A DNA stretch of 64,000 nucleotides, from NCBI RefSeq assembly GCF_007747215.1, contig NZ_CP036273.1, forward strand, positions 4,262,322 through 4,326,321, written 5' to 3'. The notes beneath the pieces are model-generated. The model saw only the letters and a list, made by a program, of their open reading frames with translations. It searched no databases and had not been told where the DNA came from. Below, one piece after another: positions 1 to 64,000 of this stretch (position 1 is its first letter; each line of letters starts with the position of its first letter). Made by a program: the position numbers and the translations under genes. The stretch comes from Urbifossiella limnaea (lineage in GTDB: Bacteria > Planctomycetota > Planctomycetia > Gemmatales > Gemmataceae).

Positions 1-2
1 TC

Positions 3-3000
3 ACCGACTTCGAGGTCGAGTACCTGTTTCCCGCGTACACCCGCCGGCCGGACGAGAAGTCGACCGACCCGCACCTCATGGCCGTCCGCAATACCAAGGT
101 CAGCGTGGTGGCGAAGGCCAACCGCCCGGTGCGCGACGGCCGGGCCGTGTTCGACCCCGCGGGTCAGCCCGTGGTCGCCGGCAAGGTCGTCCCCGGCCGG
201 CAGGACGCGCTGCGGTTCGACTTCCTCCTCACGACGCCCGGCAGCTACCGCCTCACGTTTAACGCCGCCGACGGCGAGCGGAGCCCGGAGTCGATGCCGT
301 TCGGCATCAAGCTCGACGAGGACCGCCCGCCGCTGGTCTCGATCCAGGTGCCGCAGCCGGACGACATCCAGCTACCGGCGAACGGCCTCCTCGCCATCGA
401 CGGCGGCGCCGGCGACGACTACGGCCTCGACAAGCTGACTCTGAAGCTGAAGCTGGCCGACGTCGCGGCGCGGCCGCTGGCCGACCGGCCGTACCTCGGC
501 GGCAAGTCATTCCGCCGCGACGCCGACGGCACGTACCCGGTCAACCTCGCGTACAAGGACTCGGTCGAACTCGGCAAGCTGACCGACCCCGCCGGCGGCA
601 AGGTCGAGCTGAAGGAGGGGATGGTTCTCGAATACTGGTTGGAGGCGACCGACAACCGCACGAAGCCGGGCAGCACCGGCCCCGAGCCCGACCCGCAGGT
701 GGGGAAGAGCGCGGTGAAGCGGGTGCGTCTGCTGCCGCCGCTGACGCCCCCCGAGCAGAAGGACCAAGAAGCCCGCCGCGACCAGCGGAAGCAGGACGAG
801 AAGCAGCACGCCGACAACCAGCAGAAGCAACTGGACAACGAGCCGCGGCCGCAGCCGAACGCGCCCCCGAAGGCCGACCCGCCGCAGGACGGCATGGGGA
901 ACCCCATGCCGATGCCGCAGGACGGCATGGGCAAGCAGCAGGACGGGACGGGGAACCCGATGCCGATGGACGGCATGGGGAAGAAGCAAGACGGCATGCC
1001 CATGCCGATGGGGAACGACGGCACGGCCAAGAAGCAGGACGGCATGCCGATGCCGATGGGGAACGACGGCACGGGCAAGAAGCAGGACGGCATGCCGATG
1101 GGCAGCGACGGCACGGGCATGAAGCAGGACGGCATGGGGAACCCGAACCCGCCGAAGTCGCCGGAGCAGAAGAACCCACAAGACAAGGGAATCGCGGGCG
1201 GCATGACGGACCCCAAAATGCCGCCCACGGGGATGAACGACGGCACCCCGATGCCGATGAGCAAGGCCGACATGGGGACGCCCGGCAGCAACAACGGGAT
1301 GCCGCAGCAGGCGCCGATGCCGTCCGACCCCGGCAGCAAGAACGTGCAGGAGCAGGCCAACAAGGTTCAGGACCAGCTCAACCAGGAGAAGTCCGGCGGC
1401 GGTACGCCCAAGGCGGCGCCCACGGCCAACGACGGGGAGCGGACGCCACCCGCCGATCAGAAGTCGAACCCGCCGATGGGCGGAATGCCGCCCGAGGCCC
1501 AGCCGAAGACCGACGGCGGCATGGGGGCCAGCGAGCCGCGCACGGACGGCAAGGCGGAGCAGCCGCCGGAGCCGTCGCAGGCGAAGGCCGGGCCGACGGG
1601 CGACATGCCGCCGATGCCGAACAAGGGGAGCAACCCGCAGCCGAGCGAGACCCGCCGCGAGCCGCTCGGCGGCGACCCCGGCGCGGAGCGCGAGCCGCAG
1701 AAGGGCGGCGACCCGATGCAGAAGGGGATGTCGCAGACCAAGAACGACCCGACCGCCGGCGGCGAGCCGAAGGCCGCATCACAGCAGAAGTCCGACGACG
1801 TGATGGGCAAGGCGTCGCAGCAGCCGACTCCTGCGGACAACGCCGCGAAGGCCAAGACGGCGCCGCCGTCGAACGACCGCGGCGGCGAACGCGACCCGAT
1901 GCAGAAGGGTTCCCCCCAGTCGGAGCCGCAGGGCGGCGGCGAGCCGAAGATGCAGCAGCCCGAGCAACCCGGGGCGGTCCGCCCGATGCCGAAGGAGGGC
2001 GACCCGACGCCGATGAACGGCATGGGGAACGACGCGAAGGGCGGCGACCCGATGGCCAACGCCGCCGAGCCGCGGCCGGCCCCGATGGGCGGCACGAAGC
2101 AGGGAGACCCGAAGATGGGCGACCCGCCGATGGGCAAGGGGAAGGAGGGCGAGCCGAAGGGCGGCATGGCTCAGCCGAAGAATCTCGACCCCGGGATGGA
2201 ACGGCCCGAGCCCGGCAATCCCCAGCAGAACGGCGGTCAGGGGCAGGCGCCGATGCCGAAGTCGGTCGATCCGAAGGCCGGCCCCGAAGCCGGGCCGATG
2301 AACCCGATGACGAAGGCCGGCCCCGAGAACCCGGGCGCGCAGAAGGGCACGCCGCCGGCGCTCGACCCGAAGCAAAAGGCCGATCTGGAGCAGGCCGCGA
2401 AGGATTTGACGAACCCCGACCCGAACCGGCAGAAGGCCGCCCGCGACAAGCTCGACCAGGCGCTCGGAAAGGGCGCCGGGCAGAAGCTGGAGGACATCGC
2501 CAAGGGCCTCAACTCGAACGACCCGAAGGAGAAGGCCGCGGCCCAGCAGCAACTTGACGACCTGCGCCGCCAGGCCGAGCAGACGGCCGGCAAGGAGCCG
2601 GGACCGAAGGGGATGAACCCGATGGACATGGGCACGGCAAAGGGCATGGACCCTACGCCGTCCCCGATGGGCACGGACAAGGGGATGAACCCGATGCCGC
2701 AGCCGATGGACATGGGGGTGGCGAAGGGCGGCCCGAAGGGGGACACGAACCCAAAGGCGGGGCCGACGCCGAAATTCGACCCGAAGGAGCTCGAAGGGGC
2801 GCTCAACGACCTGAACAGCAAGGACGAGGCGAAGCGCGACGCGGCCCGCGAGAAACTCGACAAGACGGTCGGCAAGGAGGCCCGGCAGCAGGCCGAGCAG
2901 CTTCAGAACGATCTGAAGTCGGGCGACCCCGAGCGCGAGGCCCGCGCCCGCGAGAAGCTCGACCAGCTGAAACAGCAGGCCGAGCAGATGGCGAAGGACA

Positions 3001-3458
3001 ACCCGCCGGGCGGCAAGGGGAGCGGCAAGGAGGACCGCTTCAAGGAGGGCGGCGGTGTGGAGCCGAACAACGCCAAGGCGATGGACGCCGACCCGCGGAA
3101 CCGGGCGAAGTCGGCCGAGCTGACGCTCGACCAGTTCGAGCGGAACCGCTACAACCGCGACCTGCAAGACCGCCTCGGCTGGACGCAGGAGCAGTACGAC
3201 CGCTTCCTCGACGACTACCGCCGCGAGGTCGCCCGCCTCCAACGCGACGCTACCGACGCCGAGCGGAACCCGCCCGTGGCCGCCGGCCCGCCTCCGCGGC
3301 CGGTCGACATCAACAGCGGCGGCCGGATCGAAGGACGCCCCACCGGCGCCGGCACGGCTGGCGTCGGCGGGCCAACGTTCTCCGCACCGGGCTTCGAGGA
3401 GGCGATGCGGCGCTTCCGCGAAGGGGCGACGCAGCGGCCGCCGGCGAAGCGGCCCTGA
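3..3458 (+). CDS. Large Met/Gly/Asn/Pro-rich repetitive protein, 5' end outside window
   Basis: The reading frame is open from the first bases, so the true start lies upstream. The visible N-terminal ~230 residues resemble the extracytoplasmic part of large planctomycete proteins (EDRPP and LPANGLLAIDG blocks with predicted beta structure). A low-complexity region of about 500 residues follows, built from short units such as KKQDGMPMPMGNDGT. Two related charged helical segments come next (around 2360-2610 and 2770-3010). The C-terminus (LTLDQFERNRYNRDLQDRLGW) matches a tail I recall from planctomycete membrane-associated proteins. The upstream part may hold membrane segments (DUF4175-like); that is inference. 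It ends 40 bases before the nadB start used here. Function unknown; a surface or periplasmic structural role is possible. Confidence 0.75.
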   Translation, partial: TDFEVEYLFPAYTRRPDEKSTDPHLMAVRNTKVSVVAKANRPVRDGRAVFDPAGQPVVAGKVVPGRQDALRFDFLLTTPGSYRLTFNAADGERSPESMPFGIKLDEDRPPLVSIQVPQPDDIQLPANGLLAIDGGAGDDYGLDKLTLKLKLADVAARPLADRPYLGGKSFRRDADGTYPVNLAYKDSVELGKLTDPAGGKVELKEGMVLEYWLEATDNRTKPGSTGPEPDPQVGKSAVKRVRLLPPLTPPEQKDQEARRDQRKQDEKQHADNQQKQLDNEPRPQPNAPPKADPPQDGMGNPMPMPQDGMGKQQDGTGNPMPMDGMGKKQDGMPMPMGNDGTAKKQDGMPMPMGNDGTGKKQDGMPMGSDGTGMKQDGMGNPNPPKSPEQKNPQDKGIAGGMTDPKMPPTGMNDGTPMPMSKADMGTPGSNNGMPQQAPMPSDPGSKNVQEQANKVQDQLNQEKSGGGTPKAAPTANDGERTPPADQKSNPPMGGMPPEAQPKTDGGMGASEPRTDGKAEQPPEPSQAKAGPTGDMPPMPNKGSNPQPSETRREPLGGDPGAEREPQKGGDPMQKGMSQTKNDPTAGGEPKAASQQKSDDVMGKASQQPTPADNAAKAKTAPPSNDRGGERDPMQKGSPQSEPQGGGEPKMQQPEQPGAVRPMPKEGDPTPMNGMGNDAKGGDPMANAAEPRPAPMGGTKQGDPKMGDPPMGKGKEGEPKGGMAQPKNLDPGMERPEPGNPQQNGGQGQAPMPKSVDPKAGPEAGPMNPMTKAGPENPGAQKGTPPALDPKQKADLEQAAKDLTNPDPNRQKAARDKLDQALGKGAGQKLEDIAKGLNSNDPKEKAAAQQQLDDLRRQAEQTAGKEPGPKGMNPMDMGTAKGMDPTPSPMGTDKGMNPMPQPMDMGVAKGGPKGDTNPKAGPTPKFDPKELEGALNDLNSKDEAKRDAAREKLDKTVGKEARQQAEQLQNDLKSGDPEREARAREKLDQLKQQAEQMAKDNPPGGKGSGKEDRFKEGGGVEPNNAKAMDADPRNRAKSAELTLDQFERNRYNRDLQDRLGWTQEQYDRFLDDYRREVARLQRDATDAERNPPVAAGPPPRPVDINSGGRIEGRPTGAGTAGVGGPTFSAPGFEEAMRRFREGATQRPPAKRP
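981..1142 (+). repeat. In-frame 48-bp tandem repeat
   Basis: Two near-identical 48-base units (981-1028 and 1029-1076), a 42-base unit (1077-1118) and a partial unit (1119-1142) encode variants of KKQDGMPMPMGNDGTG. Unit length is a multiple of three, so copy-number change would keep the frame. Degenerate relatives of the unit continue on both sides. Confidence 0.85.
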
Positions 3459-3475
3459 GTCGATGACTACACTGA

Positions 3476-3497
3476 GGGCACCTCCCACGGGGTGCCC
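3476..3497 (+). promoter_or_regulatory. Hairpin abutting the nadB start codon
   Basis: GGGCACC (3476-3482) and GGTGCCC (3491-3497) form a perfect 7-bp stem with an 8-base loop. The right arm ends one base before the ATG at 3499, where a Shine-Dalgarno would normally sit and none is visible. It could end transcription from the upstream gene or limit nadB translation. There is no T-run, so an intrinsic terminator is less likely. Confidence 0.4.
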
Positions 3498-3498
3498 G

Positions 3499-5118
3499 AT
3501 GTCCGCCGCGAACCGCTACCTGGTCTCGTTCGACGCCCGCACCACGTTCCACCGCTTCACCGACGTACTGGTGATCGGGGCCGGCATCGCCGGCCTCCGC
3601 GCCGCGCTCGAGGTGCCGCCCGACCTGTCGGTGCTGGTCGTCACCAAGGACCGCGTCACCGAGAGCAACAGTTCGTACGCCCAGGGCGGCATCGCCGGCG
3701 TGCTCTCGCCCGAGGACACCTTCGACAACCACGTCGAGGACACGCTCGTCGCCGGCGACGGGCTGTGCGACCGGGCCGTCGTCGAACTCGTGGTGCGCGA
3801 GGCGCCCGCGGAGATCGACCAACTCGTCCGCTGGGGCACGAAGTTCGACCTGAAGGACGGGGCGCTCGCCCTCACCCGCGAGGGCGGGCACAGCCACCGC
3901 CGCATCGTCCACGCCCTCGGCGACGCCACCGGCTTCGAAATGATGCGGGCCGTCATCGCCACCGCCCGCTCGGCTCAGAACGTCACCATCTGGGACGACA
4001 CCTTCACCGTCGACCTGCTCACCGCCGACGGCCGCTGCTGCGGGGCGGTCGTGTCTCACCCCATCTTCGGCAAGCTGCTCATCGCGGCGAAGCAGGTGAT
4101 CCTCGCCGCCGGCGGGTGCGGCATGGTGTACCGCGAGACGACGAACCCGCCGGTGGCCACGGGCGACGGCATGGCCGCCGCGTACCGGGCCGGCGCGGAG
4201 CTGCGCGACATGGAATTCATGCAGTTTCACCCGACGGTGCTGTACGTCGCCGGGTCGGCGCGGTCGCTGGTGAGCGAGGCGGTCCGCGGCGAGGGGGCGT
4301 TCCTCCGGGACGTGTCCGGCGAGCGGTTCATGCCCGCCGAGGACGCGCGGGCGGAGTTGGCCCCGCGCGACGTGGTGGCCCGCGCCATCTTCCGCACGAT
4401 GGAGCGGACGCTCCACCCGAACGTGTACCTCGACCTGTCGCACCTCGACCCGGCGATGGTGCGGACGCGCTTCCCCGGGTTCGACCGCGTGTGCCGCGGC
4501 TTCGGCCTGGACATCACCACCGACCGCATCCCGGTCCGCCCCGGGGCGCACTACATGGTCGGCGGCGTCAGCGTGGACGCCGACGGCCGCACGACGCTGC
4601 CGGGGCTGTGGGCCGCGGGCGAGGTGACGAGCAGCGGCCTGCACGGGGCGAACCGACTGGCGTCGAACAGCCTGATCGAGGGGCTCGTGTTCGGCGCGAG
4701 CTGCGGCCGGGGCGCGGCCGCGGCGGCGCGGGCGATGCCGGCGGGGCTGCACGCCCCGGACGTGCGCGCGACCATCGCCGCCGACGACCCGACGGACCGG
4801 CTCGACGTGGCCGACCTGACGAACGCCCTGCGGGCGCTGATGGTGCGGAACATGGGGATCGTCCGCACGGCATCGCGGTTGAAGGAGGCCCGCCGCGACG
4901 TGGGGTTCTGGTGCCGCTACGCCCTCGGCCGCGAGTTCGCCACGAAGTCCGGCTGGGAGTTGCAGAACCTCCTGACCGTGGCCCGACTGATGATCGACGC
5001 GGCACTCGCGCGCGACGAGTCGCGCGGCACCCACTTCCGCAGCGACTTCCCCGCCCGTGACGACACCCGCTGGGGACTACGGCACGTCACCAGCCCGTCG
5101 CCGGTGTTGACCGAGTGA
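3499..5118 (+). CDS. nadB: L-aspartate oxidase
   Basis: Flavoenzyme that oxidises L-aspartate to iminoaspartate, the first step of de novo NAD synthesis, in the cytoplasm. The 539 residues carry the FAD-binding GAGIAG at 27-32, the SSYAQGGIAG substrate loop, the HPTVLY and RGEGAFLRD blocks, and the C-terminal AAGEVTSSGLHGANRLASNS signature typical of NadB rather than succinate dehydrogenase. An ATG at 3463 would add 12 residues read through a hairpin; 3499 gives the usual NadB N-terminus and is preferred. No nadA or nadC is adjacent, so the pathway is dispersed. The start has no visible Shine-Dalgarno and is preceded directly by an inverted repeat. Confidence 0.93.
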   Translation: MSAANRYLVSFDARTTFHRFTDVLVIGAGIAGLRAALEVPPDLSVLVVTKDRVTESNSSYAQGGIAGVLSPEDTFDNHVEDTLVAGDGLCDRAVVELVVREAPAEIDQLVRWGTKFDLKDGALALTREGGHSHRRIVHALGDATGFEMMRAVIATARSAQNVTIWDDTFTVDLLTADGRCCGAVVSHPIFGKLLIAAKQVILAAGGCGMVYRETTNPPVATGDGMAAAYRAGAELRDMEFMQFHPTVLYVAGSARSLVSEAVRGEGAFLRDVSGERFMPAEDARAELAPRDVVARAIFRTMERTLHPNVYLDLSHLDPAMVRTRFPGFDRVCRGFGLDITTDRIPVRPGAHYMVGGVSVDADGRTTLPGLWAAGEVTSSGLHGANRLASNSLIEGLVFGASCGRGAAAAARAMPAGLHAPDVRATIAADDPTDRLDVADLTNALRALMVRNMGIVRTASRLKEARRDVGFWCRYALGREFATKSGWELQNLLTVARLMIDAALARDESRGTHFRSDFPARDDTRWGLRHVTSPSPVLTE

Positions 5119-5158
5119 TCGTCACCGGTGCATAATGTCACAGGTTGAGGGCACACGT

Positions 5159-5725
5159 ATGTCGATCGCAATACCGCCGCGCCCGCAGACTCTGGCCGAC
5201 CTGGCAGGGGTGGAAGGGAAGGCCGAACTCGTCGCCGGGAGGATCGTTAGGTACATGGCGACCGGACGTATCCCGAGCCGAATTTCCAAGCGGATCACCC
5301 GCAGCCTCGACGACCATGAGATACGAACCGGCCTCGGCGAGTCGTTCGGCGACAGCCTCGGCTACGCTCTGCCACAACCACTGCCGAACGGCCGGCAGTC
5401 GTTCCAGCCGGACGCGTCGTACTACATCGGCCCCGCACCCTACGACGAAGAGAGCTTCGTCGAGGGGGTGCCGACGTTCGCGGCCGAGGTGCGGAGCGAG
5501 CACGACTACACGCCGGGGAAGGACCGTGACTACGAGGCCAAGCGCGCAGACTACTTCGCCGCGGGTACCGTCGTGGTTTGGGACGTGAACTACCGAGCCG
5601 AAACGGTTTCCAAGTATACCGCCGCCGACCCGCTGACGCCGACCGTGTTCCGCCGCGGCGAGGTGGCCGACGCCGAGCCCGCCGTCCCGGGCTGGCGGTT
5701 GCCCGTGGACGACATCTTCGCCTGA
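5159..5725 (+). CDS. Uma2-family (DUF820) putative endonuclease
   Basis: A 188-residue protein with the Uma2 layout: an early GKAELVAGRIV segment, then FQPDASY, FAAEVRSEHDYT and AKRADYFAAGTVVVWDV. These correspond to the PD-(D/E)XK-like core of the family (D in PDAS, E in AEVRS, K/Y in the following helix). Uma2 proteins are abundant and mostly uncharacterised in planctomycetes and cyanobacteria; nuclease activity is inferred from fold. An ATG at 5135 would add 8 residues. A CATAATG stretch near 5131 could be a -10 element, which favours the start at 5159. It lies alone between nadB and a secreted protein, with no evident partner. Confidence 0.8.
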   Translation: MSIAIPPRPQTLADLAGVEGKAELVAGRIVRYMATGRIPSRISKRITRSLDDHEIRTGLGESFGDSLGYALPQPLPNGRQSFQPDASYYIGPAPYDEESFVEGVPTFAAEVRSEHDYTPGKDRDYEAKRADYFAAGTVVVWDVNYRAETVSKYTAADPLTPTVFRRGEVADAEPAVPGWRLPVDDIFA

Positions 5726-5795
5726 CCGCGCAAGAATTCCGCCCGGCGGCCGAATCACCACGGGGTTCATCACTTTCCCCTCCGGTGCCGCCGTC

Positions 5796-7028
5796 ATGTT
5801 CCGCCTCCTCGCCGGTCCGCCCCTGCTCCTCGTCGCCGCCGCGGCTGCCGCCCAGCCGAAGGCTGAGGCCGCTCCCGCACCCGCTCCGCAGAACGTCCGC
5901 AAGCTCACGACCACACCGGCTGCCGCGCCCGTGCCGGCGCTGCGGCTCACGCTCCGGGCGAAGCCCACCGACCGCGTGCCGGGGAACGCCGCACTCGACT
6001 ACTACCGCGCCTCGCTCCTCGTCCCCGACTGGCCGCGCGACCCGAAGGAAAGTGAAAAGCACCACGCCAAACTCGACGGCTGGGAGGCCACCCCGCTCGA
6101 CAAACTCCCGGTCGCGGAGGTGACCGCGTACCTGGACACGTTCGCCGGCGGGTTCGAGGTACTCGACGCGGCCGCCCGGCGCGACGCGGTGGACTGGCAG
6201 CAGGGCGTTCCGGTGCGGCTCGACCGGATTGGCGACTTGTTGCGTGACACCGGGAAGCTTAGGGAGATCGCCCGGCTGAACGGGTTCCGGGTCCGCCGCG
6301 ACCTGGCCAACGACGACTTCGACGCCGCGACCCGTGACCTCCGGTCGGGCTTTCGGCTGTCCAAGGCCGTGGGCGAGGGTTCGACCACGCTCCAACTGCT
6401 CATCGGAATCGCCCTTGGATCCATCACCGTCGGGCAGGCCGACCAACTCGTTGGTCGGCCCGGCTCGCCGAATCTGTACTGGGCACTCGCCGACCTGCCG
6501 CGGCCGCTCATCGACCCGCGGCCGGCGCTCGACGGCGAAACGGTGTTCTTCGAGGAGCACGTCCGCAAGACGTTTCTGGCCGGGAAGGATTCGGCCGACC
6601 TGTGCCGGGCGGTCCGCGAAGACCAGTACAAGGCGTTCCGCCTGCCGTACCCCCGCGCCACGGCCGAGCTGGCGAAGGCCAGGGCGCGGGCCGAGGCGCT
6701 GAAGAAGGAGCGGCCGGATGCGGTGGTGTCGGTCTTCGCGCTGACCGTGCCGGCGATCGAGAAGGTGTACCACAGCCACGCCCGGCTCGACCGCCGGCTC
6801 GACGCGCTGACGGCCGTGGAGGCGGTGCGGCTGCACGCGGCCGCGAACAAGGGCACGCCGCCGGCGGCGCTCGCCGACATCACCGCCGTGCCGGTACCGA
6901 ACGACCCGTTCACCGGCCGACCCTTCGAGTACACGGCCCGTGCGGACGGGTTCACGCTGACCGCCCCGGAGGTCGAGGGGGGCAGCCCCGGGAACGGCGT
7001 CCGGTACGAGGTGACGTTCCGCCGGTAG
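5796..7028 (+). CDS. Secreted protein of unknown function
   Basis: 410 residues. Residues 1-20 form a signal peptide (LLAGPPLLLVAAAAAAQP), followed by an Ala/Pro linker. The body is mostly helical and charged. The C-terminal ~60 residues (EAVRLHAAANKGTPPAALADI, then DPFTGRPFEYTARADGFTL) resemble a small module I recall at the ends of many Gemmata-type secreted proteins, reminiscent of pseudopilin C-terminal regions. No catalytic motif is recognised. It is followed by a hairpin at 7054-7077 and appears monocistronic. Confidence 0.7.
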   Translation: MFRLLAGPPLLLVAAAAAAQPKAEAAPAPAPQNVRKLTTTPAAAPVPALRLTLRAKPTDRVPGNAALDYYRASLLVPDWPRDPKESEKHHAKLDGWEATPLDKLPVAEVTAYLDTFAGGFEVLDAAARRDAVDWQQGVPVRLDRIGDLLRDTGKLREIARLNGFRVRRDLANDDFDAATRDLRSGFRLSKAVGEGSTTLQLLIGIALGSITVGQADQLVGRPGSPNLYWALADLPRPLIDPRPALDGETVFFEEHVRKTFLAGKDSADLCRAVREDQYKAFRLPYPRATAELAKARARAEALKKERPDAVVSVFALTVPAIEKVYHSHARLDRRLDALTAVEAVRLHAAANKGTPPAALADITAVPVPNDPFTGRPFEYTARADGFTLTAPEVEGGSPGNGVRYEVTFRR

Positions 7029-7053
7029 TGGCTGCCGAGTTGACACTTCACGC

Positions 7054-7077
7054 GGCTGGGGATACATTTCCCCAGCC
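7054..7077 (+). terminator. Hairpin after secreted-protein gene
   Basis: GGCTGGGG (7054-7061) and CCCCAGCC (7070-7077) form a perfect 8-bp stem with an ATACATTT loop, 26 bases after the stop at 7028. No T-run follows, so this is a probable but not canonical terminator. Confidence 0.5.
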
Positions 7078-7220
7078 GTCTTCACGCGCAGGAATCGTTC
7101 CCGTGGCCCGCACCCGTCACTCCCGGCCGGTGGTTATTACCGCGGCGCAGGGAGTGCGCGCCGGCGTTCGCGTCGGCAATACAGGATGACCGGGGCCGCT
7201 CGGCCGAGCGATCGATCACG

Positions 7221-7272
7221 CCGCCCCGAAGCCGACCCGCTTCGGGGCGGTCCCGTTTCCCGGGCCGCCCCG
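7221..7272 (+). promoter_or_regulatory. Two mutually exclusive hairpins in the cimA leader
   Basis: Hairpin 1 pairs CCGCCCCGAAGC (7221-7232) with GCTTCGGGGCGG (7239-7250): 12 bp, perfect, 6-base loop. Hairpin 2 pairs CGGGGCGG (7243-7250) with CCGCCCCG (7265-7272) and extends inward with CCCG/CGGG (7252-7255/7261-7264). Both need bases 7243-7250, so only one can form. This is the geometry of an attenuator or switch, 37 bases before the cimA ATG. There is no clear T-run and no recognised riboswitch class. GC-rich DNA can give such pairs by chance. Confidence 0.45.
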
Positions 7273-7308
7273 CCACCCGAACTCTCCACCGCCGGCCCAC
7301 CCGCACCC

Positions 7309-8877
7309 ATGACCCGCGTTGCGATCTACGACACCACCCTCCGCGACGGCAGCCAGGGCGAAGGTGTCAACTTCTCGTTGCAGGACAAGCTCCTCCTCAC
7401 CCGCAAGCTCGACGAGCTGGGGGTGGACTACATCGAGGGCGGCTACCCGCTGTCGAACCCGAAAGACTTCGAGTACTTCCAGGCCGTCCGCGACCTGCCG
7501 TTGCGGCACGCCAAGGTCGTGGCATTCGGCATGACGCGGCGCAAGAACGCGCCGGCGGAAACCGACACGTGCCTGAAGGCACTGCTAGACGCGCACACGC
7601 CGGTAGTCACGATCGTGGGCAAGACGTGGGACTTCCACGTCACGAACGTGCTGGGCACGACGCTCGACGAAAACGTGCGGATGATCGCCGACTCGGTGGC
7701 GTTCTGCCGGTCGCAGGGGCGCGAGGTGTTCTACGACGCCGAGCACTTCTTCGACGGCTACCAGGCGAACCCCGAGTACGCCCTGCGCACGCTCCGCGCC
7801 GCGGCCGACGCCGGGGCGAGTGTGGTGATCCCGTGCGACACCAACGGCGGCACGATGCCCGAGCGCGTCGCCGAGGTGATCGCCGCGGCCCGCGCCGCGG
7901 TGCCGTGTGCGGTCGGCATCCACTGCCACAACGACTGCGACCTGGCCGTCGCCAACACGCTCGCCGCCGTGCGGGCGGGGGCGACACAGGTGCAGGGCAC
8001 GATGAACGGCATCGGCGAGCGGTGCGGCAACGTGGACCTGGTGAGCGTGATCGCCAACCTGGCGGTGAAGTACGGCCGCGACGTGCTCGTACCGGGTAGC
8101 CTCGCCCGGCTGACGGAAGCGTCGCGGTACGTGTACGAGATCGCCAACATGAACTTCCGCAGCGGGCAGCCGTTCGTGGGGGCCAGTGCCTTCGCCCACA
8201 AGGGCGGGATGCACACGCACGCGGTGGCAAAGGACCCCACGACCTACGAGCACATCACCCCGGAACTGGTCGGCAACGAGCGCCGCATCCTGGTCAGCGA
8301 GCTGTCCGGGCAGTCCACCATCCTGTCGAAGACGACCAAATACCAGCTCGGCAGCGACAAGGCGCTGATGGGGAAGATCCTCACGGCAGTGCAAGACCTG
8401 GAGCACGCCGGGTACGAGTTCGAGGCGGCCGAGGCGTCGTTCGACCTGCTGGTGAAGAAGGCGGCGGGGCTGTACCGGCCGTGGTTCGAGCGGCTGGCGT
8501 ACCGGGTGAACATCGAGGCCCGCGCCGACGGCGTGCCCGTCACAGAAGCCACGGTGAAGTTGCGGATCGGCGGCGAGACGCAGTTCGAAGTGAGCGAGGG
8601 GGACGGCCCGGTGAACGCGCTCGACGCGGCACTGCGGAAGGCGCTGGTGCCGGCCTACCCCAACCTGGCGGGGGTGCAACTGGTCGATTACAAGGTGCGC
8701 GTCGTGAACCCGAAGGAGGGGACGGCGGCGCGGGTGCGGGTGGTCATCGAGTCGCGCGACGGCACCGACGTGTGGGGCACCGTCGGCGTGAGCGAGAACG
8801 TGGTCGAGGCGTCGTGGCTCGCGCTGGTCGATTCAATCGAGTACAAGCTGTTCAAGGACGCGGAGCAAGGGAAGTAA
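7309..8877 (+). CDS. cimA: (R)-citramalate synthase
   Basis: Condenses acetyl-CoA and pyruvate to citramalate, the threonine-independent route to 2-oxobutyrate for isoleucine. 522 residues: an HMGL-like TIM barrel opening with IYDTTLRDGSQGEG, the metal-site HCHNDCDLAVAN motif, GTMNGIGERCGN, and a C-terminal LeuA-type regulatory domain of about 130 residues. The early GGYPLSNPKD sequence fits the CimA (TIGR00977) branch better than 2-isopropylmalate synthase. An in-frame ATG at 7186 would add 41 Arg/Pro-rich residues over the leader hairpins; families of this type start just before VAIYDTTLRDG, so 7309 is used. Only 3 bases separate it from valS, suggesting one transcript joining branched-chain synthesis to valine charging. 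Confidence 0.9.
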   Translation: MTRVAIYDTTLRDGSQGEGVNFSLQDKLLLTRKLDELGVDYIEGGYPLSNPKDFEYFQAVRDLPLRHAKVVAFGMTRRKNAPAETDTCLKALLDAHTPVVTIVGKTWDFHVTNVLGTTLDENVRMIADSVAFCRSQGREVFYDAEHFFDGYQANPEYALRTLRAAADAGASVVIPCDTNGGTMPERVAEVIAAARAAVPCAVGIHCHNDCDLAVANTLAAVRAGATQVQGTMNGIGERCGNVDLVSVIANLAVKYGRDVLVPGSLARLTEASRYVYEIANMNFRSGQPFVGASAFAHKGGMHTHAVAKDPTTYEHITPELVGNERRILVSELSGQSTILSKTTKYQLGSDKALMGKILTAVQDLEHAGYEFEAAEASFDLLVKKAAGLYRPWFERLAYRVNIEARADGVPVTEATVKLRIGGETQFEVSEGDGPVNALDAALRKALVPAYPNLAGVQLVDYKVRVVNPKEGTAARVRVVIESRDGTDVWGTVGVSENVVEASWLALVDSIEYKLFKDAEQGK

Positions 8878-8880
8878 GCC

Positions 8881-11800
8881 ATGCCGACCGAACTGCCGAA
8901 GGCCTACGACCCGAAGGACGCCCAGGCGAAGTGGCTGCGCGTCTGGGACGAGCGCGGCTACTTCCACAGCGAGCCGGACGCGGCGAAGAAGCCGTTCACC
9001 ATCGTCATCCCACCGCCAAACGTGACGGGCGCGCTGCACATGGGGCACGCGCTCAACAACACGCTTCAGGACGTGCTCGTCCGCTGGCGGCGGATGCAGG
9101 GGTTCAACGCCCTGTGGATGCCCGGCACCGACCACGCCGGCATCGCCACGCAGGCCGTGGTGGAGAAACGCGTCCTCGCCGAGGAAAAGAAGACCCGCCA
9201 CGACCTCGGCCGCGACGAACTCGTGCGCCGCATATGGGAGTGGAAGGACCAGTACGAGGCCCGCATCCTCGGGCAGCTGAAGTCGATCGGGGCGAGCTGC
9301 GACTGGGCGCGGACGCGGTTCACGCTCGACCCGGTGTGCGCCCGGGCCGTGCGCGAGACCTTCTTCCGCATGTTCCGCGACGGCTACATTTATCGCGGCA
9401 AGCGGCTCGTGAACTGGGACGCCCAGTTGCAAACGTCGGTGGCCGACGACGAGACGTACACCGAGGACACGAAGGGCGGCTTCTGGACGTTCAAGTACCC
9501 CGTGGTGGGCGTGCCCGACACGTTCATCCGCTTCAGCACCACGCGCCCCGAGACGATGCTCGGCGACACGGCGCTGTGCGTCCACCCGTCCGACGAGCGG
9601 TACGCGGCGCTCGTGGGCAAGAACGCGCTCCAGCCGCTGACGGGGCGGGAAATCCCGATCATCGCCGACGGCCTCCTCGCGGACCCGACGCTCGGCACCG
9701 GCTGCGTGAAGGTGACGCCGGCGCACGACCCGAACGACTACGCCTGCTGGCAGCGGAACCCGCACATCGGCGTCATCAACATCCTGAACCCGGACGGCAC
9801 GATCAACGCCGAGGGGAAGGAGTTCGCGGGGCTGGACCGCTACAAGGCCCGCGAGGCGGTGTCGAAGCGGATGGAGGAGCTCGGCTTCTTCGAGGGGAAG
9901 GAAGACCGGGTGATCCCGCTGAAGTACAGCGACCGCAGCAAGACGCCGATCGAGCCGTACCTGTCCGACCAGTGGTTCGTGCGGATGGCCGACCGCGACG
10001 ACGGCAAGCCCGGCCTCGCCCAGCTGGCGATGGACGCGGTGAGCAGCGGCCGGGTGAAGTTCACCCCCGAGCGCTACGCCAAGACGTACCTCGACTGGCT
10101 CGGCGAGAAGCGCGACTGGTGCATCAGCCGCCAGCTCTGGTGGGGCCACCGCATCCCGGTGTGGACTGTGCATGTGGATCGAGAGAATGTCACGTCGAGT
10201 GACATCACTCAGGAATGGAAGCACAGGGTGAGCCGTACTCGGGATGCACTGACGGCATTCCTCAAGCACTGTAGATTCTCCGAAGACGAATTCACCATCA
10301 CGGAGGCTGCCGATTTCACACTGCATGTGTGTTCGCCACTCCCTGAACTTGCCCAAACCTTGGACCAACTCAGCCTCATGTGTCGCAACTCCAGGATGCG
10401 AACGCCGGAGGAGGAGTCGGCCGAGGGTACTTCACGTCTGCCTGACCGAGCGACGGGGAACTTTCCCCCTGAGATCATTGACTTGGTTGACCGGCAGAAG
10501 AAGTTACCGATTGCCCAAGACGAGGACGTTCTCGACACCTGGTTCAGCTCGGCGCTGTGGCCGCACAGCACGCTCGGCTGGCCGGAGCAGACACCGGAAC
10601 TCGGGTACTACTACCCGACCAGCGTGCTGGTGACGAGCCGCGACATCATCTCGCTGTGGGTGGCTCGGATGGTCATTACCGGGCTCTACAACGTGGGCGA
10701 GGTGCCGTTCCACAGCGTGGTCATCCACCCGCAGCTACAGGACGCCTTCGGCGAGCGGATGAGCAAGTCCACCGGCAACGGCATCGACCCGCTCGACATC
10801 GTGGAGCGGTACGGGGCCGACTCGCTCCGCTTCCAGATGGTCAGTATCGCCGGCGACACCCAGGACAGCCGGATGCCGGTGGCGAACGTGTGCCCGGCGT
10901 GCGACGCCCTCGTGCCGATCAAGCAGGAGCACCTGCGCGGCCGGACGAAGAAGCTCGTGTGCCCGAACTGCAAGGTGCCGTTCCGCCCGGGCGGCCCGTG
11001 GACGAGCGACGACCCGGAGTTGAAGACCGCGAAGCAGGCGTCCGAGCGGTTCGACATGGGCCGCAACTTCGCCAACAAGATGTGGAACGCGACGCGGTTC
11101 CTCCTCATGAACATGGACGGCTACACGCCAGCCCCCGTGGACGTGGCCGCGCTGCCGACCGAGGACCGCTGGCTCCTGTCGCGGCTCGCCACCACCGCGA
11201 AGGAGACCACGGCGGCGCTCGAAGGCTTCCGGTTCTCGGAGGTGGCGCGCGGGCTGTACGAGTTCGTGTGGTCGGAGTTCTGCGACTGGTACATCGAGAT
11301 GGCGAAGGGCCGGCTCAAGGACGCCGCCGCCCGGCCGGCCGCGCAGCGGGTGCTCGTCGGCGTGCTCGACGGCATCCTGCGGCTGGTGCAGCCGGTGATG
11401 CCGTTCGTGGCCGAGTCACTGTGGGAGGCGCTGAACGAGGTGGCCCCCGAGCGCGGCCTGACGGCGACCGAGCGCGCCGAGCCGAACGCGTGCGTGGCGA
11501 AGTGGCCGAGCTACCCCGCGGCGTGGGCGGACGCAGGCGTGGAGGCGCGCTTCGCGCGGATGCAGGAGCTGGTGCGCGGCGTGCGCGAGGTCCGCAACCG
11601 CTACCAGGTGGACGACAAGACGCGGCTCGACGTGTCGGTGAAGGCCGGCGCCGCGGTTGCGGCAGACCTGACCGAGCTGGCCGTGTTCATCGGGCCGCTG
11701 GCGGGCATCGCCACGTTCACCGCGTCGCCGACCGTCACGAAGCCGAAGCAGGCCGGGTCGGTGGTGCGGCCGGAGTTCGAGGCGTACGTCCACCTGGCCG

Positions 11801-12015
11801 GGTACATCGACCCCGCGGCCGAGGCGAAACGGACCGAGAAGCAGATCGCCGATAAGCGGAAGCAACTCGACGGCGTGACGGCGAAGCTGGCGAACGAAAA
11901 GTTCGTCAGCAGCGCGCCCGGTGAAGTGGTGCAGCAGCAGCGCGAGCTGGTAACGGAGCTGCAGGGGCAGATTCGGGCGCTGGAGGAGAACTTGCGAGAC
12001 TTGAAGGAAGAGTGA
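8881..12015 (+). CDS. valS: Valine-tRNA ligase with two insertions
   Basis: Class I aminoacyl-tRNA synthetase charging tRNA-Val, cytoplasmic. 1044 residues against about 880-950 in most bacteria. Visible landmarks are the HMGH form of HIGH near residue 57, the editing domain, DVLDTWFSSALWP near 545, RMSKSTGNGIDP (KMSKS), the anticodon-binding helices and the C-terminal coiled-coil arm. Two features are unusual. About 115 residues (roughly 427-541) with clearly lower GC and mixed codon use fill the linker before DVLDTWFSS. A CXXC-x19-CXXC ribbon (Cys671, 674, 694, 697) is inserted before the GRNFANKMWNATRF helix. The catalytic core looks intact. AAGGGA upstream of the ATG serves as ribosome-binding site inside the end of cimA. 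Confidence 0.95.
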   Translation: MPTELPKAYDPKDAQAKWLRVWDERGYFHSEPDAAKKPFTIVIPPPNVTGALHMGHALNNTLQDVLVRWRRMQGFNALWMPGTDHAGIATQAVVEKRVLAEEKKTRHDLGRDELVRRIWEWKDQYEARILGQLKSIGASCDWARTRFTLDPVCARAVRETFFRMFRDGYIYRGKRLVNWDAQLQTSVADDETYTEDTKGGFWTFKYPVVGVPDTFIRFSTTRPETMLGDTALCVHPSDERYAALVGKNALQPLTGREIPIIADGLLADPTLGTGCVKVTPAHDPNDYACWQRNPHIGVINILNPDGTINAEGKEFAGLDRYKAREAVSKRMEELGFFEGKEDRVIPLKYSDRSKTPIEPYLSDQWFVRMADRDDGKPGLAQLAMDAVSSGRVKFTPERYAKTYLDWLGEKRDWCISRQLWWGHRIPVWTVHVDRENVTSSDITQEWKHRVSRTRDALTAFLKHCRFSEDEFTITEAADFTLHVCSPLPELAQTLDQLSLMCRNSRMRTPEEESAEGTSRLPDRATGNFPPEIIDLVDRQKKLPIAQDEDVLDTWFSSALWPHSTLGWPEQTPELGYYYPTSVLVTSRDIISLWVARMVITGLYNVGEVPFHSVVIHPQLQDAFGERMSKSTGNGIDPLDIVERYGADSLRFQMVSIAGDTQDSRMPVANVCPACDALVPIKQEHLRGRTKKLVCPNCKVPFRPGGPWTSDDPELKTAKQASERFDMGRNFANKMWNATRFLLMNMDGYTPAPVDVAALPTEDRWLLSRLATTAKETTAALEGFRFSEVARGLYEFVWSEFCDWYIEMAKGRLKDAAARPAAQRVLVGVLDGILRLVQPVMPFVAESLWEALNEVAPERGLTATERAEPNACVAKWPSYPAAWADAGVEARFARMQELVRGVREVRNRYQVDDKTRLDVSVKAGAAVAADLTELAVFIGPLAGIATFTASPTVTKPKQAGSVVRPEFEAYVHLAGYIDPAAEAKRTEKQIADKRKQLDGVTAKLANEKFVSSAPGEVVQQQRELVTELQGQIRALEENLRDLKEE

Positions 12016-12016
12016 G

Positions 12017-12068
12017 GTGAGCGGGCTGTTCCAGAGCGCCTTGAGGCGCTCTGGAACAGCCCGCTCAC
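12017..12068 (+). terminator. Perfect 24-bp hairpin between convergent valS and truB
   Basis: Bases 12017-12040 are the exact reverse complement of 12045-12068, with a TTGA loop. It begins 2 bases after the valS stop and ends 16 bases before the truB stop, so it can act as a two-way terminator. It has no T-run; ending would rely on stem strength. It is one of a series of long intergenic inverted repeats here. Confidence 0.8.
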
Positions 12069-12084
12069 GCGGGCCGGTCGCCGG

Positions 12085-12963
12085 TCACACGTTGAAAACC
12101 GCCTCCGGTCGCACAACGCCGTTTGCGACCGTGCCGAGCGCGATCAGTTCGCCGCGTTCATCCACGACGCCGACCGCGGCGCACTCCGGGGGCTGACGCC
12201 CTAGTCTCAGGGGCGTGAACCGCACCGCCTGTCCCGTGCGGAAGCGCCGCAGCTCGTCCGCGCCGATCGTCACGCACGGCGTGTCGCCCAGCGCCTCCGC
12301 CATCGGCCGTAGTCGAACCGGGAGGTCGGCGGGGGGTGCGTCCACGCCCACCCCCTGCTCCGTGGTGAACGGGCCGACTCGGGTGCGCCGAAGCGTTTGC
12401 ACCATGCCGCTGACGCCGAGCGCGGCGCCGAGGTCGCGGGCGATCGAGCGGATGTACGTCCCCTTGCCGCAGTCCACCTCCACGTCCAGCCACGGCCACG
12501 CGAAGCCGACCACACGCACGGCGTCGATCCGCACCGGCCGTGCTTTCAGATGCACCTCCTCGCCGGCCCGAGCGAGCGCGTGCGCCCGCCGGCCGTCCAC
12601 CTTCATCGCCGAGAACGCCGGCGGCGTCTGCTCGACCACACCCACGAACCTCGCCAGTGCCGCGTCGATCGCCTCGCGTGGCACTGGCGCGGCGCCGGTC
12701 TCGGTCACAGTGCCGTCGGCGTCGTCGGTGGTGCTAGTAGCGCCGAGGCGGAAGCGCGAGGCGTAGCTCTTGCCCATCGCCTGTACGCGGTCGGCCAGCC
12801 GGGTCGCGGCGCCGACGCAGACCACCAGCACGCCGGTCGCCAGCGGGTCGAGGGTGCCGGTGTGGCCGATCTTGGTCTTGCGCGGGAACCAGCGCTGCAC
12901 GCGGTTCACGGCGTCGCGGGAGGTCATGCCGCCCGGCTTGTCGATCACGAGGAGGCCGTTCAT
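12085..12963 (-). CDS. truB: tRNA pseudouridine(55) synthase
   Basis: Makes pseudouridine 55 in the T-loop of tRNAs. 292 residues. It starts with the canonical MNGLLVIDKPGGMTSRDAV and holds GHTGTLDPLATGVL with the catalytic aspartate, then PPAFSAMKVDGRRAH, then CGKGTYIRSIARDLG, followed by a small C-terminal PUA-like region. The frame stays open far upstream but the family start at 12963 is unambiguous. Divergent from the diacylglycerol-kinase-like gene with only 21 bases between start codons, so the promoters must overlap or lie in the neighbouring coding sequence. Usual partners rbfA, rpsO and infB are not adjacent. Confidence 0.94.
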   Translation of the reverse strand: MNGLLVIDKPGGMTSRDAVNRVQRWFPRKTKIGHTGTLDPLATGVLVVCVGAATRLADRVQAMGKSYASRFRLGATSTTDDADGTVTETGAAPVPREAIDAALARFVGVVEQTPPAFSAMKVDGRRAHALARAGEEVHLKARPVRIDAVRVVGFAWPWLDVEVDCGKGTYIRSIARDLGAALGVSGMVQTLRRTRVGPFTTEQGVGVDAPPADLPVRLRPMAEALGDTPCVTIGADELRRFRTGQAVRFTPLRLGRQPPECAAVGVVDERGELIALGTVANGVVRPEAVFNV

Positions 12964-12971
12964 TCGTCCGC

Positions 12972-12978
12972 TATGATG
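12972..12978 (+). promoter_or_regulatory. -10-like TATGAT in a 21-bp divergent spacer
   Basis: TATGAT (12972-12977) ends 7 bases before the ATG at 12985, which would put the transcription start on or next to the start codon (leaderless mRNA). Read on the other strand one base over it is CATCAT, a weaker hexamer facing truB. No convincing -35 is seen. Confidence 0.4.
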
Positions 12979-12984
12979 GGGGAC

Positions 12985-13938
12985 ATGACGCCCGCGACGT
13001 GTGTGATTTACAACCCCGCCGCCGGCCGCGGGAGGGCGGAAGCGCTCCTCAAGGAGTTCACCGCCAACCCTGGGGTTCACGGCGAACTGCGCCCCACCAC
13101 CGCCCCCGGCCACGCCGAGGAGCTGGCCCGCGCCGCGGCCGACGAGGGCTTCGCGCGCGTCGTCGCGGCCGGCGGCGACGGCACGGTCCACGAGGTCGCC
13201 AACGGCCTCATCCGCAGCGGCCGCCGCGACGTGGTGTTCTCGACGTGGCCGGTCGGTTCCGCGAACGACTACGCCTACACGCTCGGCCTCACCGCGTGGT
13301 GGGCGAAGCGCGCCGAGAACCCGCCGATGGAAACGCTCGACGTGGATGTGGCCCGCGTCACCGCCGGCGGCCGGGAGCGCTACGCGGTCAACGCGGCGGG
13401 CGTCGGCTTCAACGGCATGGTCACCGTCGAGTCGCGGAAGATTCGGTCCCTGCGCGGGATGCCGCTTTACACGCTGGCCTTTCTGAAGGCGATGGTCCGG
13501 CACTTCGCCACGCCGCGGATGCGCGTCCGCTTCGACGACACGGAGTACAGCGGCCCCGCGCTGGCGCTGACGCTGTGCCTGGCCCAGCGCGAGGGCGGCT
13601 TCCCCCTGATGCCGGCCGCGGACCTGACCGACGGAAAGCTCGACTACATGCTCGCCACGAAGCTGCGGCGCTGGCACCTGCTCCGCTACCTGCCGGCGAT
13701 GGCGACGGGGACGCTGCCGACGAACCACCCACTCATCCGGCTCGGCCGAGCCGCGCGCGTGACGGTCGAAAGCGACGCGCCGCTGTGCGCCCACGCCGAC
13801 GGCGAGCTCGTGTGCGTGCCTGCGGACGGGGTGACGGAACTGGCCGTGGAAGTGCTGCCGGGGCGGCTGCGCGTCGAGGTGTACCCGCCGGGGTTGTACG
13901 GCGGGCGGCGCCCACCCGGCGGGACGGGTGGGCGGTAG
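12985..13938 (+). CDS. Diacylglycerol kinase catalytic-domain (lipid kinase) protein
   Basis: 317 residues of the DagK/YegS fold. The N-terminal domain carries IYNPAAGRG and the nucleotide-binding GGDGTVHEVANGL; the C-terminal beta domain ends with GELVCVPADGVTELAVEVLPG. Such enzymes phosphorylate diacylglycerol or related lipids at the membrane; sphingosine-type substrates are also possible and the sequence does not decide. Start options are 12973, 12976 and 12985; 12985 is chosen because family homology begins right after it and the -10-like TATGAT would then give a leaderless message. It ends 6 bases before the convergent ArsR-type gene. Confidence 0.85.
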   Translation: MTPATCVIYNPAAGRGRAEALLKEFTANPGVHGELRPTTAPGHAEELARAAADEGFARVVAAGGDGTVHEVANGLIRSGRRDVVFSTWPVGSANDYAYTLGLTAWWAKRAENPPMETLDVDVARVTAGGRERYAVNAAGVGFNGMVTVESRKIRSLRGMPLYTLAFLKAMVRHFATPRMRVRFDDTEYSGPALALTLCLAQREGGFPLMPAADLTDGKLDYMLATKLRRWHLLRYLPAMATGTLPTNHPLIRLGRAARVTVESDAPLCAHADGELVCVPADGVTELAVEVLPGRLRVEVYPPGLYGGRRPPGGTGGR

Positions 13939-13944
13939 GCGGCG

Positions 13945-14253
13945 TCAGTTGTGGGGGATCTCGATCTTGCACCAGTCGAGGTCCACGTGGGTGGCCTTCC
14001 CCTCGTTGATGAAGATCTTCGGGTGCAGGGAGTAGACCACGAAGCGGCCGTGCTTCTCGTCCAGCACCAGCCCGGCCTGGCGGAGCACCCCCAGGTGGTG
14101 CGACACGTTCACGATCTCCACGTTCAGCAACTTGGCCAGCTCCGTCACGTTCTTGGAGCCGGTCCGCAGGCACTCGATGATCCGAATGCGGTTCGGCTCC
14201 GCGATCGCTTGCAGCTTCTCAGCGCACGTCTTCGCGGCCTTCGGGTCCGTCAT
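13945..14253 (-). CDS. ArsR-family winged-helix regulator
   Basis: 102 residues. The winged helix-turn-helix is clear: LQAIAEPNRIRIIECL, then NVTELAKLLNVEIVNVSHHLGVLRQAGLV, then the wing EKHGRFVVYSLHP. The tail DLDWCKIEIP resembles one I recall in Gemmataceae paralogues. The ELxCVC metal site of classical ArsR/SmtB is absent, so metal sensing is not supported. The start at 14253 gives MTDPKAAKTCAEKL; an upstream in-frame ATG at 14334 would add 27 residues of poor quality. A TTTAA-GTA-TTAAA palindrome at 14378-14390 upstream could be its own operator. Target genes cannot be inferred. Confidence 0.85.
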   Translation of the reverse strand: MTDPKAAKTCAEKLQAIAEPNRIRIIECLRTGSKNVTELAKLLNVEIVNVSHHLGVLRQAGLVLDEKHGRFVVYSLHPKIFINEGKATHVDLDWCKIEIPHN

Positions 14254-14587
14254 GGGAAGAAACCCCAGAATCGAGAATGGTGGGACATGGCGGGCACGCC
14301 GTGGGCGGCCGCCGACTAGCAGGGCGAGAGACAACCGGCGGACGCCCGCGGCGACATGGCAACGAACCGCAGGCTCATTTAAGTATTAAACCTATCGGCG
14401 GCTGGGCGAGCGGGCAAGTGCGCTTTACCGTTCTTTTTTCCGATGGGACGCAAACACATTCCCCGGACAACGGAACTATCAACTTTTGCCCCAAGATGAC
14501 GGCGCCGCGGTTCGAAAGCCGTAACCGTATTGTAGATAGGAACGTCAGCGGGGTGACAAGGGGGAGCCCTGGAAGGAGGCGAATTCC
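14254..14587. promoter_or_regulatory. AT-richer intergenic region with palindrome and possible promoter
   Basis: 334 bases without a supported gene and visibly less GC-rich than the surroundings. It holds the palindrome TTTAA-GTA-TTAAA (14378-14390). On the minus strand TTGTCA (14554-14559) and TACAAT (14529-14534) are 19 bases apart, a loose sigma-70-like pair facing the ArsR-type gene. Use of that promoter would give a leader of about 270 bases. A small RNA or long regulated leader is possible but unproven. Confidence 0.35.
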
Positions 14588-14812
14588 TCAGCTTTTCCGG
14601 CCGCACCACGTCGCGCCGCACGGCGGGCCGTCGCCGCGGCAGTTCGTGGCAGGGGCCGCATCTTTCACCCGTCCCTGGGCCGGAAGCCCAATCAGGCGGC
14701 GGACTTCCGCGTTACCGCACGAGGGACAAGTCGCCGGCTCGCCGCTGACTTTTGTGACCAGCGCGTCGAAGACGTGGTCGCAGGCGTTGCAGCCGAACTC
14801 GTACAGCGGCAC
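14588..14812 (-). CDS. FmdB-family small zinc-ribbon protein
   Basis: 74 residues. It opens MPLYEFGCNACDHVFDALV and continues with CPSCG, giving two CXXC knuckles that should bind zinc, as in the FmdB/CxxC_CXXC_SSSS regulatory-protein family. The C-terminus contains GDGPPCGATWCGR, a cysteine-bearing tail I recall from planctomycete members. It starts 3 bases after the rhomboid-like gene ends, so the two are probably co-transcribed. The role is unknown; family members are suspected regulators or nucleic-acid-binding proteins. Confidence 0.8.
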   Translation of the reverse strand: MPLYEFGCNACDHVFDALVTKVSGEPATCPSCGNAEVRRLIGLPAQGRVKDAAPATNCRGDGPPCGATWCGRKS

Positions 14813-14815
14813 GGG

Positions 14816-15706
14816 TTACCTCCGACGCTTTTTATAGTGCTCGCCGGCCCGAAAGAGGAGCTCGCGTTCCTCTGCCGTCAGGCTCTCCTGGCCGTGCAGC
14901 GACACCTTCTCCAGCAACCGGTCCACTCGGTCGTCCATCCGCTCCGGCGGCGGCGGAGGCGGTTCGTCGGCCTCCGGGTTGTCGTCGGGCTCGTCCGGCG
15001 GCACGACACGCAAGCGTGGTTGGCTGCGCGACCGGCCCCAGTTCGGCGACGGGACCGACGAGAACACGCCGGTCAGGCGGACGCCACCGAGGTAGTAAAG
15101 GGCGCCGTAGCCGGCCCCGGCCAGGGCCACGAACGGGAATCCGGCGCCGGCCGCCGCTCCGACGGCGTTCAGAAGTACGAATCCGACGGCCGCGCCCCAC
15201 ACCGGCACCGGCAGGACGAAGAACAGCAGGATACGCTGGTGCGGGTACAGGAACGCGAACACGACGAAGGCCGCGTCGACCGCCGCGTTCGATCCGATGA
15301 CGGCGGTCGGCGCCATCACGCCAGCGAGCTCGGCGAGGAACAGCGTCAGGTACGAGAGGAAGCCGGCGATGAGATAGAAGGCCAGAAACTCACGCGAGCC
15401 GTACCGCTCCTCCAACTGCCGGCCCACCCAGTAGAGGACGAGCATGCTGAAGATGATGTGCAGCAGCCCGTTCGGGAAGTGGAGGAACGTGGGCGTGACG
15501 AGCCGCCACACCTCACCGCGCAGGACGTGGCCTGCGGAGTAGGCACCCCACTCCGTCAGGCCGCCCCAGTCGGCGTGCCGGGTGGCCAGCTGGCCGACCC
15601 ACACGGCGACGGTGATGCCGACCAGCCACGGCGTCGTGCCGCGGCTCCCCCAGCCGCTCCAGCCGCGGGTGTCGTCGCGGTAGTACTCGCGGTCGTAAAT
15701 CCCCAT
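14816..15706 (-). CDS. Rhomboid-fold membrane protein lacking catalytic residues
   Basis: 296 residues with about six membrane segments in the first 200, then a Pro/Glu/Asp-rich cytoplasmic tail. Rhomboid landmarks are present: EVWRLVTPTFLH, the HxxxN-equivalent helix LLHIIFSML, and FAFLYPHQRILLFFVLPVPVW. The residues that make rhomboids proteases are changed. The oxyanion Asn is Ser87 (H83xxxS87). The GxSG serine position reads G138-S-N140-A, with Asn140 at the serine by alignment to the AVxxxxxxFAxxYP block. The last helix reads VALAGAGYGALYY with no histidine. It is therefore probably an inactive rhomboid (iRhom- or derlin-like), perhaps binding membrane proteins. GGGGGC precedes the ATG. 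Confidence 0.8.
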   Translation of the reverse strand: MGIYDREYYRDDTRGWSGWGSRGTTPWLVGITVAVWVGQLATRHADWGGLTEWGAYSAGHVLRGEVWRLVTPTFLHFPNGLLHIIFSMLVLYWVGRQLEERYGSREFLAFYLIAGFLSYLTLFLAELAGVMAPTAVIGSNAAVDAAFVVFAFLYPHQRILLFFVLPVPVWGAAVGFVLLNAVGAAAGAGFPFVALAGAGYGALYYLGGVRLTGVFSSVPSPNWGRSRSQPRLRVVPPDEPDDNPEADEPPPPPPERMDDRVDRLLEKVSLHGQESLTAEERELLFRAGEHYKKRRR

Positions 15707-15807
15707 GCCGCCCCCGGGCCCCTGGGCTCGCTCTCTTGTGCAGGATACCAGACCGGGCGCCCACGGCGAACCCCCCGGCTCCACTGTCGGCCGCCGCGCC
15801 CGCGAGC

Positions 15808-15836
15808 TTGACACGAATTCCGACCGCGCGTATGGC
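15808..15836 (+). promoter_or_regulatory. Sigma-70-like promoter for bamA
   Basis: TTGACA (15808-15813), a 17-base spacer, then TATGGC (15831-15836). The -35 is a full consensus match. Transcription would start near 15843, about 49 bases before the ATG chosen for bamA, and this argues against the in-frame ATG at 15832. Confidence 0.6.
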
Positions 15837-15891
15837 CCGCCGCACGCGCCACCAGATGCCACGCCGCCGCCCGGGACCCAGGGGACGCCCG

Positions 15892-18258
15892 ATGACCGCC
15901 TGCCGCACCCGCCGCCGAGCCCGTGCCGCCCTCGCCGCCGTTGCGGCGGTCGCGGCCCTGGCCTGGGGCCAGGTGGCGTCCGCCCAAGAGACCCCCGTCG
16001 GCCGAATCGTCTCGGACGTGATCCCCGTCTCGGCCACCCGGATGCACACGCCCGAGCAGATCCTCGGCGTCATGCACACCCGCCCCGGCCGGCCCTACGA
16101 CGAGACCGTCGCCAACGAGGACGTCCGCCGGCTGGTCGCCACCAAGTGGTTCGTCCCCGGGGGCGTCCGGCTTCACACGTCACTCGAGCCGAACGGCAAG
16201 GTGAGCGTGTACGTCCACCTCACCGAGCTGACCGGCACCGTGCAGGAGGTGACGTTCGACGGCGTCGAGCACCTGAGCAAGGAGAAACTGCGGACGCTGA
16301 CCGGCGTCCGCAAGGGCGACCCGATGAACCCGATGGCCAACGACCTGGGCCGGGCCGCCATCCTGCGCGAGTACCGCGAGGCCGGCCGGGCGTTCGCCAC
16401 CGTCCAGCTCGTCGAGGGGACGAAGGCCACCGACACCCGCGTGGCGTACCGCGTCGTCGAGGGGCCGGTCGTGCGGGTGAGCGGGGTCGAGTTCCGCGGC
16501 AACGACGCCGGCATGACCGGCCGCCTCCGCACCCAACTGGCCACGAAAACGGCGGTGGCCGGGTTCATGGGCGGCAAGTTCAACCCGGCCTCGATCGACG
16601 CCGACGTCAAGAAGCTGACCGAGTACTACCACGGCCTCGGCTACCTGGCCGTGCAGATCGAGCACGAGGTGATCCCGGCCCCGGACCTGGCCTCGGTCCG
16701 CGTCGTGTACCACATCCGCGAGAACACGCAGTACATGGTGTCCGGCCACGACATCGCCGGGAACAAGACGTTCACGGGCGAGCAGCTGGCGATCGCCACC
16801 ACGATCCAGGACGGCAAGCGGTACGACCACTGGAACACGAAGGCCGACGCCAAGCGGATCGAGGGGTTCTACGGCATGCGCGGCCACCGCGTGGCCGTGG
16901 AGGAAGTGCAGCACCTCATCCCGGACAAGCCCGGCGAGGTGCAGGTGACGTACCAGGTGCACGGCGACCGCGGCGCGCCGACGCGCGTGGGTAACGTGCG
17001 GGTCGTGGGGAACGAGATCACCCGCGACAACGTCATCCTGCGGCAGCTGGACGTGTACCCGGGGCAAATCCTCCAGTTCCCGAAGCTGGAGGACGCGCGG
17101 ATGCGGCTGGCCCGCCTCGGCATCTTCGACCCGCAGAACCCGCCCGAGGTGCTGGCGATCCCGAACGAGCTGGACAGCGACTTCCAGGACGTGGAGGTCC
17201 GCGTCCGCGAGACGAAGACGGGGCAGTTCATGGTCGGCGGCGGCGTCAACTCGAACGCCGGGCTCAACGGCAGCATCATCCTGAACGAGTCGAACTTCGA
17301 CCTGTTCCGGTTCCCGACCTCGTGGGACGACTTCCGCATGGGCCGGGCCTTCCGCGGGGCCGGGCAGTCGATGCGGATCGAGGCCCAGCCCGGCACCCAG
17401 TTCGGCCGGTACTCCGCGACGTTCAGCGAGCCGTACCTGTTCGACACGGAGTTCGGCCTGTCGAACAGCATCTACTACTACAACCGCCAGTTCCTGGAGT
17501 ACAACGAGGACCGAGTCGGCGACCGGCTGAGCATCTCGCGGCGGCTCGACCCGATCTGGCGGGCGTCGTTCACCACCCGCGTCGAGGGGGTGAACGTGAA
17601 GGACGTGGCGTACTACGCCCCCGAGTCGATCAGCAAGGACGTCGGCTGGCACTTCCTGCTGGGCTTGCGAGCCGGCCTCACGCGCGACACCCGCGACTCG
17701 TTCCTGTTCCCGACGACGGGCAGCGTGCTGGACCTGGGGTTCGAGCAGGTGCTGGGCGACTACACGTTCCCGATCGGGACGGCGGAGTACACCAAGTTCC
17801 TGTCGTCGGAGTACCTGCAGCGCGAGGACGGCAGCGGCAAGCACGTGCTGGCCCTGCGGTCGCAGGTGCAGGTGACGGGGAGCAACGCCCCGGTGTACGA
17901 GCGGCTGTACGCCGGCGGGTTCCGCAGCCTGCGCGGGTTCACGTTCCGCGGCGTCGGCCCGGCGGAGAACGGGCTGCACACCGGCGGGACGTTCTCGTTC
18001 CTGAACACGATCGAGTACCAGGTGCCGCTGCTGCAGAACGACAAGCTGTTCTTCGTGACGTTCCTCGACCACGGCACGGTCGAGAGCGACGTGAGCATCC
18101 GCGACTACCGGGTGAGCGCCGGGTTCGGCTTCCGGGTGGCGGTGCCGGCGCTCGGCCCGCTGCCGCTGGCGTTCGACTTCGCCTTCCCCCTCAACCGGGC
18201 CGACAGCGACAACCGGCAGATGTTCAGCTTCTACGTCGGCCTGTTCGGCGGGAGCTAG
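15892..18258 (+). CDS. bamA: BamA-family outer-membrane assembly protein
   Basis: 788 residues. After a signal peptide ending ASAQ, several POTRA domains follow (for example VQEVTFDGVEHLSKEKL, VSGVEFRGND, VGNVRVVGNEITRDN VILRQL split over one repeat), then a 16-strand-type beta barrel from about residue 430. The barrel holds GGFRSLRGFTFRGVGP, the counterpart of the conserved (V/L)RGF lid-loop motif, and ends in FSFYVGLFGGS. It should fold and insert beta-barrel proteins into the outer membrane; planctomycetes keep BamA. Its presence supports a diderm envelope. No skp, lpxD or fabZ follows. A 25-bp perfect inverted repeat lies 4 bases after the stop. Confidence 0.92.
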   Translation: MTACRTRRRARAALAAVAAVAALAWGQVASAQETPVGRIVSDVIPVSATRMHTPEQILGVMHTRPGRPYDETVANEDVRRLVATKWFVPGGVRLHTSLEPNGKVSVYVHLTELTGTVQEVTFDGVEHLSKEKLRTLTGVRKGDPMNPMANDLGRAAILREYREAGRAFATVQLVEGTKATDTRVAYRVVEGPVVRVSGVEFRGNDAGMTGRLRTQLATKTAVAGFMGGKFNPASIDADVKKLTEYYHGLGYLAVQIEHEVIPAPDLASVRVVYHIRENTQYMVSGHDIAGNKTFTGEQLAIATTIQDGKRYDHWNTKADAKRIEGFYGMRGHRVAVEEVQHLIPDKPGEVQVTYQVHGDRGAPTRVGNVRVVGNEITRDNVILRQLDVYPGQILQFPKLEDARMRLARLGIFDPQNPPEVLAIPNELDSDFQDVEVRVRETKTGQFMVGGGVNSNAGLNGSIILNESNFDLFRFPTSWDDFRMGRAFRGAGQSMRIEAQPGTQFGRYSATFSEPYLFDTEFGLSNSIYYYNRQFLEYNEDRVGDRLSISRRLDPIWRASFTTRVEGVNVKDVAYYAPESISKDVGWHFLLGLRAGLTRDTRDSFLFPTTGSVLDLGFEQVLGDYTFPIGTAEYTKFLSSEYLQREDGSGKHVLALRSQVQVTGSNAPVYERLYAGGFRSLRGFTFRGVGPAENGLHTGGTFSFLNTIEYQVPLLQNDKLFFVTFLDHGTVESDVSIRDYRVSAGFGFRVAVPALGPLPLAFDFAFPLNRADSDNRQMFSFYVGLFGGS

Positions 18259-18262
18259 GCGA

Positions 18263-18334
18263 ACGGCCGGCGTCAGCCGGCTGGTCGTTGGTGCAGGTGC
18301 TTGCCACCCCGACCAGCCGGCTGACGCCGGCCGT
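18263..18334. repeat. Perfect 25-bp inverted repeat between convergent genes
   Basis: 18263-18287 and 18310-18334 are exact reverse complements, with a 22-base loop. The arms contain GGCGTCAGCC, shared with other inverted repeats in the window. Position between bamA and the convergent histidine kinase fits a two-way terminator; there is no T-run. Confidence 0.8.
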
Positions 18335-18354
18335 GCGCCCGATCCTCGTCCCAC

Positions 18355-19116
18355 TCACGCCGGGTCGTCCGGCAGCCGGTGGGGCAGCTTCACCGTGAAC
18401 GTACTCCCCTTCCCGACCACGCTCTCGACGCGGATCCGGCCGTGGTGCTGCTCGATGATCTGGCGGCACACGGAGAGCCCGAGCCCGGTCCCGCCGCGGC
18501 CGCTCTCGTCGGGCTGCTTCGTCGTGAAGAACGGCTCGAAGATTTGCCGCAGCTGTTCCGGCGGGATGCCGACTCCGGTGTCGGACACTTTCACCTCCGC
18601 CGTCTCGGCCGCGACGTTGTCGCGCACCTCGACGCGGAGCCGGCCGCCGTTCGGCATCGCCTGGCGGGCGTTGATGACGAGGTTCACCACGATCTGCTCG
18701 ACCTGCCCCGGCACGGCCCAGACGACCGGCCGGTCGGTGTAGCGGGCCTCGACCTGGACGCGGTGCTTGCCGAGGTCCTTCTCGGTGAGGACGAGCACCT
18801 CCTCGACCAGGCGGCCGAGGTCGCACCGCTGGCGGTGCGTGCCACTCTTGCGGGCGTACCCGAGCATGCCGCTGGCGATGGCCGCGGCCCGCTGCCCGGC
18901 CTTGGCGATGCGCTCGAACGCGAGCTGCTTCTCGGCCGGGTCGGCGTTGCGGGCGCCGAGCTTGGCCGAGTTGGTGATCGTGGTCAGGATGTTGTTGAAC
19001 TCGTGGGCGATGCTGGAGGCGAGTTCGCCGACGCTGCTCAGGCGCTGGGCCTGGAGCAACTGCTGGCGGAGCGCCTCGGTCTCGCTCGCCGGCGCCAGCA
19101 CCTCGTGGCCGGTCAT
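18355..19116 (-). CDS. Histidine kinase without sensor domain
   Basis: 253 residues, essentially a bare kinase core. A short N-terminal coiled coil (EALRQQLLQAQRLSSVGELA) leads into the H-box SSIAHEFNNILTTI with the phospho-accepting histidine. The N box NLVINARQAMPNGG, G1 DTGVGIPPEQL, F box FEPFFTTK and G2 GGTGLGLSVCRQI follow. This is the NtrB-like HisKA/HATPase_c arrangement. It has no PAS, GAF or membrane segment and no adjacent response regulator, so input and output partners must be encoded elsewhere or bind in trans. Confidence 0.9.
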   Translation of the reverse strand: MTGHEVLAPASETEALRQQLLQAQRLSSVGELASSIAHEFNNILTTITNSAKLGARNADPAEKQLAFERIAKAGQRAAAIASGMLGYARKSGTHRQRCDLGRLVEEVLVLTEKDLGKHRVQVEARYTDRPVVWAVPGQVEQIVVNLVINARQAMPNGGRLRVEVRDNVAAETAEVKVSDTGVGIPPEQLRQIFEPFFTTKQPDESGRGGTGLGLSVCRQIIEQHHGRIRVESVVGKGSTFTVKLPHRLPDDPA

Positions 19117-19234
19117 GCAGTGAACCCTCGCGCCGCCGGGCCGGTTGGGGTGGCCCCGCTGGCAAGAGGTATCGGTCGCGCCGGCGCGGGCACTTCATCG
19201 GAACCGAATGTTGGGGTTGTACGCTGAAGTTACG

Positions 19235-19894
19235 CTACCCCTGCGACTTCTCGCCGACCCCGGTCGGGGCCCCGTCGGTGAGCGCCGCGACGGGCGGCGG
19301 GACCTGGAGAAGCCCGGCGGCGCTCCACCCCTCGCCTGTGCGTGTCAGTTCGGACACCGACAAGTTCGCCACCCGTCCCAGTTGCTTCCACACCCCCGGC
19401 CCGTGGCCCGGCAGCAGGCACAGCAGCAGCACCTTGCACACAACGCCGTGCGCGACGACGACCACCCGCCCGCCCGGGTGCGCCGCCGCGACGCGCTCGA
19501 TCGCCGGCACCAATCGCCGCCGCAGGTCGTCGAACGATTCCGCCCCCGGCGTGCTGAAGGCGGTGTCGCCGGCTTCCCAGCGGTCGATCGTCTGCGGCCA
19601 CGGCCCGTCTTCGGACGAGAACGACGTGCCCGACATCGCCCCCACCCGCCGCTCGTGCAGGTGAGGCTCGATCGAGTGAGGCACACCGCTCGCCGCCGCG
19701 ACCGGCGCCGCCGTGTCCCGCGCCCGCAGCATCCCCGACGACACGACCGCGGTGACGCCGAGCGGCGCGAACCAGCCCGCGGCCGCGGCCGCTTGCCGTC
19801 GACCCAGCTCGCTCAGACCGATGTCGGACTCCGCGCCGTGGAACACCGTCGGGGCCGAGGTTTCGGCGTGTCGGGCGAGCCAGATCGTGGTCAT
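19235..19894 (-). CDS. Histidine phosphatase family protein
   Basis: 219 residues of the phosphoglycerate-mutase-like superfamily. The N-terminus IWLARHAET carries the catalytic Arg-His pair, SSGMLRARDTA the second Arg, a Glu lies in HERRVG, and VVVAHGVVC supplies the second His. The size and lone arrangement suit a CobC/GpmB-type small-molecule phosphatase (for example alpha-ribazole phosphatase or a sugar phosphatase); specificity cannot be read. A TAACAT hexamer at 19901-19906 lies exactly 6 bases before the ATG, predicting a leaderless message. Divergent from the S41-like gene. Confidence 0.88.
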   Translation of the reverse strand: MTTIWLARHAETSAPTVFHGAESDIGLSELGRRQAAAAAGWFAPLGVTAVVSSGMLRARDTAAPVAAASGVPHSIEPHLHERRVGAMSGTSFSSEDGPWPQTIDRWEAGDTAFSTPGAESFDDLRRRLVPAIERVAAAHPGGRVVVVAHGVVCKVLLLCLLPGHGPGVWKQLGRVANLSVSELTRTGEGWSAAGLLQVPPPVAALTDGAPTGVGEKSQG

Positions 19895-19900
19895 GTCGGC

Positions 19901-19906
19901 ATGTTA
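19901..19906 (-). promoter_or_regulatory. -10-like TAACAT six bases before the histidine-phosphatase ATG
   Basis: On the minus strand TAACAT is followed by GCCGAC and then the ATG at 19894, placing the likely transcription start at the start codon. The same DNA reads CATGTT on the plus strand, toward the S41-like gene. Confidence 0.4.
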
Positions 19907-19972
19907 CGCCGCCGTGACTTGCCGACCGCGGTCCGACCGGAGAAACTGGGGAAGCTTCGACGGAGGCGCAAC

Positions 19973-21595
19973 ATGGTCGGTCCCGCCACGCTCGCCGTAC
20001 TCCTGCTCGCCCCGGCGGCCCCGGTGCCGGCCGGCCCGCTGGCCCCCGCCGCGGACCCGGCCAAGCTCGCCGAGTTCGGCGACCTCGTTTACGCCTCGGC
20101 GCTCGAGCTATCGACCCGCCGCAACGACGCCGAGCTGCACGAACTCACTGCCGGGGCGGTCCGCGGGCTGTACGAAGCCGCGGGGACGCCGGTGCCGCCC
20201 GAGTTGCTGAAGGCGGCCCGTGACGCGAAGCGGCACGAGGACCGCGCCGCCGTGATCGCCGACACTCGCGGCCGCCTCGCGGCGGCACCCGGGCTGCGCG
20301 GCCCGCGGGCGTTCCTGGCGGCGGCCCACGGCTTCCGCCACGCCTTCGACGTACACTCCGGCCTGGCCACGCTTCGGGTCAGCGACTCCGGCGCGCTCGA
20401 CATGGACTTCGGTCTCGGCTTCGACCTCGACGGGCTCGACGGCCCGCGCGTCACCGCCTACCAGCTCGAGCGCCGCATCGCGGCCGGGCAGGTGCGGCCG
20501 ACCGGCCTCCTCGGCCCGCCCCCACGGCCGGAGACGATCGCGTCGCCGGCGTCGTTCCCGTGGCGGGTGCGGCGCGTCGTCCCCGGCAGCCCCGCCCACC
20601 GCGGCGGGCTCCGACCCGGCGACGTGATCAGTCACCTGAACGACGCCGAGGTGACGGCGCTGACCGCCGACCGCCTGTTCGGCAAACTGGCCGACCCGCC
20701 CGGCGGCGGCGTCGATCCGAAATCCGGCCAGGATCGTCAGGTGACCCACGTCCTGAAGTTCCGCCGCGGCGGGGCCGAGAAGCGTGTGGGGGTGACGACC
20801 GAGCGGTACGTGTCGATGAACGTCGCCGGCGCCGTGCTGCGCGAGGACGACACCTGGGACGGGATGCTCGACCCGCTCCACAAGATCGGTTACGTCCGCG
20901 TCGGGATGGTGGAGATGCGGAGCAACGAGGGCGTGGCGACGATCGTGGAAGACCTCGCGAAGCGCGGCTGCCGCGGCCTCGTCCTCGACCTGCGCTGGTG
21001 CCCCGGGGGGTACGTCGATGCGGGGACGCTGATCGCGGGCTCGTTCCTGCCGCAGGACACGGTCATCGCCAGGCTGGAGTTGCTGCCGAAGGTGCAGGAG
21101 CGGGAGCAGGAGTACAAGGCCACGAAAGGGCCGCACCACCTCGCCATGGCGATGGCCGTGCTGGTCGGGCCCGACACGATCGGCGGCGGCGAACTGATCG
21201 CCGCGGCGCTCCAGGACCACAAGCGCGCGGTGATCGTCGGCCAGCGGACGCCGGGGAAGGCCGGCACCCAAAACCAGTACGACCTCGGCTACGGCGGGCT
21301 GGCGTTCAAGGCGACGTACGGCACCACGCTCCGCGCCACCGGCAAACCGCGGCACCGTACGGCGACAAGCCTGCCGACCGACGACTGGGGCGTTCGGCCG
21401 TCGCCGGGGCTGGAGGTGCCGGTGACGCCGGGCGTGGCCGAGACCTTGCGTGGCTGGGCCGTGGAGCACGGCCTGCGGCCGGCCGGCGACCGCACCAGCC
21501 TGCCGTTCGACGAGCCGGACCGCGACCCCGTTCGGGCCGCGGCGCTGGCCCACCTGCGGAAGCAACTCGCCGCCGCGCCGGCCGCGCAGAACTAG
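19973..21595 (+). CDS. S41 (C-terminal processing peptidase)-like protein, catalytic Ser replaced
   Basis: 540 residues with a short secretion signal (MVGPATLAVLLLAPAAP). A PDZ domain (VVPGSPAHRGGLRPGDVISHLN) is followed by a tail-specific-protease domain with KIGYVRVG, GCRGLVLDLRWCPGG and VIVGQRTPGKAG. In S41 peptidases the serine lies in a (S/T)ASASE box; here the aligned segment reads TIGGGE and the serine position is Gly406. The general-base Lys429 is kept. So either another residue substitutes or this is a non-proteolytic PDZ/S41 scaffold. I recall similar GGGELIAAALQD forms in other planctomycetes. CGGAGGCG sits 5 bases before the ATG. Confidence 0.85.
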   Translation: MVGPATLAVLLLAPAAPVPAGPLAPAADPAKLAEFGDLVYASALELSTRRNDAELHELTAGAVRGLYEAAGTPVPPELLKAARDAKRHEDRAAVIADTRGRLAAAPGLRGPRAFLAAAHGFRHAFDVHSGLATLRVSDSGALDMDFGLGFDLDGLDGPRVTAYQLERRIAAGQVRPTGLLGPPPRPETIASPASFPWRVRRVVPGSPAHRGGLRPGDVISHLNDAEVTALTADRLFGKLADPPGGGVDPKSGQDRQVTHVLKFRRGGAEKRVGVTTERYVSMNVAGAVLREDDTWDGMLDPLHKIGYVRVGMVEMRSNEGVATIVEDLAKRGCRGLVLDLRWCPGGYVDAGTLIAGSFLPQDTVIARLELLPKVQEREQEYKATKGPHHLAMAMAVLVGPDTIGGGELIAAALQDHKRAVIVGQRTPGKAGTQNQYDLGYGGLAFKATYGTTLRATGKPRHRTATSLPTDDWGVRPSPGLEVPVTPGVAETLRGWAVEHGLRPAGDRTSLPFDEPDRDPVRAAALAHLRKQLAAAPAAQN

Positions 21596-22464
21596 CGCGG
21601 CTTCAGCCCCGCCGCCTGCGTCCGCCGGCCGCCCGGCACGCGCGGCCGGCTCACGACCGTCTGCGGCTTCAGCCCCTCGCCCTCCTCGATGAGGTCGAGC
21701 CGGCTCCGGATGCCGTCGGCGTAGTCGGCCGACAGTTCGCAGCCGAGGTACTTGCGGTCCAGCTTCTTCGCCACGGCCAGGGTGGTGCCGCTGCCGCCGA
21801 ACGGGTCGAGTACCGCGTCGCCGCGGTCGGTGGTCACGCGGATGATGCGGTCGAGCACCGCCTCCGGCATCTGGCACGGGTGGCCGGTCCGCTCCTTGAA
21901 CGTGCCGCACACCCGCGACGCGTACCACGTGTCCGAGCCGGGCTGGAAGTGCTCGTCGGTGTCCTGCGGCCGCAGCACCCAGGTGTCGTCCGGCAGCTTG
22001 CCGACCGGGTTGGCCCGGCGGTCGGCGTAGGTCGTCATGCGGGCACTCGGCACCCGCACCGGGTCGGGGTTGAAGGTGAACCGCTGCGGGTGGCGGGTGT
22101 AGTACAGGATGTGGGCGTGGCTGCGGTTGAACTTCCGGGAGCAGTTCACGCCGAACGTGTAGTGCCACACGATCCAGTTCCGCAGGGTGAACCCGAGGGC
22201 GTCGAGCCGGACCTTGTACTCGGCCGCGTACTCGTCGCCGATGGCCACGAAGAACGACCCGGCCGGCGCCACCACCCGGGCCGCGGCCGCCAGCCACGTG
22301 TCGGCGAACGCCAGGTACTCTTCCTTCGCCCGCTTGTCGTGATAAACGTCGTAGTCGTAGCCGATGTTGAACGGCGGGTCGGCGAAGACCAGGTCCGCGG
22401 ACCCGGCCGGCAGCCCGTCCATCCACGCCACGCAGTCCCCGACGTGCAGCTGGCTGTCGATCAT
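21592..22464 (-). CDS. Site-specific DNA methyltransferase (N4/N6, beta-type order)
   Basis: 290 residues. Motif IV DPPFN is at 29-33 and the SAM-binding motif I FGGSGTT lies near the C-terminus, the order of beta-class amino-methyltransferases that methylate adenine N6 or cytosine N4. The middle holds a target-recognition region with FGVNCSRKFNRSHAHILYY. No restriction endonuclease is next to it, so it looks like an orphan, possibly a CcrM-like epigenetic enzyme. The start at 22464 follows GAGGGG; an upstream ATG at 22527 is in frame but poorer. Its stop shares the palindrome CTAG with the stop of the convergent S41-like gene. Confidence 0.88.
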   Translation of the reverse strand: MIDSQLHVGDCVAWMDGLPAGSADLVFADPPFNIGYDYDVYHDKRAKEEYLAFADTWLAAAARVVAPAGSFFVAIGDEYAAEYKVRLDALGFTLRNWIVWHYTFGVNCSRKFNRSHAHILYYTRHPQRFTFNPDPVRVPSARMTTYADRRANPVGKLPDDTWVLRPQDTDEHFQPGSDTWYASRVCGTFKERTGHPCQMPEAVLDRIIRVTTDRGDAVLDPFGGSGTTLAVAKKLDRKYLGCELSADYADGIRSRLDLIEEGEGLKPQTVVSRPRVPGGRRTQAAGLKPR

Positions 22465-22733
22465 GTCGCCCCTCGGTGTAGTCCCGCTCGTCTGAGCTCG
22501 CGGGTCATTCTGGCACACCCCGCGCAATCGCGCAAGCCGGAATTTCCGGTCAGCTCACGCGGCGGGTTGTGACGATTGAGCAGGTTGGTGGGGGGATGAT
22601 ACGCGCCGGCGCCGGCGGGCGCAAGCCCACGCCGCCGCGGAAAGTTGGGGTAGCCCGGTCGGCGGGAGTCGGGTAATTTCCCCCGACCGGCCGCCGACCG
22701 CGGAATGGGTCCGCGTCGCACACGGGGTCACGG

Positions 22734-23519
22734 ATGATCGGGCACCTGACGGCCGTCTGGCGGTTCCGCCATTTCCTGATGGCGCTGGTCCGGCTGGACC
22801 TGCGCCTCCGCTACCGGCGGTCCGTACTCGGCGTCGGGTGGTCGCTGCTGAACCCGATCGCCATGACGGCCGTGTTCACGATCGTGTTCAGCAACCTGCT
22901 CGGGGCGGGGGCGTGGGACTACGCCCCGTACCTGCTCACCGGCATGACCGTGTGGGGCTTCCTGAAGGAGGCCGCCACCGTCGGCAGTCGGTCGCTCATC
23001 GCCAACGAGGCGTACATCCGCCAGAGCCCGCTGCCGTACACCCTGTACCCGCTCCGCACGGTGTTCGGGCAGGCCATCCACGCCGGCATCGCGCTGCTCG
23101 TCGTCGTCGCGCTGCTCGTGATGGTTCAGGGGAGCGTCGGCCCGCTGACCGTGCTGCCCGCGGTGCTGCCGGGCCTGGTGCTGGCGTTCCTGGCGGCGTG
23201 GGCCGTGGCGACGATCACCGCGTTCGTGAACGTGTACTTCCAGGACACGCAGCACATGCTGGAGGTGGCCGCGCAGATCGGCTTCTTCCTGACGCCGATC
23301 ATCTACAAGCGCGACGTCCTCGACGGGAAGGGGATGTCGTGGGTAGTTGACCTGAACCCGGTGAACCTGTTCCTCGACCTGATCCGCGAGCCGCTGCTGA
23401 CGGGGAACCCGCCGGCCGCGGCGACCTACGGCGCGGCCGCGGCCCTGACCGGCGTGCTCGGCCTCCTCGCCGCGGGGACGACGGCGTGGCTCCAGAAGCG
23501 CGTCGTGTTCCACCTGTAG
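22734..23519 (+). CDS. Polysaccharide ABC exporter, permease subunit (Wzm-like)
   Basis: 261 residues with about six membrane helices and the ABC-2 signature near the start (RLDLRLRYRRSVLGVGWSLLNPI). This is the permease that, with the ATPase encoded 32 bases downstream, exports undecaprenyl-linked O-antigen, capsule or teichoic-acid-like polymers over the inner membrane. Two glycosyltransferases follow, making a compact surface-polysaccharide set. No Shine-Dalgarno is obvious. The 269 bases before it hold no supported gene. Confidence 0.88.
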   Translation: MIGHLTAVWRFRHFLMALVRLDLRLRYRRSVLGVGWSLLNPIAMTAVFTIVFSNLLGAGAWDYAPYLLTGMTVWGFLKEAATVGSRSLIANEAYIRQSPLPYTLYPLRTVFGQAIHAGIALLVVVALLVMVQGSVGPLTVLPAVLPGLVLAFLAAWAVATITAFVNVYFQDTQHMLEVAAQIGFFLTPIIYKRDVLDGKGMSWVVDLNPVNLFLDLIREPLLTGNPPAAATYGAAAALTGVLGLLAAGTTAWLQKRVVFHL

Positions 23520-23551
23520 TTCGGCCCCGCCCTCACCCGGAACCCCCACCG

Positions 23552-24319
23552 ATGGCCCGGATCGAACTGACCGACGCCTCCGTGACCTTCTCCGTCCGCG
23601 CCCAGAAGAAGGTGACGCTGAAGGAGTACCTGGTCCGCGGCCTGTTCCGCGGGTCGGTGAACCCGGCTGTGCAGGTCCACGCCCTCGCGGGCATCAACCT
23701 GACCGCCCGTGACGGCGACCGCGTCGGCGTCATCGGCCACAACGGCGCCGGCAAGAGCACGCTGCTGAAGTTGCTGGCCGGCATCTACCCCCCGACGAGC
23801 GGCGACCGGCAGGTCGATGGCAAGATCTGCTCGCTGTTCGACATTTCGCTCGGGTTCGAGCCCGAGGCGTCGGGGTGGGAGAACATCACCTACCGGGCGT
23901 ACCTCCAGGGCGAGACGCCGGCGACGCTGAAGGGCAAGATCGACGACATCGCCGCGTTCACCGAACTCGGCGACTTCCTCGACCTGCCGGTGCGGCACTA
24001 CTCGGCGGGCATGTTGATGCGGCTCGCGTTCAGTATCGCCACGGCGATTGAACCGGAGGTACTGCTGGTGGACGAGGTGCTGGCCGTCGGCGACCTGTCG
24101 TTCCAGCACAAGGCCCAGGCCCGGATGAAGGAAATGATGGCGAGCGCCGCGGTGATGGTGATCGTGGCCCACGACCTGACGACGATCCGCGACATGTGCA
24201 CGACGGTCGTGTGGATGGAGCACGGCCAGGTGAGGATGCAGGGCGACCCCGAGGAGGTGATCGCCGCGTACGTCGAGAGCGTGAACGGCCCCGCCCTGCC
24301 CCGCGCCGTGGCGGCCTGA
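23552..24319 (+). CDS. Polysaccharide ABC exporter, ATPase subunit (Wzt-like)
   Basis: 255 residues. Walker A GHNGAGKST, the signature region (HYSAGMLMRLAFSIA in place of the usual LSGGQ, as in the Wzt/TagH/KpsT group), Walker B VLLVDEVLAVGD and the H-loop VAHDL are all visible. O-antigen Wzt proteins often carry a C-terminal carbohydrate-binding domain; this one stops right after the nucleotide-binding domain, like TagH-lacking or capsule-type forms, so substrate recognition may not depend on a terminal cap. An ATG at 23486 inside the permease gene would add 22 residues; 23552 matches the family. Confidence 0.9.
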   Translation: MARIELTDASVTFSVRAQKKVTLKEYLVRGLFRGSVNPAVQVHALAGINLTARDGDRVGVIGHNGAGKSTLLKLLAGIYPPTSGDRQVDGKICSLFDISLGFEPEASGWENITYRAYLQGETPATLKGKIDDIAAFTELGDFLDLPVRHYSAGMLMRLAFSIATAIEPEVLLVDEVLAVGDLSFQHKAQARMKEMMASAAVMVIVAHDLTTIRDMCTTVVWMEHGQVRMQGDPEEVIAAYVESVNGPALPRAVAA

Positions 24320-24331
24320 TTCGGGGGCCGC

Positions 24332-25243
24332 TTGAACGAACCGCTGGTCACCGTGCTGGTCGTCAACTTCAACGGGCGGCGCCACCTCCCCGCCTGCCTC
24401 GCCGCGCTCGCGGAGCAAACCCTGCCGCGGCACCGATTCGAAGTCGTCGTCGTGGACAACGCCTCGCGCGACGACTCGGTCGCGTGGCTGCGGCGGGAGC
24501 ACCCGTGGGTGCGCGTGGTCGCCCGGCCCGACAACGCCGGCTTCGCGGGCGGCAACAACGCCGGCCTCCCGTTCGCCCGCGGCCGCTACCTCGTGCTGCT
24601 CAACAACGACACCATTCCCGACCCGCACTGGCTTTCTGAGCTCGTGTCGTCAGCTCATTCCGGCGGGTGTGCAGCTTCGAAGCTGGTTTTTGCCCATGAT
24701 CCGACGCTGGTGAACAGCGCCGGCCTCGATTTGCTCCGCGACGGTCGCGGAGCCGACAGGGGTTTCCGGCAGCGCGATTGTGGCCAGTTCGAGCAGGGTG
24801 GCCCCGTGTTCGCCGGTTGTGGCGCCGCGGTTCTGTTCGACACGCACGCCCTCGACGGCCCGCTGTTCGACCCGCGCTACTTCGTCTACTACGAAGACCT
24901 CGACACGTTCTGGCGCGGGCAGTTGGCCGGCCGGCCGACGGTGTACGCCCCGCGGTCGCTGGTGCGGCACGTCCACGGCGGCTCGGCCGGCGAGGAGTCG
25001 CCCCTATTCCGCTACCACGTCGAGCGGAACCGGACGCTGACGAGCCTTCGCAACGGCGACCTGTTCCTCGCCGCTACCGCCGCGTTCGGCCTCGCTCTGC
25101 GGTCGGCCCGGTCGCTGGCGAGGTGGCTAGCCGGCCGCGAGCGGCGGCAGATGGCGCTGGCGACACTGCGGGCGTTCGCTGCATTCCTCCTCCTGGCCCC
25201 GGCCGTACTGGCCGAGCGGGCCGCTACCCGGGCGGGGGTTTGA
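24332..25243 (+). CDS. Family 2 glycosyltransferase
   Basis: 303 residues of GT-A fold. VTVLVVNFNGRRHLPACLAAL and VVVDNASRDDSV form the nucleotide-sugar site, NNDT serves as the DXD-like metal motif, and YFVYYEDLDTFWR matches the rhamnosyltransferase-like ED motif. The C-terminus has two hydrophobic stretches (residues ~245-300) that could anchor it to the membrane. The start codon is TTG at 24332, preceded by GGGGG. Its stop overlaps the next ATG by one base (TGATG). The stretch 24640-24800 is less GC-rich than the rest. Sugar specificity cannot be inferred. Confidence 0.87.
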   Translation: MNEPLVTVLVVNFNGRRHLPACLAALAEQTLPRHRFEVVVVDNASRDDSVAWLRREHPWVRVVARPDNAGFAGGNNAGLPFARGRYLVLLNNDTIPDPHWLSELVSSAHSGGCAASKLVFAHDPTLVNSAGLDLLRDGRGADRGFRQRDCGQFEQGGPVFAGCGAAVLFDTHALDGPLFDPRYFVYYEDLDTFWRGQLAGRPTVYAPRSLVRHVHGGSAGEESPLFRYHVERNRTLTSLRNGDLFLAATAAFGLALRSARSLARWLAGRERRQMALATLRAFAAFLLLAPAVLAERAATRAGV

Positions 25244-26421
25244 TGCGCGTCCTCCTCAACGGCGTCTCGACCCTCCACGCCAAGACCGGCGTCGGCCACA
25301 CGACGGCGAATCTGCACCGCGCCCTGTGCGACGCCGCGACCGGCGACGACGTGTTCTGGCTGTACCCGGGCCGAACGATCGCGCGGGCGTGCGGCCGCTT
25401 CGTCGGTCGCCCCGGCGGCGGAACGAGCGGCGGGGGCGGCTCTCGGCTCAAGGCTCACGCGAAGGAGGCGGCAAAGGCGGCGTACCGCCTCCACCTCCGC
25501 GCCGCGGCCCGGTGGGGCGGCTTCGACCTGTACCACGAGCCGAATTTCGTCCCCGTCCGCACCCACCTACCGACCGTCGTTACGGTTCATGACCTGTCCG
25601 TCGTGCTACACCCGGAGTGGCACCCCGCCGACCGGGTGGCGTTCCACGCCAGGCACTTCGAGGCCGGCCTGCGGCAGGCGGAACACGTTGTCGTCGTGTC
25701 CGAGAGCGTGCGGCGCGAGTTGATCTCGCACATGGGGTTCCCGGCCGCCCGCGTCACCGCCGTGTTGAACGGCATCGGCGACGAATACCGCCCGCAACTG
25801 CCAGAAGTCGTTTTCGCCCTCCGCGCCCGCCTTGGTCTGCCGGATCGATATTTCCTGGCGGTCGGCACGATCGAACCGCGGAAAAACCTGCTCACGCTAC
25901 TGCGGGCGTTCTGCGACTTGCCCGCGGCGCTGCGGGAGTCGTGTCCGCTGCTGCTGGCCGGCGGGTGGGGTTGGAAGTCGGAGCCGGAGCGGGCGTACTT
26001 CGATTCGGAGGCGAAGGCGAAGGGCGTGCGGCACCTCGGTTACGTGGCCGACGCCGACCTGCCGGCGCTCTACGCCGGGGCCGCAGCGCTGGCGTACCCG
26101 AGCTTCTACGAGGGCTTCGGCCTGCCGCCGGTTGAGATGCTGGCGACCGGCGGCGGGGTCCTCGCGTCCACCGCCGCCGCCGTCCGCGAGGTCGTCGGCG
26201 GGCACGCCCGGCTGATCGACCCGCACGACCTCGCCGGCTGGCGCGACGCACTGGGCGAGGTCGCCGCCGACCCCGCGGCACTGGACGACACCCGCCGCGG
26301 CGGCATCGCCCATTCCCGCCGCTTCACCTGGAGTGCCGCCGCGGCCCGAACGCTCGGCGTGTACCGCGGCGTACTCGGACTCGCGTCCCCTGGACCGGTC
26401 TCACTTCGCCCAGCCGCTTAG
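25243..26421 (+). CDS. Family 4-type glycosyltransferase
   Basis: 392 residues of GT-B fold. The N-terminal half starts MRVLLNGVSTLHAKTGVGHT; the C-terminal half holds AVGTIEPRKNLLTLLRAF and the donor-site FYEGFGLPPVEMLA with the EX7E-type glutamates. It resembles mannosyl- or rhamnosyltransferases of O-antigen and exopolysaccharide clusters. Translation is probably coupled to the preceding GT2 gene through TGATG. The 3' end overlaps the convergent CPBP protease gene by 21 bases. Confidence 0.88.
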   Translation: MRVLLNGVSTLHAKTGVGHTTANLHRALCDAATGDDVFWLYPGRTIARACGRFVGRPGGGTSGGGGSRLKAHAKEAAKAAYRLHLRAAARWGGFDLYHEPNFVPVRTHLPTVVTVHDLSVVLHPEWHPADRVAFHARHFEAGLRQAEHVVVVSESVRRELISHMGFPAARVTAVLNGIGDEYRPQLPEVVFALRARLGLPDRYFLAVGTIEPRKNLLTLLRAFCDLPAALRESCPLLLAGGWGWKSEPERAYFDSEAKAKGVRHLGYVADADLPALYAGAAALAYPSFYEGFGLPPVEMLATGGGVLASTAAAVREVVGGHARLIDPHDLAGWRDALGEVAADPAALDDTRRGGIAHSRRFTWSAAAARTLGVYRGVLGLASPGPVSLRPAA

Positions 26422-27051
26422 CACGTACAGCACTGAGACCGTGTTGAAGAGCCCGTGGACGAGAAACGGGGCGAGGAGCCCGGTCGTTCGCACCGCGACC
26501 CAGCCGAGGCCGAGCCCGAGAACGAACAGCGGGATCGGCGTCGGCCAGACCGCGGAGTGTACGGCCGCGAACAGCACGGCCGAGCCGTAGACGCCGCGGT
26601 CGATCGCGCGGGCGCGGGCGCCGGCCCAGCCGAGCCCGAGCAACCCCGCGAACACGCCGGGCGCGGCGCCGCCGTAGTAGGCCGCGACACCCACCGCGAC
26701 GGCGAGCACGACCCACGTCAGCCACTCGCCGACGGCCCGCAGCGTCACCAGCACGACCCCGCGGAAGATCACTTCTTCGACGAGGGGGGCGAGGAAACAC
26801 GCCTGCGCGACGAGCACGGCGGGGTCCGGCATGCGGGCCGCCAGGGGGTGTTCTTCGACCGCGAAGCCAGCGGCAACAAAGACGGCGTTTACGGTCGCGT
26901 GAAGGACCAGCACCACCGGCGTGACGACGAGCCAACAGCGAACGGCCGTGGCCGTGGCGCCCCGGATGAGGAGCAGCGGCGCCGCCCCGACGGCGGTGAC
27001 CGCCAGGCAGGCGGTCATTCGTGCGATGTCGGTCCACGTGTCGGCGGGCAT
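26401..27051 (-). CDS. CPBP-family intramembrane metalloprotease
   Basis: 216 residues with six or more hydrophobic helices. The Abi/CAAX-protease motifs are intact: LVEEVIFRG (EExxxR), FAAVHSAVW (second motif His) and HGLFNTVS (third motif His). The family includes Rce1-like prenyl-protein proteases and bacteriocin-immunity proteins; the substrate is unknown. Divergent from trpC with 42 bases between starts, sharing a symmetric -10-like sequence at 27082-27088. The tail overlaps the convergent glycosyltransferase. Confidence 0.85.
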   Translation of the reverse strand: MPADTWTDIARMTACLAVTAVGAAPLLLIRGATATAVRCWLVVTPVVLVLHATVNAVFVAAGFAVEEHPLAARMPDPAVLVAQACFLAPLVEEVIFRGVVLVTLRAVGEWLTWVVLAVAVGVAAYYGGAAPGVFAGLLGLGWAGARARAIDRGVYGSAVLFAAVHSAVWPTPIPLFVLGLGLGWVAVRTTGLLAPFLVHGLFNTVSVLYVLSGWAK

Positions 27052-27081
27052 ACGACGCTCGGCGGCGGGCGGAACCCCCGC

Positions 27082-27088
27082 TAGGATA
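27082..27088. promoter_or_regulatory. Symmetric -10 heptamer between trpC and the CPBP gene
   Basis: TAGGATA gives TAGGAT on the plus strand (27082-27087), ending 6 bases before the trpC ATG, and TATCCT on the minus strand (27083-27088), about 32 bases before the CPBP start. One element could thus promote both ways, with leaderless trpC mRNA. No strong -35 is seen. Confidence 0.45.
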
Positions 27089-27093
27089 GCGGA

Positions 27094-27894
27094 ATGCCGA
27101 CCATCCTCGACCGGATCATGGCGACGAAGTGGCGCGAGATCAAGGCCGCCCGCGAGGCGGCGCCGGACGCCGAACTCGAACACCGAATCGCCGACCTGCC
27201 GCCCGCACGCGACTTCACCGGGGCCGTCGGTCGGGCCGGGCAGGTAAACGTCATCGCCGAGGTGAAGAAGGCGTCGCCGTCGGCCGGCGTCATCCGCGCC
27301 GACTTCGACGCCGTCACAATCGCGTCCGCCTACGCGGCCCACGGCGCCGCGGCGATCAGCGTGCTCACCGACTCCGACTACTTCCAGGGAAGCCTGGCGT
27401 ACCTCACGGCGGTGCGGCGGGCGGTGCCGGTGCCGGTGCTGCGGAAGGACTTCGTTCTCGACCGCTACCAACTGCTCGAGGCCCGCGCCGCCGGGGCGGA
27501 CGCCGCGCTCCTCATCGCCGAGTGCCTCCCCGGCGACCGGCTGGCGACGCTCCAGCGTGAGGCGTCCGAGCTAGGCCTGCACACGCTCGTGGAACTGCAC
27601 GACGCCGAGGAGTTGCCTCGGGTGCTGGAGTGCGGGTCGACCGTGATCGGCATCAACAACCGCGACCTGAGGACGTTTACGACGCGGCTCGCCCACACGC
27701 TCGACCTGCTGGCGAAGATTCCGGCTGACCGCGTGGTCGTCAGCGAAAGCGGCATCCGCACGCACGCCGACCTACAACGACTCGGCGCGGCCGGGGTGCG
27801 GGCGGTACTGGTGGGGGAGTCGCTGATGCGCGCCGCCGACATCGGCGCGGCGCTGGACGAGTTGCGCGGCGTCAGCCAAGCAGCGGCCCCGTGA
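27094..27894 (+). CDS. trpC: Indole-3-glycerol-phosphate synthase
   Basis: Closes the indole ring in tryptophan synthesis, cytoplasmic TIM barrel. 266 residues. Motifs: VIAEVKKASPSAGVI with the catalytic Lys, SVLTDSDYFQGSL, VPVLRKDFVLDRYQLLEARA, GINNRDLRTF and VVSESGI. Family length is about 260. It stands alone without trpD, trpF, trpA or trpB, as is common in planctomycetes with scattered trp genes. A TAGGAT hexamer 6 bases before the ATG suggests a leaderless transcript. Its 3' end overlaps the convergent isomerase gene by 23 bases. Confidence 0.95.
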   Translation: MPTILDRIMATKWREIKAAREAAPDAELEHRIADLPPARDFTGAVGRAGQVNVIAEVKKASPSAGVIRADFDAVTIASAYAAHGAAAISVLTDSDYFQGSLAYLTAVRRAVPVPVLRKDFVLDRYQLLEARAAGADAALLIAECLPGDRLATLQREASELGLHTLVELHDAEELPRVLECGSTVIGINNRDLRTFTTRLAHTLDLLAKIPADRVVVSESGIRTHADLQRLGAAGVRAVLVGESLMRAADIGAALDELRGVSQAAAP

Positions 27895-28672
27895 ACCGCC
27901 GCAGGAACTTCACGCCGTTGGTCACGTCGGCGAGCTTGTTCTCGCCCTGCTCGCGGTCCACGCACAGGTAACCGTCGAACTCCATCACCTGAAGCGTCGC
28001 CGTGAACGCGAGCCAGTCCACGTCGCCGGCCCCGAGCGGCACTTCCTGAATGCCGCGACTCAGGCCGGCGTTGCGGGCGTCGCGCGCGTGGACGTGCGCC
28101 ACCACGCCCTTCAGCGGCGCGAGGTTCGCCAGCGGGTCGTGGCCGTGGACCATCAGGTTCGCCGGGTCGAACGTCACCTTCAGGCTGCCGGTGTCGAACG
28201 TCGCCAGGTATTCGCGTACCTTGTCGGCCGGGTCGAAGCCGATTTCCAGCGCCACCATAGTTCCCACGCGGTCGCCGAACTGGCCGAGTGCGGTCAGCGA
28301 CTCGCGCATCAGCTGCGCCCGCGGCGACTCGGACTCGTCGGGCAGCTTCGGGCACGGCACCACGACGCGGCGGCCGCCGAGGTCGAAGGCCAGTTGCATC
28401 GCCTTCCGAACGGCGTCGATTCGAGGCTGGAGGTCGGCGGGGATGTCGAGCCCGCGGCGGAGCGGGACGTGCAGCGCGGCCAGGTCCTGCGAGTACGAGC
28501 GCAGCAGGTTGCGAAACTCGCGGCGGCCCGTCTCGCCAAGCTGGGCGGGAAGCAGGTCGCCGACGGCGTCGGCCTGGATCGCGGTCGCACCCATCCGCGC
28601 CGATTCGGCGACGGCGAGTCGGATCGGCCGCCCGGTCGCCTCGGCCACGATTCCGACGCGGAGCGGCGTCAT
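27872..28672 (-). CDS. Xylose isomerase-like TIM-barrel protein (sugar isomerase/epimerase)
   Basis: 266 residues of the AP_endonuc_2 superfamily. Metal-site residues are plausible in ALEIGFDPADK, VTFDPANLMVHGHDP, VVAHVHARDAR and YLCVDREQGEN. Family members isomerise or epimerise sugars and related polyols; specificity is not readable. It is the last gene of a three-gene operon with hisS and a nuclease-like protein, each joined by a 4-base ATGA overlap. Its 3' end overlaps trpC. Confidence 0.8.
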   Translation of the reverse strand: MTPLRVGIVAEATGRPIRLAVAESARMGATAIQADAVGDLLPAQLGETGRREFRNLLRSYSQDLAALHVPLRRGLDIPADLQPRIDAVRKAMQLAFDLGGRRVVVPCPKLPDESESPRAQLMRESLTALGQFGDRVGTMVALEIGFDPADKVREYLATFDTGSLKVTFDPANLMVHGHDPLANLAPLKGVVAHVHARDARNAGLSRGIQEVPLGAGDVDWLAFTATLQVMEFDGYLCVDREQGENKLADVTNGVKFLRRFTGPLLG

Positions 28673-29205
28673 ACCACGGACTCCTCGGGCGCTTCCAGGA
28701 ACGCCGTGAACGGCTTCACCAGCTGCCGGAACGTGTCGGTCGGGATGTCCACGGTGCCCCAGCGCGGGCTACGCGGCCGCATGTGCCCGGCGTAGTCCTC
28801 GACGGCGACGCCGCGAGCGAGGTAGCTGCGGCCGGCGTGCGCGAACAGGTCGAGCGTGTCGTCCGGGAGCGCGACCGTCGGCAGCACCTGGTACACAAAC
28901 GCCAGCACGCCGCGAAAGCCGGGCCCGAGCCGCGCCGCCCAGCGCGCGAGGTCGGTCACGTCGGAGCGGGTCGCCCAGTGCTCCCACACCTTCCGCGGCC
29001 GGTCGGCGGCACCGCCGGGAAACTTGCGGCCCTTCACGTCCACGACGAGTCGGGCGTCGTCCGGGCCGATGACGAGGAAGTCGGGCGACTTGGCGTCCTC
29101 GTCGTCGAGGTAGCTGCGGCGCGCTTCCACCACGGGGACGACGGCCACGCCGCGGGCGCGGAGAAACGCCTCGAATGCCGCCTCGTAGTGGTTGTCGCGG
29201 TTCAT
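28669..29205 (-). CDS. HYE-motif protein with PD-(D/E)XK nuclease-like core
   Basis: 178 residues. It opens with NHYEAAFEAFLRARGV (His6, Glu8, Glu12). Asp42 in SPDFLV, followed 13 residues on by Asp56-Val-Lys58 in LVVDVKGRKF, makes the spacing of a PD-(D/E)XK nuclease active site. I recall relatives in other planctomycetes annotated as hypothetical. It is coupled by 4-base ATGA overlaps to hisS upstream and to a sugar isomerase downstream, so it is made whenever HisRS is made. Nuclease activity is inference from motif spacing; a Holliday-resolvase or VRR-like role is one possibility. Confidence 0.65.
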   Translation of the reverse strand: MNRDNHYEAAFEAFLRARGVAVVPVVEARRSYLDDEDAKSPDFLVIGPDDARLVVDVKGRKFPGGAADRPRKVWEHWATRSDVTDLARWAARLGPGFRGVLAFVYQVLPTVALPDDTLDLFAHAGRSYLARGVAVEDYAGHMRPRSPRWGTVDIPTDTFRQLVKPFTAFLEAPEESVV

Positions 29206-30530
29206 CGGCTCGCCTTGATGCGCGCGACCACCTCCGCCTCCGGCACCGCCACTTCCTCGCGCCGCGCCAGGTCTTTCACCTTCCACACGCCTTGCTCGAA
29301 CTCGGCCGAGCCGGCGATCAGCGCCACGCGGAAGCCGCGCTTCTCGGCGTACTGCAACTGCTGGCCCACCTTCTTCGCGTCCGGGTACACCTCGACCGCG
29401 ACGCCCGCCGCCCGCAGCAGCCGCGCCACGCGCTGGTAGTCGCCGAGCCGGGCCGCGTCGAACTGCACCACGAGTACGTCGGCGGGCGTGGTCGCGCCGC
29501 CCAGCAGCGGGTGCTTCATCTCCTCCAGCGCGGCGATGAGGCGGTCGAGCCCGAGCGACGCGCCGACGCCCGGCAGCACCTGCTTCGTGTACAGGCTGGC
29601 GAGGTTGTCGTACCGGCCGCCGGAGCAGACGGAGCCGATGCCGGGGAGGTCGGTCAGGAAGGTCTCGTAGATGGTGCCGGTGTAGTAGTCGAGGCCACGG
29701 CAGATGCTCAGGTCGATGCGGAACCGGCCGTCCGGCACGCCCGCCGCGTTCGCCACCGACAGCAACTCGCGCAGCCGCCGCAGCCCTTCCGCGGCCTTGT
29801 CGTTCGGCGCGCCCGCGAAGAAGGATTCGACTCGCGCCAGCACCTCCTCGTTGCTGCCGGTCGTTTCGGCGAGGTCGAGCACGCGGGCGGCCTGGTCGGC
29901 GGTCACGGCCGCTTCCTTCAGCATCTCCTCGGCCACCTTGTCGCGACCGATCTTCGGCAGCTTGTCGAGCGAGCGCAACAGTGGCACCGCCCTGTCACTC
30001 AGGCCGTAGAGATCGAGCAGACCGTTGAGCAGCAGCCGGTTGTTCACCCGCACCTCGAAGCGGTCGATGCCGATGGCGGCGAACAGGTCGTTGATGACGA
30101 GCGCCGTCTCGATGTCGGCGGCGTTCGAGGTGGTGCCGATGGTGTCGAAGTCGCACTGCCAGAACTCGCGGAACCGGCCCTTCCCCGGCCGCTCGCCGCG
30201 CCACACCGGCCCCGTCGCGTACCGCTTGAACGGCGTGCCCAGCTGCGGGACGTACTGCGCGGCGAACCGCGCGAACGGCACCGTGAGGTCGAAGCGGAGG
30301 CCGGCTTCCTCCTTCTCGGCCTTGGCGCTGCGCACGCGGTAGACGAGCTTGTCCGACTCGTCGCCGCCCTTGCCGAGGAGCACGTCGAGCGACTCGACGG
30401 CCGGCGTGTCGATGGGGGTGAAGCCGTAGGAGCGGCACACGTCGCGGACGCACCCCACGATCCGCTCGCGCGGGATCATCGTCGCGGGGAGGTAGTCGCG
30501 GAAGCCCGACAAGGTTTTCGGATCGATCAC
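29202..30530 (-). CDS. hisS: Histidine-tRNA ligase
   Basis: Class II synthetase charging tRNA-His. 442 residues. It starts VIDPKTLSGFRDYLP; motif 2 is in PVWRGERPGKGRFREFWQCDFD, histidine motif A in RGLDYYTGTIYE, and motif 3 in GASLGLDRLIAAL. The anticodon-binding domain follows (DVLVVQFDAARLGDYQRVARLLR). The start is taken as GTG at 30530 because HisRS homology begins there; an in-frame ATG at 30623 would require reading through the inverted repeat at 30571-30639. It heads an operon with the HYE-motif protein and an isomerase. Confidence 0.94.
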   Translation of the reverse strand: MIDPKTLSGFRDYLPATMIPRERIVGCVRDVCRSYGFTPIDTPAVESLDVLLGKGGDESDKLVYRVRSAKAEKEEAGLRFDLTVPFARFAAQYVPQLGTPFKRYATGPVWRGERPGKGRFREFWQCDFDTIGTTSNAADIETALVINDLFAAIGIDRFEVRVNNRLLLNGLLDLYGLSDRAVPLLRSLDKLPKIGRDKVAEEMLKEAAVTADQAARVLDLAETTGSNEEVLARVESFFAGAPNDKAAEGLRRLRELLSVANAAGVPDGRFRIDLSICRGLDYYTGTIYETFLTDLPGIGSVCSGGRYDNLASLYTKQVLPGVGASLGLDRLIAALEEMKHPLLGGATTPADVLVVQFDAARLGDYQRVARLLRAAGVAVEVYPDAKKVGQQLQYAEKRGFRVALIAGSAEFEQGVWKVKDLARREEVAVPEAEVVARIKASR

Positions 30531-30570
30531 GTGTAGCGATTCTCTTGAGCCGCGGTTTGATTCCCCGAAT

Positions 30571-30639
30571 GACCAATGACCCACCAATGACCAAGGAAGC
30601 CGATGCTGGTTTTCCTTGGCCATTGGTGGGTCATTGGTC
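30571..30639. repeat. 28-bp inverted repeat of the GACCAATGACC type
   Basis: 30571-30598 pairs with 30612-30639 with one mismatch and a 13-base loop. The flanking copy of the motif extends to the M50 protease stop at 30645-30647, so that gene ends TGACCAACGACC, directly into the repeat. A second, imperfect member lies at 32467-32550. It separates M50 from hisS and may end M50 transcription. Confidence 0.75.
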
Positions 30640-30644
30640 GTTGG

Positions 30645-31841
30645 TCATTCCCGCCGGTAGCGGGCGCTGAAGCGCTCCAGGAAGCGCCGCTCCTCGTCGG
30701 TCAGCGAGCCCATTCCGGTCGCGGCGATCTTGCCCAGCAGCTCCTCCATCCGCTCCTCGTCGCGGACGCGCTGGGCGTTCTCGGCGGCGATCTTCCGCGC
30801 CTTGCGGGCCTGCCACCAGCGGGCGAGCGCCCCCTGCTTCCGCTTCGGCCGCGGCGGGGGCTCGTCGTCCCGCTCCAGGCTCGTGTACCCGGCCGAGAAG
30901 TCGTACCCGAACGGCCCCTCGTCGGTGTCCAGCTGCTGGAGCCGCTGCGAGCACGAGTACAGCATGAACAGCGACAGCCCCATGAACAGCGTCTCGTTCG
31001 CCGCCACCGACACGATCAGGAAGATCAACGCGAACGCGAACCCGGTGTACGCCGCCACGGTCACGCCCCGGCGGAGGTCGGACCGGCCCCAGACCACCGA
31101 CTGGAGCACCTGCCCGCCGTCGAGCGGGTACGCCGGCACCAGGTTGAACAGGAGGAGCACCCACGACAGCCAGAAGGTGCGGTTCAGCCACACCGCCCAG
31201 CCGGGGGCGACGGCCCGCTCGCCGGGCATTCCCGCCGCCACTTCCGCGGCCGTCTCCGGCTTCCACGCCACGCGGCTCTGGAAGCCCGTCTCCTGCCGCT
31301 TCGTCAGCACGTCGTACAGCACGCTCTGCGGCAGCTGCTCGTTCGTGCCGGCCTTGTACACCTTCAGACCGTACTCGCTGGTGTGGTCGCGGCCGTCGCG
31401 GTAGTTGTACATCTCCGAGACGAACGGGTTGGCCAGCGGGTTCGCGTTCGGGACGAACCCGGACACGAGCAGGGGGACCGCCACGGCCACGCAGATGAGC
31501 GCGTTCACGGCCGGCCCGGCGACGGCGGTCAGGAGGTGCGCCCGCGGCGTGTTCGGGATCTCGACCATCGCCAGCCCGCCGAGCGGCCAGATGAGGATTT
31601 CGCGGGCCTCGCCGCCGAGCGCGCGGGCGGCGAAGGCGTGGCCGAACTCGTGCAGCAGGATGACGACGAACAACAGGACGATGGTGAACAGGAACACGTC
31701 GCCCCATTCGATGGGGTTGTCCTTGGCGGTGACCTGACGGACGAACAGGCCGAGCGTCACGATGATGAAGAAGACGTGCAGCTTGACCGGGATGCCGGAC
31801 GCCCGGAAGAGCGGTAATGCCCAGCTCATCGGATCGCGCAT
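30645..31841 (-). CDS. Site-2-protease-like (M50) membrane metalloprotease
   Basis: 398 residues. The zinc motif HEFGH lies in ILLHEFGHAFAARALGG, and PAYPLDGGQVLQ supplies the third ligand Asp, so the active site is complete. Several membrane helices surround it, and a Lys/Arg-rich cytoplasmic C-terminal tail of about 110 residues follows (ALARWWQARKARKIAAENAQR). An insertion of about 80 residues (NYRDGRDHTSEYGLKVYKAG region) between helices is larger than in minimal S2P proteins. No PDZ domain is evident. Possible roles are regulated proteolysis of anti-sigma factors or signal-peptide remnants. Its stop codon is part of the GACCAATGACC repeat. Confidence 0.87.
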   Translation of the reverse strand: MRDPMSWALPLFRASGIPVKLHVFFIIVTLGLFVRQVTAKDNPIEWGDVFLFTIVLLFVVILLHEFGHAFAARALGGEAREILIWPLGGLAMVEIPNTPRAHLLTAVAGPAVNALICVAVAVPLLVSGFVPNANPLANPFVSEMYNYRDGRDHTSEYGLKVYKAGTNEQLPQSVLYDVLTKRQETGFQSRVAWKPETAAEVAAGMPGERAVAPGWAVWLNRTFWLSWVLLLFNLVPAYPLDGGQVLQSVVWGRSDLRRGVTVAAYTGFAFALIFLIVSVAANETLFMGLSLFMLYSCSQRLQQLDTDEGPFGYDFSAGYTSLERDDEPPPRPKRKQGALARWWQARKARKIAAENAQRVRDEERMEELLGKIAATGMGSLTDEERRFLERFSARYRRE

Positions 31842-31895
31842 CGAGCCACCCCGTCCCTGGCCGGCCGGCGGGTTGCCTGCCCCCGCGGGTCATCT

Positions 31896-31901
31896 TATCA
31901 T
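31896..31901 (+). promoter_or_regulatory. -10-like TATCAT upstream of NUDIX gene
   Basis: TATCAT (31896-31901) would start transcription near 31908, about 49 bases before the NUDIX ATG. It lies in the 115-base divergent spacer with the M50 gene. No good -35 is visible. Confidence 0.35.
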
Positions 31902-31956
31902 CGCCGGGAGCGTGCCGCAATTCGGCCCCCTTCCCGCACTTCCGGCAGACGCCCCG

Positions 31957-32469
31957 ATGCCCCGCGAGATCGTCTACACCGGCCGCCGCGTCTCGGTCGC
32001 CATCGACACCTTCACCGCCGCGGACGGCTCGACCGTCCGCCGCGACTTCATCGTGCACCCCGGCGCGGTGGTGATCTTGCCGGTGTTGGATGCGGAAACC
32101 GTGGTCCTGCTGCGGAATCATCGCTGGGTGGTGGGCGAAACGTTGTGGGAGGTTCCCGCCGGCACCCGCGAGCCGAACGAGCCGCTGGAGGCGTGCGCGA
32201 GGCGCGAGCTGGCCGAGGAGACCGGCTACACCGCGGCGAGGTGGACGTACCTGGGCTTCCTGTACGCTTCGCCCGGCGTGATGAACGAGCAGCTGCACCT
32301 GTTCGTGGCCGAGGACCTGACGCCCGGCCCGATGGCGCTCGAGGCCGACGAGCAACTGGAGCCGGTGACGGTGCCGCTGGCCGAGGCGGTGCGGATGTGC
32401 CTGAGCGGCGAGGTGAAAGACGCCAAGACGATCACGTCGCTGCTGCTGTGGGAGCGCCGCGCGAAATGA
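31957..32469 (+). CDS. NUDIX hydrolase, ADP-ribose pyrophosphatase-like
   Basis: 170 residues. The Nudix box is complete, from GTREPNEPLEACARRELAEE through TGY, matching GX5EX7REUXEEXGU. The preceding antiparallel domain (VSVAIDTFTAADGSTVRRD) and the downstream LYASPGVMNEQLHLF resemble ADP-ribose pyrophosphatase NudF, which removes free ADP-ribose or nucleoside-diphosphate sugars. The neighbourhood (glgC, glycosyltransferase) makes an ADP-glucose or ADP-sugar substrate thinkable. Its TGA stop begins the repeat element at 32467. Confidence 0.85.
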   Translation: MPREIVYTGRRVSVAIDTFTAADGSTVRRDFIVHPGAVVILPVLDAETVVLLRNHRWVVGETLWEVPAGTREPNEPLEACARRELAEETGYTAARWTYLGFLYASPGVMNEQLHLFVAEDLTPGPMALEADEQLEPVTVPLAEAVRMCLSGEVKDAKTITSLLLWERRAK

Positions 32470-32550
32470 CCAATTACCAATGAGCCACCAATGACCAGGG
32501 TAAACGAGGCTGGTCTTCCTTGGTCATTGGCGGGTCATGGGTAAGTGGTC
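32467..32550. repeat. Imperfect inverted repeat of the GACCAATGACC type
   Basis: 32467-32500 pairs imperfectly with 32517-32550. It shares TGACCAA, CCACCAATGACCA and TCCTTGGTCATTGG with the element at 30571-30639, so both belong to one dispersed family. It starts exactly at the NUDIX stop codon and ends 10 bases before the convergent glgC stop. Confidence 0.7.
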
Positions 32551-32560
32551 GTTCCCGGCG

Positions 32561-33823
32561 TCAGCCGGGTAGCGGGTTCGGCGCGAGGAACGTGTCCGCC
32601 GGCTCCGTCTTCGGCACGACCACGATGCCGCCGTCGGTGATCGTGAACCCGCGACGGCGGTCGAACTCGGTGTCGTAGCCGAGCACCGTGTACGGCGGCA
32701 GCTTCACCTCCTTGTCGATGATCGCCCGCCGGACGCGGCAGTACCGGCCCACGTCCACGCCGTCGAGAAGGATCGAATCTTCCACGACGGCGTAACTGTT
32801 CACCCGCACCCGCGGCGACAGCACGCTCCGCCGCACCTGCCCGCCGGACACGATGCTCCCGGGGCAGACCAGACTGTCGAGCGCCTCGCCGCGGCGGGAC
32901 TGGCCCGGCGGGCCGTCGGCGCTGAACACGAACTTCGGCGGCGGCAGCTGCGGGTGGAACGTGCGGATCGGCCAGTCGCCGTCGTACAGGTTCAGTACCG
33001 GGTCGATGGCGATCAGGTCCATGTTCGCCTGGTAGTAGGCGTCCAGGGTGCCGACGTCGCGCCAGTAGGGCACCGACTTGCGGTTCTCGTCGCGGAACCG
33101 GTAGGCGAACACCCGCTGCCCGTTCTCGATCATCCGCGGGATCACGTTCTTGCCGAAGTCGTGGTCGCTCCCCGGCGTCGCCGCGTCCTCGCACAGCAAC
33201 TCGAACAGCAGCCGCGTCGGGAACACGTAAATCCCCATCGACCCGAGCGCGTGGTGCGGGTCGCCGGGCATCGGCGGGGCGGTCGCCGGCTTCTCCAGGA
33301 AGCTCTTGGCCCAGTCGTCCGGCGACGTTTCCAGGATGCCGAAGTGCCGCGTCTCCGGGAGCGGGACGGGGATGCAGCCGATGGTCACGTCGGCCCCGCG
33401 CTCGCGGTGGGCGCGGATCATCCCGGCGTAGTCCATCTTGTAGATGTGGTCGCCGGCCAGGACCATGATCAGGTCACAGTCCTCGCGCTCGATCGAATAG
33501 ATGTTCTGGTAGATGGCGTCGGCCGTCCCCTTGTACCACGTCTCGTCGATTCGCTGTTGCGGGGGGAGCACCTCGACCGACTCGCCGAGTTCCGGACTCA
33601 TGAAGCTCCACCCGGCCCGGATGTGCCGGTCCAGCGACCGCGACTTGAACTGCGTCAGCACCAGGATGCGGCGGAGGCCGCTGTTGATGCAGTTGGACAG
33701 GGTGAAGTCGATGATCCGGTACAGCCCGCCGAACGGCACGGCGGGCTTGGCCCGGTCGCGGGTCAGCGGTTCGAGCCGCGACCCCTTCCCGCCGGCGAGG
33801 ATGACCGTCAGCACGCCGCGCAT
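32561..33823 (-). CDS. glgC: Glucose-1-phosphate adenylyltransferase
   Basis: Makes ADP-glucose, the glucosyl donor for glycogen. 420 residues. N-terminal VILAGGKGSRLEPLTRDRAKPAVPFGG is the nucleotidyltransferase and allosteric signature, GTADAIYQN and VLAGDHIYKMDY are the substrate sites, and a C-terminal left-handed beta-helix region follows (SIVSGGQVRRSVLSPRVRV). Family length is 400-430. It is the third gene of a run hpt, glycosyltransferase, glgC, 16 bases after the glycosyltransferase. The stop lies in a CCCGGCTGACGCCGGG palindrome. Confidence 0.94.
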   Translation of the reverse strand: MRGVLTVILAGGKGSRLEPLTRDRAKPAVPFGGLYRIIDFTLSNCINSGLRRILVLTQFKSRSLDRHIRAGWSFMSPELGESVEVLPPQQRIDETWYKGTADAIYQNIYSIEREDCDLIMVLAGDHIYKMDYAGMIRAHRERGADVTIGCIPVPLPETRHFGILETSPDDWAKSFLEKPATAPPMPGDPHHALGSMGIYVFPTRLLFELLCEDAATPGSDHDFGKNVIPRMIENGQRVFAYRFRDENRKSVPYWRDVGTLDAYYQANMDLIAIDPVLNLYDGDWPIRTFHPQLPPPKFVFSADGPPGQSRRGEALDSLVCPGSIVSGGQVRRSVLSPRVRVNSYAVVEDSILLDGVDVGRYCRVRRAIIDKEVKLPPYTVLGYDTEFDRRRGFTITDGGIVVVPKTEPADTFLAPNPLPG

Positions 33824-33839
33824 CGCTTTGCCCGTCCGG

Positions 33840-34955
33840 TCAGGGAGAGCCGCCGCGGGAGCGGCGGGGGAGTTCGTCGTACACCCGGGCGAACGGGGCG
33901 GCCATCCGCCCCGCGTCGAACCGCTCGGCCGCGCGGGCCTTCCCCGCCGCCCCGAACTGGGCCGCGGAGGCCGGGACCGACAGCAGGACGTGCGTGCGGG
34001 CCGACACCTGCGCCTTGTCGCCGACGGCGACCAGGAAGCCGGTTTCGCCGTCCTCGACGACCTCGGTCAGGTCCGGGTTGCCCCAGGCGACCACCGGCCG
34101 GCCGGCGGCCATCGCCTCCAGTGCAAGGTTCACGCCGCCGCGCGGCTGGAGCACCCACACCGCCTCGGCCAGCCCCAGCAGCGCCGGCAGGTCCGGCCGC
34201 GCGCCGGCGAAGTGAACGCGCACGTCGTCGAAGGCAAGGGACTGCACGAACGCGTCGAGGTCGGCCCGGCCGGGGCCATCCCCGACGACCACGAGGTGCA
34301 GGTCGGGGAAGGTGTATCGCAGGATGTCGAACGCCCAGATGGCGGACTTCAGGCCGTCGCTCGGTTCGAGCCTGCCGGCTGTGAGGATGAGGCGAGCCGT
34401 CGGCGGCAGCCCGAGGTCGTTCAGGACCGCGGCGCGGTCCGGGGTCGGGGGGGCGGGTTCGACCGCGGGGGGGATGCGCGTCAAGTTGTCCCCGACAACG
34501 CCGAGCCGGCGGTACGCGTCGGCCTCGGCCCACGACGCGGCGACGACACGGTCCGCGGCGCGGAGCGCGCGCGTTGCCGCCCACCCGCCAAAGCCGGTGC
34601 CGGGGTGCGCCGCCGCGGACGCGACCAGCGGCGGCCCGCCCCAGCGACTGAGGGCGCGGCCGGCCTGCACGGCCGACGGCCCCCACGCGTGGACCGCCGT
34701 GGGGGCGAACGCGGCGGCCAGGGTCCGCAGCTTCCGCCGACCGGCCGGGTCGAACGCCGACCGCAGCGGTGTCGCCTGCACGCTCACGCCGGCGGCGCGG
34801 AGGCGAACGGCGGCATCCGTGTCGTCATTCCCGAGAACCGCGACGGCGGGCGTGACCCCGTCCGCCGCGAGCCGCGGCAGCAGGAGCGCGAGTTGCTTCG
34901 CGGCGCCGGTGGCGCCGAGGTCGGAGGCCAGGAACAGCAGGCGGGCGGCGGTCAC
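33840..34955 (-). CDS. Family 4-type glycosyltransferase next to glgC
   Basis: 371 residues of GT-B fold. N-terminal LLFLASDLGATGAAKQLALL and C-terminal LILTAGRLEPSDGLKSAIWAF plus LGLAEAVWVLQPRGGVNLALEAMAAGRP match GT4 enzymes; the usual EX7E end is modified (GGVNLALEAMA). The GTG start overlaps the hpt stop by 4 bases (GTGA). Adjacency to glgC hints at a role in glycogen or another alpha-glucan, but it is not a standard GlgA and the donor is unknown. Confidence 0.82.
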   Translation of the reverse strand: MTAARLLFLASDLGATGAAKQLALLLPRLAADGVTPAVAVLGNDDTDAAVRLRAAGVSVQATPLRSAFDPAGRRKLRTLAAAFAPTAVHAWGPSAVQAGRALSRWGGPPLVASAAAHPGTGFGGWAATRALRAADRVVAASWAEADAYRRLGVVGDNLTRIPPAVEPAPPTPDRAAVLNDLGLPPTARLILTAGRLEPSDGLKSAIWAFDILRYTFPDLHLVVVGDGPGRADLDAFVQSLAFDDVRVHFAGARPDLPALLGLAEAVWVLQPRGGVNLALEAMAAGRPVVAWGNPDLTEVVEDGETGFLVAVGDKAQVSARTHVLLSVPASAAQFGAAGKARAAERFDAGRMAAPFARVYDELPRRSRGGSP

Positions 34956-35473
34956 GCGGCCGGCCCGTCGAGGACGCCGATGTACGGCAGGTGGCGGTGC
35001 TCGTCGTTGAAGTCGAGCCCGTAGCCGACGACGAACCGGTCGGGGATGGTGAACCCGACGAAGTCCGGGTCGAACGGCACCTCCTGCCGCCCGACCTTCC
35101 GCAGCAGCACGCCGGCCTTGACCGTCTCGGCCCCCCGGTCGAGCAGGTGGGCCACCACCCGGGTCAGCGTCTTGCCGGTGTCGAGGATGTCGTCGAGGAG
35201 AAGGACGTGCCGGCCGCGGATGTCGGGGAGGAGTTCGTCGCGGATGAGGAGCTTGCCGGGGGTGGTGGCCTCGCCGCGGTAGCTCGACGCGGTGATGAAC
35301 GCGACCCGCACGGGAAGGTCGATGCGGCGGATGAGGTCGGCCATGAAGACGAGGCAGCCGGTGAGGATGCCGACGACGGTGACCGGCCGGCCGTCGTGGT
35401 ACGCGGCCCCGATCTCCGCCGCCATGCGGTCGATGCGCTCGCGGATCTCGTCCGCGGTGATGAGCACGTCCAT
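34952..35473 (-). CDS. hpt: Hypoxanthine phosphoribosyltransferase
   Basis: 173 residues. Salvages hypoxanthine or guanine to IMP/GMP with PRPP. The PRPP loop VLLLDDILDTGKTLT, the pyrophosphate loop GILTGCLVFMADLIRRI, the flexible loop ASSYRGEATTP, and the purine-site end DRFVVGYGLDFNDEHRHLPYIG are all family-typical. Length matches (170-180). First gene of a run with a glycosyltransferase and glgC. Upstream, in the divergent spacer, lies a perfect 29-bp inverted repeat. Confidence 0.94.
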   Translation of the reverse strand: MDVLITADEIRERIDRMAAEIGAAYHDGRPVTVVGILTGCLVFMADLIRRIDLPVRVAFITASSYRGEATTPGKLLIRDELLPDIRGRHVLLLDDILDTGKTLTRVVAHLLDRGAETVKAGVLLRKVGRQEVPFDPDFVGFTIPDRFVVGYGLDFNDEHRHLPYIGVLDGPAA

Positions 35474-35510
35474 CCGCTCAGTGTCCCGTTTCGCGCCGCG
35501 AGTTTCAAGC

Positions 35511-35592
35511 GGCGAACCGGCGGCGTCGGCCGCCGGGTGAGGGTGGCAGGTTGCCCACGCGCACACCCGGCGGCCGACGCCGCCGGTTCGCC
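35511..35592. repeat. Perfect 29-bp inverted repeat in a divergent spacer
   Basis: 35511-35539 and 35564-35592 are exact reverse complements with a 24-base loop. The outer ends read GGCGAACCGG/CCGGTTCGCC. Both flanking genes point away, so it cannot be a terminator for either. The right edge continues TTCCAATAGACT, matching the edge of the element at 45375-45453 (TTCCGATATTCT). Confidence 0.85.
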
Positions 35593-35598
35593 TTCCAA

Positions 35599-35604
35599 TA
35601 GACT
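35599..35604 (+). promoter_or_regulatory. -10-like TAGACT at the edge of an inverted repeat
   Basis: TAGACT lies 7 bases past the right arm of the repeat at 35511-35592. CCGACG inside the arm (35574-35579) is 19 bases upstream, a weak -35 candidate. Transcription would start near 35611, about 34 bases before the exonuclease ATG. The same spacing occurs at 45435-45465. Confidence 0.35.
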
Positions 35605-35644
35605 TATCGCGGTTCGCCCGTCGTCCGCGACCCGTGGAGCGCCG

Positions 35645-36202
35645 ATGGCCAAGCGGCTCGATCAGGTTCTCGTCATCGACATCGAATCGACCTGCTGGGA
35701 CGGCGGCTACCCGCCGAAGGGGCAGAGCAACGACATCATCGAGATCGGCCTGTGCCCGCTGGAGCTGAGCACCGGCCGGCGGCTGGAGAAGAAGAGCATC
35801 CTGGTGCGGCCGGAGCGCTCGACGGTGAGCCCGTTCTGCACGCAACTGACGACGCTGACGCAGGACCAGGTGGCCGGCGGCGTGGCGTTCAAGGACGCCT
35901 GCAAGATGCTGGAGGACGAGTACCTGTCGCAGGCCCGGCTGTGGGCGAGCTTCGGCGACTACGACCGGAAGCAGTTCGACAAGCAGTGCCGTGAGACGGG
36001 CGTGCGCTACCCGTTCGGCCCGAGCCACCTGAACATCAAGACGCTATTCGCGGCCGGCCGGGCGCTGCCGTCGGAGTTGGGTCTGCCGCAGGCGATGGCC
36101 CTGAGCGGCCTGAAGTTGGAGGGCACCCACCACCGCGGCCACGACGACGCCTGGAACATCGCCGCCGTGCTGTGGGAGATGCTGCGGAAGCTGCGGGGGT
36201 GA
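35645..36202 (+). CDS. DEDDh 3'-5' exonuclease (ERI1/KapD-like)
   Basis: 185 residues, a single exonuclease domain. ExoI VLVIDIESTCWDGG carries the Asp-Glu pair, ExoII contains ARLWASFGDYDRKQF with Asp, and ExoIII HHRGHDDAWNIA carries His and Asp. This is the DEDDh pattern of the ERI-1/KapD subgroup, which trims RNA or ssDNA ends. No polymerase domain. It is followed 3 bases later by a lineage-specific protein gene. Confidence 0.88.
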   Translation: MAKRLDQVLVIDIESTCWDGGYPPKGQSNDIIEIGLCPLELSTGRRLEKKSILVRPERSTVSPFCTQLTTLTQDQVAGGVAFKDACKMLEDEYLSQARLWASFGDYDRKQFDKQCRETGVRYPFGPSHLNIKTLFAAGRALPSELGLPQAMALSGLKLEGTHHRGHDDAWNIAAVLWEMLRKLRG

Positions 36203-36205
36203 GCG

Positions 36206-36943
36206 ATGACGGAGGCGGCGATAGCGTGGGTCGGCTTCAATGACGCCTGGCTAATGGTGGACTGGATCGGCACTCATCTCAGCGAGCGGAAACACCGCTT
36301 GCTTGCAGTCGCGTGTTGCCGCCGGATTGATGAACTGATCCTGCACTTTCCGCAGGCGCTGCGTGCGGTCGTACTCGCAGAACGAATCGCCGACGGAGGG
36401 CCGGTGACCATCGAAGCGATGACCCTGCGCCGTGATATGCCGGAACGCGCGTTCCTTTGGATCGACGGTTACCGGCAAGAAAAGAAGAACAACCTCATGT
36501 ACCATGCTGGGAACGCCGCGGCGAACTGCCTTGCTGGGATACCCGCCCCACCGAACTCATGGGCAGGTAGCTACGGCGGCCGTCTTGAGCAGGCCGTTCA
36601 GGACACCTCCTATCTCGTCGCCCATTCACGACGCCGGGATGATCGGGAGGCCTTGAGATCGCAGCATCTCGATGAACAGCGGCGGACCTTGGTGCCACTG
36701 GTCCGGTGTGTGTCCGGCAATCCATTCCACCCGTCACCGTTCTCACCGACATGGCGCACCGAGGCCGTGGTCGGGCTCGCGCGCGGGATGTACGAGTCGC
36801 GGGGCTTCGGCCCCATGCCGGTCCTCGCGGACGCGCTCGAGGACGCCGGCTGCGCCGATGCCGCCATCCTCACCCACTGCCGCGGCGACGGGCCGCACGT
36901 CCGCGGGTGCTGGGTCGTGGACCTCGTGCTCGGTAAGGAGTAG
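36206..36943 (+). CDS. Lineage-specific protein with HCRG-GCWVVD C-terminus
   Basis: 245 residues. The N-terminal part contains RKHRLLAVACCRRI; the C-terminal ~75 residues run NPFHPSPFSPTWRTEAVVGLARGMY, then PVLADALEDAGC, then HCRGDGPHVRGCWVVDLVLGK (each block shown in part). I recall this C-terminal block from large paralogous families in Gemmata genomes, where it has no known function. The N-terminal two thirds (36206-36740) are markedly less GC-rich than the C-terminal end, suggesting a mosaic or recently duplicated gene. It starts 3 bases after the exonuclease stop. Confidence 0.7.
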   Translation: MTEAAIAWVGFNDAWLMVDWIGTHLSERKHRLLAVACCRRIDELILHFPQALRAVVLAERIADGGPVTIEAMTLRRDMPERAFLWIDGYRQEKKNNLMYHAGNAAANCLAGIPAPPNSWAGSYGGRLEQAVQDTSYLVAHSRRRDDREALRSQHLDEQRRTLVPLVRCVSGNPFHPSPFSPTWRTEAVVGLARGMYESRGFGPMPVLADALEDAGCADAAILTHCRGDGPHVRGCWVVDLVLGKE

Positions 36944-36962
36944 CGCGACGGGCGCGGAACGT

Positions 36963-37039
36963 CCGGAGCCCCGAAGGGGCGGCAGGCCTCCCAGGGCTGA
37001 CGCCCTGGGCTATTGACTGCCGCCCCTTCGGGGCTCCGG
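36963..37039. repeat. 23-bp inverted repeat with nested hairpin
   Basis: 36963-36985 and 37017-37039 are exact reverse complements. The 31-base loop holds its own perfect hairpin CCCAGGGC/GCCCTGGG (36990-36997/37002-37009) with a TGAC loop, giving the GGGCTGACGCCC motif. The arms contain the self-complementary GCCCCGAAGGGGC, so several alternative folds exist. Confidence 0.8.
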
Positions 37040-37129
37040 GCACACCCGTCGCCTGACGCCGGCCGCTCGCCGTCGGCGCCCCGCGCCGTATCCTGCCCGA
37101 ATCGCTCTCGCCGCCTCCAGGACCGACCC

Positions 37130-37825
37130 GTGTTCGCGTTCGCCCTCGTGGTCTGCCTGGCCGGCATCTTCTGCCTCGCGCCGCTCGCGCTGTACCTTCT
37201 CTGGCTCGCCGTCCTCAACAAGAAGCGCCGCCCCACCGTCGTCCCCGGCGGGTGGGACTTCGCCGCCCTCTGCGGCGGCCTGTCCGGGTTCATCCTGTTC
37301 GGCGGCGGCCTGGTCCTGACGCTGCTCCAGTCGAACGCCCGCTACCTGTTCCGCCGCAACCTCGAAGCCCTCCGCGCCGCCTGGGCGGAGGAGCAGATGG
37401 CGTGGCTCGCCGTCGCCGCGGGCTACCTGTTCGTCGTCGTCGGCGGCGGGCTGTTCACGCTCGTGCTGCGGCGGCGGTCGCTGGTGATTTACAACGTCGA
37501 GCCGGGGGCGGTCGAGGCGGCGGTCGCCGAGGTGTTCGACCACATGGGCAAGGCCGTGACGCGCACCGGCAACCTGTGGTCCGGCCCCGACCCGCTGTTC
37601 GAGCTGGAGCCGTTCGCGGCCGGGAAGAGCGTCTCGCTCCGCTGGGTGAGCAACGACGACCGGCTGTTCGAGGAAGTGACCCGCCACCTCCGGCCGGCCG
37701 TCGCCGACCTGGCGCCCGCGGAGAACCCCACGGCCCGCTGGCTCACGACGGCGGCGGTCGGCATCCTGGTCGTGGTAGTGTTCTTCGTCGGCGTGATGGC
37801 AACGAGCCTGGGGGCGTGGCGGTAA
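37130..37825 (+). CDS. Membrane protein of unknown function
   Basis: 231 residues. Two hydrophobic helices near the N-terminus (FAFALVVCLAGIFCLAPLAL and GGLSGFILFGGGLVLTLL) and a third after a short loop (AWLAVAAGYLFVVVGGGLF) are followed by a soluble domain of about 110 residues, then a C-terminal helix (VGILVVVVFFVGVMATSL). The start is GTG at 37130 with CAGGA upstream and TATCCT at 37089-37094 as a possible -10; a longer frame from 37013 would translate the edge of the inverted repeat. No family recognised. Confidence 0.7.
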   Translation: MFAFALVVCLAGIFCLAPLALYLLWLAVLNKKRRPTVVPGGWDFAALCGGLSGFILFGGGLVLTLLQSNARYLFRRNLEALRAAWAEEQMAWLAVAAGYLFVVVGGGLFTLVLRRRSLVIYNVEPGAVEAAVAEVFDHMGKAVTRTGNLWSGPDPLFELEPFAAGKSVSLRWVSNDDRLFEEVTRHLRPAVADLAPAENPTARWLTTAAVGILVVVVFFVGVMATSLGAWR

Positions 37826-37838
37826 CGGGCGGCCCGCT

Positions 37839-38990
37839 TCACGCCGCGCGCCGGAGCGCGACCCCCTGCCCCGTCAGCAGCGCCACCACGCGGCGCACCT
37901 GCTCGTGGCCGTCGCGCAGCAGGAAGCCCGAATCGCGGCCGAAACTCTTTGCGCCCAGCAAGAAGTACCCCGGCTCGCGAGTCTCGGGCCGGCCCGTCGG
38001 CTCGTCCACCTTCAGGCCCGTGCTCAGCCGCAGGTCGGCGCGGTAGCCGACGCACGCGATCACCCGCTCGACCTCCCACGTCACCGGCTTCCCGGCCCCG
38101 CGGCCGCCAACGCGGAAGCCCTGCTCCGGGCCGTGACACACCACCTCGTCCAACAGTGTTTGTGCGTGGAATTCGAGGTTACCGTCGCAGCGGGTGGCCA
38201 GCGAGTTGGCCTTCACCGCGAGGCGGTCGCGCTCCTTCAGCGGGTCGTTCGCCAGCCGCGGCAGCGGGGCGCCGCGCGGGCCGTTCGTGAGCCAGAACAC
38301 CCACGTCTCGGCGTGCTCCTCGGCGAGCGCGGCCAGTTGCAGCACCGTCGCCGCGGCCGTGTACCCGTCGCCGATCACGGCGATACTCTTGCCGGCGTAG
38401 TGGCCGCGGCGGTCGCCGAGAACGTCCTCGAAGCCGGCGGCGATGTGCGGCCGGGCGGCCAGCTCGCCGACCGCGGGGAGGTTGCCGTCGCCGAGCCAGT
38501 TCGGCGTGTTGAACGTGCCGGTGCAGTCGAGTACGGCGTCGGCGGTGTCGATCCGCTCGGCGCCGTTCGCGCCGCGGAGTAGCAGCCGGAACGGGCGGCG
38601 GCCGTCGTCCGGCTCCGATTTCTTGAGCGACCCGGCCCGGCCGATCGCCAGCACGGCGTGCTGCGGGTTCATGCACTCAAGCAGCGCCTCGGACTCGGCC
38701 AGCGGCACGAGGTACGCTTCGCGGAACTGCCGGCCCGTGAGTAGGTCAGTGTCCGCGGGTACGTCCTTGGCGCGGCGCTCCTGGCGAAGCGTTTGCAGGC
38801 CCAGACTCGTCGTATTCATGCCGAACGGCGTGAACATGCGCGCGTGGCCCCAGCGGGCGAGGTGCTCGCCGACCTGGCCGCGGTCGTAGACGCTGACGCG
38901 GCAGCCGGCGGCCTTCGCGGCCAGCGCCGCCTCGACGCCGACCGGTCCGGCCCCGATCACCGCCACCCGCGGCGGCTCCGCCTTCACCAT
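37839..38990 (-). CDS. FAD/NAD(P)-dependent oxidoreductase
   Basis: 383 residues. The N-terminus VAVIGAGPVGVEAALAAKAAG is an FAD-binding Rossmann motif; a second nucleotide-binding motif SIAVIGDGYTAAATVLQLA lies mid-protein, and VERVIACVGYRADL near the end matches flavin-dependent monooxygenase or thioredoxin-reductase-like proteins. There is no CXXC redox pair. The order of domains resembles pyridine nucleotide-disulfide oxidoreductases with a single-component flavoprotein layout. Substrate unknown. The start follows GGGGGGTG. Confidence 0.82.
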   Translation of the reverse strand: MVKAEPPRVAVIGAGPVGVEAALAAKAAGCRVSVYDRGQVGEHLARWGHARMFTPFGMNTTSLGLQTLRQERRAKDVPADTDLLTGRQFREAYLVPLAESEALLECMNPQHAVLAIGRAGSLKKSEPDDGRRPFRLLLRGANGAERIDTADAVLDCTGTFNTPNWLGDGNLPAVGELAARPHIAAGFEDVLGDRRGHYAGKSIAVIGDGYTAAATVLQLAALAEEHAETWVFWLTNGPRGAPLPRLANDPLKERDRLAVKANSLATRCDGNLEFHAQTLLDEVVCHGPEQGFRVGGRGAGKPVTWEVERVIACVGYRADLRLSTGLKVDEPTGRPETREPGYFLLGAKSFGRDSGFLLRDGHEQVRRVVALLTGQGVALRRAA

Positions 38991-39072
38991 GGCACCCCCC
39001 CTGCGCGACCGGCGGACCATACCCGCACTGCGGTGCGGGGGCAACACGTGTCCGCCCCACCGCCCCGCCGGG

Positions 39073-39081
39073 TGATACAAT
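39073..39081 (+). promoter_or_regulatory. Extended -10 promoter TGATACAAT
   Basis: TG at 39073-39074, one base, then TACAAT (39076-39081): an extended -10 element that does not need a strong -35. It would start transcription about 30 bases before the pseudokinase ATG at 39117. Confidence 0.55.
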
Positions 39082-39116
39082 CCCCTCACCCGCCGACCCC
39101 GGACCGAGCCCCGCCG

Positions 39117-40520
39117 ATGCCCTCCGAATCGATCGCCGGCTTCCTCGACGAAGCGAAGGCGAATCGCGTCCTGATCCCCGAGCAGGTCGAGCAGCTGATC
39201 CGCCAGCCCGACGTGCCTCAGGAAAACCTCGACGCCCTGTGCGCGTACCTGGAAGACCGCGGGGCGCTGACCCGCTTCCAGGCCGACGCCCTCCGCGCCG
39301 GCCGCGGGGGCGACCTCACGTTCGCCGGCTACCCCGTCCTCGACGAGATCGGCCCCTGCCCCGGCGGCACCGCCTACCGGGCACTCCACCCGTCGCTCCG
39401 CACCCCGGTCGTGCTCCGCCGCCTGCGCCCCGCCGCGCTCCTGCCGGCGGACAACCCGGCGGCCCTGGTGCAGCGGGCGCGGTCGTTCCCGACGTACCAC
39501 CCGAACCTGCTGGCGCCGCTGGACGCGGGGGCGAGCGGCGACGAGTTCTACGCCGCCGTCGAAGAGCCGGCCGACATGGACACGCTCGAACAGCTGGTCG
39601 TCGAGATCGGCCCGATGCCGGCGTTCCTGGCCGCGGAGTTCGGCCGGCAGGCGGCGTCGGCCCTACGCACCGTGGACGAGCGCGGCCTCTGGCACGGCGA
39701 CGTCCGCCCCGCGAGCCTCCTCGCGGGCCCGATGACGGTGAAGTCGACCGACGACGGCCACGCGAAGCGCCGCCCCGCGCCGAACGCCGCGGTGAAGGTC
39801 GCGGAGCTCGGGCTGGTGCCGCTCCGCCCCGCGGCGTCGGCCGCACCACCGGCCCTGGGGGCGATCGCGTACCTCCCGCCGGAGCGCGTCGATCACGCCT
39901 GGTACGACGCCCGCGGCGACCAGTACGGCCTCGGGGCCAGCCTGTACTACCTGCTGACCGGCAAGCCGCCGTTCGCCGCGTCGAACCCTGACGAACTCCT
40001 CCAGCAGGTGCGCACCGCGGAGCCGCTGCCGCTCGGCTCGCTGCGGCCGGACCTGCCGGCGCCGTTGATCGCCGTCGTCGAGCGGCTGATGGCGAAGCGG
40101 CCCGAGCAGCGGTTCGCCCGCTTCGCCGACGTGGAGATGGCACTGATCCCGTACTGCCGGCCGGGCACGGTCGCGCCGGCGGTGCCCGTTCCCGCGCACC
40201 CGACGCCGGTGCCGGAAGCGGCGGCCGTGCCGGAGTCGGCCGAGTCGTTCCCGGCCGCGGGCGCGGAGTGGGGGGCGCCGGACACCGACGCCTTCACCAC
40301 GTCGCACGCCGCCGCGGGGCCGGTGTACAAGGAGCGCAAGCCCGCCGACCAGAAGCGGACGCGGCTCCTGATCATCCTCGGCCTCTGCCTGCACACGAGT
40401 GCCATGCTGCTGCTGGCGGCCTGGATTTTCGGGTGGTTCGAGCCGAGCCCGGAGCCGACGCCGGTGCCGCCGAAGAACGAGAAGCAGAAGGAGAACAAGA
40501 AGAACGTCAGGAAGGCGTGA
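39117..40520 (+). CDS. Kinase-fold protein, probable pseudokinase A
   Basis: 467 residues: an N-terminal helical module of ~65 residues (VLIPEQVEQLIRQ, ALTRFQADALRAG), a Ser/Thr-kinase-like domain (about 70-360), a Pro/Ala linker, one membrane helix (LLIILGLCLHTSAMLLLAAW) and a Lys-rich tail. Key residues are changed. The ATP lysine is Arg101 (VVLRR), the glycine loop is degraded (IGPCPGGTAY), and DFG is Glu230-Leu-Gly. Asp195 of the catalytic loop (HGDVRPASL) is kept. It therefore probably does not phosphorylate; a membrane-tethered signalling scaffold is likelier. Its stop overlaps the next ATG (TGATG). Confidence 0.85.
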   Translation: MPSESIAGFLDEAKANRVLIPEQVEQLIRQPDVPQENLDALCAYLEDRGALTRFQADALRAGRGGDLTFAGYPVLDEIGPCPGGTAYRALHPSLRTPVVLRRLRPAALLPADNPAALVQRARSFPTYHPNLLAPLDAGASGDEFYAAVEEPADMDTLEQLVVEIGPMPAFLAAEFGRQAASALRTVDERGLWHGDVRPASLLAGPMTVKSTDDGHAKRRPAPNAAVKVAELGLVPLRPAASAAPPALGAIAYLPPERVDHAWYDARGDQYGLGASLYYLLTGKPPFAASNPDELLQQVRTAEPLPLGSLRPDLPAPLIAVVERLMAKRPEQRFARFADVEMALIPYCRPGTVAPAVPVPAHPTPVPEAAAVPESAESFPAAGAEWGAPDTDAFTTSHAAAGPVYKERKPADQKRTRLLIILGLCLHTSAMLLLAAWIFGWFEPSPEPTPVPPKNEKQKENKKNVRKA

Positions 40521-41329
40521 TGAAGCCGTGCGTCAGTCAGGCCTGCACGATGCCCGCGGCCGTCGCCGACGACCTGGCCGCGTTCGCCGCCGCCGGCCTC
40601 CCCGCCGCCGAGGTGTGGCTGACGAAGCTGGAAAAACACCTCGAAGCGGTGTCGGCCGAGTCCACGGCCGCGTTCCTGGCCGAACAGGGGATAACACTCG
40701 CGGCCGCGGCCTACCAGGGCGGGCTGCTCCTGTCGCAGGGTGAGGCCCGGCGGGCGCACTTCGAGCACTTCCGCCGGCGGCTCGAGCTGTGCCAGCGCTT
40801 CGCCATCCCGACGCTGCTCGTCGCCGCCGACTTCGCCCAGAAGCCGGACGGCCCCAGCCTCGGCCGGGCGCTCGTGTCGCTGACGGAAGCCGCCAAGTGG
40901 GCCGCGGGCTTTGGGGTGACGCTCGGCCTGGAGTTCCGCGGCGGCGACGCCTTCCTGAACAACCTGGACACCGCACTCACCCTGGTCGAGCGCTGCGGCG
41001 AGCCGAACGTCGGCGTCTGCCTCGACGTGTTCCACTACTACAAGGGGCCGAGCAAGCCCGAAGACCTGGAGCGGCTCACGGCGAAGAACGTGGTTCACGT
41101 GCAAGTCTGCGACGTGGCCGGCGTTCCCCGGGAGGTGATGACCGACGCCGACCGCGTGCTGCCCGGCGAGGGCGACTTCCGGCTGGAGCCGATCGTCCGC
41201 CGGTTGCGCGAGATCGGCTACGCCGGGTACGTGTCGCTGGAACTGAACAACCCGGTGCTGTGGCAGCTGCCCCCCGCCCAGGTGGCGGACGCGGCGATGA
41301 AATCTCTCACGCGATTATTACGATCCTGA
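40520..41329 (+). CDS. Xylose isomerase-like TIM-barrel protein
   Basis: 269 residues of the sugar phosphate isomerase/epimerase superfamily. Landmarks: TLGLEFRGGDAFLN, VGVCLDVFHYYKGPSK, VVHVQVCDVAGVPREVM and a C-terminal YVSLELNNP, giving the Glu-Asp-His-Glu metal ligands expected of IolE/IolI-like proteins. Translationally coupled to pseudokinase A by a one-base TGATG overlap, an uncommon pairing. It is only distantly similar to the other isomerase at 27872-28672. Confidence 0.82.
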   Translation: MKPCVSQACTMPAAVADDLAAFAAAGLPAAEVWLTKLEKHLEAVSAESTAAFLAEQGITLAAAAYQGGLLLSQGEARRAHFEHFRRRLELCQRFAIPTLLVAADFAQKPDGPSLGRALVSLTEAAKWAAGFGVTLGLEFRGGDAFLNNLDTALTLVERCGEPNVGVCLDVFHYYKGPSKPEDLERLTAKNVVHVQVCDVAGVPREVMTDADRVLPGEGDFRLEPIVRRLREIGYAGYVSLELNNPVLWQLPPAQVADAAMKSLTRLLRS

Positions 41330-41345
41330 ACGCCGAGGACGCCCG

Positions 41346-41834
41346 ATGTTCGACCGCGAGCGGCGGCTTTACGCAGACCAGTACGGTTACGCCCGGCAGC
41401 TGACCGCCGACATCCCGGACGAGGAGTTCGCCGAGGAGCCGGTGCCGGGGATGAACCACCCGGCGTGGATCCTCGGCCACCTCACCGTCACCGCCGACTT
41501 CGGCCTCCACCTGCTCGGCGAGAAGCCGGTGGCCCCGGAGGGTTGGGGCGCCATGTTTTCGCCCGGCTCCGTCCCCGACCCGAACCGCGGCAACTACCCC
41601 ACGAAGGCCGAGTACCTGAACGCCTACGAGGCGGCGCACGCCGGCCTGTCCGCGGCCGTTGCGGCCCTCGACGACGCCCGCGCCGCGAAGCCGAACCCCG
41701 TGGCGAGCCTGAAAGCGCGCTTCCCAACGCTCGGTGATCTGGTGGCGCACCTGCTGACGACGCACGAGGCGACGCACCTCGGCCAGCTGTCGGCGTGGCG
41801 CCGCATTATGGGGAAGAAGGGCGTGTCGGTGTAA
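41346..41834 (+). CDS. DinB-family four-helix protein
   Basis: 162 residues. The three metal-binding histidines of DinB/YfiT proteins are placed as expected: NHPAWILGHLTVTADF (first pair region) and THEATHLGQLSAWRR (final pair). The family includes thiol transferases (bacillithiol, mycothiol) and DNA-damage-inducible proteins; function here is open. A TACGAT hexamer at 41319-41324 inside the end of the upstream gene could be a -10 element. Confidence 0.85.
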   Translation: MFDRERRLYADQYGYARQLTADIPDEEFAEEPVPGMNHPAWILGHLTVTADFGLHLLGEKPVAPEGWGAMFSPGSVPDPNRGNYPTKAEYLNAYEAAHAGLSAAVAALDDARAAKPNPVASLKARFPTLGDLVAHLLTTHEATHLGQLSAWRRIMGKKGVSV

Positions 41835-41853
41835 CCGGTGGCCAGGAGACGGT

Positions 41854-41907
41854 GGACAGGAGGCAGACCGAACGCGACAACTCTGATTGTCCCCTGTCTC
41901 CTGTTCC
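41854..41907. repeat. Short imperfect inverted repeat (GGACAGGAGGCAG type)
   Basis: GGACAGGAGGCAG (41854-41866) pairs with CTGTCTCCTGTTCC (41894-41907) with one mismatch and one bulge. It lies between the DinB gene and a secreted hydrolase and resembles a degenerate member of the intergenic repeats. Evidence is weak. Confidence 0.35.
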
Positions 41908-41935
41908 CTGTCCCCTTCCCGCCGGAGCCCTCCCC

Positions 41936-42982
41936 ATGTTCCGCCTCCTCGCACTCGCCACGGCGCTCGGCGTGGCTCTCACCGCCACCGCCCGCCAGGA
42001 CACGCCCGCCAAGAAGGCCGCGCCGGCCACCAAGGCCGCCCAGCCCACCAAGAAGGACGCCCCGAAGGTCAGCGGCCCCGCACCGACGGCCGAGAACGTC
42101 CACTACGGCCCGCACGAGCGCCAGGTGCTCGACTTCTACAAGGCCAACAGCGCGACGCCGACGCCGGTCGTGTTCGCCATCCACGGCGGCGGCTGGGTGA
42201 ACGGCAGCAAGGACGGCTACCGCGGCGCTGCCAAGCGGTACAACGACGCCGGCATCTCGCTGGTCGCCATCAACTACCGGATGGTGCCCGAGGCCGCGGA
42301 GAAGAAGATCGACCCGCCGGTGAAGTGGCCGCTGGAGGACGCGGCGCGGGCGCTGCAGTTCGTGCGGTCGAAGGCGACGGATTGGAACATCGACAAGGTG
42401 CGCATCGGCGCCACCGGCGGCTCGGCCGGCGGGTGCTCGTCGCTGTACCTGCTGTACCACGACGACATGGCCGACCCGAAGAGTTCGGACCCCGTGGCCC
42501 GCGAGAGCACGCGCCTCTACTGCGCCGCGGTGGACGGCGCGCAGACGACGCTCGACCCGAAGGTGCTGCGGGAGTGGATGCCGAACTACACCTACGGCGG
42601 CCACGCCTTCGCCATCGTCGGCCCGGACGGCAAGCGCGACGCCGGGTTCAACACGTACCACGCGAAGCGGGACGAGTTGCTGCCGAAGATCAACACGTAC
42701 TCGCCGATGGCGCATGTGTCGAAGGGCGATCCGCCGGTGTTCCTCTTTTACAGCGGCATGACGAAGCAGAAGGACAAGGACGGGAAGGACGTGACCGTGC
42801 CGTCGGCGACGGTGAAAGGCGAGTCGAAGCCCGACCCGACGCACTCCCCGCTGCTCGGCGCGATCCTGATGGAGAAACTCCAGGCCGAGGGCGTGGAGGG
42901 CATCTTCGTCCACCCCGGGATGCCGCACCCGAAGTACAAGAGCAGCGCCGACTACCTGATCGACCGGCTGAAGGCGAAGTAG
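41936..42982 (+). CDS. Secreted alpha/beta-hydrolase (esterase/BD-FAE-like)
   Basis: 348 residues. Residues 1-20 are a signal peptide (MFRLLALATALGVALTATAR), followed by a Lys/Ala/Pro linker. The fold is shown by the oxyanion HGGGW, SLVAINYRMVPE, and the nucleophile elbow GATGGSAGGCSS. Candidate catalytic His is in FVHPGMPHPKY. This fits carboxylesterases related to bifunctional feruloyl/acetyl-xylan esterases and to sulfatase-rich planctomycete polysaccharide degraders. The acid residue is not certain. Confidence 0.85.
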   Translation: MFRLLALATALGVALTATARQDTPAKKAAPATKAAQPTKKDAPKVSGPAPTAENVHYGPHERQVLDFYKANSATPTPVVFAIHGGGWVNGSKDGYRGAAKRYNDAGISLVAINYRMVPEAAEKKIDPPVKWPLEDAARALQFVRSKATDWNIDKVRIGATGGSAGGCSSLYLLYHDDMADPKSSDPVARESTRLYCAAVDGAQTTLDPKVLREWMPNYTYGGHAFAIVGPDGKRDAGFNTYHAKRDELLPKINTYSPMAHVSKGDPPVFLFYSGMTKQKDKDGKDVTVPSATVKGESKPDPTHSPLLGAILMEKLQAEGVEGIFVHPGMPHPKYKSSADYLIDRLKAK

Positions 42983-43043
42983 CAAGGCGCGCCGGGGTCG
43001 GTACCGTTAAAATACATGATCGAGTACTGACTCCGGGGGGATC

Positions 43044-43265
43044 ATGACACAGACCATCGCGGCGCATTTCGACGGGCGTGTGATCGTCCCGGACGGCCCG
43101 GTCGAGTTGCCGACCGGCCTCCCGCTTCGCATCCGCGTCGAGTTGGCTGACAACCCCGAGCCGCGATTCGCCGCTCTACTCGGCTTCGCAGCCGACCTTC
43201 CGGACGCACCGCCCGACCTTGCGGCCCAACACGACCACTACCTGACCGGGACGCCCAAGCGGTGA
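43044..43265 (+). CDS. Putative antitoxin of a PIN toxin pair
   Basis: 73 residues. The N-terminal half (IAAHFDGRVIVPDGPVELP, then PLRIRVEL) looks like the beta-hairpin repeat of AF2212-like or AbrB-type small antitoxins; the C-terminal half (FAALLGFAADLPDAPPDLAAQ) would be the toxin-binding tail. It precedes the PIN gene with a 4-base GTGA overlap, the normal order for such modules. TAAAAT at 43008-43013 is a likely -10 and GGGGGGA sits just before the ATG. Antitoxins of this type usually repress their own promoter. Confidence 0.75.
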   Translation: MTQTIAAHFDGRVIVPDGPVELPTGLPLRIRVELADNPEPRFAALLGFAADLPDAPPDLAAQHDHYLTGTPKR

Positions 43266-43687
43266 CAACGCCCCTGGGCGACGTGTTCGCCGACACCGTC
43301 TTCTGGGTCGCCCTGGTCGTTCGGGCCGACCAGTACCACGCCCGGGCGCAGGTGTGGTCCCAGCGGGTGACGGGCCGGATCGTCACGACCGACGCAGTAC
43401 TCACGGAGACTGCCAACACGCTGGCCCGACCTGACTGGCGGAGTCAGGCGGTGGCTCTGATCGACCATTTACTCGGGCGGGCCGACGTGGAGGTCGTGCG
43501 GGCCGGTGCGGACCTGTGGGGCCGGGCATGGGACTTGTATCGGCGGCGACCGGACAAAGGGTGGGGGCTAACTGACTGCCTGTCGTTCGTCGTCATGGCC
43601 GACATCGGGCTGACCGACGCGTTGACGGCCGACGACCACTTCCGCCAAGCCGGGTTCCGGGCCGTACTTTTGGAAGAGCCCAGCTAA
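43262..43687 (+). CDS. PIN-domain (VapC-like) ribonuclease toxin
   Basis: 141 residues. The four acidic PIN residues are visible: Asp11 (FADTVFW), Glu49 (LTETAN), Asp105 (GLTDCLSF) and Asp124 (LTADDHF). PIN toxins cut RNA, often tRNA or rRNA, when their antitoxin is degraded. GTG start overlapping the antitoxin stop couples translation. Active-site residues look intact, so the module is probably functional. Confidence 0.87.
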   Translation: MTTPLGDVFADTVFWVALVVRADQYHARAQVWSQRVTGRIVTTDAVLTETANTLARPDWRSQAVALIDHLLGRADVEVVRAGADLWGRAWDLYRRRPDKGWGLTDCLSFVVMADIGLTDALTADDHFRQAGFRAVLLEEPS

Positions 43688-43733
43688 GACGATCGTAGCT
43701 CGGTGACGAAGGCCAACACTGGGGGAGGTCGCC

Positions 43734-44114
43734 GTGTGCCGGTACGCGTTTGTGGGGCCGTACAAACGACACTTCGCCTGCTTCAAGTGCCGAAAGGGAT
43801 TCAAACGACCTCCGGTTGCGGATCGGGCAGCCTCTGAGGCCGACCCCGCACCGTGCCCGGCATGCGGGGACTGGATGACCGAGATGGGACTGGACTTCAA
43901 AACTCCTCCCCACGACGACACCGAACAGTGGGCCGTCATCGAGCACGTCCGTCGGCTGGGGTATGGGCACATGGACTGCGGTTGTGGCGGAAATGGACCA
44001 CTACCGACCAAGTGGGGCCAAGTACCAGGCTTCCTGGCTGCCCGGCATCCGGAATCGGCTGGCGCGGGGCTGGTAGCACGGTTTGCCAATGGACGTGAAG
44101 GCGACAGCAATTAA
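43734..44114 (+). CDS. Small cysteine-rich (zinc-ribbon) protein
   Basis: 126 residues. FACFKCRKGFKR and PCPACGDWM form two CXXC pairs, followed by MGLDFKTPPHDDTEQWAVI; the C-terminal part has MDCGCGG. I recall short relatives in Bacteroidetes and planctomycetes with the same ribbon and the KPPxxDxxQW block, function unknown. The start is GTG at 43734 after a strong GGGGGAGG. Composition is less GC-rich than its neighbours. Confidence 0.72.
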   Translation: MCRYAFVGPYKRHFACFKCRKGFKRPPVADRAASEADPAPCPACGDWMTEMGLDFKTPPHDDTEQWAVIEHVRRLGYGHMDCGCGGNGPLPTKWGQVPGFLAARHPESAGAGLVARFANGREGDSN

Positions 44115-44193
44115 CGGCGAGTTGTCGCGGAAACAACCCGGTTACAGTCACCAGCACCCGCCATCCAAACACGCTCCTCACACCCCGGACACG

Positions 44194-45363
44194 ATGCGCG
44201 TCGTCGAACTCGAAGCCCGGCACGTCCGGATCGCCCTGCGGCGGAAGGTCACCCACGCCAGCCACTCCCGCACCGACACCGACAACGTCGTCGTCCGCTG
44301 CGTCCTCGCCGACGGCACCGTCGGCCACGGCGAGGGCGTGCCGCGCGACTACGTCACCGGCGAGACCATCGACTCCTGCCTCGACCGGCTCGCCGCGAGC
44401 GACCTTCCCGCGCAACTCACCCCCTGCGACGACTTCGTCGCGGCCGTCCACCTCGCCGAGCGGTTGAAGCTCGCCCCCGAGCCCGGCGACGACCGGCTCA
44501 TCCAGGGGAACGCAGCCCGCTGCGCCCTCGAACTCGCCGTCCTCGACGCCTATGGGCGGGCGTTCGGCGAGCCGCTGATGAACGTCACCCGGGCCGTCGC
44601 CCCGGACCTGTACGAGCCGCGCGAGCGCGTCCGCTACAGCGGCGTCATCGGCAACCCGAAGGGGTGGAAGGGCCGCGCCTACCCGCTCGTCTACCGCCTC
44701 GCCGGGTTCGAGCAGGTGAAGTTGAAGGTCGGCATCCCCGACACCGACGACGTGAAGCGGACCAGGCGCACCCGCCGCTGGCTCGGCTCGAAGATGGACC
44801 TGCGCATCGACGCCAACGAGGCATGGAGCGCCGCCGAGGCCGCGGACAAGATTCGGGCGCTGGAGCCGTTCGGCATCACGAGCGTCGAGCAGCCGGTGCC
44901 GCACGAGGAGGTCGCCGGGCTGGCCGCGGTGCGGAAGGCGGTGAGCACGCTGCTGATGCTCGACGAGTCGCTGTGCGGAGCCGTGGACGGCGAGCGGGCG
45001 GTCGCCGGTGGCTGGTGCGACCTGTTCAACCTGCGGCTGTCGAAGTGCGGCGGGTTCATCCCGACCCTGCGGCTGGCGCAGATGGCGAAGCGGGCCGGCC
45101 TCGGCTATCAGCTCGGCTGTCAGGTCGGCGAGACGGGCATCCTGTCGGCCGCGGGGCGGCACTTCGCCACGAGCGTCTGCGGCATCCGCTACCTGGAAGG
45201 CTCCTACGACCGGCACCTGGTGTGGGAAGACCTGACCGCCGAAGACCTGACGTTCGCCCGCAACGGCACCGCGCCGATGCTCGTCGGCGCCGGGCTGGGC
45301 GTGAGCGTCGAGCCCGCGAAGGTGGACTGGGTGACGGTGAAGCGGGTGTCGCTGATCGGGTGA
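44194..45363 (+). CDS. Enolase-superfamily enzyme (muconate cycloisomerase/dipeptide epimerase-like)
   Basis: 389 residues. The barrel carries the MLE-subgroup residues: Lys in VKLKVG, Asp in RIDANEAW, Glu in SVEQPVP, Asp in LMLDESLC, and Lys in NLRLSKCGG. The N-terminal capping domain starts MRVVELEARHVRIAL. Dipeptide epimerase, cycloisomerase or o-succinylbenzoate synthase are all possible; no neighbouring pathway gene decides. The start at 44194 gives the family N-terminus; a frame from 44083 would add 37 residues. Confidence 0.85.
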   Translation: MRVVELEARHVRIALRRKVTHASHSRTDTDNVVVRCVLADGTVGHGEGVPRDYVTGETIDSCLDRLAASDLPAQLTPCDDFVAAVHLAERLKLAPEPGDDRLIQGNAARCALELAVLDAYGRAFGEPLMNVTRAVAPDLYEPRERVRYSGVIGNPKGWKGRAYPLVYRLAGFEQVKLKVGIPDTDDVKRTRRTRRWLGSKMDLRIDANEAWSAAEAADKIRALEPFGITSVEQPVPHEEVAGLAAVRKAVSTLLMLDESLCGAVDGERAVAGGWCDLFNLRLSKCGGFIPTLRLAQMAKRAGLGYQLGCQVGETGILSAAGRHFATSVCGIRYLEGSYDRHLVWEDLTAEDLTFARNGTAPMLVGAGLGVSVEPAKVDWVTVKRVSLIG

Positions 45364-45374
45364 CGAAAATGCCT

Positions 45375-45453
45375 GGCGAGCCGGGGGGCGTCAGCCCCCG
45401 GATTCTCGTTCCACCCGCCGCGAGAATCCGGGGGCTGACGCCCCCGGCTCGCC
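45375..45453. repeat. 33-bp inverted repeat with one bulge
   Basis: 45375-45408 pairs with 45421-45453, complete apart from one extra G in the left arm, with a 12-base loop. The arms contain GGCGTCAGCC. Outer ends read GGCGAGCCGG/CCGGCTCGCC and the right edge continues TTCCGATATTCT, closely matching the element at 35511-35592. Confidence 0.85.
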
Positions 45454-45459
45454 TTCCGA

Positions 45460-45465
45460 TATTCT
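45460..45465 (+). promoter_or_regulatory. -10-like TATTCT six bases before a hydrolase ATG
   Basis: TATTCT is followed by CACCCC and the ATG at 45472, predicting a leaderless message. CTGACG inside the inverted-repeat arm (45435-45440) lies 19 bases upstream and could serve as a weak -35. So the repeat may supply the promoter. Confidence 0.42.
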
Positions 45466-45471
45466 CACCCC

Positions 45472-46314
45472 ATGACCGCCCCGCTGCTCTCGCAGTTTCG
45501 CGCCTCCGACGGCTACTGCTTTTACACCCGCTTCTACCCCGCAGCCGGCGAGCCGCGCGGGCGGCTCGTCTTCGTCCACGGCATCCGCAGCCACGGCGGC
45601 TGGTACACGCGGTCGTGTTCCGACTTCGCCGCGGCCGGGTTCGACGTTCACTTCCTCGACCGCCGCGGGGCGGGCCTCAACACCGTGGGTCGCAGTGATG
45701 CCCCGTCCTTTCGCCGACTGATCGACGACGCGGCCGAGTACGTGCAGCACCTGCGAGCGGAGAAGGCGTGGCTACCGGTCGTGCTCGCCGGCATCTCGTG
45801 GGGCGGCAAGCTCGCGGCCGCGCTGCCGTACCGCCGGCCGGGGCTGATCGACGGGATGGTGCTGCTCTGCCCGGGGCTCGTGCCGAGGGTGGCGCCGCCG
45901 CTGCCGACTCGCGCCCGGATCGCGCTGGCGCGGGTGTTCCGGCCGGGGAAGTTCTTCCCGATCCCGCTGAACGAGCCGGAGCTGTTCACCGCCGACGCCG
46001 AGTGGCGTGCGTTCCTCGACCGCGAGCCGCACGGCCTCCGCGCGGCCACGGCCCGCTTCCTGTTCGCCAGCTTCGGCCTCGACATCTACCTGCGGCGTGC
46101 CGTGAAGCGCGTGACGGTGCCGACGCTGCTCGTGCTCGGCGAGCACGACCGCATCATCGACAACGCGCAAACGCGGCTCTACGCCGGCCGCTTCGGGCGG
46201 CCGGTCGAGTTGCTCGACTACCCCGGGGCGCACCACACCCTGGAGTTCGAGCCGCCGGGCCACCCGTGGGTGGGCGACGTCACGAACTGGATGGAACGCC
46301 GGCTCGGGGTGTGA
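45472..46314 (+). CDS. Alpha/beta-hydrolase, monoacylglycerol lipase-like
   Basis: 280 residues, no signal peptide. The HGxxSHGGWY region (FVHGIRSHGGWYT), nucleophile elbow GISWGGKLAA, acid region LGEHDRIIDNA and His in GAHHTLEFE make a full catalytic triad of the serine aminopeptidase S33/lysophospholipase group. It would hydrolyse small esters or monoglycerides in the cytoplasm. It follows an inverted repeat whose edge leads into a -10-like hexamer. Confidence 0.88.
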   Translation: MTAPLLSQFRASDGYCFYTRFYPAAGEPRGRLVFVHGIRSHGGWYTRSCSDFAAAGFDVHFLDRRGAGLNTVGRSDAPSFRRLIDDAAEYVQHLRAEKAWLPVVLAGISWGGKLAAALPYRRPGLIDGMVLLCPGLVPRVAPPLPTRARIALARVFRPGKFFPIPLNEPELFTADAEWRAFLDREPHGLRAATARFLFASFGLDIYLRRAVKRVTVPTLLVLGEHDRIIDNAQTRLYAGRFGRPVELLDYPGAHHTLEFEPPGHPWVGDVTNWMERRLGV

Positions 46315-46319
46315 CCTCG

Positions 46320-46499
46320 TCAGCGGATCGCCGACGCCGCGACGACGAGGATCAGCATCGCGACGAGGCCGACGGCCAGGAACCAGAGCGCCACGTGCTC
46401 CTTCGGCCGCTTGGCGGCGGCGAGGGCGTTGGAGCGTACCTCCTTGCGGTGCTGCCGTCGTTCCGCGTCGTGCCGGGCGTGCTTGGTCGCGCGACTCAT
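46320..46499 (-). CDS. 59-residue single-pass membrane microprotein
   Basis: Starts MSRATKHARHDAERRQH: the first ~34 residues are strongly basic (Lys/Arg/His), followed by a hydrophobic segment (WFLAVGLVAMLILVVAASAI) running to the C-terminus. GGAGG lies 8 bases before the ATG. It ends 5 bases from the stop of the convergent hydrolase. The composition suggests a tail-anchored protein with a positively charged cytoplasmic part. No family recognised. The 278 bases upstream (46500-46777) hold nothing else I can support. Confidence 0.7.
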   Translation of the reverse strand: MSRATKHARHDAERRQHRKEVRSNALAAAKRPKEHVALWFLAVGLVAMLILVVAASAIR

Positions 46500-46777
46500 G
46501 AGCCGGGCCTCCTTGGGCGGCGTGCGCCGCCGTGCCCCCGGTGTGGGGGCGGGCCGCGGGTCGGACCCCGGACTGGTCGGAGAGGGGCCCGCAGCCCCGA
46601 AACATGCACTTGAACCCTACACCTGACGCGGGCCGGTGTCGAGCAGGAATCCGAGGATCGGGGGCGGTTTGGAAGTGTCGGCGTCCGCCAGCCGGTCCTG
46701 CTCGCGGACGCCCGAGCTGATGTTCCACTAACGGCGTGACATGTTGCCGCGACCCGGTGTGCGGCGCGGCGGCAGAA

Positions 46778-47185
46778 TCAGCCGCGGTCGCCGGGCTTCT
46801 TCGGCTTCGCCAGCCCCGCCTTCTCCAGCAGCGACTGGCCGAACACGTTCTCCTCCTCGGCGAACACGTCGTCGATCGCGGTCCCCTCGGCGAACTCGTA
46901 GTGGATGACGTAGTTGTGGCCGGCGATGCCGATCTCGTCGCCGGGGCGCAGCGGCCGCCGCTGGGTCCGCTCGCCGTTCACCTTCACGCCGTTGGTGCTC
47001 CCCATGTCGCGGAGGAACCACACGCCGCTCTTGAACGCCAGCTCGGCGTGAACGCTCGACACGTTCTGGAACTTCAGGCAGATGTCGCACGACTCGCGGC
47101 GGCCGAGCGTCATCACGTCGGCGATGAGGGGGATGGCGTCGCCGCCGCCGACCGGCACCAGCTCGCCGCGTCGCGTGGTTGACAT
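46778..47185 (-). CDS. FHA-domain protein
   Basis: 135 residues, almost entirely one forkhead-associated domain: MTLGRRESCDICL, VSSVHAELAF, and DMGSTNGVKVNGE give the GR, SxxH and NG signatures that bind phosphothreonine peptides. A short C-terminal tail follows (FGQSLLEKAGLAKPKKPG). It probably reads out Ser/Thr-kinase signalling, which is extensive in planctomycetes. TAACAT on the minus strand at 47251-47256 is a possible -10, giving a leader of about 60 bases. Confidence 0.9.
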   Translation of the reverse strand: MSTTRRGELVPVGGGDAIPLIADVMTLGRRESCDICLKFQNVSSVHAELAFKSGVWFLRDMGSTNGVKVNGERTQRRPLRPGDEIGIAGHNYVIHYEFAEGTAIDDVFAEEENVFGQSLLEKAGLAKPKKPGDRG

Positions 47186-47298
47186 GGGAAGAACCTCGCC
47201 CGCAATCGGGGGAATGAAATCGGCCGGCACCGCGCCCGACCGTGGCACCCATGTTAGCCGGTTCGGACAGCGCTGGGAACGGGTGACGCGAACGGAAA

Positions 47299-47325
47299 AC
47301 GCCCGGGGGGTGCTCCCCCGGGCGT
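47299..47325 (-). terminator. Rho-independent terminator of the secreted-protein pair
   Basis: Read on the minus strand, 47325-47315 and 47309-47299 form an 11-bp stem (ACGCCCGGGGG with CCCCCGGGCGT) with a 5-base loop, followed by TTTTCCGTT. It lies 25 bases after the stop of the gene ending at 47350. Confidence 0.8.
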
Positions 47326-47349
47326 CGCGTGCGAAGTGTAGGGGCTGCG

Positions 47350-47793
47350 TTACGGGGCGACCGGCGTCGGGATCGAGATCGGCGCCGTGGGCACCGCCCC
47401 GGTGCTCGGCGGCACGATGTTCGGGTGGATGGCGGGAGCCGGGGCCATCACCGGAGCCGGGCCGCCGGGCATCGGGCCGTAGTAACCGGCCGGGCCGGGG
47501 AAGTACGGGTTCACCGGGAAGTTCCCGCCGGCCGGCGGCCCGTAGAACGGGGCGTGGACGGGGGCCGGCGTTTGGAAGTGGCCGTCGTAGGGCCAGTACA
47601 GGTACCACGGGGCCGCCTGGAAGGCCGGCAGCTGGCGGTTGTGGTGGTTGGCGAACAGGTACGGCCCCAGCCGCGGCGTGTGCGGCTGGCTCATGAACGG
47701 GCTGCCGTGGATCCGCCCGTCGGCCATCGCCGACGCGGGCAGGGCCGCCAGCGCGGCCGCGGCCGCGATCACACTCTTGCGCAGGTTCAGCAT
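47350..47793 (-). CDS. Secreted Pro-rich protein
   Basis: 147 residues. The signal peptide is KSVIAAAAALAALPASAMA, and the mature protein is rich in Pro, Gly, His, Tyr and Phe (PYLFANHHNRQLPAF, PWYLYWPYDGHFQTP) with a Pro/Ala/Ile tail. There are no cysteines and no recognised domain. It lies 68 bases downstream of another secreted, His/Gly/Tyr-rich gene and shares its terminator, so the two likely form one unit. A structural or metal-binding envelope role is possible but not shown. Confidence 0.7.
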   Translation of the reverse strand: MLNLRKSVIAAAAALAALPASAMADGRIHGSPFMSQPHTPRLGPYLFANHHNRQLPAFQAAPWYLYWPYDGHFQTPAPVHAPFYGPPAGGNFPVNPYFPGPAGYYGPMPGGPAPVMAPAPAIHPNIVPPSTGAVPTAPISIPTPVAP

Positions 47794-47861
47794 CTCGGTC
47801 GTCCTCCTCCGTGGGACTCGGCGCACCTCCGTGAGCGCACCGAGCGAAGTTCCGAAGCGAA

Positions 47862-48413
47862 TCAGGGGGCGGTGGTGCCGCCGACCGGCACGATCAGGCT
47901 GGGCGTCTCGGCGTAGTACGCTGCCGACGCCCCGGCGTGTCCGAACCCGGTGTACCGGGCTTCGGCCGGGCCGCTGGTGACGACCGCCGCCGCCGCCGCC
48001 CCGCACGAGTTGCACCCGTGCGAGCCGTGGCGGTGGAACAGCTGGTGCCCGCCGCCGCAGGTGCTACACCCGCCGTTGCCCCAGGCGTGGCCGCCCACGC
48101 CGTGGCCCTGAACGCGGCTCCCGGGCTGCCAGCCGTGGATCCACCCGTAGGTGTTCCCGCCGCCGCCGCCGCCGTACCCGCCCTGGTAGCGGAGGTACGC
48201 GTCCCACGGGCCGTACGGCTCGAACGGGTAGTACCCCGAGTACGGGCCGTAGTTGAACAGCGGGCCGTGCTGGTGCTTGTACGGGAACATGTGGAGCGCC
48301 CAGCCGCCACACTTCAGGCCGAAGGTGTTGGGGCCGTTGTGGGCGCCGGCGACACCGGCCGAAAGGCACAACAGCGGGGCGGCGAGGGCCGCGGCCGCGA
48401 GGGTCCGTCTCAT
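47862..48413 (-). CDS. Secreted Gly/His/Tyr-rich protein with Cys pairs
   Basis: 183 residues. The signal peptide (LAAAALAAPLLCLSAGVAGA) has a Cys, but not in a clear lipobox. The mature part has KCGGWALHMFPYKHQHGP, a glycine run, and CSTCGGGHQLFHRHGSHGCNSCG with two CXXC pairs and five histidines, a potential metal-binding cluster. The C-terminus is Ala/Gly-rich. The following gene encodes another secreted aromatic/proline-rich protein. I recall similar cell-envelope proteins in Gemmata relatives; function unknown. Confidence 0.7.
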   Translation of the reverse strand: MRRTLAAAALAAPLLCLSAGVAGAHNGPNTFGLKCGGWALHMFPYKHQHGPLFNYGPYSGYYPFEPYGPWDAYLRYQGGYGGGGGGNTYGWIHGWQPGSRVQGHGVGGHAWGNGGCSTCGGGHQLFHRHGSHGCNSCGAAAAAVVTSGPAEARYTGFGHAGASAAYYAETPSLIVPVGGTTAP

Positions 48414-48600
48414 CGGGGCTCATCCTTGCGAGTGCGCCCGGACCCGTGGCCTTGCCCTGGCCCCGTCCCTGATCCAGGCCCACCATCATTGCCCCGAATC
48501 GCCGCCGTGCCAGGGGAAGCGGTCGGAAGCGCGAGGGGTTGCGGAGACGGGATCGCGCGCAACAGCGCCGACCGGCGGGGCGGGCACAACCGGAACGGCT

Positions 48601-49497
48601 TCACGCAGGGGCGGGGGTGGCGCCGCACCGCCGGCGCAACTCGTCCAGGTGGTCCAGCGGAACGGCCGTGCTGCCGACGCGGCGGTGGGCGGGGTTCGGG
48701 CCGTGGCAGTCGCTGCCGCCGGTGCGGACGAAGCCGAGCTTCGCCGCGACGGAGCGCAGCCGCCCGCCCGGCGACGAGCGGCCGAAGGGGTACTCGGACT
48801 CGATGCCGTCGAGCCCCGCGGCCCGGAGCCGGGCGAACTGCTCATCCGACAGGTCCGGCGGGTGCGCCAAACTCGACGCGCCGCCGGCCGCGCGAATGAG
48901 GCGGATCGCGTCTTCGATGGGGAGCGTGATCTTGGGCACGACCGCGGCGCGGAGCGGGTGCACGTAGCGGTAGAACGCCCCGTTCACGTTGCCGCTGAAG
49001 CCGCAGGCGACGAGCAGCGCCGCGACGTGCCGCCGCCCCAGGCTCGCCGCGCGCGCCGCAATCAATTCGGCGCGGTCGGGCGGAATCACGGTTCCGTTCG
49101 CGGCCAGTCTCGCCACGAAGTCGAAGAATCGCTCGCGCCGCCGCTCGCAGACGCGGCGCAGGGCGTCGGCCAGTTCCGCGTGGTCGGGCCGGACGAAGTA
49201 GCCGAGCAGGTGCAGCTCGCGGCCGTCGAGGTCGGTGCTGATCTCGACGCCAGGCACGACTTCGAGCGGCTTCCCCCGCACGCTGCTCGCGGCGTCGCAC
49301 GCCTCCGCCACTCCCGCGAGCGTGTCGTGGTCCGTGACGGCGACCGCGCTCAGCCCGGCCTCGCGCGCCAGCGCGGCGACCTGGGAGGGCGTGTACTCGC
49401 CGTCACTGGCGATGGTGTGGACGTGGAGGTCGGCCCGCGGCGGGCTGGCGAGCCGGTGGAGTTGCGAGCACAGGGCCGTGAACGGGGACCGCCTCAC
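48601..49497 (-). CDS. PHP-domain phosphoesterase
   Basis: 298 residues. DLHVHTIASDGEYTP and AVTDHDTLAGV are PHP metal motifs; GVEISTDLDGRELHLLGYF, the SLAHP box, and TGGSDCHGPN complete the trinuclear site. The layout matches 3',5'-nucleoside bisphosphate phosphatase/RNase AM (YciV-like), which acts on pAp and short RNAs. The GTG start overlaps the nusB stop by 4 bases, so it is translated with NusB. Confidence 0.87.
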   Translation of the reverse strand: MRRSPFTALCSQLHRLASPPRADLHVHTIASDGEYTPSQVAALAREAGLSAVAVTDHDTLAGVAEACDAASSVRGKPLEVVPGVEISTDLDGRELHLLGYFVRPDHAELADALRRVCERRRERFFDFVARLAANGTVIPPDRAELIAARAASLGRRHVAALLVACGFSGNVNGAFYRYVHPLRAAVVPKITLPIEDAIRLIRAAGGASSLAHPPDLSDEQFARLRAAGLDGIESEYPFGRSSPGGRLRSVAAKLGFVRTGGSDCHGPNPAHRRVGSTAVPLDHLDELRRRCGATPAPA

Positions 49498-49937
49498 GAC
49501 GCCGCCGGCCGCTTCTTGGCGATGCGGTCGAGGACGCCGTTGACGAACCCCGGCGACTCCTTCGTCCCGAACCGCCGCGACAGCTCGATCGCCTCGTCGA
49601 GCACGATGTTGACCGGCTGCCGGGCCGGGTCGTGCAGCAGCTCGTAGCTCGCCAGCCGCAGCACGTTCCGGTCAACCGGGCTCATCCGCGACAGCCGCCA
49701 GTTCTCGGCCACGGACGAAATGACGGGGTCGATCGCGGGCTGATTGCCGAGCACGCCGTCGTACAGGGCCAGCGCGAATTTGGTGAGTTCGGCGCTCCCC
49801 TTCAGCCGCTCCTCGTTGGCGAGCCGGTCGTGGGCGAAGCGCTCGACCGCCTTGCGCGGCATCCCCGCGGGGTTCTGGTCCTTCAGGAACAGGAGTTGAA
49901 GGGCGACTTCGCGGGCGCGGGAGCGGCGGGTCAGCAT
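49494..49937 (-). CDS. nusB: Transcription antitermination factor NusB
   Basis: 147 residues, all-helical NusB fold: RSRAREVALQLLFLKDQ at the N-terminus and VLRLASYELLHDPARQPVNIVLDEAIELSRRFG near the C-terminus are family signatures. With NusE (S10) it binds boxA and supports rRNA antitermination. TACGAT on the minus strand (49944-49949) ends 6 bases before the ATG, predicting a leaderless message. ribH, the usual partner, is not adjacent; a PHP phosphoesterase follows. Confidence 0.93.
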   Translation of the reverse strand: MLTRRSRAREVALQLLFLKDQNPAGMPRKAVERFAHDRLANEERLKGSAELTKFALALYDGVLGNQPAIDPVISSVAENWRLSRMSPVDRNVLRLASYELLHDPARQPVNIVLDEAIELSRRFGTKESPGFVNGVLDRIAKKRPAAS

Positions 49938-49942
49938 CCGGC

Positions 49943-49949
49943 TATCGTA
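49943..49949. promoter_or_regulatory. Symmetric -10 heptamer between nusB and a dehydrogenase
   Basis: TATCGTA reads TATCGT on the plus strand (toward the dehydrogenase, leader about 58 bases) and TACGAT on the minus strand, 6 bases before the nusB ATG. The same geometry is seen between trpC and the CPBP gene. A TACAAC near 49972 is an alternative for the plus strand. Confidence 0.42.
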
Positions 49950-50012
49950 GTGGATTTCCGGCCCCGAGGCGGTACAACGCCGGCACGACCCCACACCCTC
50001 CCCGGACGACCC

Positions 50013-51005
50013 ATGCCCCGCTTCCGCGTCGCCGTCACCGACTTCATCAACGACGACCTGTCCACCGAGCGCGACGTCCTCGGCGACATCGCCGACATCA
50101 CCGCCTACGACGCCTACACCGAGGCCGACCTGGCCGGGAAGATCGACGCCGCCGACGCGGTGATGATCTACCACAACCTCGAACTGACCCGCACCACGAT
50201 CGGCCGGCTGACGAACTGCAAGCTCATCGTCCGCTGCGGCGTCGGCTTCGACAACGTGGACCACCGGTACGCCCGGGAGCGCGGCATCCCCGTCGGCAAC
50301 GTCCCCGACTACGGCACCGAGGAGGTCGCCGACTCGGCCATCGGCCTGATGCTGGCGATGACGCGCGGCATCAACTTCCTGAACAACCGCCTCCAGCGCA
50401 AGGTCGGAACGTGGATGTACACGCCGGTCGCACCGCTGCGGCGGCTGCGCGGCCGCGTGTTCGGCGTCATCGGCCTCGGGCGCATCGGCGCCGCCGCGGC
50501 GCTGCGGGCCAAGGCGCTCGGCATGGACGTGGCCTTCTACGACCCGCTGAAGCCGGACGGGTACGACAAGGCGATCGGCGTCCGCCGCGTGGAGAAGCTC
50601 GACGACCTGCTGCGGCAGAGCTTCGTCCTCAGCGTCCACTGCCCGCTCACGCCCGACACCAAGAACATCGTCGACGCCCGCGCCCTCAGCCTGATGCCGG
50701 ACGGCTCGTACCTCGTGAACACCGCCCGCGGCGCGACCGTCGACGCGGCCGCGATCCCCGCCGCCGTCCGCAGCGGGAAGCTGGCCGGGGCGGCGATCGA
50801 CGTGCTGCCGTTCGAACCGCCGCCGGACGACCACCCGCTGCTGGCTGCGTGGCGCGACCCCGCCGACCCGTGCCACGACCGCGTCATCGTCAACCCGCAC
50901 TCGGCGTTCTACTCCGAGGAGGGGTTGCTCGACATGCGCGTGAAGGGCGCCCAGGCGTGCCGCCGGGCGCTACTCGGCGAGCCGCTGCGGAACGTGGTGA
51001 ACTGA
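50013..51005 (+). CDS. D-isomer 2-hydroxyacid dehydrogenase, CtBP-like
   Basis: 330 residues. The NAD-binding motif is VIGLGRIGAAAALRA; catalytic Arg is in VNTARGATVD, Glu in LPFEPPPDDHP, and His in VNPHSAFYSEEGL. The phrase HSAFYSEE is typical of the C-terminal-binding-protein subgroup. Candidate reactions are phosphoglycerate or other 2-hydroxyacid oxidation; without an ACT domain it is not a standard SerA. It is divergent from nusB. A 29-bp inverted repeat follows 29 bases after the stop. Confidence 0.87.
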   Translation: MPRFRVAVTDFINDDLSTERDVLGDIADITAYDAYTEADLAGKIDAADAVMIYHNLELTRTTIGRLTNCKLIVRCGVGFDNVDHRYARERGIPVGNVPDYGTEEVADSAIGLMLAMTRGINFLNNRLQRKVGTWMYTPVAPLRRLRGRVFGVIGLGRIGAAAALRAKALGMDVAFYDPLKPDGYDKAIGVRRVEKLDDLLRQSFVLSVHCPLTPDTKNIVDARALSLMPDGSYLVNTARGATVDAAAIPAAVRSGKLAGAAIDVLPFEPPPDDHPLLAAWRDPADPCHDRVIVNPHSAFYSEEGLLDMRVKGAQACRRALLGEPLRNVVN

Positions 51006-51034
51006 CGGGGTGCGCCCACGGGCATCGGGAGAGC

Positions 51035-51101
51035 CGTTAGGCCGGGGCGCGAGCCCCGTCGGGGATCAGGAGCCCGACGGGGCTCGCGCCCCGGCCTAAC
51101 G
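51035..51101. repeat. Perfect 29-bp inverted repeat
   Basis: 51035-51063 and 51073-51101 are exact reverse complements with a 9-base loop; GAGCCG/CGGCTC outside extend the symmetry after mismatches. The left arm starts CGTTAGGCCGGGGCGCGAGC. It lies between two genes on the same strand and could terminate the dehydrogenase transcript; no T-run. Confidence 0.85.
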
Positions 51102-51286
51102 CGCACCGGCTCTGATCCACCGGCAAACCCCAACTGACAGGGCCGGTTGTGCCGGTGTTGCCGCCGCGGGTAAGATGGGGCGGGTGGGGGCCGCGGCCGC
51201 GGCGCTTGAGCGGCCGACCCCGCCGGGGTACGCTCGACCGGGAGGGACTCCGCGGAGTGCGCCCCTTCACCCCCGGGGTCCCGGCC

Positions 51287-51940
51287 GTGAGCAGCCAGAA
51301 GAACCCGTTCACCCCGGTCGACCGCGACCTCCTCAAGCGGTGCCTGGCGAACGCACCCGGCTCATGGAACGACTTCGTCGACCGGTTCATCAGCCTCGTC
51401 TACCACGCCATCCAGTACACCGCCCACCTTCGGAGCGCCCGCGTCGGCCCCGAGGACCTGGAGGACATCGCCGCCGAGGTGATGCTGAAGCTCGTGGCCA
51501 ACGACTTCCGCGTCCTCCGCGAGTTCCGCGGCGAGTCGAGCCTGGCGACCTACCTGACGGTGATCGCCCGCCGCATCTGCGTGAAGGAACTGGCCCGCCG
51601 GCAACAGGTGCTCAGCGCCATCAACCGCGGCGAGTCGCGGCTGCCGGAGCCGGAGGCCGACGACGCCCCCGCCGCGGCAAAGGGGGTCGAGCGGCTCGAG
51701 GAGGTGGACGCGCTGCTGCGGCGGCTGAAGGGCCGCGAGCGCGAGATCGTGCGGCTCTACTACCTGGAGGGCCGCACCTACGAGGAGATCAGCACGGACA
51801 CCGACGTGCCGGTCAACACGATCGGGGCCGTGCTGTCGCGGGCGCGGAAGAAGCTCCGCGAGATGGCGAAGTTGTCCACCGACGCGACGCCGGTGAAGCC
51901 GCGGAAGTCGAAGTCGAAGAAGCCCGACCCCGCGGGCTGA
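51287..51940 (+). CDS. RNA polymerase sigma factor, ECF-like
   Basis: About 217 residues. Region 2 covers WNDFVDRFISLVYHAIQYT and ATYLTVIARRICVKELARR; region 4 covers LLRRLKGREREIVRLYYLEGRTYEEIS with the helix-turn-helix VPVNTIGAVLSRARKKLREM. The tail is Lys/Ser-rich. The start is uncertain: GTG at 51287 matches the KNPFTPVDRDLL beginning I recall from Gemmata paralogues, while GTG at 51257 has a better ribosome-binding site (GGGAGGGA). TAAGAT at 51171-51176 is a possible -10. No anti-sigma gene is adjacent, so control is likely at transcription or by a distant partner. Confidence 0.86.
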   Translation: MSSQKNPFTPVDRDLLKRCLANAPGSWNDFVDRFISLVYHAIQYTAHLRSARVGPEDLEDIAAEVMLKLVANDFRVLREFRGESSLATYLTVIARRICVKELARRQQVLSAINRGESRLPEPEADDAPAAAKGVERLEEVDALLRRLKGREREIVRLYYLEGRTYEEISTDTDVPVNTIGAVLSRARKKLREMAKLSTDATPVKPRKSKSKKPDPAG

Positions 51941-51948
51941 ACCCGGCC

Positions 51949-52443
51949 TCAGTCCAGCTGGTACGGCGAGTTCGCGTCGTGCTCGTGGCGGATCTCGTCC
52001 ACGGGCTCCTGCTTTAGCCACCCGGCGTACAGCCGGTTCGCCCCGTTGAAGACGAGCCCGTCCTTCCCGCCGACGTTCTTGTAGGCGTGGACCACCCCCG
52101 GCGGCACGATCAGCGCGTAGGCCGCGTCCTCGCCCACGTCGCGGACCTCCTTCTTGCCGTAGGTCGGCGAGTCCTTGCGGGCGTCCCACAGGTACACGCG
52201 GAACGTCGAGGGGCCGGTGAAGCAGAAGTAGTCGGACTGGTCGACGTGCTCGTGCGGGCCACGGGCCACGCCCGGCTTCGTCTGCGACACGTAGGCCATG
52301 ACCGGGTGGTACTTGGGGTCGATGAGGTCGTTGCGGAACAGCTCGACGAGCCAGCCGCGCTGGTCGTGGTAGAATTTGAGCGGCACCCACACCACGTCGT
52401 GGATCGGGCCGCGCTCGGCGTACTTCGGCAGGGGCACGTTCAT
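51949..52443 (-). CDS. RmlC-like cupin (dTDP-4-dehydrorhamnose 3,5-epimerase family)
   Basis: 164 residues. It has WVPLKFYHDQRGWLVELFRND, GVARGPHEHVDQSDYFCF and VVPPGVVHAYKNVG-like segments (here IVPPGVVHAYKNVG), the RmlC beta-jellyroll with the catalytic His/Asp region. Many genuine RmlC enzymes are about 180 residues; this shorter form may be an epimerase of NDP-sugars for surface glycans or a related cupin. No rmlA, rmlB or rmlD is nearby. GGAG precedes the ATG. Convergent with the sigma factor, 8 bases apart. Confidence 0.8.
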   Translation of the reverse strand: MNVPLPKYAERGPIHDVVWVPLKFYHDQRGWLVELFRNDLIDPKYHPVMAYVSQTKPGVARGPHEHVDQSDYFCFTGPSTFRVYLWDARKDSPTYGKKEVRDVGEDAAYALIVPPGVVHAYKNVGGKDGLVFNGANRLYAGWLKQEPVDEIRHEHDANSPYQLD

Positions 52444-52610
52444 GGGCGTCTCCGGGGCCGGCCGGCGGCCGGGCGTTCGGGGCATTCTGCCCACATCCCC
52501 CAGCGTGTCAACCTCACCCTGGCCCCGGCCGCCGCGGCCCGATGGGTTGCCCCACCCGCGCGGATCGGTTAGCCTCAGCGCTGTCACCCCGACCGGCCCG
52601 AGGCCGCACC

Positions 52611-53048
52611 ATGACACGCGTCGTCTCCGTCGTCGCACTCCTCGCCGTCGCCGGCTCCGCCGCCGCGCAGCCGGTCGGAGCCATCAACCCACAGGTCGTG
52701 ACGGCGCGGATCGAGAACGGCTCGCTCGTGTGGGCGACGACGCAACTGCTGCCGGTGCAGAAGCCGGTGGTCGTTACCGTCGTGGTGAACGGCCGGCCGA
52801 CGGCCGAGACGCGGACGGTGACGGAACTCACCCGCGTCACGTCGGAGCGGTCCGAGGCGGTGAAAAACCTGAAGGCCGCCGACGGCGCCGGCCGGGCGAT
52901 CAACGCCGAGCGGCTGGCGGAGCGGTTGCGCGAGGAGGCGACGGTCGTCCTTCACGTCGGCCGTCTGCCAGACGCCTTCCGCCGGGCGTTCCGCGACGAG
53001 ACGATTCTCATCGAATTACCCGGTCCTGCCGCCCCGCCGCGGCAATAA
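52611..53048 (+). CDS. Secreted protein, short member of a tandem paralogue pair
   Basis: 145 residues with a signal peptide (VVSVVALLAVAGSAAAQP). The mature protein reads VTARIENGSLVWATTQLLPV, VVVTVVVNGRPTAETRTVT, then LREEATVVLHVGRLPDAFRR. The downstream gene at 53077 repeats this pattern (VDGALVYK, VTVLENGQPVTRKQTVT, VVLHTGPLPDAIRAMF), so the two are duplicates. No known domain. Separation of 28 bases and shared direction suggest one transcript. Confidence 0.72.
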   Translation: MTRVVSVVALLAVAGSAAAQPVGAINPQVVTARIENGSLVWATTQLLPVQKPVVVTVVVNGRPTAETRTVTELTRVTSERSEAVKNLKAADGAGRAINAERLAERLREEATVVLHVGRLPDAFRRAFRDETILIELPGPAAPPRQ

Positions 53049-53076
53049 CCTGTACCCACCCCACCGGAGGCTGACG

Positions 53077-53829
53077 ATGATCCGTGCCGTCGTACCCGGG
53101 CTCCTGTGCCTGCTCGCCGCCCCGGCCGCGGCCCAGCCGCCGGCCCCACAGCCCGCGCCCCCGGCGCGACCGATCCCCGTCCAGCGATTGCCACCGCAGA
53201 CGCTACCCGGTCAGGCGCTCCCGCCGCAGGCAGTACCGGCTCAGCCGCTGCCGCCGCAGGCGTTCACGTTCCCCGCCCAGCCGGCGCCCTGGATGCCGAA
53301 CGGCGGCGGTGGTGGCGAGCCGCGGGTCGTGGTCGCCAAGGTGGTGGACGGGGCGCTGGTGTACAAGTCCAACACCATGGGTCCGGTCCAGCGCCAGCTC
53401 GACGTGACGGTGCTGGAGAACGGGCAGCCGGTGACCCGGAAGCAGACCGTGACGATGATGCAGCAGACCACAAAGGACGTGACGCTGCCGCTGGACGGGC
53501 TCAAGGTGAAGGACGCGGCCGGGAAGAAGATTCAGCCGCTGAACCTGGAGCTGCGCCTCGGCGACGGCAAGGGCGTGGTGCTGCACACCGGCCCGCTGCC
53601 GGACGCCATCCGGGCGATGTTCAAGGACGACGCGGTGTTCGTGGAAACGACCGCTGGCGCGGGTCAGTTCGCGGCGCCGGTGTTCACGACGGACTTCGCC
53701 CCTGCGGGTGGTGGGGTGCCCTCGACGGTCCGCATCCGGCCGGCGCCGGTCGTCGAAGACGCACCGGTCCCGATACCGGGTCGTCCCGCGCGGCCGGTGA
53801 CGCCCCCGCCGGCGCCGCCGCAGCCGTGA
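53077..53829 (+). CDS. Secreted Pro-rich protein, long member of the paralogue pair
   Basis: 250 residues. A signal peptide (GLLCLLAAPAAAQPP) is followed by a Pro/Gln-rich stretch of ~60 residues, then the ~120-residue domain shared with the preceding protein, then a Pro/Val/Ala tail. GGAGG sits 6 bases before the ATG. The Pro-rich linkers suggest an extended periplasmic or surface protein. The next gene begins 17 bases on. Confidence 0.72.
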   Translation: MIRAVVPGLLCLLAAPAAAQPPAPQPAPPARPIPVQRLPPQTLPGQALPPQAVPAQPLPPQAFTFPAQPAPWMPNGGGGGEPRVVVAKVVDGALVYKSNTMGPVQRQLDVTVLENGQPVTRKQTVTMMQQTTKDVTLPLDGLKVKDAAGKKIQPLNLELRLGDGKGVVLHTGPLPDAIRAMFKDDAVFVETTAGAGQFAAPVFTTDFAPAGGGVPSTVRIRPAPVVEDAPVPIPGRPARPVTPPPAPPQP

Positions 53830-53846
53830 CCGAAAGGGTAGCGGTT

Positions 53847-54338
53847 ATGAAGTTGCCGAAGCCGCGGTTGTCGCGCCGCGGCAAGATCGCGGTCCTGGTC
53901 GGTCTCGCCGCGTGCGGGCTGGTTGCGGCCGCCGCTTATCGCCCCGCCGCCCGCTGGTGGACCCGCGACCGCGGCGAACACCTCACCGCCGAAGAAGCCC
54001 GTAAGCACTTCCCCCTGGCGCTTCCGACCGGGGCGAGCGACGTGCGCTACTACCTGCACACGCAGCCGGACAAGGTGCTGGTGCTGGACTTCGCCGTCGA
54101 GGAGTTCAACTTCCTGATCTGGGCGTCAATGCACGGCTGGGCGCCGGAGCCGCTGCGGTCCGGCGTCACGCTCACGCCGCGGCTCGGCTTCGGCGACAGC
54201 CAGTCGAGGGTCGTCGTGACCGACGGGTACGGCTTCCGCAACCACCGCGACCCGGCCGCGCCGGACACCGTGCTCGTGGTGTACGACCGGCTGAAGAAGC
54301 GGGCCTACTACAGCTACTGGTCGGCACCGCAAACTTGA
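53847..54338 (+). CDS. Membrane-anchored protein of unknown function
   Basis: 163 residues. A basic N-terminus (MKLPKPRLSRRGK) and one membrane helix (IAVLVGLAACGLVAAAAY) are followed by a soluble domain of about 120 residues with DVRYYLHTQPDKVLVLDFAV and VVTDGYGFRNHRD. AAAGGG lies 8 bases before the ATG at 53847; a GTG at 53826 overlapping the previous stop is an alternative start. Probably co-transcribed with the two secreted paralogues. No family recognised. Confidence 0.7.
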   Translation: MKLPKPRLSRRGKIAVLVGLAACGLVAAAAYRPAARWWTRDRGEHLTAEEARKHFPLALPTGASDVRYYLHTQPDKVLVLDFAVEEFNFLIWASMHGWAPEPLRSGVTLTPRLGFGDSQSRVVVTDGYGFRNHRDPAAPDTVLVVYDRLKKRAYYSYWSAPQT

Positions 54339-54382
54339 GTTGCCGCTTGCGGCGTAGCGGCCGCCAGGCCGCAAGCGGCAAC
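54339..54382. repeat. 15-bp inverted repeat (TTGCCGCTTGCGGC type)
   Basis: 54339-54353 and 54368-54382 are exact reverse complements with a 14-base loop. The left arm starts right after the stop codon at 54336-54338. GCCGCTTGCGGC is shared with the element at 58740-58775. Located between convergent genes, it suits a two-way terminator. Confidence 0.75.
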
Positions 54383-54387
54383 GGAAC

Positions 54388-56562
54388 TCACCCCACCTTC
54401 TTCGCCGCGGCCACCAACTCCTGGCAGTGCCCTTCCAGGTCGCGGTTGCCGCTCGTGCGAGCCGCCGCGAGCCCGCGCTCGGCGAAGCCCAGCGCCTTCG
54501 CCCCGGCCTTGAGCCGCAGCATCTCCTCGGCGGCGGTCGTGTAGAACTTCCCTTCCGCCGGGTGCCCCGCGATCAGCGCCTCGAACGCGGCCGCGGCCTT
54601 GTCGGCGTCCTTCGCCTTCACGTACAGCTGGGCCTTCTTCAGCCCGAACTCGACGGCCCGCGAGCCGCCGTTGTGCTCGGCGTCGAACCGCTCGCCCTGC
54701 GACAGCAGTTCCTGGGCCTTGTCGAACTCCCCGGCCGCGGTCGCGCCGGTGACGGCGGCGGCGTACAGCGGGTAGCGGTCGGCGTGGGCCGGGTCGTGCG
54801 GCTTGGTCACGCCCGCCTGCGCGAACGCCACCGCCAGGTCCCGCGCGTCCAGCTTGAGCGCCGCCCGCATCGCCTGGTCCAACTCCCCGACGCTCAGCGC
54901 CGCCACGTCGATGGCCGCGAGTTCGCCGGCATTCATGTCGGTGATCGAGCGCTTGGCCGGGGCCGCCGGGACCACCGGGGCGACGGGCTTCGGCGCTTCG
55001 ACCGGCACGTCGACGTGTGGCGGCGCGGCGCTGACGTACTCAAGCCCCAGCTTGTGCCGCAGCTCGGCGAAGTCGTACACGTCGATCGGCACGGTCTGGT
55101 TGCCGACGCGCTTCTGCGGCACGACGCCGGCGAAGCAGTCGGCCACGAACTTGACCACGCCGAACACCCGCTTCCGCAGCAGCGAGCTGCCGACGGCGTC
55201 CAGCGGGGTGTTGCCGGCGAGCGACTTCAGCGGGCGGTGCAGCCACTCCTCCTCGAAGTAGTGTTTAGCGTGGCCGCGGAGCTTCTCCTCGGCCTGCTGC
55301 ACGTCCTGCGTCTGCGTCGGGTACACCAGCGCGTCGATGACGACGTCGCCGAAGTTGATCGGCGTCGTGGTCGCCGCCGGCTCCTGCACCGCGAGGTTGA
55401 CGCGGGTCCGCAGTTCCTCGACCACGCGGGCCGAGTTGTCGCGGTTCGGGTGCCACACGCGGATCACGCCCTGCCCGATGGTCAGCTTCGCCACCACCTT
55501 CGCGAGCGTGGTGCTCCCCACCGCCAGCAGGCTCGGCAGCTCCTCGACCACCATCGCGCTGACGACGCCCTGCTCCTGATCGACCTGGACGCCGAGCAGC
55601 CGGCGGGCCTGTTCCATGCCTTGCAGCCACTGCATGACCGGCTGCGGGTCGCGAATCTGCAGGAAGAAGCCGTGTTCGAGGTAGTCGGCGTCGTTCTCCA
55701 TCCCCTGCCCGCAGCGGAGGACTTCGAGCAGGGCCGCGGCCTCCTCCGCCCGGTGGTCGTCGGTCTCGAGCTCGATCGACTTGCCGAGCGCCTCGGCGGC
55801 CTTCGGCTGCTCGCCGGTCCAGGCGTAGACCAGTCCGAGGTTGAACCACGCCGCGGGGTCGCCGGCCGTGACGCGGGTCAGTTCCTCGAACGCGGCGCGG
55901 GCGTCGGAGAACCGGCCGGTCGCCGCCGAGTCGGGCACCTTCTTCGCCGTCGGCCGCAGGGTGTACGCCTTGCGGGCACACTCCGGCAGCCGCGACTCGG
56001 CCCCGAACAGCGCCTCGAAGTGCTGCTTCGCCTCGGGGTCGTCCGGCTGGTACCGCACCGACCGCTCCAGCGCCGCCCGCGCGGCCACCGGCCGGTTCAG
56101 CAGGAGCTCGTTGCGGAAGATCAGTTCGTAGACGTGGGCCAGTTGGTCCGTCGCCTCGGGGTCGTAGGTCTCCGCGGCCTTCCGGAACAGGAGCAGCGCC
56201 CCGATGAGCTCGCCCTCGTTCTGCCGGAACATGCCGCGGAGGAAGTGGGCCATCCCGAAGTTCGGGTTCCGCTTCAGCGCCTCCGACAGCGCCTCCTCGG
56301 CCTGCTCGACGAGCTTCTCGGATTCGGCGGGCGTGGGGGCGTTCCCGGCGGCGTTGTACAGGAACTGGGCGTAGTACCCCCACACCGCGGGCTGGTCGGC
56401 GTGACCGGTGGTGAGGGCTTTGATGGTCGTGAGGGCGGCGTCGTGCTGGCCGAGGCGCTCCTGCTCGAACGCCTTCTCGACCTGCGCGAAGTACGCGACG
56501 CAGCACCACTTGAACTTCTTGCCGCTGCCGCACGGGCAGGAGGCGTAGGGGTCCAACGGCAT
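54388..56562 (-). CDS. SEC-C motif and TPR protein
   Basis: 724 residues. The N-terminal SEC-C zinc motif is CPCGSGKKFKWCC. Tetratricopeptide-like helical repeats follow (for example AEEALSEALKRNPNFGMAHF, AARAALERSVRYQPDDPEA, AWFNLGLVYAWTGEQPKAAE), then a central mixed domain of ~250 residues, then more helical repeats to the C-terminus. SEC-C modules often bind SecB or nucleic acids and join otherwise unrelated proteins. A scaffold role in protein handling is plausible; the central domain is not recognised. Confidence 0.85.
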   Translation of the reverse strand: MPLDPYASCPCGSGKKFKWCCVAYFAQVEKAFEQERLGQHDAALTTIKALTTGHADQPAVWGYYAQFLYNAAGNAPTPAESEKLVEQAEEALSEALKRNPNFGMAHFLRGMFRQNEGELIGALLLFRKAAETYDPEATDQLAHVYELIFRNELLLNRPVAARAALERSVRYQPDDPEAKQHFEALFGAESRLPECARKAYTLRPTAKKVPDSAATGRFSDARAAFEELTRVTAGDPAAWFNLGLVYAWTGEQPKAAEALGKSIELETDDHRAEEAAALLEVLRCGQGMENDADYLEHGFFLQIRDPQPVMQWLQGMEQARRLLGVQVDQEQGVVSAMVVEELPSLLAVGSTTLAKVVAKLTIGQGVIRVWHPNRDNSARVVEELRTRVNLAVQEPAATTTPINFGDVVIDALVYPTQTQDVQQAEEKLRGHAKHYFEEEWLHRPLKSLAGNTPLDAVGSSLLRKRVFGVVKFVADCFAGVVPQKRVGNQTVPIDVYDFAELRHKLGLEYVSAAPPHVDVPVEAPKPVAPVVPAAPAKRSITDMNAGELAAIDVAALSVGELDQAMRAALKLDARDLAVAFAQAGVTKPHDPAHADRYPLYAAAVTGATAAGEFDKAQELLSQGERFDAEHNGGSRAVEFGLKKAQLYVKAKDADKAAAAFEALIAGHPAEGKFYTTAAEEMLRLKAGAKALGFAERGLAAARTSGNRDLEGHCQELVAAAKKVG

Positions 56563-56667
56563 TCCGCAGTTCCTGGGAGGGTTTGCGAGGCCCGGGGGCG
56601 GGCCTCATTCGGTTGTTCTACGGAAGGAGAGGAATCGGGTCGGGGCCGAAATCGCCGCCCTCAGAGT

Positions 56668-56695
56668 TTGACAGGCCGCGAACCCGTCCTAATTT
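56668..56695 (+). promoter_or_regulatory. Sigma-70-like promoter for pseudokinase B
   Basis: TTGACA (56668-56673), a 16-base spacer, then TAATTT (56690-56695). Transcription would begin near 56702, about 72 bases before the ATG at 56774. Confidence 0.6.
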
Positions 56696-56773
56696 TCGGT
56701 GCCGCCGCGATGCCGCCCGGGGCCGTTCACGCCCCCCCGCCCGCCGCGAGACACCCACGAAGGACATCCTACT

Positions 56774-58303
56774 ATGGTGACGAGCGACCTCGGCGCGTGT
56801 GAGTGGTTCGTCTGGGACCTCCGCCGCTCCGGCCTCATCGACCGCGGCCAGCTCGACGCCATCGTCGGCGAGTTCCTGAAGCGGAACCCGCGGGCCGAGG
56901 CGCCCGCCCTGGCCGACCACCTCGTCCACCAGGGGACGATCACGCCGTTCCAGGCCGAGCGCATCCTCAACGGCAAGACGCAGGGGCTCGTGCTCGGGCC
57001 GTACGTCCTGCTGGACGCGATCGGCACCGGCAGCATGGGGCAGGTCTACAAGGCCAGCTCGAAGAACGACCAGAACCTGTTCGCGGTGAAGGTGCTGCCG
57101 CGGCGGAGCATGTGGAACGTCCGCCTGGCCCGCCGGCAGGTGCGGTCGTTCGCCAACTTCTCGCACCCGGCCGTCGTCCCGTTCATGGACGTGGGCACCG
57201 CCGGCGGCCTCCACTACCTGTCGTGGCCGCTCGCCGAGGGGCAGACGCTCGAAGCCGTGGTGCAGCGCACCGGCCGGCTCGCGCCCGCGCTCGCCGCCGT
57301 GTACGGCGTCCAGGTCGCGCAGGGGCTCACCATCGCCCACCAGAACAGCCTGTTCCACGGCCTCGTGAAGCCGTCGAACATCCTCGTCGGATCCGACGGC
57401 CAGGCCCGCATCCTCGACTTCGGCATCGGCTCGCTGCTCGTCGAGAACGAGGGCGAGAGCCTCGTGGACACGATGTCCACCGCAAACACGCTGACGAGCG
57501 GCCTGGACTGCGCCAGCCCCGAGTCGATCATGGAGCCGACGAACCGCACGCCCGCCGGCGACCAGTACAGCCTCGGCTGCGTGCTGTACTACGCCCTCAC
57601 GGGCCGCGTGCCGTTCCCCGAGGGGAGTGCGGTCGAGAAGATGATGGCCCACCAGGCGAAGGAGCCGACGCCGATCCGCGAGCTGGCCCCCGAAGTGCCG
57701 GACGGGCTGTGCAAGGTGGTGGCGAAGCTCATGGCGAAGACGCCGGAGGATCGCTACTCCGGGTGCGAAGAGGTGGTCGAGGCGCTGGAGCCGTTCCTGG
57801 GCGACCTGAGCGCGAGCCCGAAGCCGGGGGACAGCCGAGGACCGGGGTCGGGCCTGCGGCGGCCCGGGTCGTCGGGGTCGCGGCCGGGGCTGTCGAATCC
57901 GTCGTCGAACTACGGCGGACGCACCGCTGGGGCGTCCGCCCCGGTGCGGACGCCGCCGCCGCCGCAGTCGCTCCCGGGGGTGAAGATCAACCCGATGCCG
58001 CCGGGCCGGGCCGACGTGGGGCGCGGGGCGCCGAAATCGAACCCGGGCGTCCGCGGGATAGCTGCGCCGCCACCGCCGGCGAACCGGGTTCCGAGCCGCG
58101 CCGCGTTCCAGATTCCGCCGGCGGCCGAGGTCGAGGAGCCGGTGTACGAGGCGCCGGTCCCGCAGACGCGGGCCGAGAACCTCCGCTGGGCCGAGGAGGA
58201 TACGAACAGCCGCAGCGGCGTCGGCCCGTTAGGGCTGGTGATGGTCGCCGTGCTGGTGATGGTCGCCGTGTACTTCGGGGCGACGTTCCTGATGAACAAG
58301 TGA
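56774..58303 (+). CDS. Kinase-fold protein, probable pseudokinase B
   Basis: 509 residues: an N-terminal helical module (LIDRGQLDAIVGEFLKRNP, ITPFQAERILNG) like that of pseudokinase A, a kinase-like domain (about 75-350), a Pro/Gly/Arg linker of ~130 residues and a C-terminal membrane helix (LVMVAVLVMVAVYFGATFL). The glycine loop (IGTGSMGQVYKA), Lys106 and Asp215 of DFG are kept, but the catalytic-loop Asp is Leu197 (HGLVKPSNIL). ATP binding seems possible, phosphotransfer unlikely. A canonical terminator follows 11 bases after the stop. Confidence 0.86.
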   Translation: MVTSDLGACEWFVWDLRRSGLIDRGQLDAIVGEFLKRNPRAEAPALADHLVHQGTITPFQAERILNGKTQGLVLGPYVLLDAIGTGSMGQVYKASSKNDQNLFAVKVLPRRSMWNVRLARRQVRSFANFSHPAVVPFMDVGTAGGLHYLSWPLAEGQTLEAVVQRTGRLAPALAAVYGVQVAQGLTIAHQNSLFHGLVKPSNILVGSDGQARILDFGIGSLLVENEGESLVDTMSTANTLTSGLDCASPESIMEPTNRTPAGDQYSLGCVLYYALTGRVPFPEGSAVEKMMAHQAKEPTPIRELAPEVPDGLCKVVAKLMAKTPEDRYSGCEEVVEALEPFLGDLSASPKPGDSRGPGSGLRRPGSSGSRPGLSNPSSNYGGRTAGASAPVRTPPPPQSLPGVKINPMPPGRADVGRGAPKSNPGVRGIAAPPPPANRVPSRAAFQIPPAAEVEEPVYEAPVPQTRAENLRWAEEDTNSRSGVGPLGLVMVAVLVMVAVYFGATFLMNK

Positions 58304-58314
58304 GGCGACGGGTA

Positions 58315-58345
58315 AAGCCCACCCGCCGCGGCGGGTGGGCTTTTT
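58315..58345 (+). terminator. Rho-independent terminator of pseudokinase B
   Basis: AAGCCCACCCGC (58315-58326) pairs perfectly with GCGGGTGGGCTT (58331-58342) with a CGCG loop, followed by TTTTT overlapping the stem end (58341-58345) and CGTTT. It is the clearest intrinsic terminator on the plus strand. Confidence 0.9.
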
Positions 58346-58351
58346 CGTTTC

Positions 58352-58726
58352 TTACGCCTCCGTCGGGTAGCCCTTCCCCGTCCACCCGGACCACCCGCCG
58401 TCCATGCTGATGACGTTCGTATAGCCCATCTTCTGGATCGCGTCCGCGGCCAGCGCCGAGCGGAACCCGCCGCCGCAGTACAGCACCAGCGGCGCCGCCG
58501 CGTCGGGAACCGTCTTCTCGATGTCGCGCTCGATGACGCCCTTGCCGAGGTGAACGGCCCCCGGCAGGTGGCCCTTCGCGAACTCGCTCTCCTCGCGCAC
58601 GTCCACGAGCGTGAACCGCTCACCGGCGTCGAGGCGGCGCTTCACGTCGTCCACGGTACACTCGCGGACGCGCGCCTTGGCGTCCGTCACGAGTGCCAGG
58701 AACCCCGGGGCGTGCTGCTTGGCCAT
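58352..58726 (-). CDS. Rhodanese-like domain protein
   Basis: 124 residues, one rhodanese domain. LVDVREESEFAKGHLPGAVHL and the active-site loop LYCGGGFRSALAA with catalytic Cys are present; the loop size fits sulfurtransferases. It could carry persulfide sulfur for thiolation or cyanide detoxification. GGAGA precedes the ATG. It is downstream of, and separated by a hairpin from, the CobW-type gene on the same strand. Confidence 0.9.
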   Translation of the reverse strand: MAKQHAPGFLALVTDAKARVRECTVDDVKRRLDAGERFTLVDVREESEFAKGHLPGAVHLGKGVIERDIEKTVPDAAAPLVLYCGGGFRSALAADAIQKMGYTNVISMDGGWSGWTGKGYPTEA

Positions 58727-58739
58727 CGATGTCTCCTGC

Positions 58740-58775
58740 CGCCGCTTGCGGCGTCGCGCGACGCCGCAAGCGGCG
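58740..58775. repeat. 17-bp inverted repeat (GCCGCTTGCGGC type)
   Basis: 58740-58756 and 58759-58775 are exact reverse complements, with only two bases between them so the hairpin tip must open. It shares GCCGCTTGCGGC with the element at 54339-54382. Lies between the CobW stop and the rhodanese start, both on the minus strand; a likely terminator for the CobW gene. Confidence 0.75.
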
Positions 58776-58787
58776 ATTACCCGAAAC

Positions 58788-60104
58788 CTACAGGCACCGT
58801 CGGAAGCCGGCCTCTAGCTCGGCGCGGTCGAGCTTGCGGCCGATGAACACGAGCTTGTTTTCGCGGCGGGCGCTGCCCCACGTCGCACCCGGCTGGCCGT
58901 CGAACAGCATGTGGACGCCCTGGAACACGAACCGCCGCGGGTCACCCTTGATGCTGAGCACGCCCTTCATCCGGTACACGTCGGGGCCGCGCGTCTGGAG
59001 GAACTCGCCGAGCCAGGCGTTCAGCCGCTTCATGTCCAGGTCGCCGGGCAGAGTCAGCGCCACGGCGTTCACGTCCGAGTGCGTGTGCCGGTGGTGGAAG
59101 CCGCGCGTCGCGGTCGGCGCCACCGCCGCGCCGCCGACGCGGACCTCGACGCCGATCTTGCCGAGGTTCGAGCCGCTGAACAGCGCCACGGGGCCGGTCA
59201 CGGCCAGCGCGAACCGCTGCGGCCCGGGCGGAAGTTGTAGCGTGAACGTGTCGGCGGCCGGCGACAGTACCCCACCCGGCTGCACGGCCTGCGGGTCGCC
59301 CGAGAACACCGGCACCGCCGCGTTCGCCGCCGCCACCAGTTCCGTTGCTGCCACGACCGCGACCGCGATATTCGTCTTGGTCCGCTCCGGAATCAACAGG
59401 TCGTGCGTGCCGGCGGGGAGTTCGTACAGCGCCCCCCAGCTGAACGGGTACTCGGGCTCCAGGAACTCGGGCTCGATCTCCAGCGCCCGCGACAGGTTGA
59501 ACCCGTTCACGTTCAGGATGCGGTCCATGTCCACGACCGCGTTCGTCGTCCGCTCGATGCGGGCGGTCGGGTTCATCTGGCGGATGCGGCTCTCCAGCTC
59601 GTCCACCTCGTCGGCCGCGACCAGGTCGAGTTTGTTCAGCAGAATCACGTCGGCGAACGCCACCTGCTCCTGCACCTCGTGGGCGTCCCAGTGCTGGTGG
59701 ACGTGCTTGCTGTCCACCAGCGTCACGATGCCGTCGAGGCGGGTGCTGCGCTGGATCTCGTCGTCCATGAAGAACGTCTGGGCGACCGGGCCGGGGTCGG
59801 CCATGCCGGTGGTTTCGACGAGGATGTAGTCGAACTTGTCGCGCCGCTTCATCAGGTTGCCGAGGATGCGGATCAGGTCGCCGCGGACGGTGCAGCAGAT
59901 GCACCCGTTGTTCATCTCGAAGATTTCCTCCTCCGAGCGAACGACGATGTCCTGATCGACGCCGACCTCGCCGAACTCGTTCTCGATGACGGCGATCCGC
60001 TTGCCGTGGTGGGCGGTGAGGATGTGGTTCAGCAGCGTGGTCTTTCCCGCGCCGAGGAACCCGGTGAGGACGGTAACGGGGACGCGAACATCGGCGGCTG
60101 GCAC
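58788..60104 (-). CDS. CobW-family GTP-binding metallochaperone with inserted domain
   Basis: 438 residues. Walker [10 protein letters not shown], the metal-binding GCICC (CXCC), Walker B-like [10 protein letters not shown] and the base-recognition NKLDL define the G3E/CobW GTPase, probably a zinc-insertion chaperone of the ZNG1 type. The C-terminal CobW_C domain is at about 330-438 ([20 protein letters not shown]). Between them, residues ~222-330 add a beta-rich insertion ([17 protein letters not shown] to [10 protein letters not shown]) ending in a His-rich FHHRHTHSD that may bind metal. The start is GTG at 60104 behind GAGGAG. Confidence 0.88.
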
Positions 60105-60178
60105 GGCGGCTCCTCGCGGGGGGCGGGGTTACGGTAGGCAGGTGGCGGGTCGGTGCAAGACGTGGACGCCGAGAAGAG

Positions 60179-60267
60179 TTTTGACAGGATAACAGGATGA
60201 AGCAGGATGCCGAATAAATACTCGGTCTTGGTTCGGCATCCTGCTTCATCCTGTTATCCTGTCAAAA
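60179..60267. repeat. Perfect 36-bp inverted repeat in a divergent spacer
   Basis: 60179-60214 and 60232-60267 are exact reverse complements with a 17-base AT-rich loop. The arms contain TTTTGACAGGATAACAGGAT. Its flanking genes (CobW-like on the minus strand, hydroxyacid dehydrogenase on the plus strand) both point away, so terminator function for them is excluded. Composition is far less GC-rich than the surroundings, which suggests a mobile or foreign origin. TTGACA inside each arm resembles a -35 element. Confidence 0.88.
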
Positions 60268-60286
60268 ACTCCGGTCGCCGCACGCC

Positions 60287-61252
60287 ATGCCCAGAGTCTT
60301 CGTCGCCCGCCGCATCCCCGCCGCCGGGCTCGACCGCATCGCCGCCGCCGCCGACGTGGACGTCTGGCCCGACCGCCTCCCCCCTTCCCCGGACCAACTC
60401 CGCGAGCGCGTCCGCGGCTGTGACGGCCTGGTGTCACTCCTCACCGACCGCGTGGACGCCGCGCTGCTGGACGCGGCCCCGACGCTGAAGGTCGTCAGCA
60501 ACTTCGCCGTCGGCTTCAACAACGTGGACGTGCCGGCCTGCACCGCCCGCGGGGTTCGCGTCGGCAACACGCCCGGCGTGCTGACCGATGCCACCGCCGA
60601 CATCGCCGTGACGCTGATGCTCGCGGCCGCACGCCGGCTCGGCGAGAGCGCCACCGACGCGAAGGAGGGCCGCTGGCTGACGTGGGAGCCGCTCGGCTGG
60701 CTGGGGCAGGATTTGGCGGGAAAGACGCTCGGCATCGTCGGCATGGGCCGCATCGGCTTCGCCACCGCGAAGCGGCTGCACCACGGCTGGGGCATGAAGG
60801 TGCTGTACACGGCTCGCTCCGCGAAGCCGGACGCCGACCGCGAGTTGGCCGCCCGCCGCGTCGAACTCGACGAGTTGCTCCGCGACAGCGATTACGTGTC
60901 GCTCCACGCCGACCTGAACCCGACGACGAAGGGGCTGTTCGGCGCCGACGCCTTCGGGAAGATGAAGCGCACGGCCGTGTTCGTGAACACGTCGCGCGGG
61001 CCGCTGGTGGACCAGCCCGCGCTCGCGGCGGCGCTGCGGGCCGGCACCATCTTCGCCGCCGGCCTGGACGTGACCGACCCCGAACCGCTGCCGCCGGACC
61101 ACGAGTTGTACGCGCTGCCGAACTGCGTGATCGCCCCCCACGTCGCCAGCGCCACCGTCGGCACCCGCGACGCGATGGCGAACCGCTGTGCGGACAACCT
61201 GCTGGCCGGCCTCTGCGGTGACCCACTGCCCTACCCGGTGAACAACGTCTGA
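60287..61252 (+). CDS. D-2-hydroxyacid dehydrogenase (glyoxylate/hydroxypyruvate reductase-like)
   Basis: 321 residues. NAD(P)-binding VGMGRIGFATAKRLH, catalytic Arg in VNTSRGPLVDQ, Glu in DPEPLPPDH, and His in APHVASATVGTRD complete the active site. Similarity to GyaR/GRHPR-type enzymes that reduce glyoxylate or hydroxypyruvate. It is a distant paralogue of the CtBP-like enzyme at 50013. It is preceded by the 36-bp repeat and followed by another long repeat. Confidence 0.88.
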   Translation: MPRVFVARRIPAAGLDRIAAAADVDVWPDRLPPSPDQLRERVRGCDGLVSLLTDRVDAALLDAAPTLKVVSNFAVGFNNVDVPACTARGVRVGNTPGVLTDATADIAVTLMLAAARRLGESATDAKEGRWLTWEPLGWLGQDLAGKTLGIVGMGRIGFATAKRLHHGWGMKVLYTARSAKPDADRELAARRVELDELLRDSDYVSLHADLNPTTKGLFGADAFGKMKRTAVFVNTSRGPLVDQPALAAALRAGTIFAAGLDVTDPEPLPPDHELYALPNCVIAPHVASATVGTRDAMANRCADNLLAGLCGDPLPYPVNNV

Positions 61253-61262
61253 CCGATTAATT

Positions 61263-61334
61263 GGCCGCAAAAAGGCACAAAAGACACAAAATAAGACCGT
61301 TCATTTTTGTGTCTTTTGTGCCTTTTTTGCGGCC
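61263..61334. repeat. 29-bp inverted repeat with one bulge (AAGGCACAAAAGACAC type)
   Basis: 61263-61291 pairs with 61305-61334; the only defect is five As in the left arm against six Ts in the right. The loop is about 13 bases. AT-rich arms stand out in this genome. It lies 11 bases after the dehydrogenase stop and 24 bases before the PfkB ATG; the T-run on the right arm could help terminate. Confidence 0.82.
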
Positions 61335-61357
61335 ATCCTCTTCTTCGCGGCTCAACC

Positions 61358-62407
61358 ATGCTCACCACCGAACTCGTCGAACAGGTTCTCCGCACGATCC
61401 CCGGCAAGACCGTCGGCCTGCTCGGCGACCTGTTCCTCGACCGCTACCTCGACATCGACCCGGCCCGCGACGAGCCGTCGGTCGAGACCGGCCTGACGGC
61501 GTACCAGGTGGTCGGCGTCCGCAGCTACCCCGGGGCGCTCGGCACGGTGCTGAACAACCTCGCCGCGCTGGGCGTCGGCCAAATCGTCCCCGTGGCCGCG
61601 ATCGGCGACGACGGCGAGGGCTACGAGCTGCGTCAGGCGCTGGCCCGCGTCCCGGCCGTGGACGCGACGCACGTCTTCGCCGCCCCCGCCCGCCGCACAC
61701 CGACATACACGAAGCCGATGTATGGCGAGAAGGAGTTGAACCGCCTCGACATCAAGAACCGCACGGCAACCCCGGCCGCGGTCGAAACCGACATTCTCGC
61801 CCGCCTCGACGCCGTGTGGCCGACGGTGGACGCGCTGATCGTGCTGGATCAGGTGAGCGAGGCCGATTGCGGTGTGGTGACCGCCCGCGTCCGCGACCGC
61901 CTCGCGGAGTTGGGCGAGCGCGACCCGTCGAAGTTCGTCCTGGCCGACAGCCGCGAGCAGATCGGGAAGTTCCGCAACGTCTGCGTGAAGCCGAACTCAG
62001 ACGAAGCTCGAAAAGCAGTCCCGGAGCCAGACACTCTTTTCCCCGACGACGATGAGATGGGACTGTTTCAGAGCCGATGCATCGAACTCGCTATGCTCCA
62101 CACGCACCGGATCGTGTTCGGTACTGTCGGGGACCACGGCATTTTCTTCACCCGGCGCACCAGTGCCGACGGCGGCGGCGGTTACATCGTGTCAGCCTAC
62201 CCGGTGACCGGCCCGATCGACATCTGCGGGGCCGGGGACAGTTGTTCGGCGGGGATCACGTCGGCGGTGGTCAGCGGGCTGACGCACGAGCAGGCGGCGG
62301 CGTTCGGCAACCTCGTCGCTTCGATCACCATCCAACAAATCGGCGTCACCGGGACCGCCACGCCGGCGCAAGTCCGTGCCCGCTGGCGAGAAGTGAGCAA
62401 CTCCTGA
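61358..62407 (+). CDS. PfkB-family carbohydrate kinase (HldE/RfaE N-domain-like)
   Basis: 349 residues of ribokinase fold. GLLGDLFLDRYLDIDP near the N-terminus, a GALGTVLNNLAALG substrate segment and the anion-hole/catalytic GAGDSCSAGI near the C-terminus are typical. The N-terminal pattern resembles heptose-7-phosphate kinases of LPS precursor synthesis, though no cytidylyltransferase domain is attached and other sugars are possible. A stretch around 61990-62110 is less GC-rich. It starts just after a long inverted repeat. Confidence 0.83.
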   Translation: MLTTELVEQVLRTIPGKTVGLLGDLFLDRYLDIDPARDEPSVETGLTAYQVVGVRSYPGALGTVLNNLAALGVGQIVPVAAIGDDGEGYELRQALARVPAVDATHVFAAPARRTPTYTKPMYGEKELNRLDIKNRTATPAAVETDILARLDAVWPTVDALIVLDQVSEADCGVVTARVRDRLAELGERDPSKFVLADSREQIGKFRNVCVKPNSDEARKAVPEPDTLFPDDDEMGLFQSRCIELAMLHTHRIVFGTVGDHGIFFTRRTSADGGGGYIVSAYPVTGPIDICGAGDSCSAGITSAVVSGLTHEQAAAFGNLVASITIQQIGVTGTATPAQVRARWREVSNS

Positions 62408-62460
62408 CCGCGCCCTCGCCCCAACACTCTTTTGTGGCATCGACTCAATTCGTGCCTCGA

Positions 62461-62475
62461 CCCCCCCGGGGGGGG
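62461..62475. repeat. C7G8 homopolymer palindrome
   Basis: Seven C followed by eight G, between the PfkB stop and the LarA-like start. It is self-complementary. Such runs slip easily in replication and can alter expression; here it lies about 100 bases before the GTG start, possibly in a leader or promoter. Confidence 0.8.
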
Positions 62476-62572
62476 TGCCGTACACACAATGCGCCACGCC
62501 AGAATGTGCCGCCCTACCCCGCCTCCGTCACGCGGGCTAAACTGCCGTCACCCGCTCCCCCGAGGCCCGGCC

Positions 62573-63874
62573 GTGGACATTCCGCTGGTTCAGCTCGTTC
62601 GTCAGACCGCCCCGCAACCGCAACTCGCCGACGTGGCCGCCGCCGTCCGCCGGGCGTGGCTCGACAGCACGACCGCCGCCCGCATCAAGCCCGGCATGCG
62701 CGTCGGCGTCGGCTGCGGCAGCCGCGGCATCCGCAACTACCTGCTCATCGCCAAAGCCACGATCGACGCCCTGAAGGAACTGGGGGCGAAGCCTGTGGTC
62801 ATCGCCGCGATGGGCTCGCACGGCGGGGCCAACGCCGCCGGCCAGCGCGAACTCCTCGCCGGCTACGACATTGACGAGGCCCACCTCGGCGTGCCCGTGC
62901 TCACCGACATGGACGCGGCGAATATCGGCACCAACAGCTGGGGCCAGCCGGTGTGGTGGGACAAGAACGCGCTGGCGTGCGACGCCGTGGTGACGGTGTC
63001 GCGGGTGAAGCCGCACACGGACTTCCGCGGGGCGTTCGAGAGCGGCGTGGTGAAGATGCTGGTGATCGGCTTCGGCAAGCGGCACGGGGCCGACCAGGTC
63101 CACAGCTTTGGCACCCGCGGCCTGCGCGACATGATGCCGGAGTCGTGCAAAGTGATCCTCGACAAGACGCCGTTCGTCGGCGGGCTGGCGATCCTGGAGA
63201 ACGCGAACGAGGAGACGGCGAAGGTCGAGGTGATCGACCGCGCCGACCTGTTCGACCGCGAGCCGGTGCTGCTGGAGGAGGCGCGGCGGATCATGGGCCG
63301 GCTGCCGTTCCCGGCGTTCGACGTGCTGGTGGTCGGCGAGTGCGGGAAGAACTACAGCGGCGCCGGGATGGACCCGAACGTGGTGGGCCGGATGCTGATC
63401 GAGGCGAGCCCGGAGGCCGAGACGAACAACCCGCGGGTGACGCGGATGGCGGTGCTGGACGTGTCGCCGGAGAGCCACGGCAACGGCACCGGCATCGGCA
63501 TCGCCGACCTGACGACGGACCGCGCCCTGGCGTCGATCGACCAGGTGCCGTTCCGCATGAACAACCTGACGGCGCGGTTCCTGTGGCGGAGCAAGCTGCC
63601 GATCGCGTTCCCGACCGACCGCGAAGTGATCGCCGCATCCGTGGAGACGTGCTGGCAGCCGGTGCAGGAGCAGGTGAAGTTCGCGGTGATCCCGAACACG
63701 CTGGAGGTGGTGGAGTTGTGGGCGTCTCCGGCGCTCGCGGCCGAGGCGGCGGGCCACCCGCACCTGGAACTGGTGGGGAGCCCGCGCCCGCTGCCGTTCG
63801 ACGCCGCGGGCAACTTGCGGCAGGAGGAGCTGTTCCCGCACAGTGTCCGCGGACGGCGGACGGCGGGGCACTGA
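62573..63874 (+). CDS. LarA-like (DUF2088) protein
   Basis: 433 residues. It shares the lactate-racemase fold: MRVGVGCGSRGIRN, IAAMGSHGGA (MGxH G-type loop), and VSRVKPHTDFRGAFESGVVKML with the His expected near the nickel-pincer site. LarA needs the pincer cofactor made by LarB, LarC and LarE, none of which is present in the window; other DUF2088 proteins epimerise different 2-hydroxyacids. The start is GTG at 62573, inferred from family alignment. TAAACT near 62538 is a possible -10. Confidence 0.78.
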   Translation: MDIPLVQLVRQTAPQPQLADVAAAVRRAWLDSTTAARIKPGMRVGVGCGSRGIRNYLLIAKATIDALKELGAKPVVIAAMGSHGGANAAGQRELLAGYDIDEAHLGVPVLTDMDAANIGTNSWGQPVWWDKNALACDAVVTVSRVKPHTDFRGAFESGVVKMLVIGFGKRHGADQVHSFGTRGLRDMMPESCKVILDKTPFVGGLAILENANEETAKVEVIDRADLFDREPVLLEEARRIMGRLPFPAFDVLVVGECGKNYSGAGMDPNVVGRMLIEASPEAETNNPRVTRMAVLDVSPESHGNGTGIGIADLTTDRALASIDQVPFRMNNLTARFLWRSKLPIAFPTDREVIAASVETCWQPVQEQVKFAVIPNTLEVVELWASPALAAEAAGHPHLELVGSPRPLPFDAAGNLRQEELFPHSVRGRRTAGH

Positions 63875-63898
63875 CCCCCGCCGTTCACCCGTAGCGGC

Positions 63899-64000
63899 TC
63901 AGCGGCGCGGGCCGCGGTGCAGGTCGTCGCGGAGGCGTTCGAGTTCGTCGATGATGCGGTTGAGGCGCTGCTCCAGGTCGGCGGGGGCGGCGTTGTCCGG
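63899..64000 (-). CDS. 3' end of a coiled-coil protein, truncated by the window
   Basis: The last 33 codons of a minus-strand gene: a helical heptad segment (LEQRLNRIIDELERLRDDLH) and GPRR before the stop at 63899-63901. The coiled-coil C-terminus resembles tails of planctomycete secreted or scaffold proteins. Nothing more can be said without the upstream part. Convergent with the LarA-like gene. Confidence 0.6.
   Translation of the reverse strand, partial: PDNAAPADLEQRLNRIIDELERLRDDLHRGPRR

Follow-up and report, generated by a model that had tools for sequence, protein, structure and literature searches.

The two strong hairpins in the window (the whole 64,000-nucleotide stretch analysed here, positions 4262322-4326321 of the single-contig 7.80 Mb genome G000) are, judged from the sequence, REPINs of a Gemmataceae genome. 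We are confident in a model where these elements were spread by a RAYT transposase and inserted beside host promoter sequence, the likeness of their edges being coincidental. Apparent in the letters themselves are the anatomy of the elements and their presence in many copies, the occurrence of the same or sister REPINs on the flanks of RAYT genes, both here and in relatives, and congener sites free of the element. A preliminary description had proposed a repeat that carries or completes a promoter and could act as a switch; an outward promoter is not conserved among the copies, the edge in question being found at 2 of 54 ends. The features of the two sites are as follows.

34952-35473, minus strand: hypoxanthine phosphoribosyltransferase gene (hpt), ATG 35473, TIGR01203 above cut-off
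35511-35592, no strand: REPIN 1, class a GGCGAACCGGCGGCGTCGGCCGCCGGGTG, an inverted doublet, intergenic, where hpt and the exonuclease gene diverge
35511-35539, plus strand: left REP arm of REPIN 1
35564-35592, minus strand: right REP arm of REPIN 1, matching the left arm with 100% complementarity and including CCGACG at 35574-35579
35599-35604, plus strand: TAGACT, a -10-like hexamer in host DNA
35645-36202, plus strand: RNase_T-type 3'-5' exonuclease gene (KapD-like), ATG 35645
44194-45363, plus strand: enolase-superfamily (MR/MLE) racemase/epimerase gene, preceding REPIN 2
45375-45453, no strand: REPIN 2, class b GGCGAGCCGGGGGCGTCAGCCCCCGGATTC, an inverted doublet with one extra G in the left arm
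45375-45408, plus strand: left REP arm of REPIN 2
45421-45453, minus strand: right REP arm of REPIN 2, carrying CTGACG (45435-45440) as well as an in-frame TGA, which blocks read-through into the hydrolase frame
45460-45465, plus strand: TATTCT, a probable leaderless -10, exactly at -12 from the ATG
45472-46314, plus strand: alpha/beta hydrolase gene, whose congener starts overlap or read through the junction

The first element consists of perfect 29-nt arms around a 24-nt loop and the second of 33/34-nt arms around a 12-nt loop; their ends are GGCGAACCGG and GGCGAGCCGG, and their right flanks TTCCAATAGACT and TTCCGATATTCT. Because each arm is itself palindromic, the elements are inverted REP doublets, i.e. 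REPINs. As RNA, both hairpins are predicted to fold at approximately -82 kcal/mol (z about -10). The coordinates, edge bases, hexamers and 19-nt spacings of the preliminary description were all correct on re-reading the sequence: CCGACG and CTGACG each lie 19 nt ahead of their own hexamer, and the hydrolase ATG lies 6 nt past the second one. These -35 candidates are dictated by the palindrome (its GTCRG loop) and are present in most class a and b copies.

The relatedness of the outer ends holds genome-wide, as the pattern GGCGARCCGG-N(35-65)-CCGGYTCGCC has 27 matches across the 7.8 Mb chromosome, as against none for the reversed control; at least one of these matches (L007) is a single hairpin, not a doublet. 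The arms fall into three classes with common GGCGARCCGG ends: class a, CCGGCGGCGTCRGCCGCCGGGTG, which includes the 35511 copy; class b, CCGGGGGCGTCAGCCCCCGGATTC, which includes the 45375 copy; and class c, CCGGGAGCGTGAGCGACCGGAGT. Class a and b arms are perfect palindromes, and class c arms contain a tandem G/A mismatch. According to a rough ORF caller, most copies sit directly past stop codons, with tandem or convergent genes on either side, a placement just after stops that has been reported for REPs elsewhere (PMC3733652). The calls outside the window came from a simple GC3 script and give approximate context counts; owing to a spurious ORF, the script wrongly put the 35511 copy inside a gene.

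Two inverted REP palindromes around a short variable spacer, and many dispersed, mostly extragenic copies (27 end-matched; extragenic by the rough ORF caller), are both as expected of REPINs, and mobility is indirectly indicated by the congener G001, which lacks the element at both sites. The same-genus genomes share 72-94% identity with G000 in two flanking proteins, and their empty sites are not alignable base by base. The 5' GT[AG]G tetranucleotide was not found, the foot here being GGCGA(A/G). Since GT[AG]G is likewise missing from RAYT class 3 and subclass 2.6 (PMC6006769), its absence rules out the canonical RAYT subclasses only, and not REPINs as such.

The genome contains three Y1_Tnp matches, one of which (6913948-6914529) sits between two class-c REPINs; the best named match of the RAYT of this genome is from a Gemmataceae MAG. 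In a different planctomycete, a homologous RAYT (L092; 47% identity; 100% to G087) carries on its flanks class-a REPINs like the 35511 copy (L092/L203). Among 36 RAYT loci with full flanks, hairpins were present on both sides at 20 and on one side at 9, as against none and 6, respectively, of 32 control gene loci. The proteins P0001 and P0002 score above the PF01797 cut-off and below that of the NCBI REP_Tyr_transpos model. Their motifs, NHFH and YVLFKQ in P0001 and NHVH and YVLDGQ in P0002, provide the HUH and Y----Q signatures within the Y1_Tnp family that are expected of class 3 TnpA_Y1, a group found mainly in Planctomycetes, Acidobacteria and Proteobacteria and associated with atypical flanking hairpins (PMC6006769). 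Flanking hairpins are likewise present here, but with the foot GGCGA(A/G) in place of the expected CnGA.

No class-b RAYT was found, nor, in this genome, any RAYT flanked by class-a or class-b REPs; the sole member of the GGCGA-REP RAYT clade in this genome carries class c. Classes a and b may therefore be orphans, or may be mobilised in trans. Because the outer ends are identical, our simplest guess from the sequences is that the class-c RAYT acts in trans on both. The extra Y1 genes L046, L048 and L143 were considered as class-a or class-b RAYTs and rejected, as they are associated with other repeat families. L048 (986 kb) lies between copies of another REP family, GTTAGGCCGGGGCGCAAGCCCCG, and GCCGCTTGCGGC palindromes adjoin the RAYT-like gene L143.

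Several of these other families are also represented in the window. The REPIN at 51035-51101 (GTTAGGCCGGGGCGCGAGCCCC) belongs to the family that flanks L048, with 16 arm matches in the 1.84 Mb sampled, and the family of the REPIN at 18258-18339 (GGCGAACGGCCGGCGTCAGCCGGCTGGTCG) flanks a RAYT in congener G001 (L127). GCCGCTTGCGGC palindromes occur at 54339-54382 and 58740-58775 and are very common (69 strand matches in 1.84 Mb, each site counted twice as the palindrome is self-complementary). An AT-rich 43-nt inverted repeat with ACAGGATAACAGGATGAAGCAGGATG and a 3-nt loop (60179-60267) has more genomic copies and no transposase link was seen; units of AAAAAGGCACAAAAGACACAAAA form an inverted repeat at 61269-61327, and units of CCAATGACCAA form one at 30568-30650.

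At the first site, the hexamer beside the REPIN is also found where there is no REPIN. Upstream of the same exonuclease gene, G002 has CAATAGACTGAACCC, which includes CAATAGACT and with it TAGACT, and G001 has CCTAAACTGAACCC, with the hexamer TAAACT. In the 1.29 million strand-bases sampled, CAATAGACT occurs once, in the window itself. On the basis of this conservation in element-free congeners and the rarity of CAATAGACT, the sequence comparison identifies TAGACT as ancestral host sequence, older than REPIN 1, which would have landed just upstream of it. TAGACT may be a real host -10 element.

The second site is best read against a genome-wide signal. A 1.84 Mb sample of the genome gave 675 first-ATG starts of strongly coding-biased ORFs, and TANNNT lies at -12 from 28 of them, with approximately 2.8 at other positions; counts for any ATG concur (33 at -12 versus 6.3). 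The consensus of the -12 set is near TAGAAT, followed by a C-rich stretch up to the ATG. This peak is, by its sequence and position, a leaderless-promoter signature, the spacing fitting a -10 element with the start point at the A of the ATG. TATTCT is positioned exactly at the peak and is thus probably a real leaderless -10. The leaderless set showed neither a clear -35 nor a 19-nt preference among its 28 promoters, at least four of six matches to TTGACA being found at 17 nt in 3/28 and at 19 nt in 2/28, one of which is the window case. A start codon 12 nt from a TANNNT was found at only 1 of 54 REPIN ends, that of the 45375 copy. Because the leaderless set has no clear -35 and only this one end is so arranged, the promoter at the second site appears to belong to the flank, not the repeat. 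Both -10-like hexamers may be real host -10s, which bears out the preliminary description in part, but neither is part of the repeat. At the first site TAGACT or TAAACT is kept in congeners without a REPIN.

An extension of our preferred model is that insertion at 45375 broke a gene overlap and that a new, adjoining leaderless promoter rescued the hydrolase, with the REPIN serving only as an insulator; we consider this slightly less than an even chance. G001 and G005 have no REPIN at this junction, and there the hydrolase start and the stop codon of the preceding gene overlap; in G001 the pair leaves no gap. The right arm of REPIN 2 places a TGA in the hydrolase frame, so that, of the common start codons, just ATG 45472 remains usable, with TATTCT at -12. 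REPINs of other families occupy the same junction in G002 and G004, but there the frame runs through them and gives an N-terminal extension that ends in LTPPARL. Against the extension, TATTCT scores low among the -12 hexamers. As a separate observation, the G005 junction retains a stretch resembling a REP remnant, and the congener junction REPINs (L053 and L052, upstream of the hydrolase) could reflect either recurrent insertion or one old insertion.

We also considered that class a and b arms serve as a portable -35 (YYGACG), such that landing 6 nt before a TANNNT makes a promoter and the 45375 copy created a new leaderless gene. We regard this as very unlikely.

Also very unlikely, in our assessment, is a mobile promoter, in which the repeat brings an outward promoter composed of an arm-borne -35 and an edge leading into a -10, and activates the neighbouring gene. 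YYGACG does lie 19 nt ahead of TANNNT in both copies, with the second hexamer at the leaderless -12 position, and in G000 TANNNT is denser within 12 nt of the REPIN ends (6 near versus 2 far, 54 ends), two of these six hits being the cases of the preliminary description itself. Enrichment was judged by this near/far comparison; the random-flank background is mostly coding and too GC-rich for intergenic flanks. In relatives there was no TANNNT enrichment near the ends (2 at 76 ends, equal to background), and we rejected it as a property of the element, seen as it is in G000 only. The supposed conserved edge fared no better: in this genome TTCCRATA follows just two of the 54 ends, both in the window, leaving 52/54 without it, and it is missing at all 76 ends in relatives (0/76). 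No further copies share it, the outcome that the preliminary description had named as refuting its reading. Exact CCGGYTCGCCTTCCRATA matches in the 7.8 Mb are confined to the two window sites, and the number of end pairs matching at a minimum of 7 out of 8 bases (3) is close to the 2.4 +/- 1.6 obtained with random flanks. Because this many ends would yield such look-alike pairs, the shared edge is, on sequence grounds, at chance level, and the bases past it are host DNA whose likeness is coincidental. Furthermore, TAGACT predates the insertion, only the 45375 end has a start codon at the leaderless distance, neither site passes a sigma-70 scan, and the leaderless promoters of this genome have neither a clear -35 nor a preferred spacing of 19 nt.

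A candidate third edge match, TTCCGACTCACCCC at L007, was rejected, as it is the single hairpin noted above, lies between convergent genes, and its CTCACCCC corresponds to a stop-codon region read on the opposite strand; the match is coincidental. Separately, a REPIN family in G003 (L185-L193) has a conserved extension beyond the core end (AATGACAAT / TGTTGTTAC), unlike the classes in the window.

Least probable of all is that the hairpins are non-mobile intrinsic terminators or attenuators of local origin, which would suit their strong folding and the position of the 45375 copy 12 nt past a stop codon, but not the recurrence of the same sequence at unrelated sites, the sister copies around transposase genes, the orthologous G001 sites without the element, the copy in a divergent promoter region with no obvious use for a terminator, or the absence of a consistent downstream T-run.

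Our data are most consistent with RAYT-spread REPINs inserted beside host promoters. By analogy with E. coli TnpA-REP, a RAYT would copy the REPINs by single-strand cleavage and strand transfer, and each element would have been inserted between genes, beside host promoter sequence. The 35511 element would have come to lie just upstream of the pre-existing -10 (TARACT) of the exonuclease gene, and the 45375 element within a gene pair that overlaps in congeners, so that the hydrolase would now begin at ATG 45472, with a transcript that is most likely leaderless, from TATTCT at -12. By analogy with other REPs, for which the insulation or stabilisation of transcript ends by hairpins has been proposed (PMC3733652), these would be the most plausible roles of the RNA hairpins here.

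Overall, our work adds new REPIN families of an element kind that is already known. Whilst a genuine mobile promoter would have been of greater consequence, that reading is unsupported, and the repeat at both sites is an ordinary element beside promoters. The planctomycete (class 3) branch, of which little has been described, thereby gains well-defined REPIN families with a GGCGA foot, together with their RAYTs, and the leaderless -10 rule for this genome is open to testing.

The REPIN and RAYT systems of Pseudomonas fluorescens and E. coli (PMC3116915, PMC8049555) share with ours the inverted REPs, the variable spacer, the extragenic and multicopy state, and, for class c here, one RAYT gene lying between the same REPs. 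They differ in their GTAG/GTGG foot, as against GGCGA(A/G), and the elements described here comprise at least three arm classes with one outer end, of which a and b have no adjacent RAYT in this genome. The E. coli TnpA-REP/REP system (PMC8266576) is presumably alike in combining an HUH transposase with a single-stranded hairpin substrate, but its REPs are bulged and GTAG-led, whereas those of classes a and b here are perfectly palindromic and those of class c contain a tandem G/A mismatch. The class 3 TnpA_Y1, or REPtron-like, units of Planctomycetes and Acidobacteria (PMC6006769) resemble our system in phylum, in the Y----Q, NHxH and W[TA] motifs and in their multicopy atypical flanking hairpins; their published foot is CnGA and their palindromes are weak, whereas those described here have GGCGA(A/G) before the stem and form strong palindromes.
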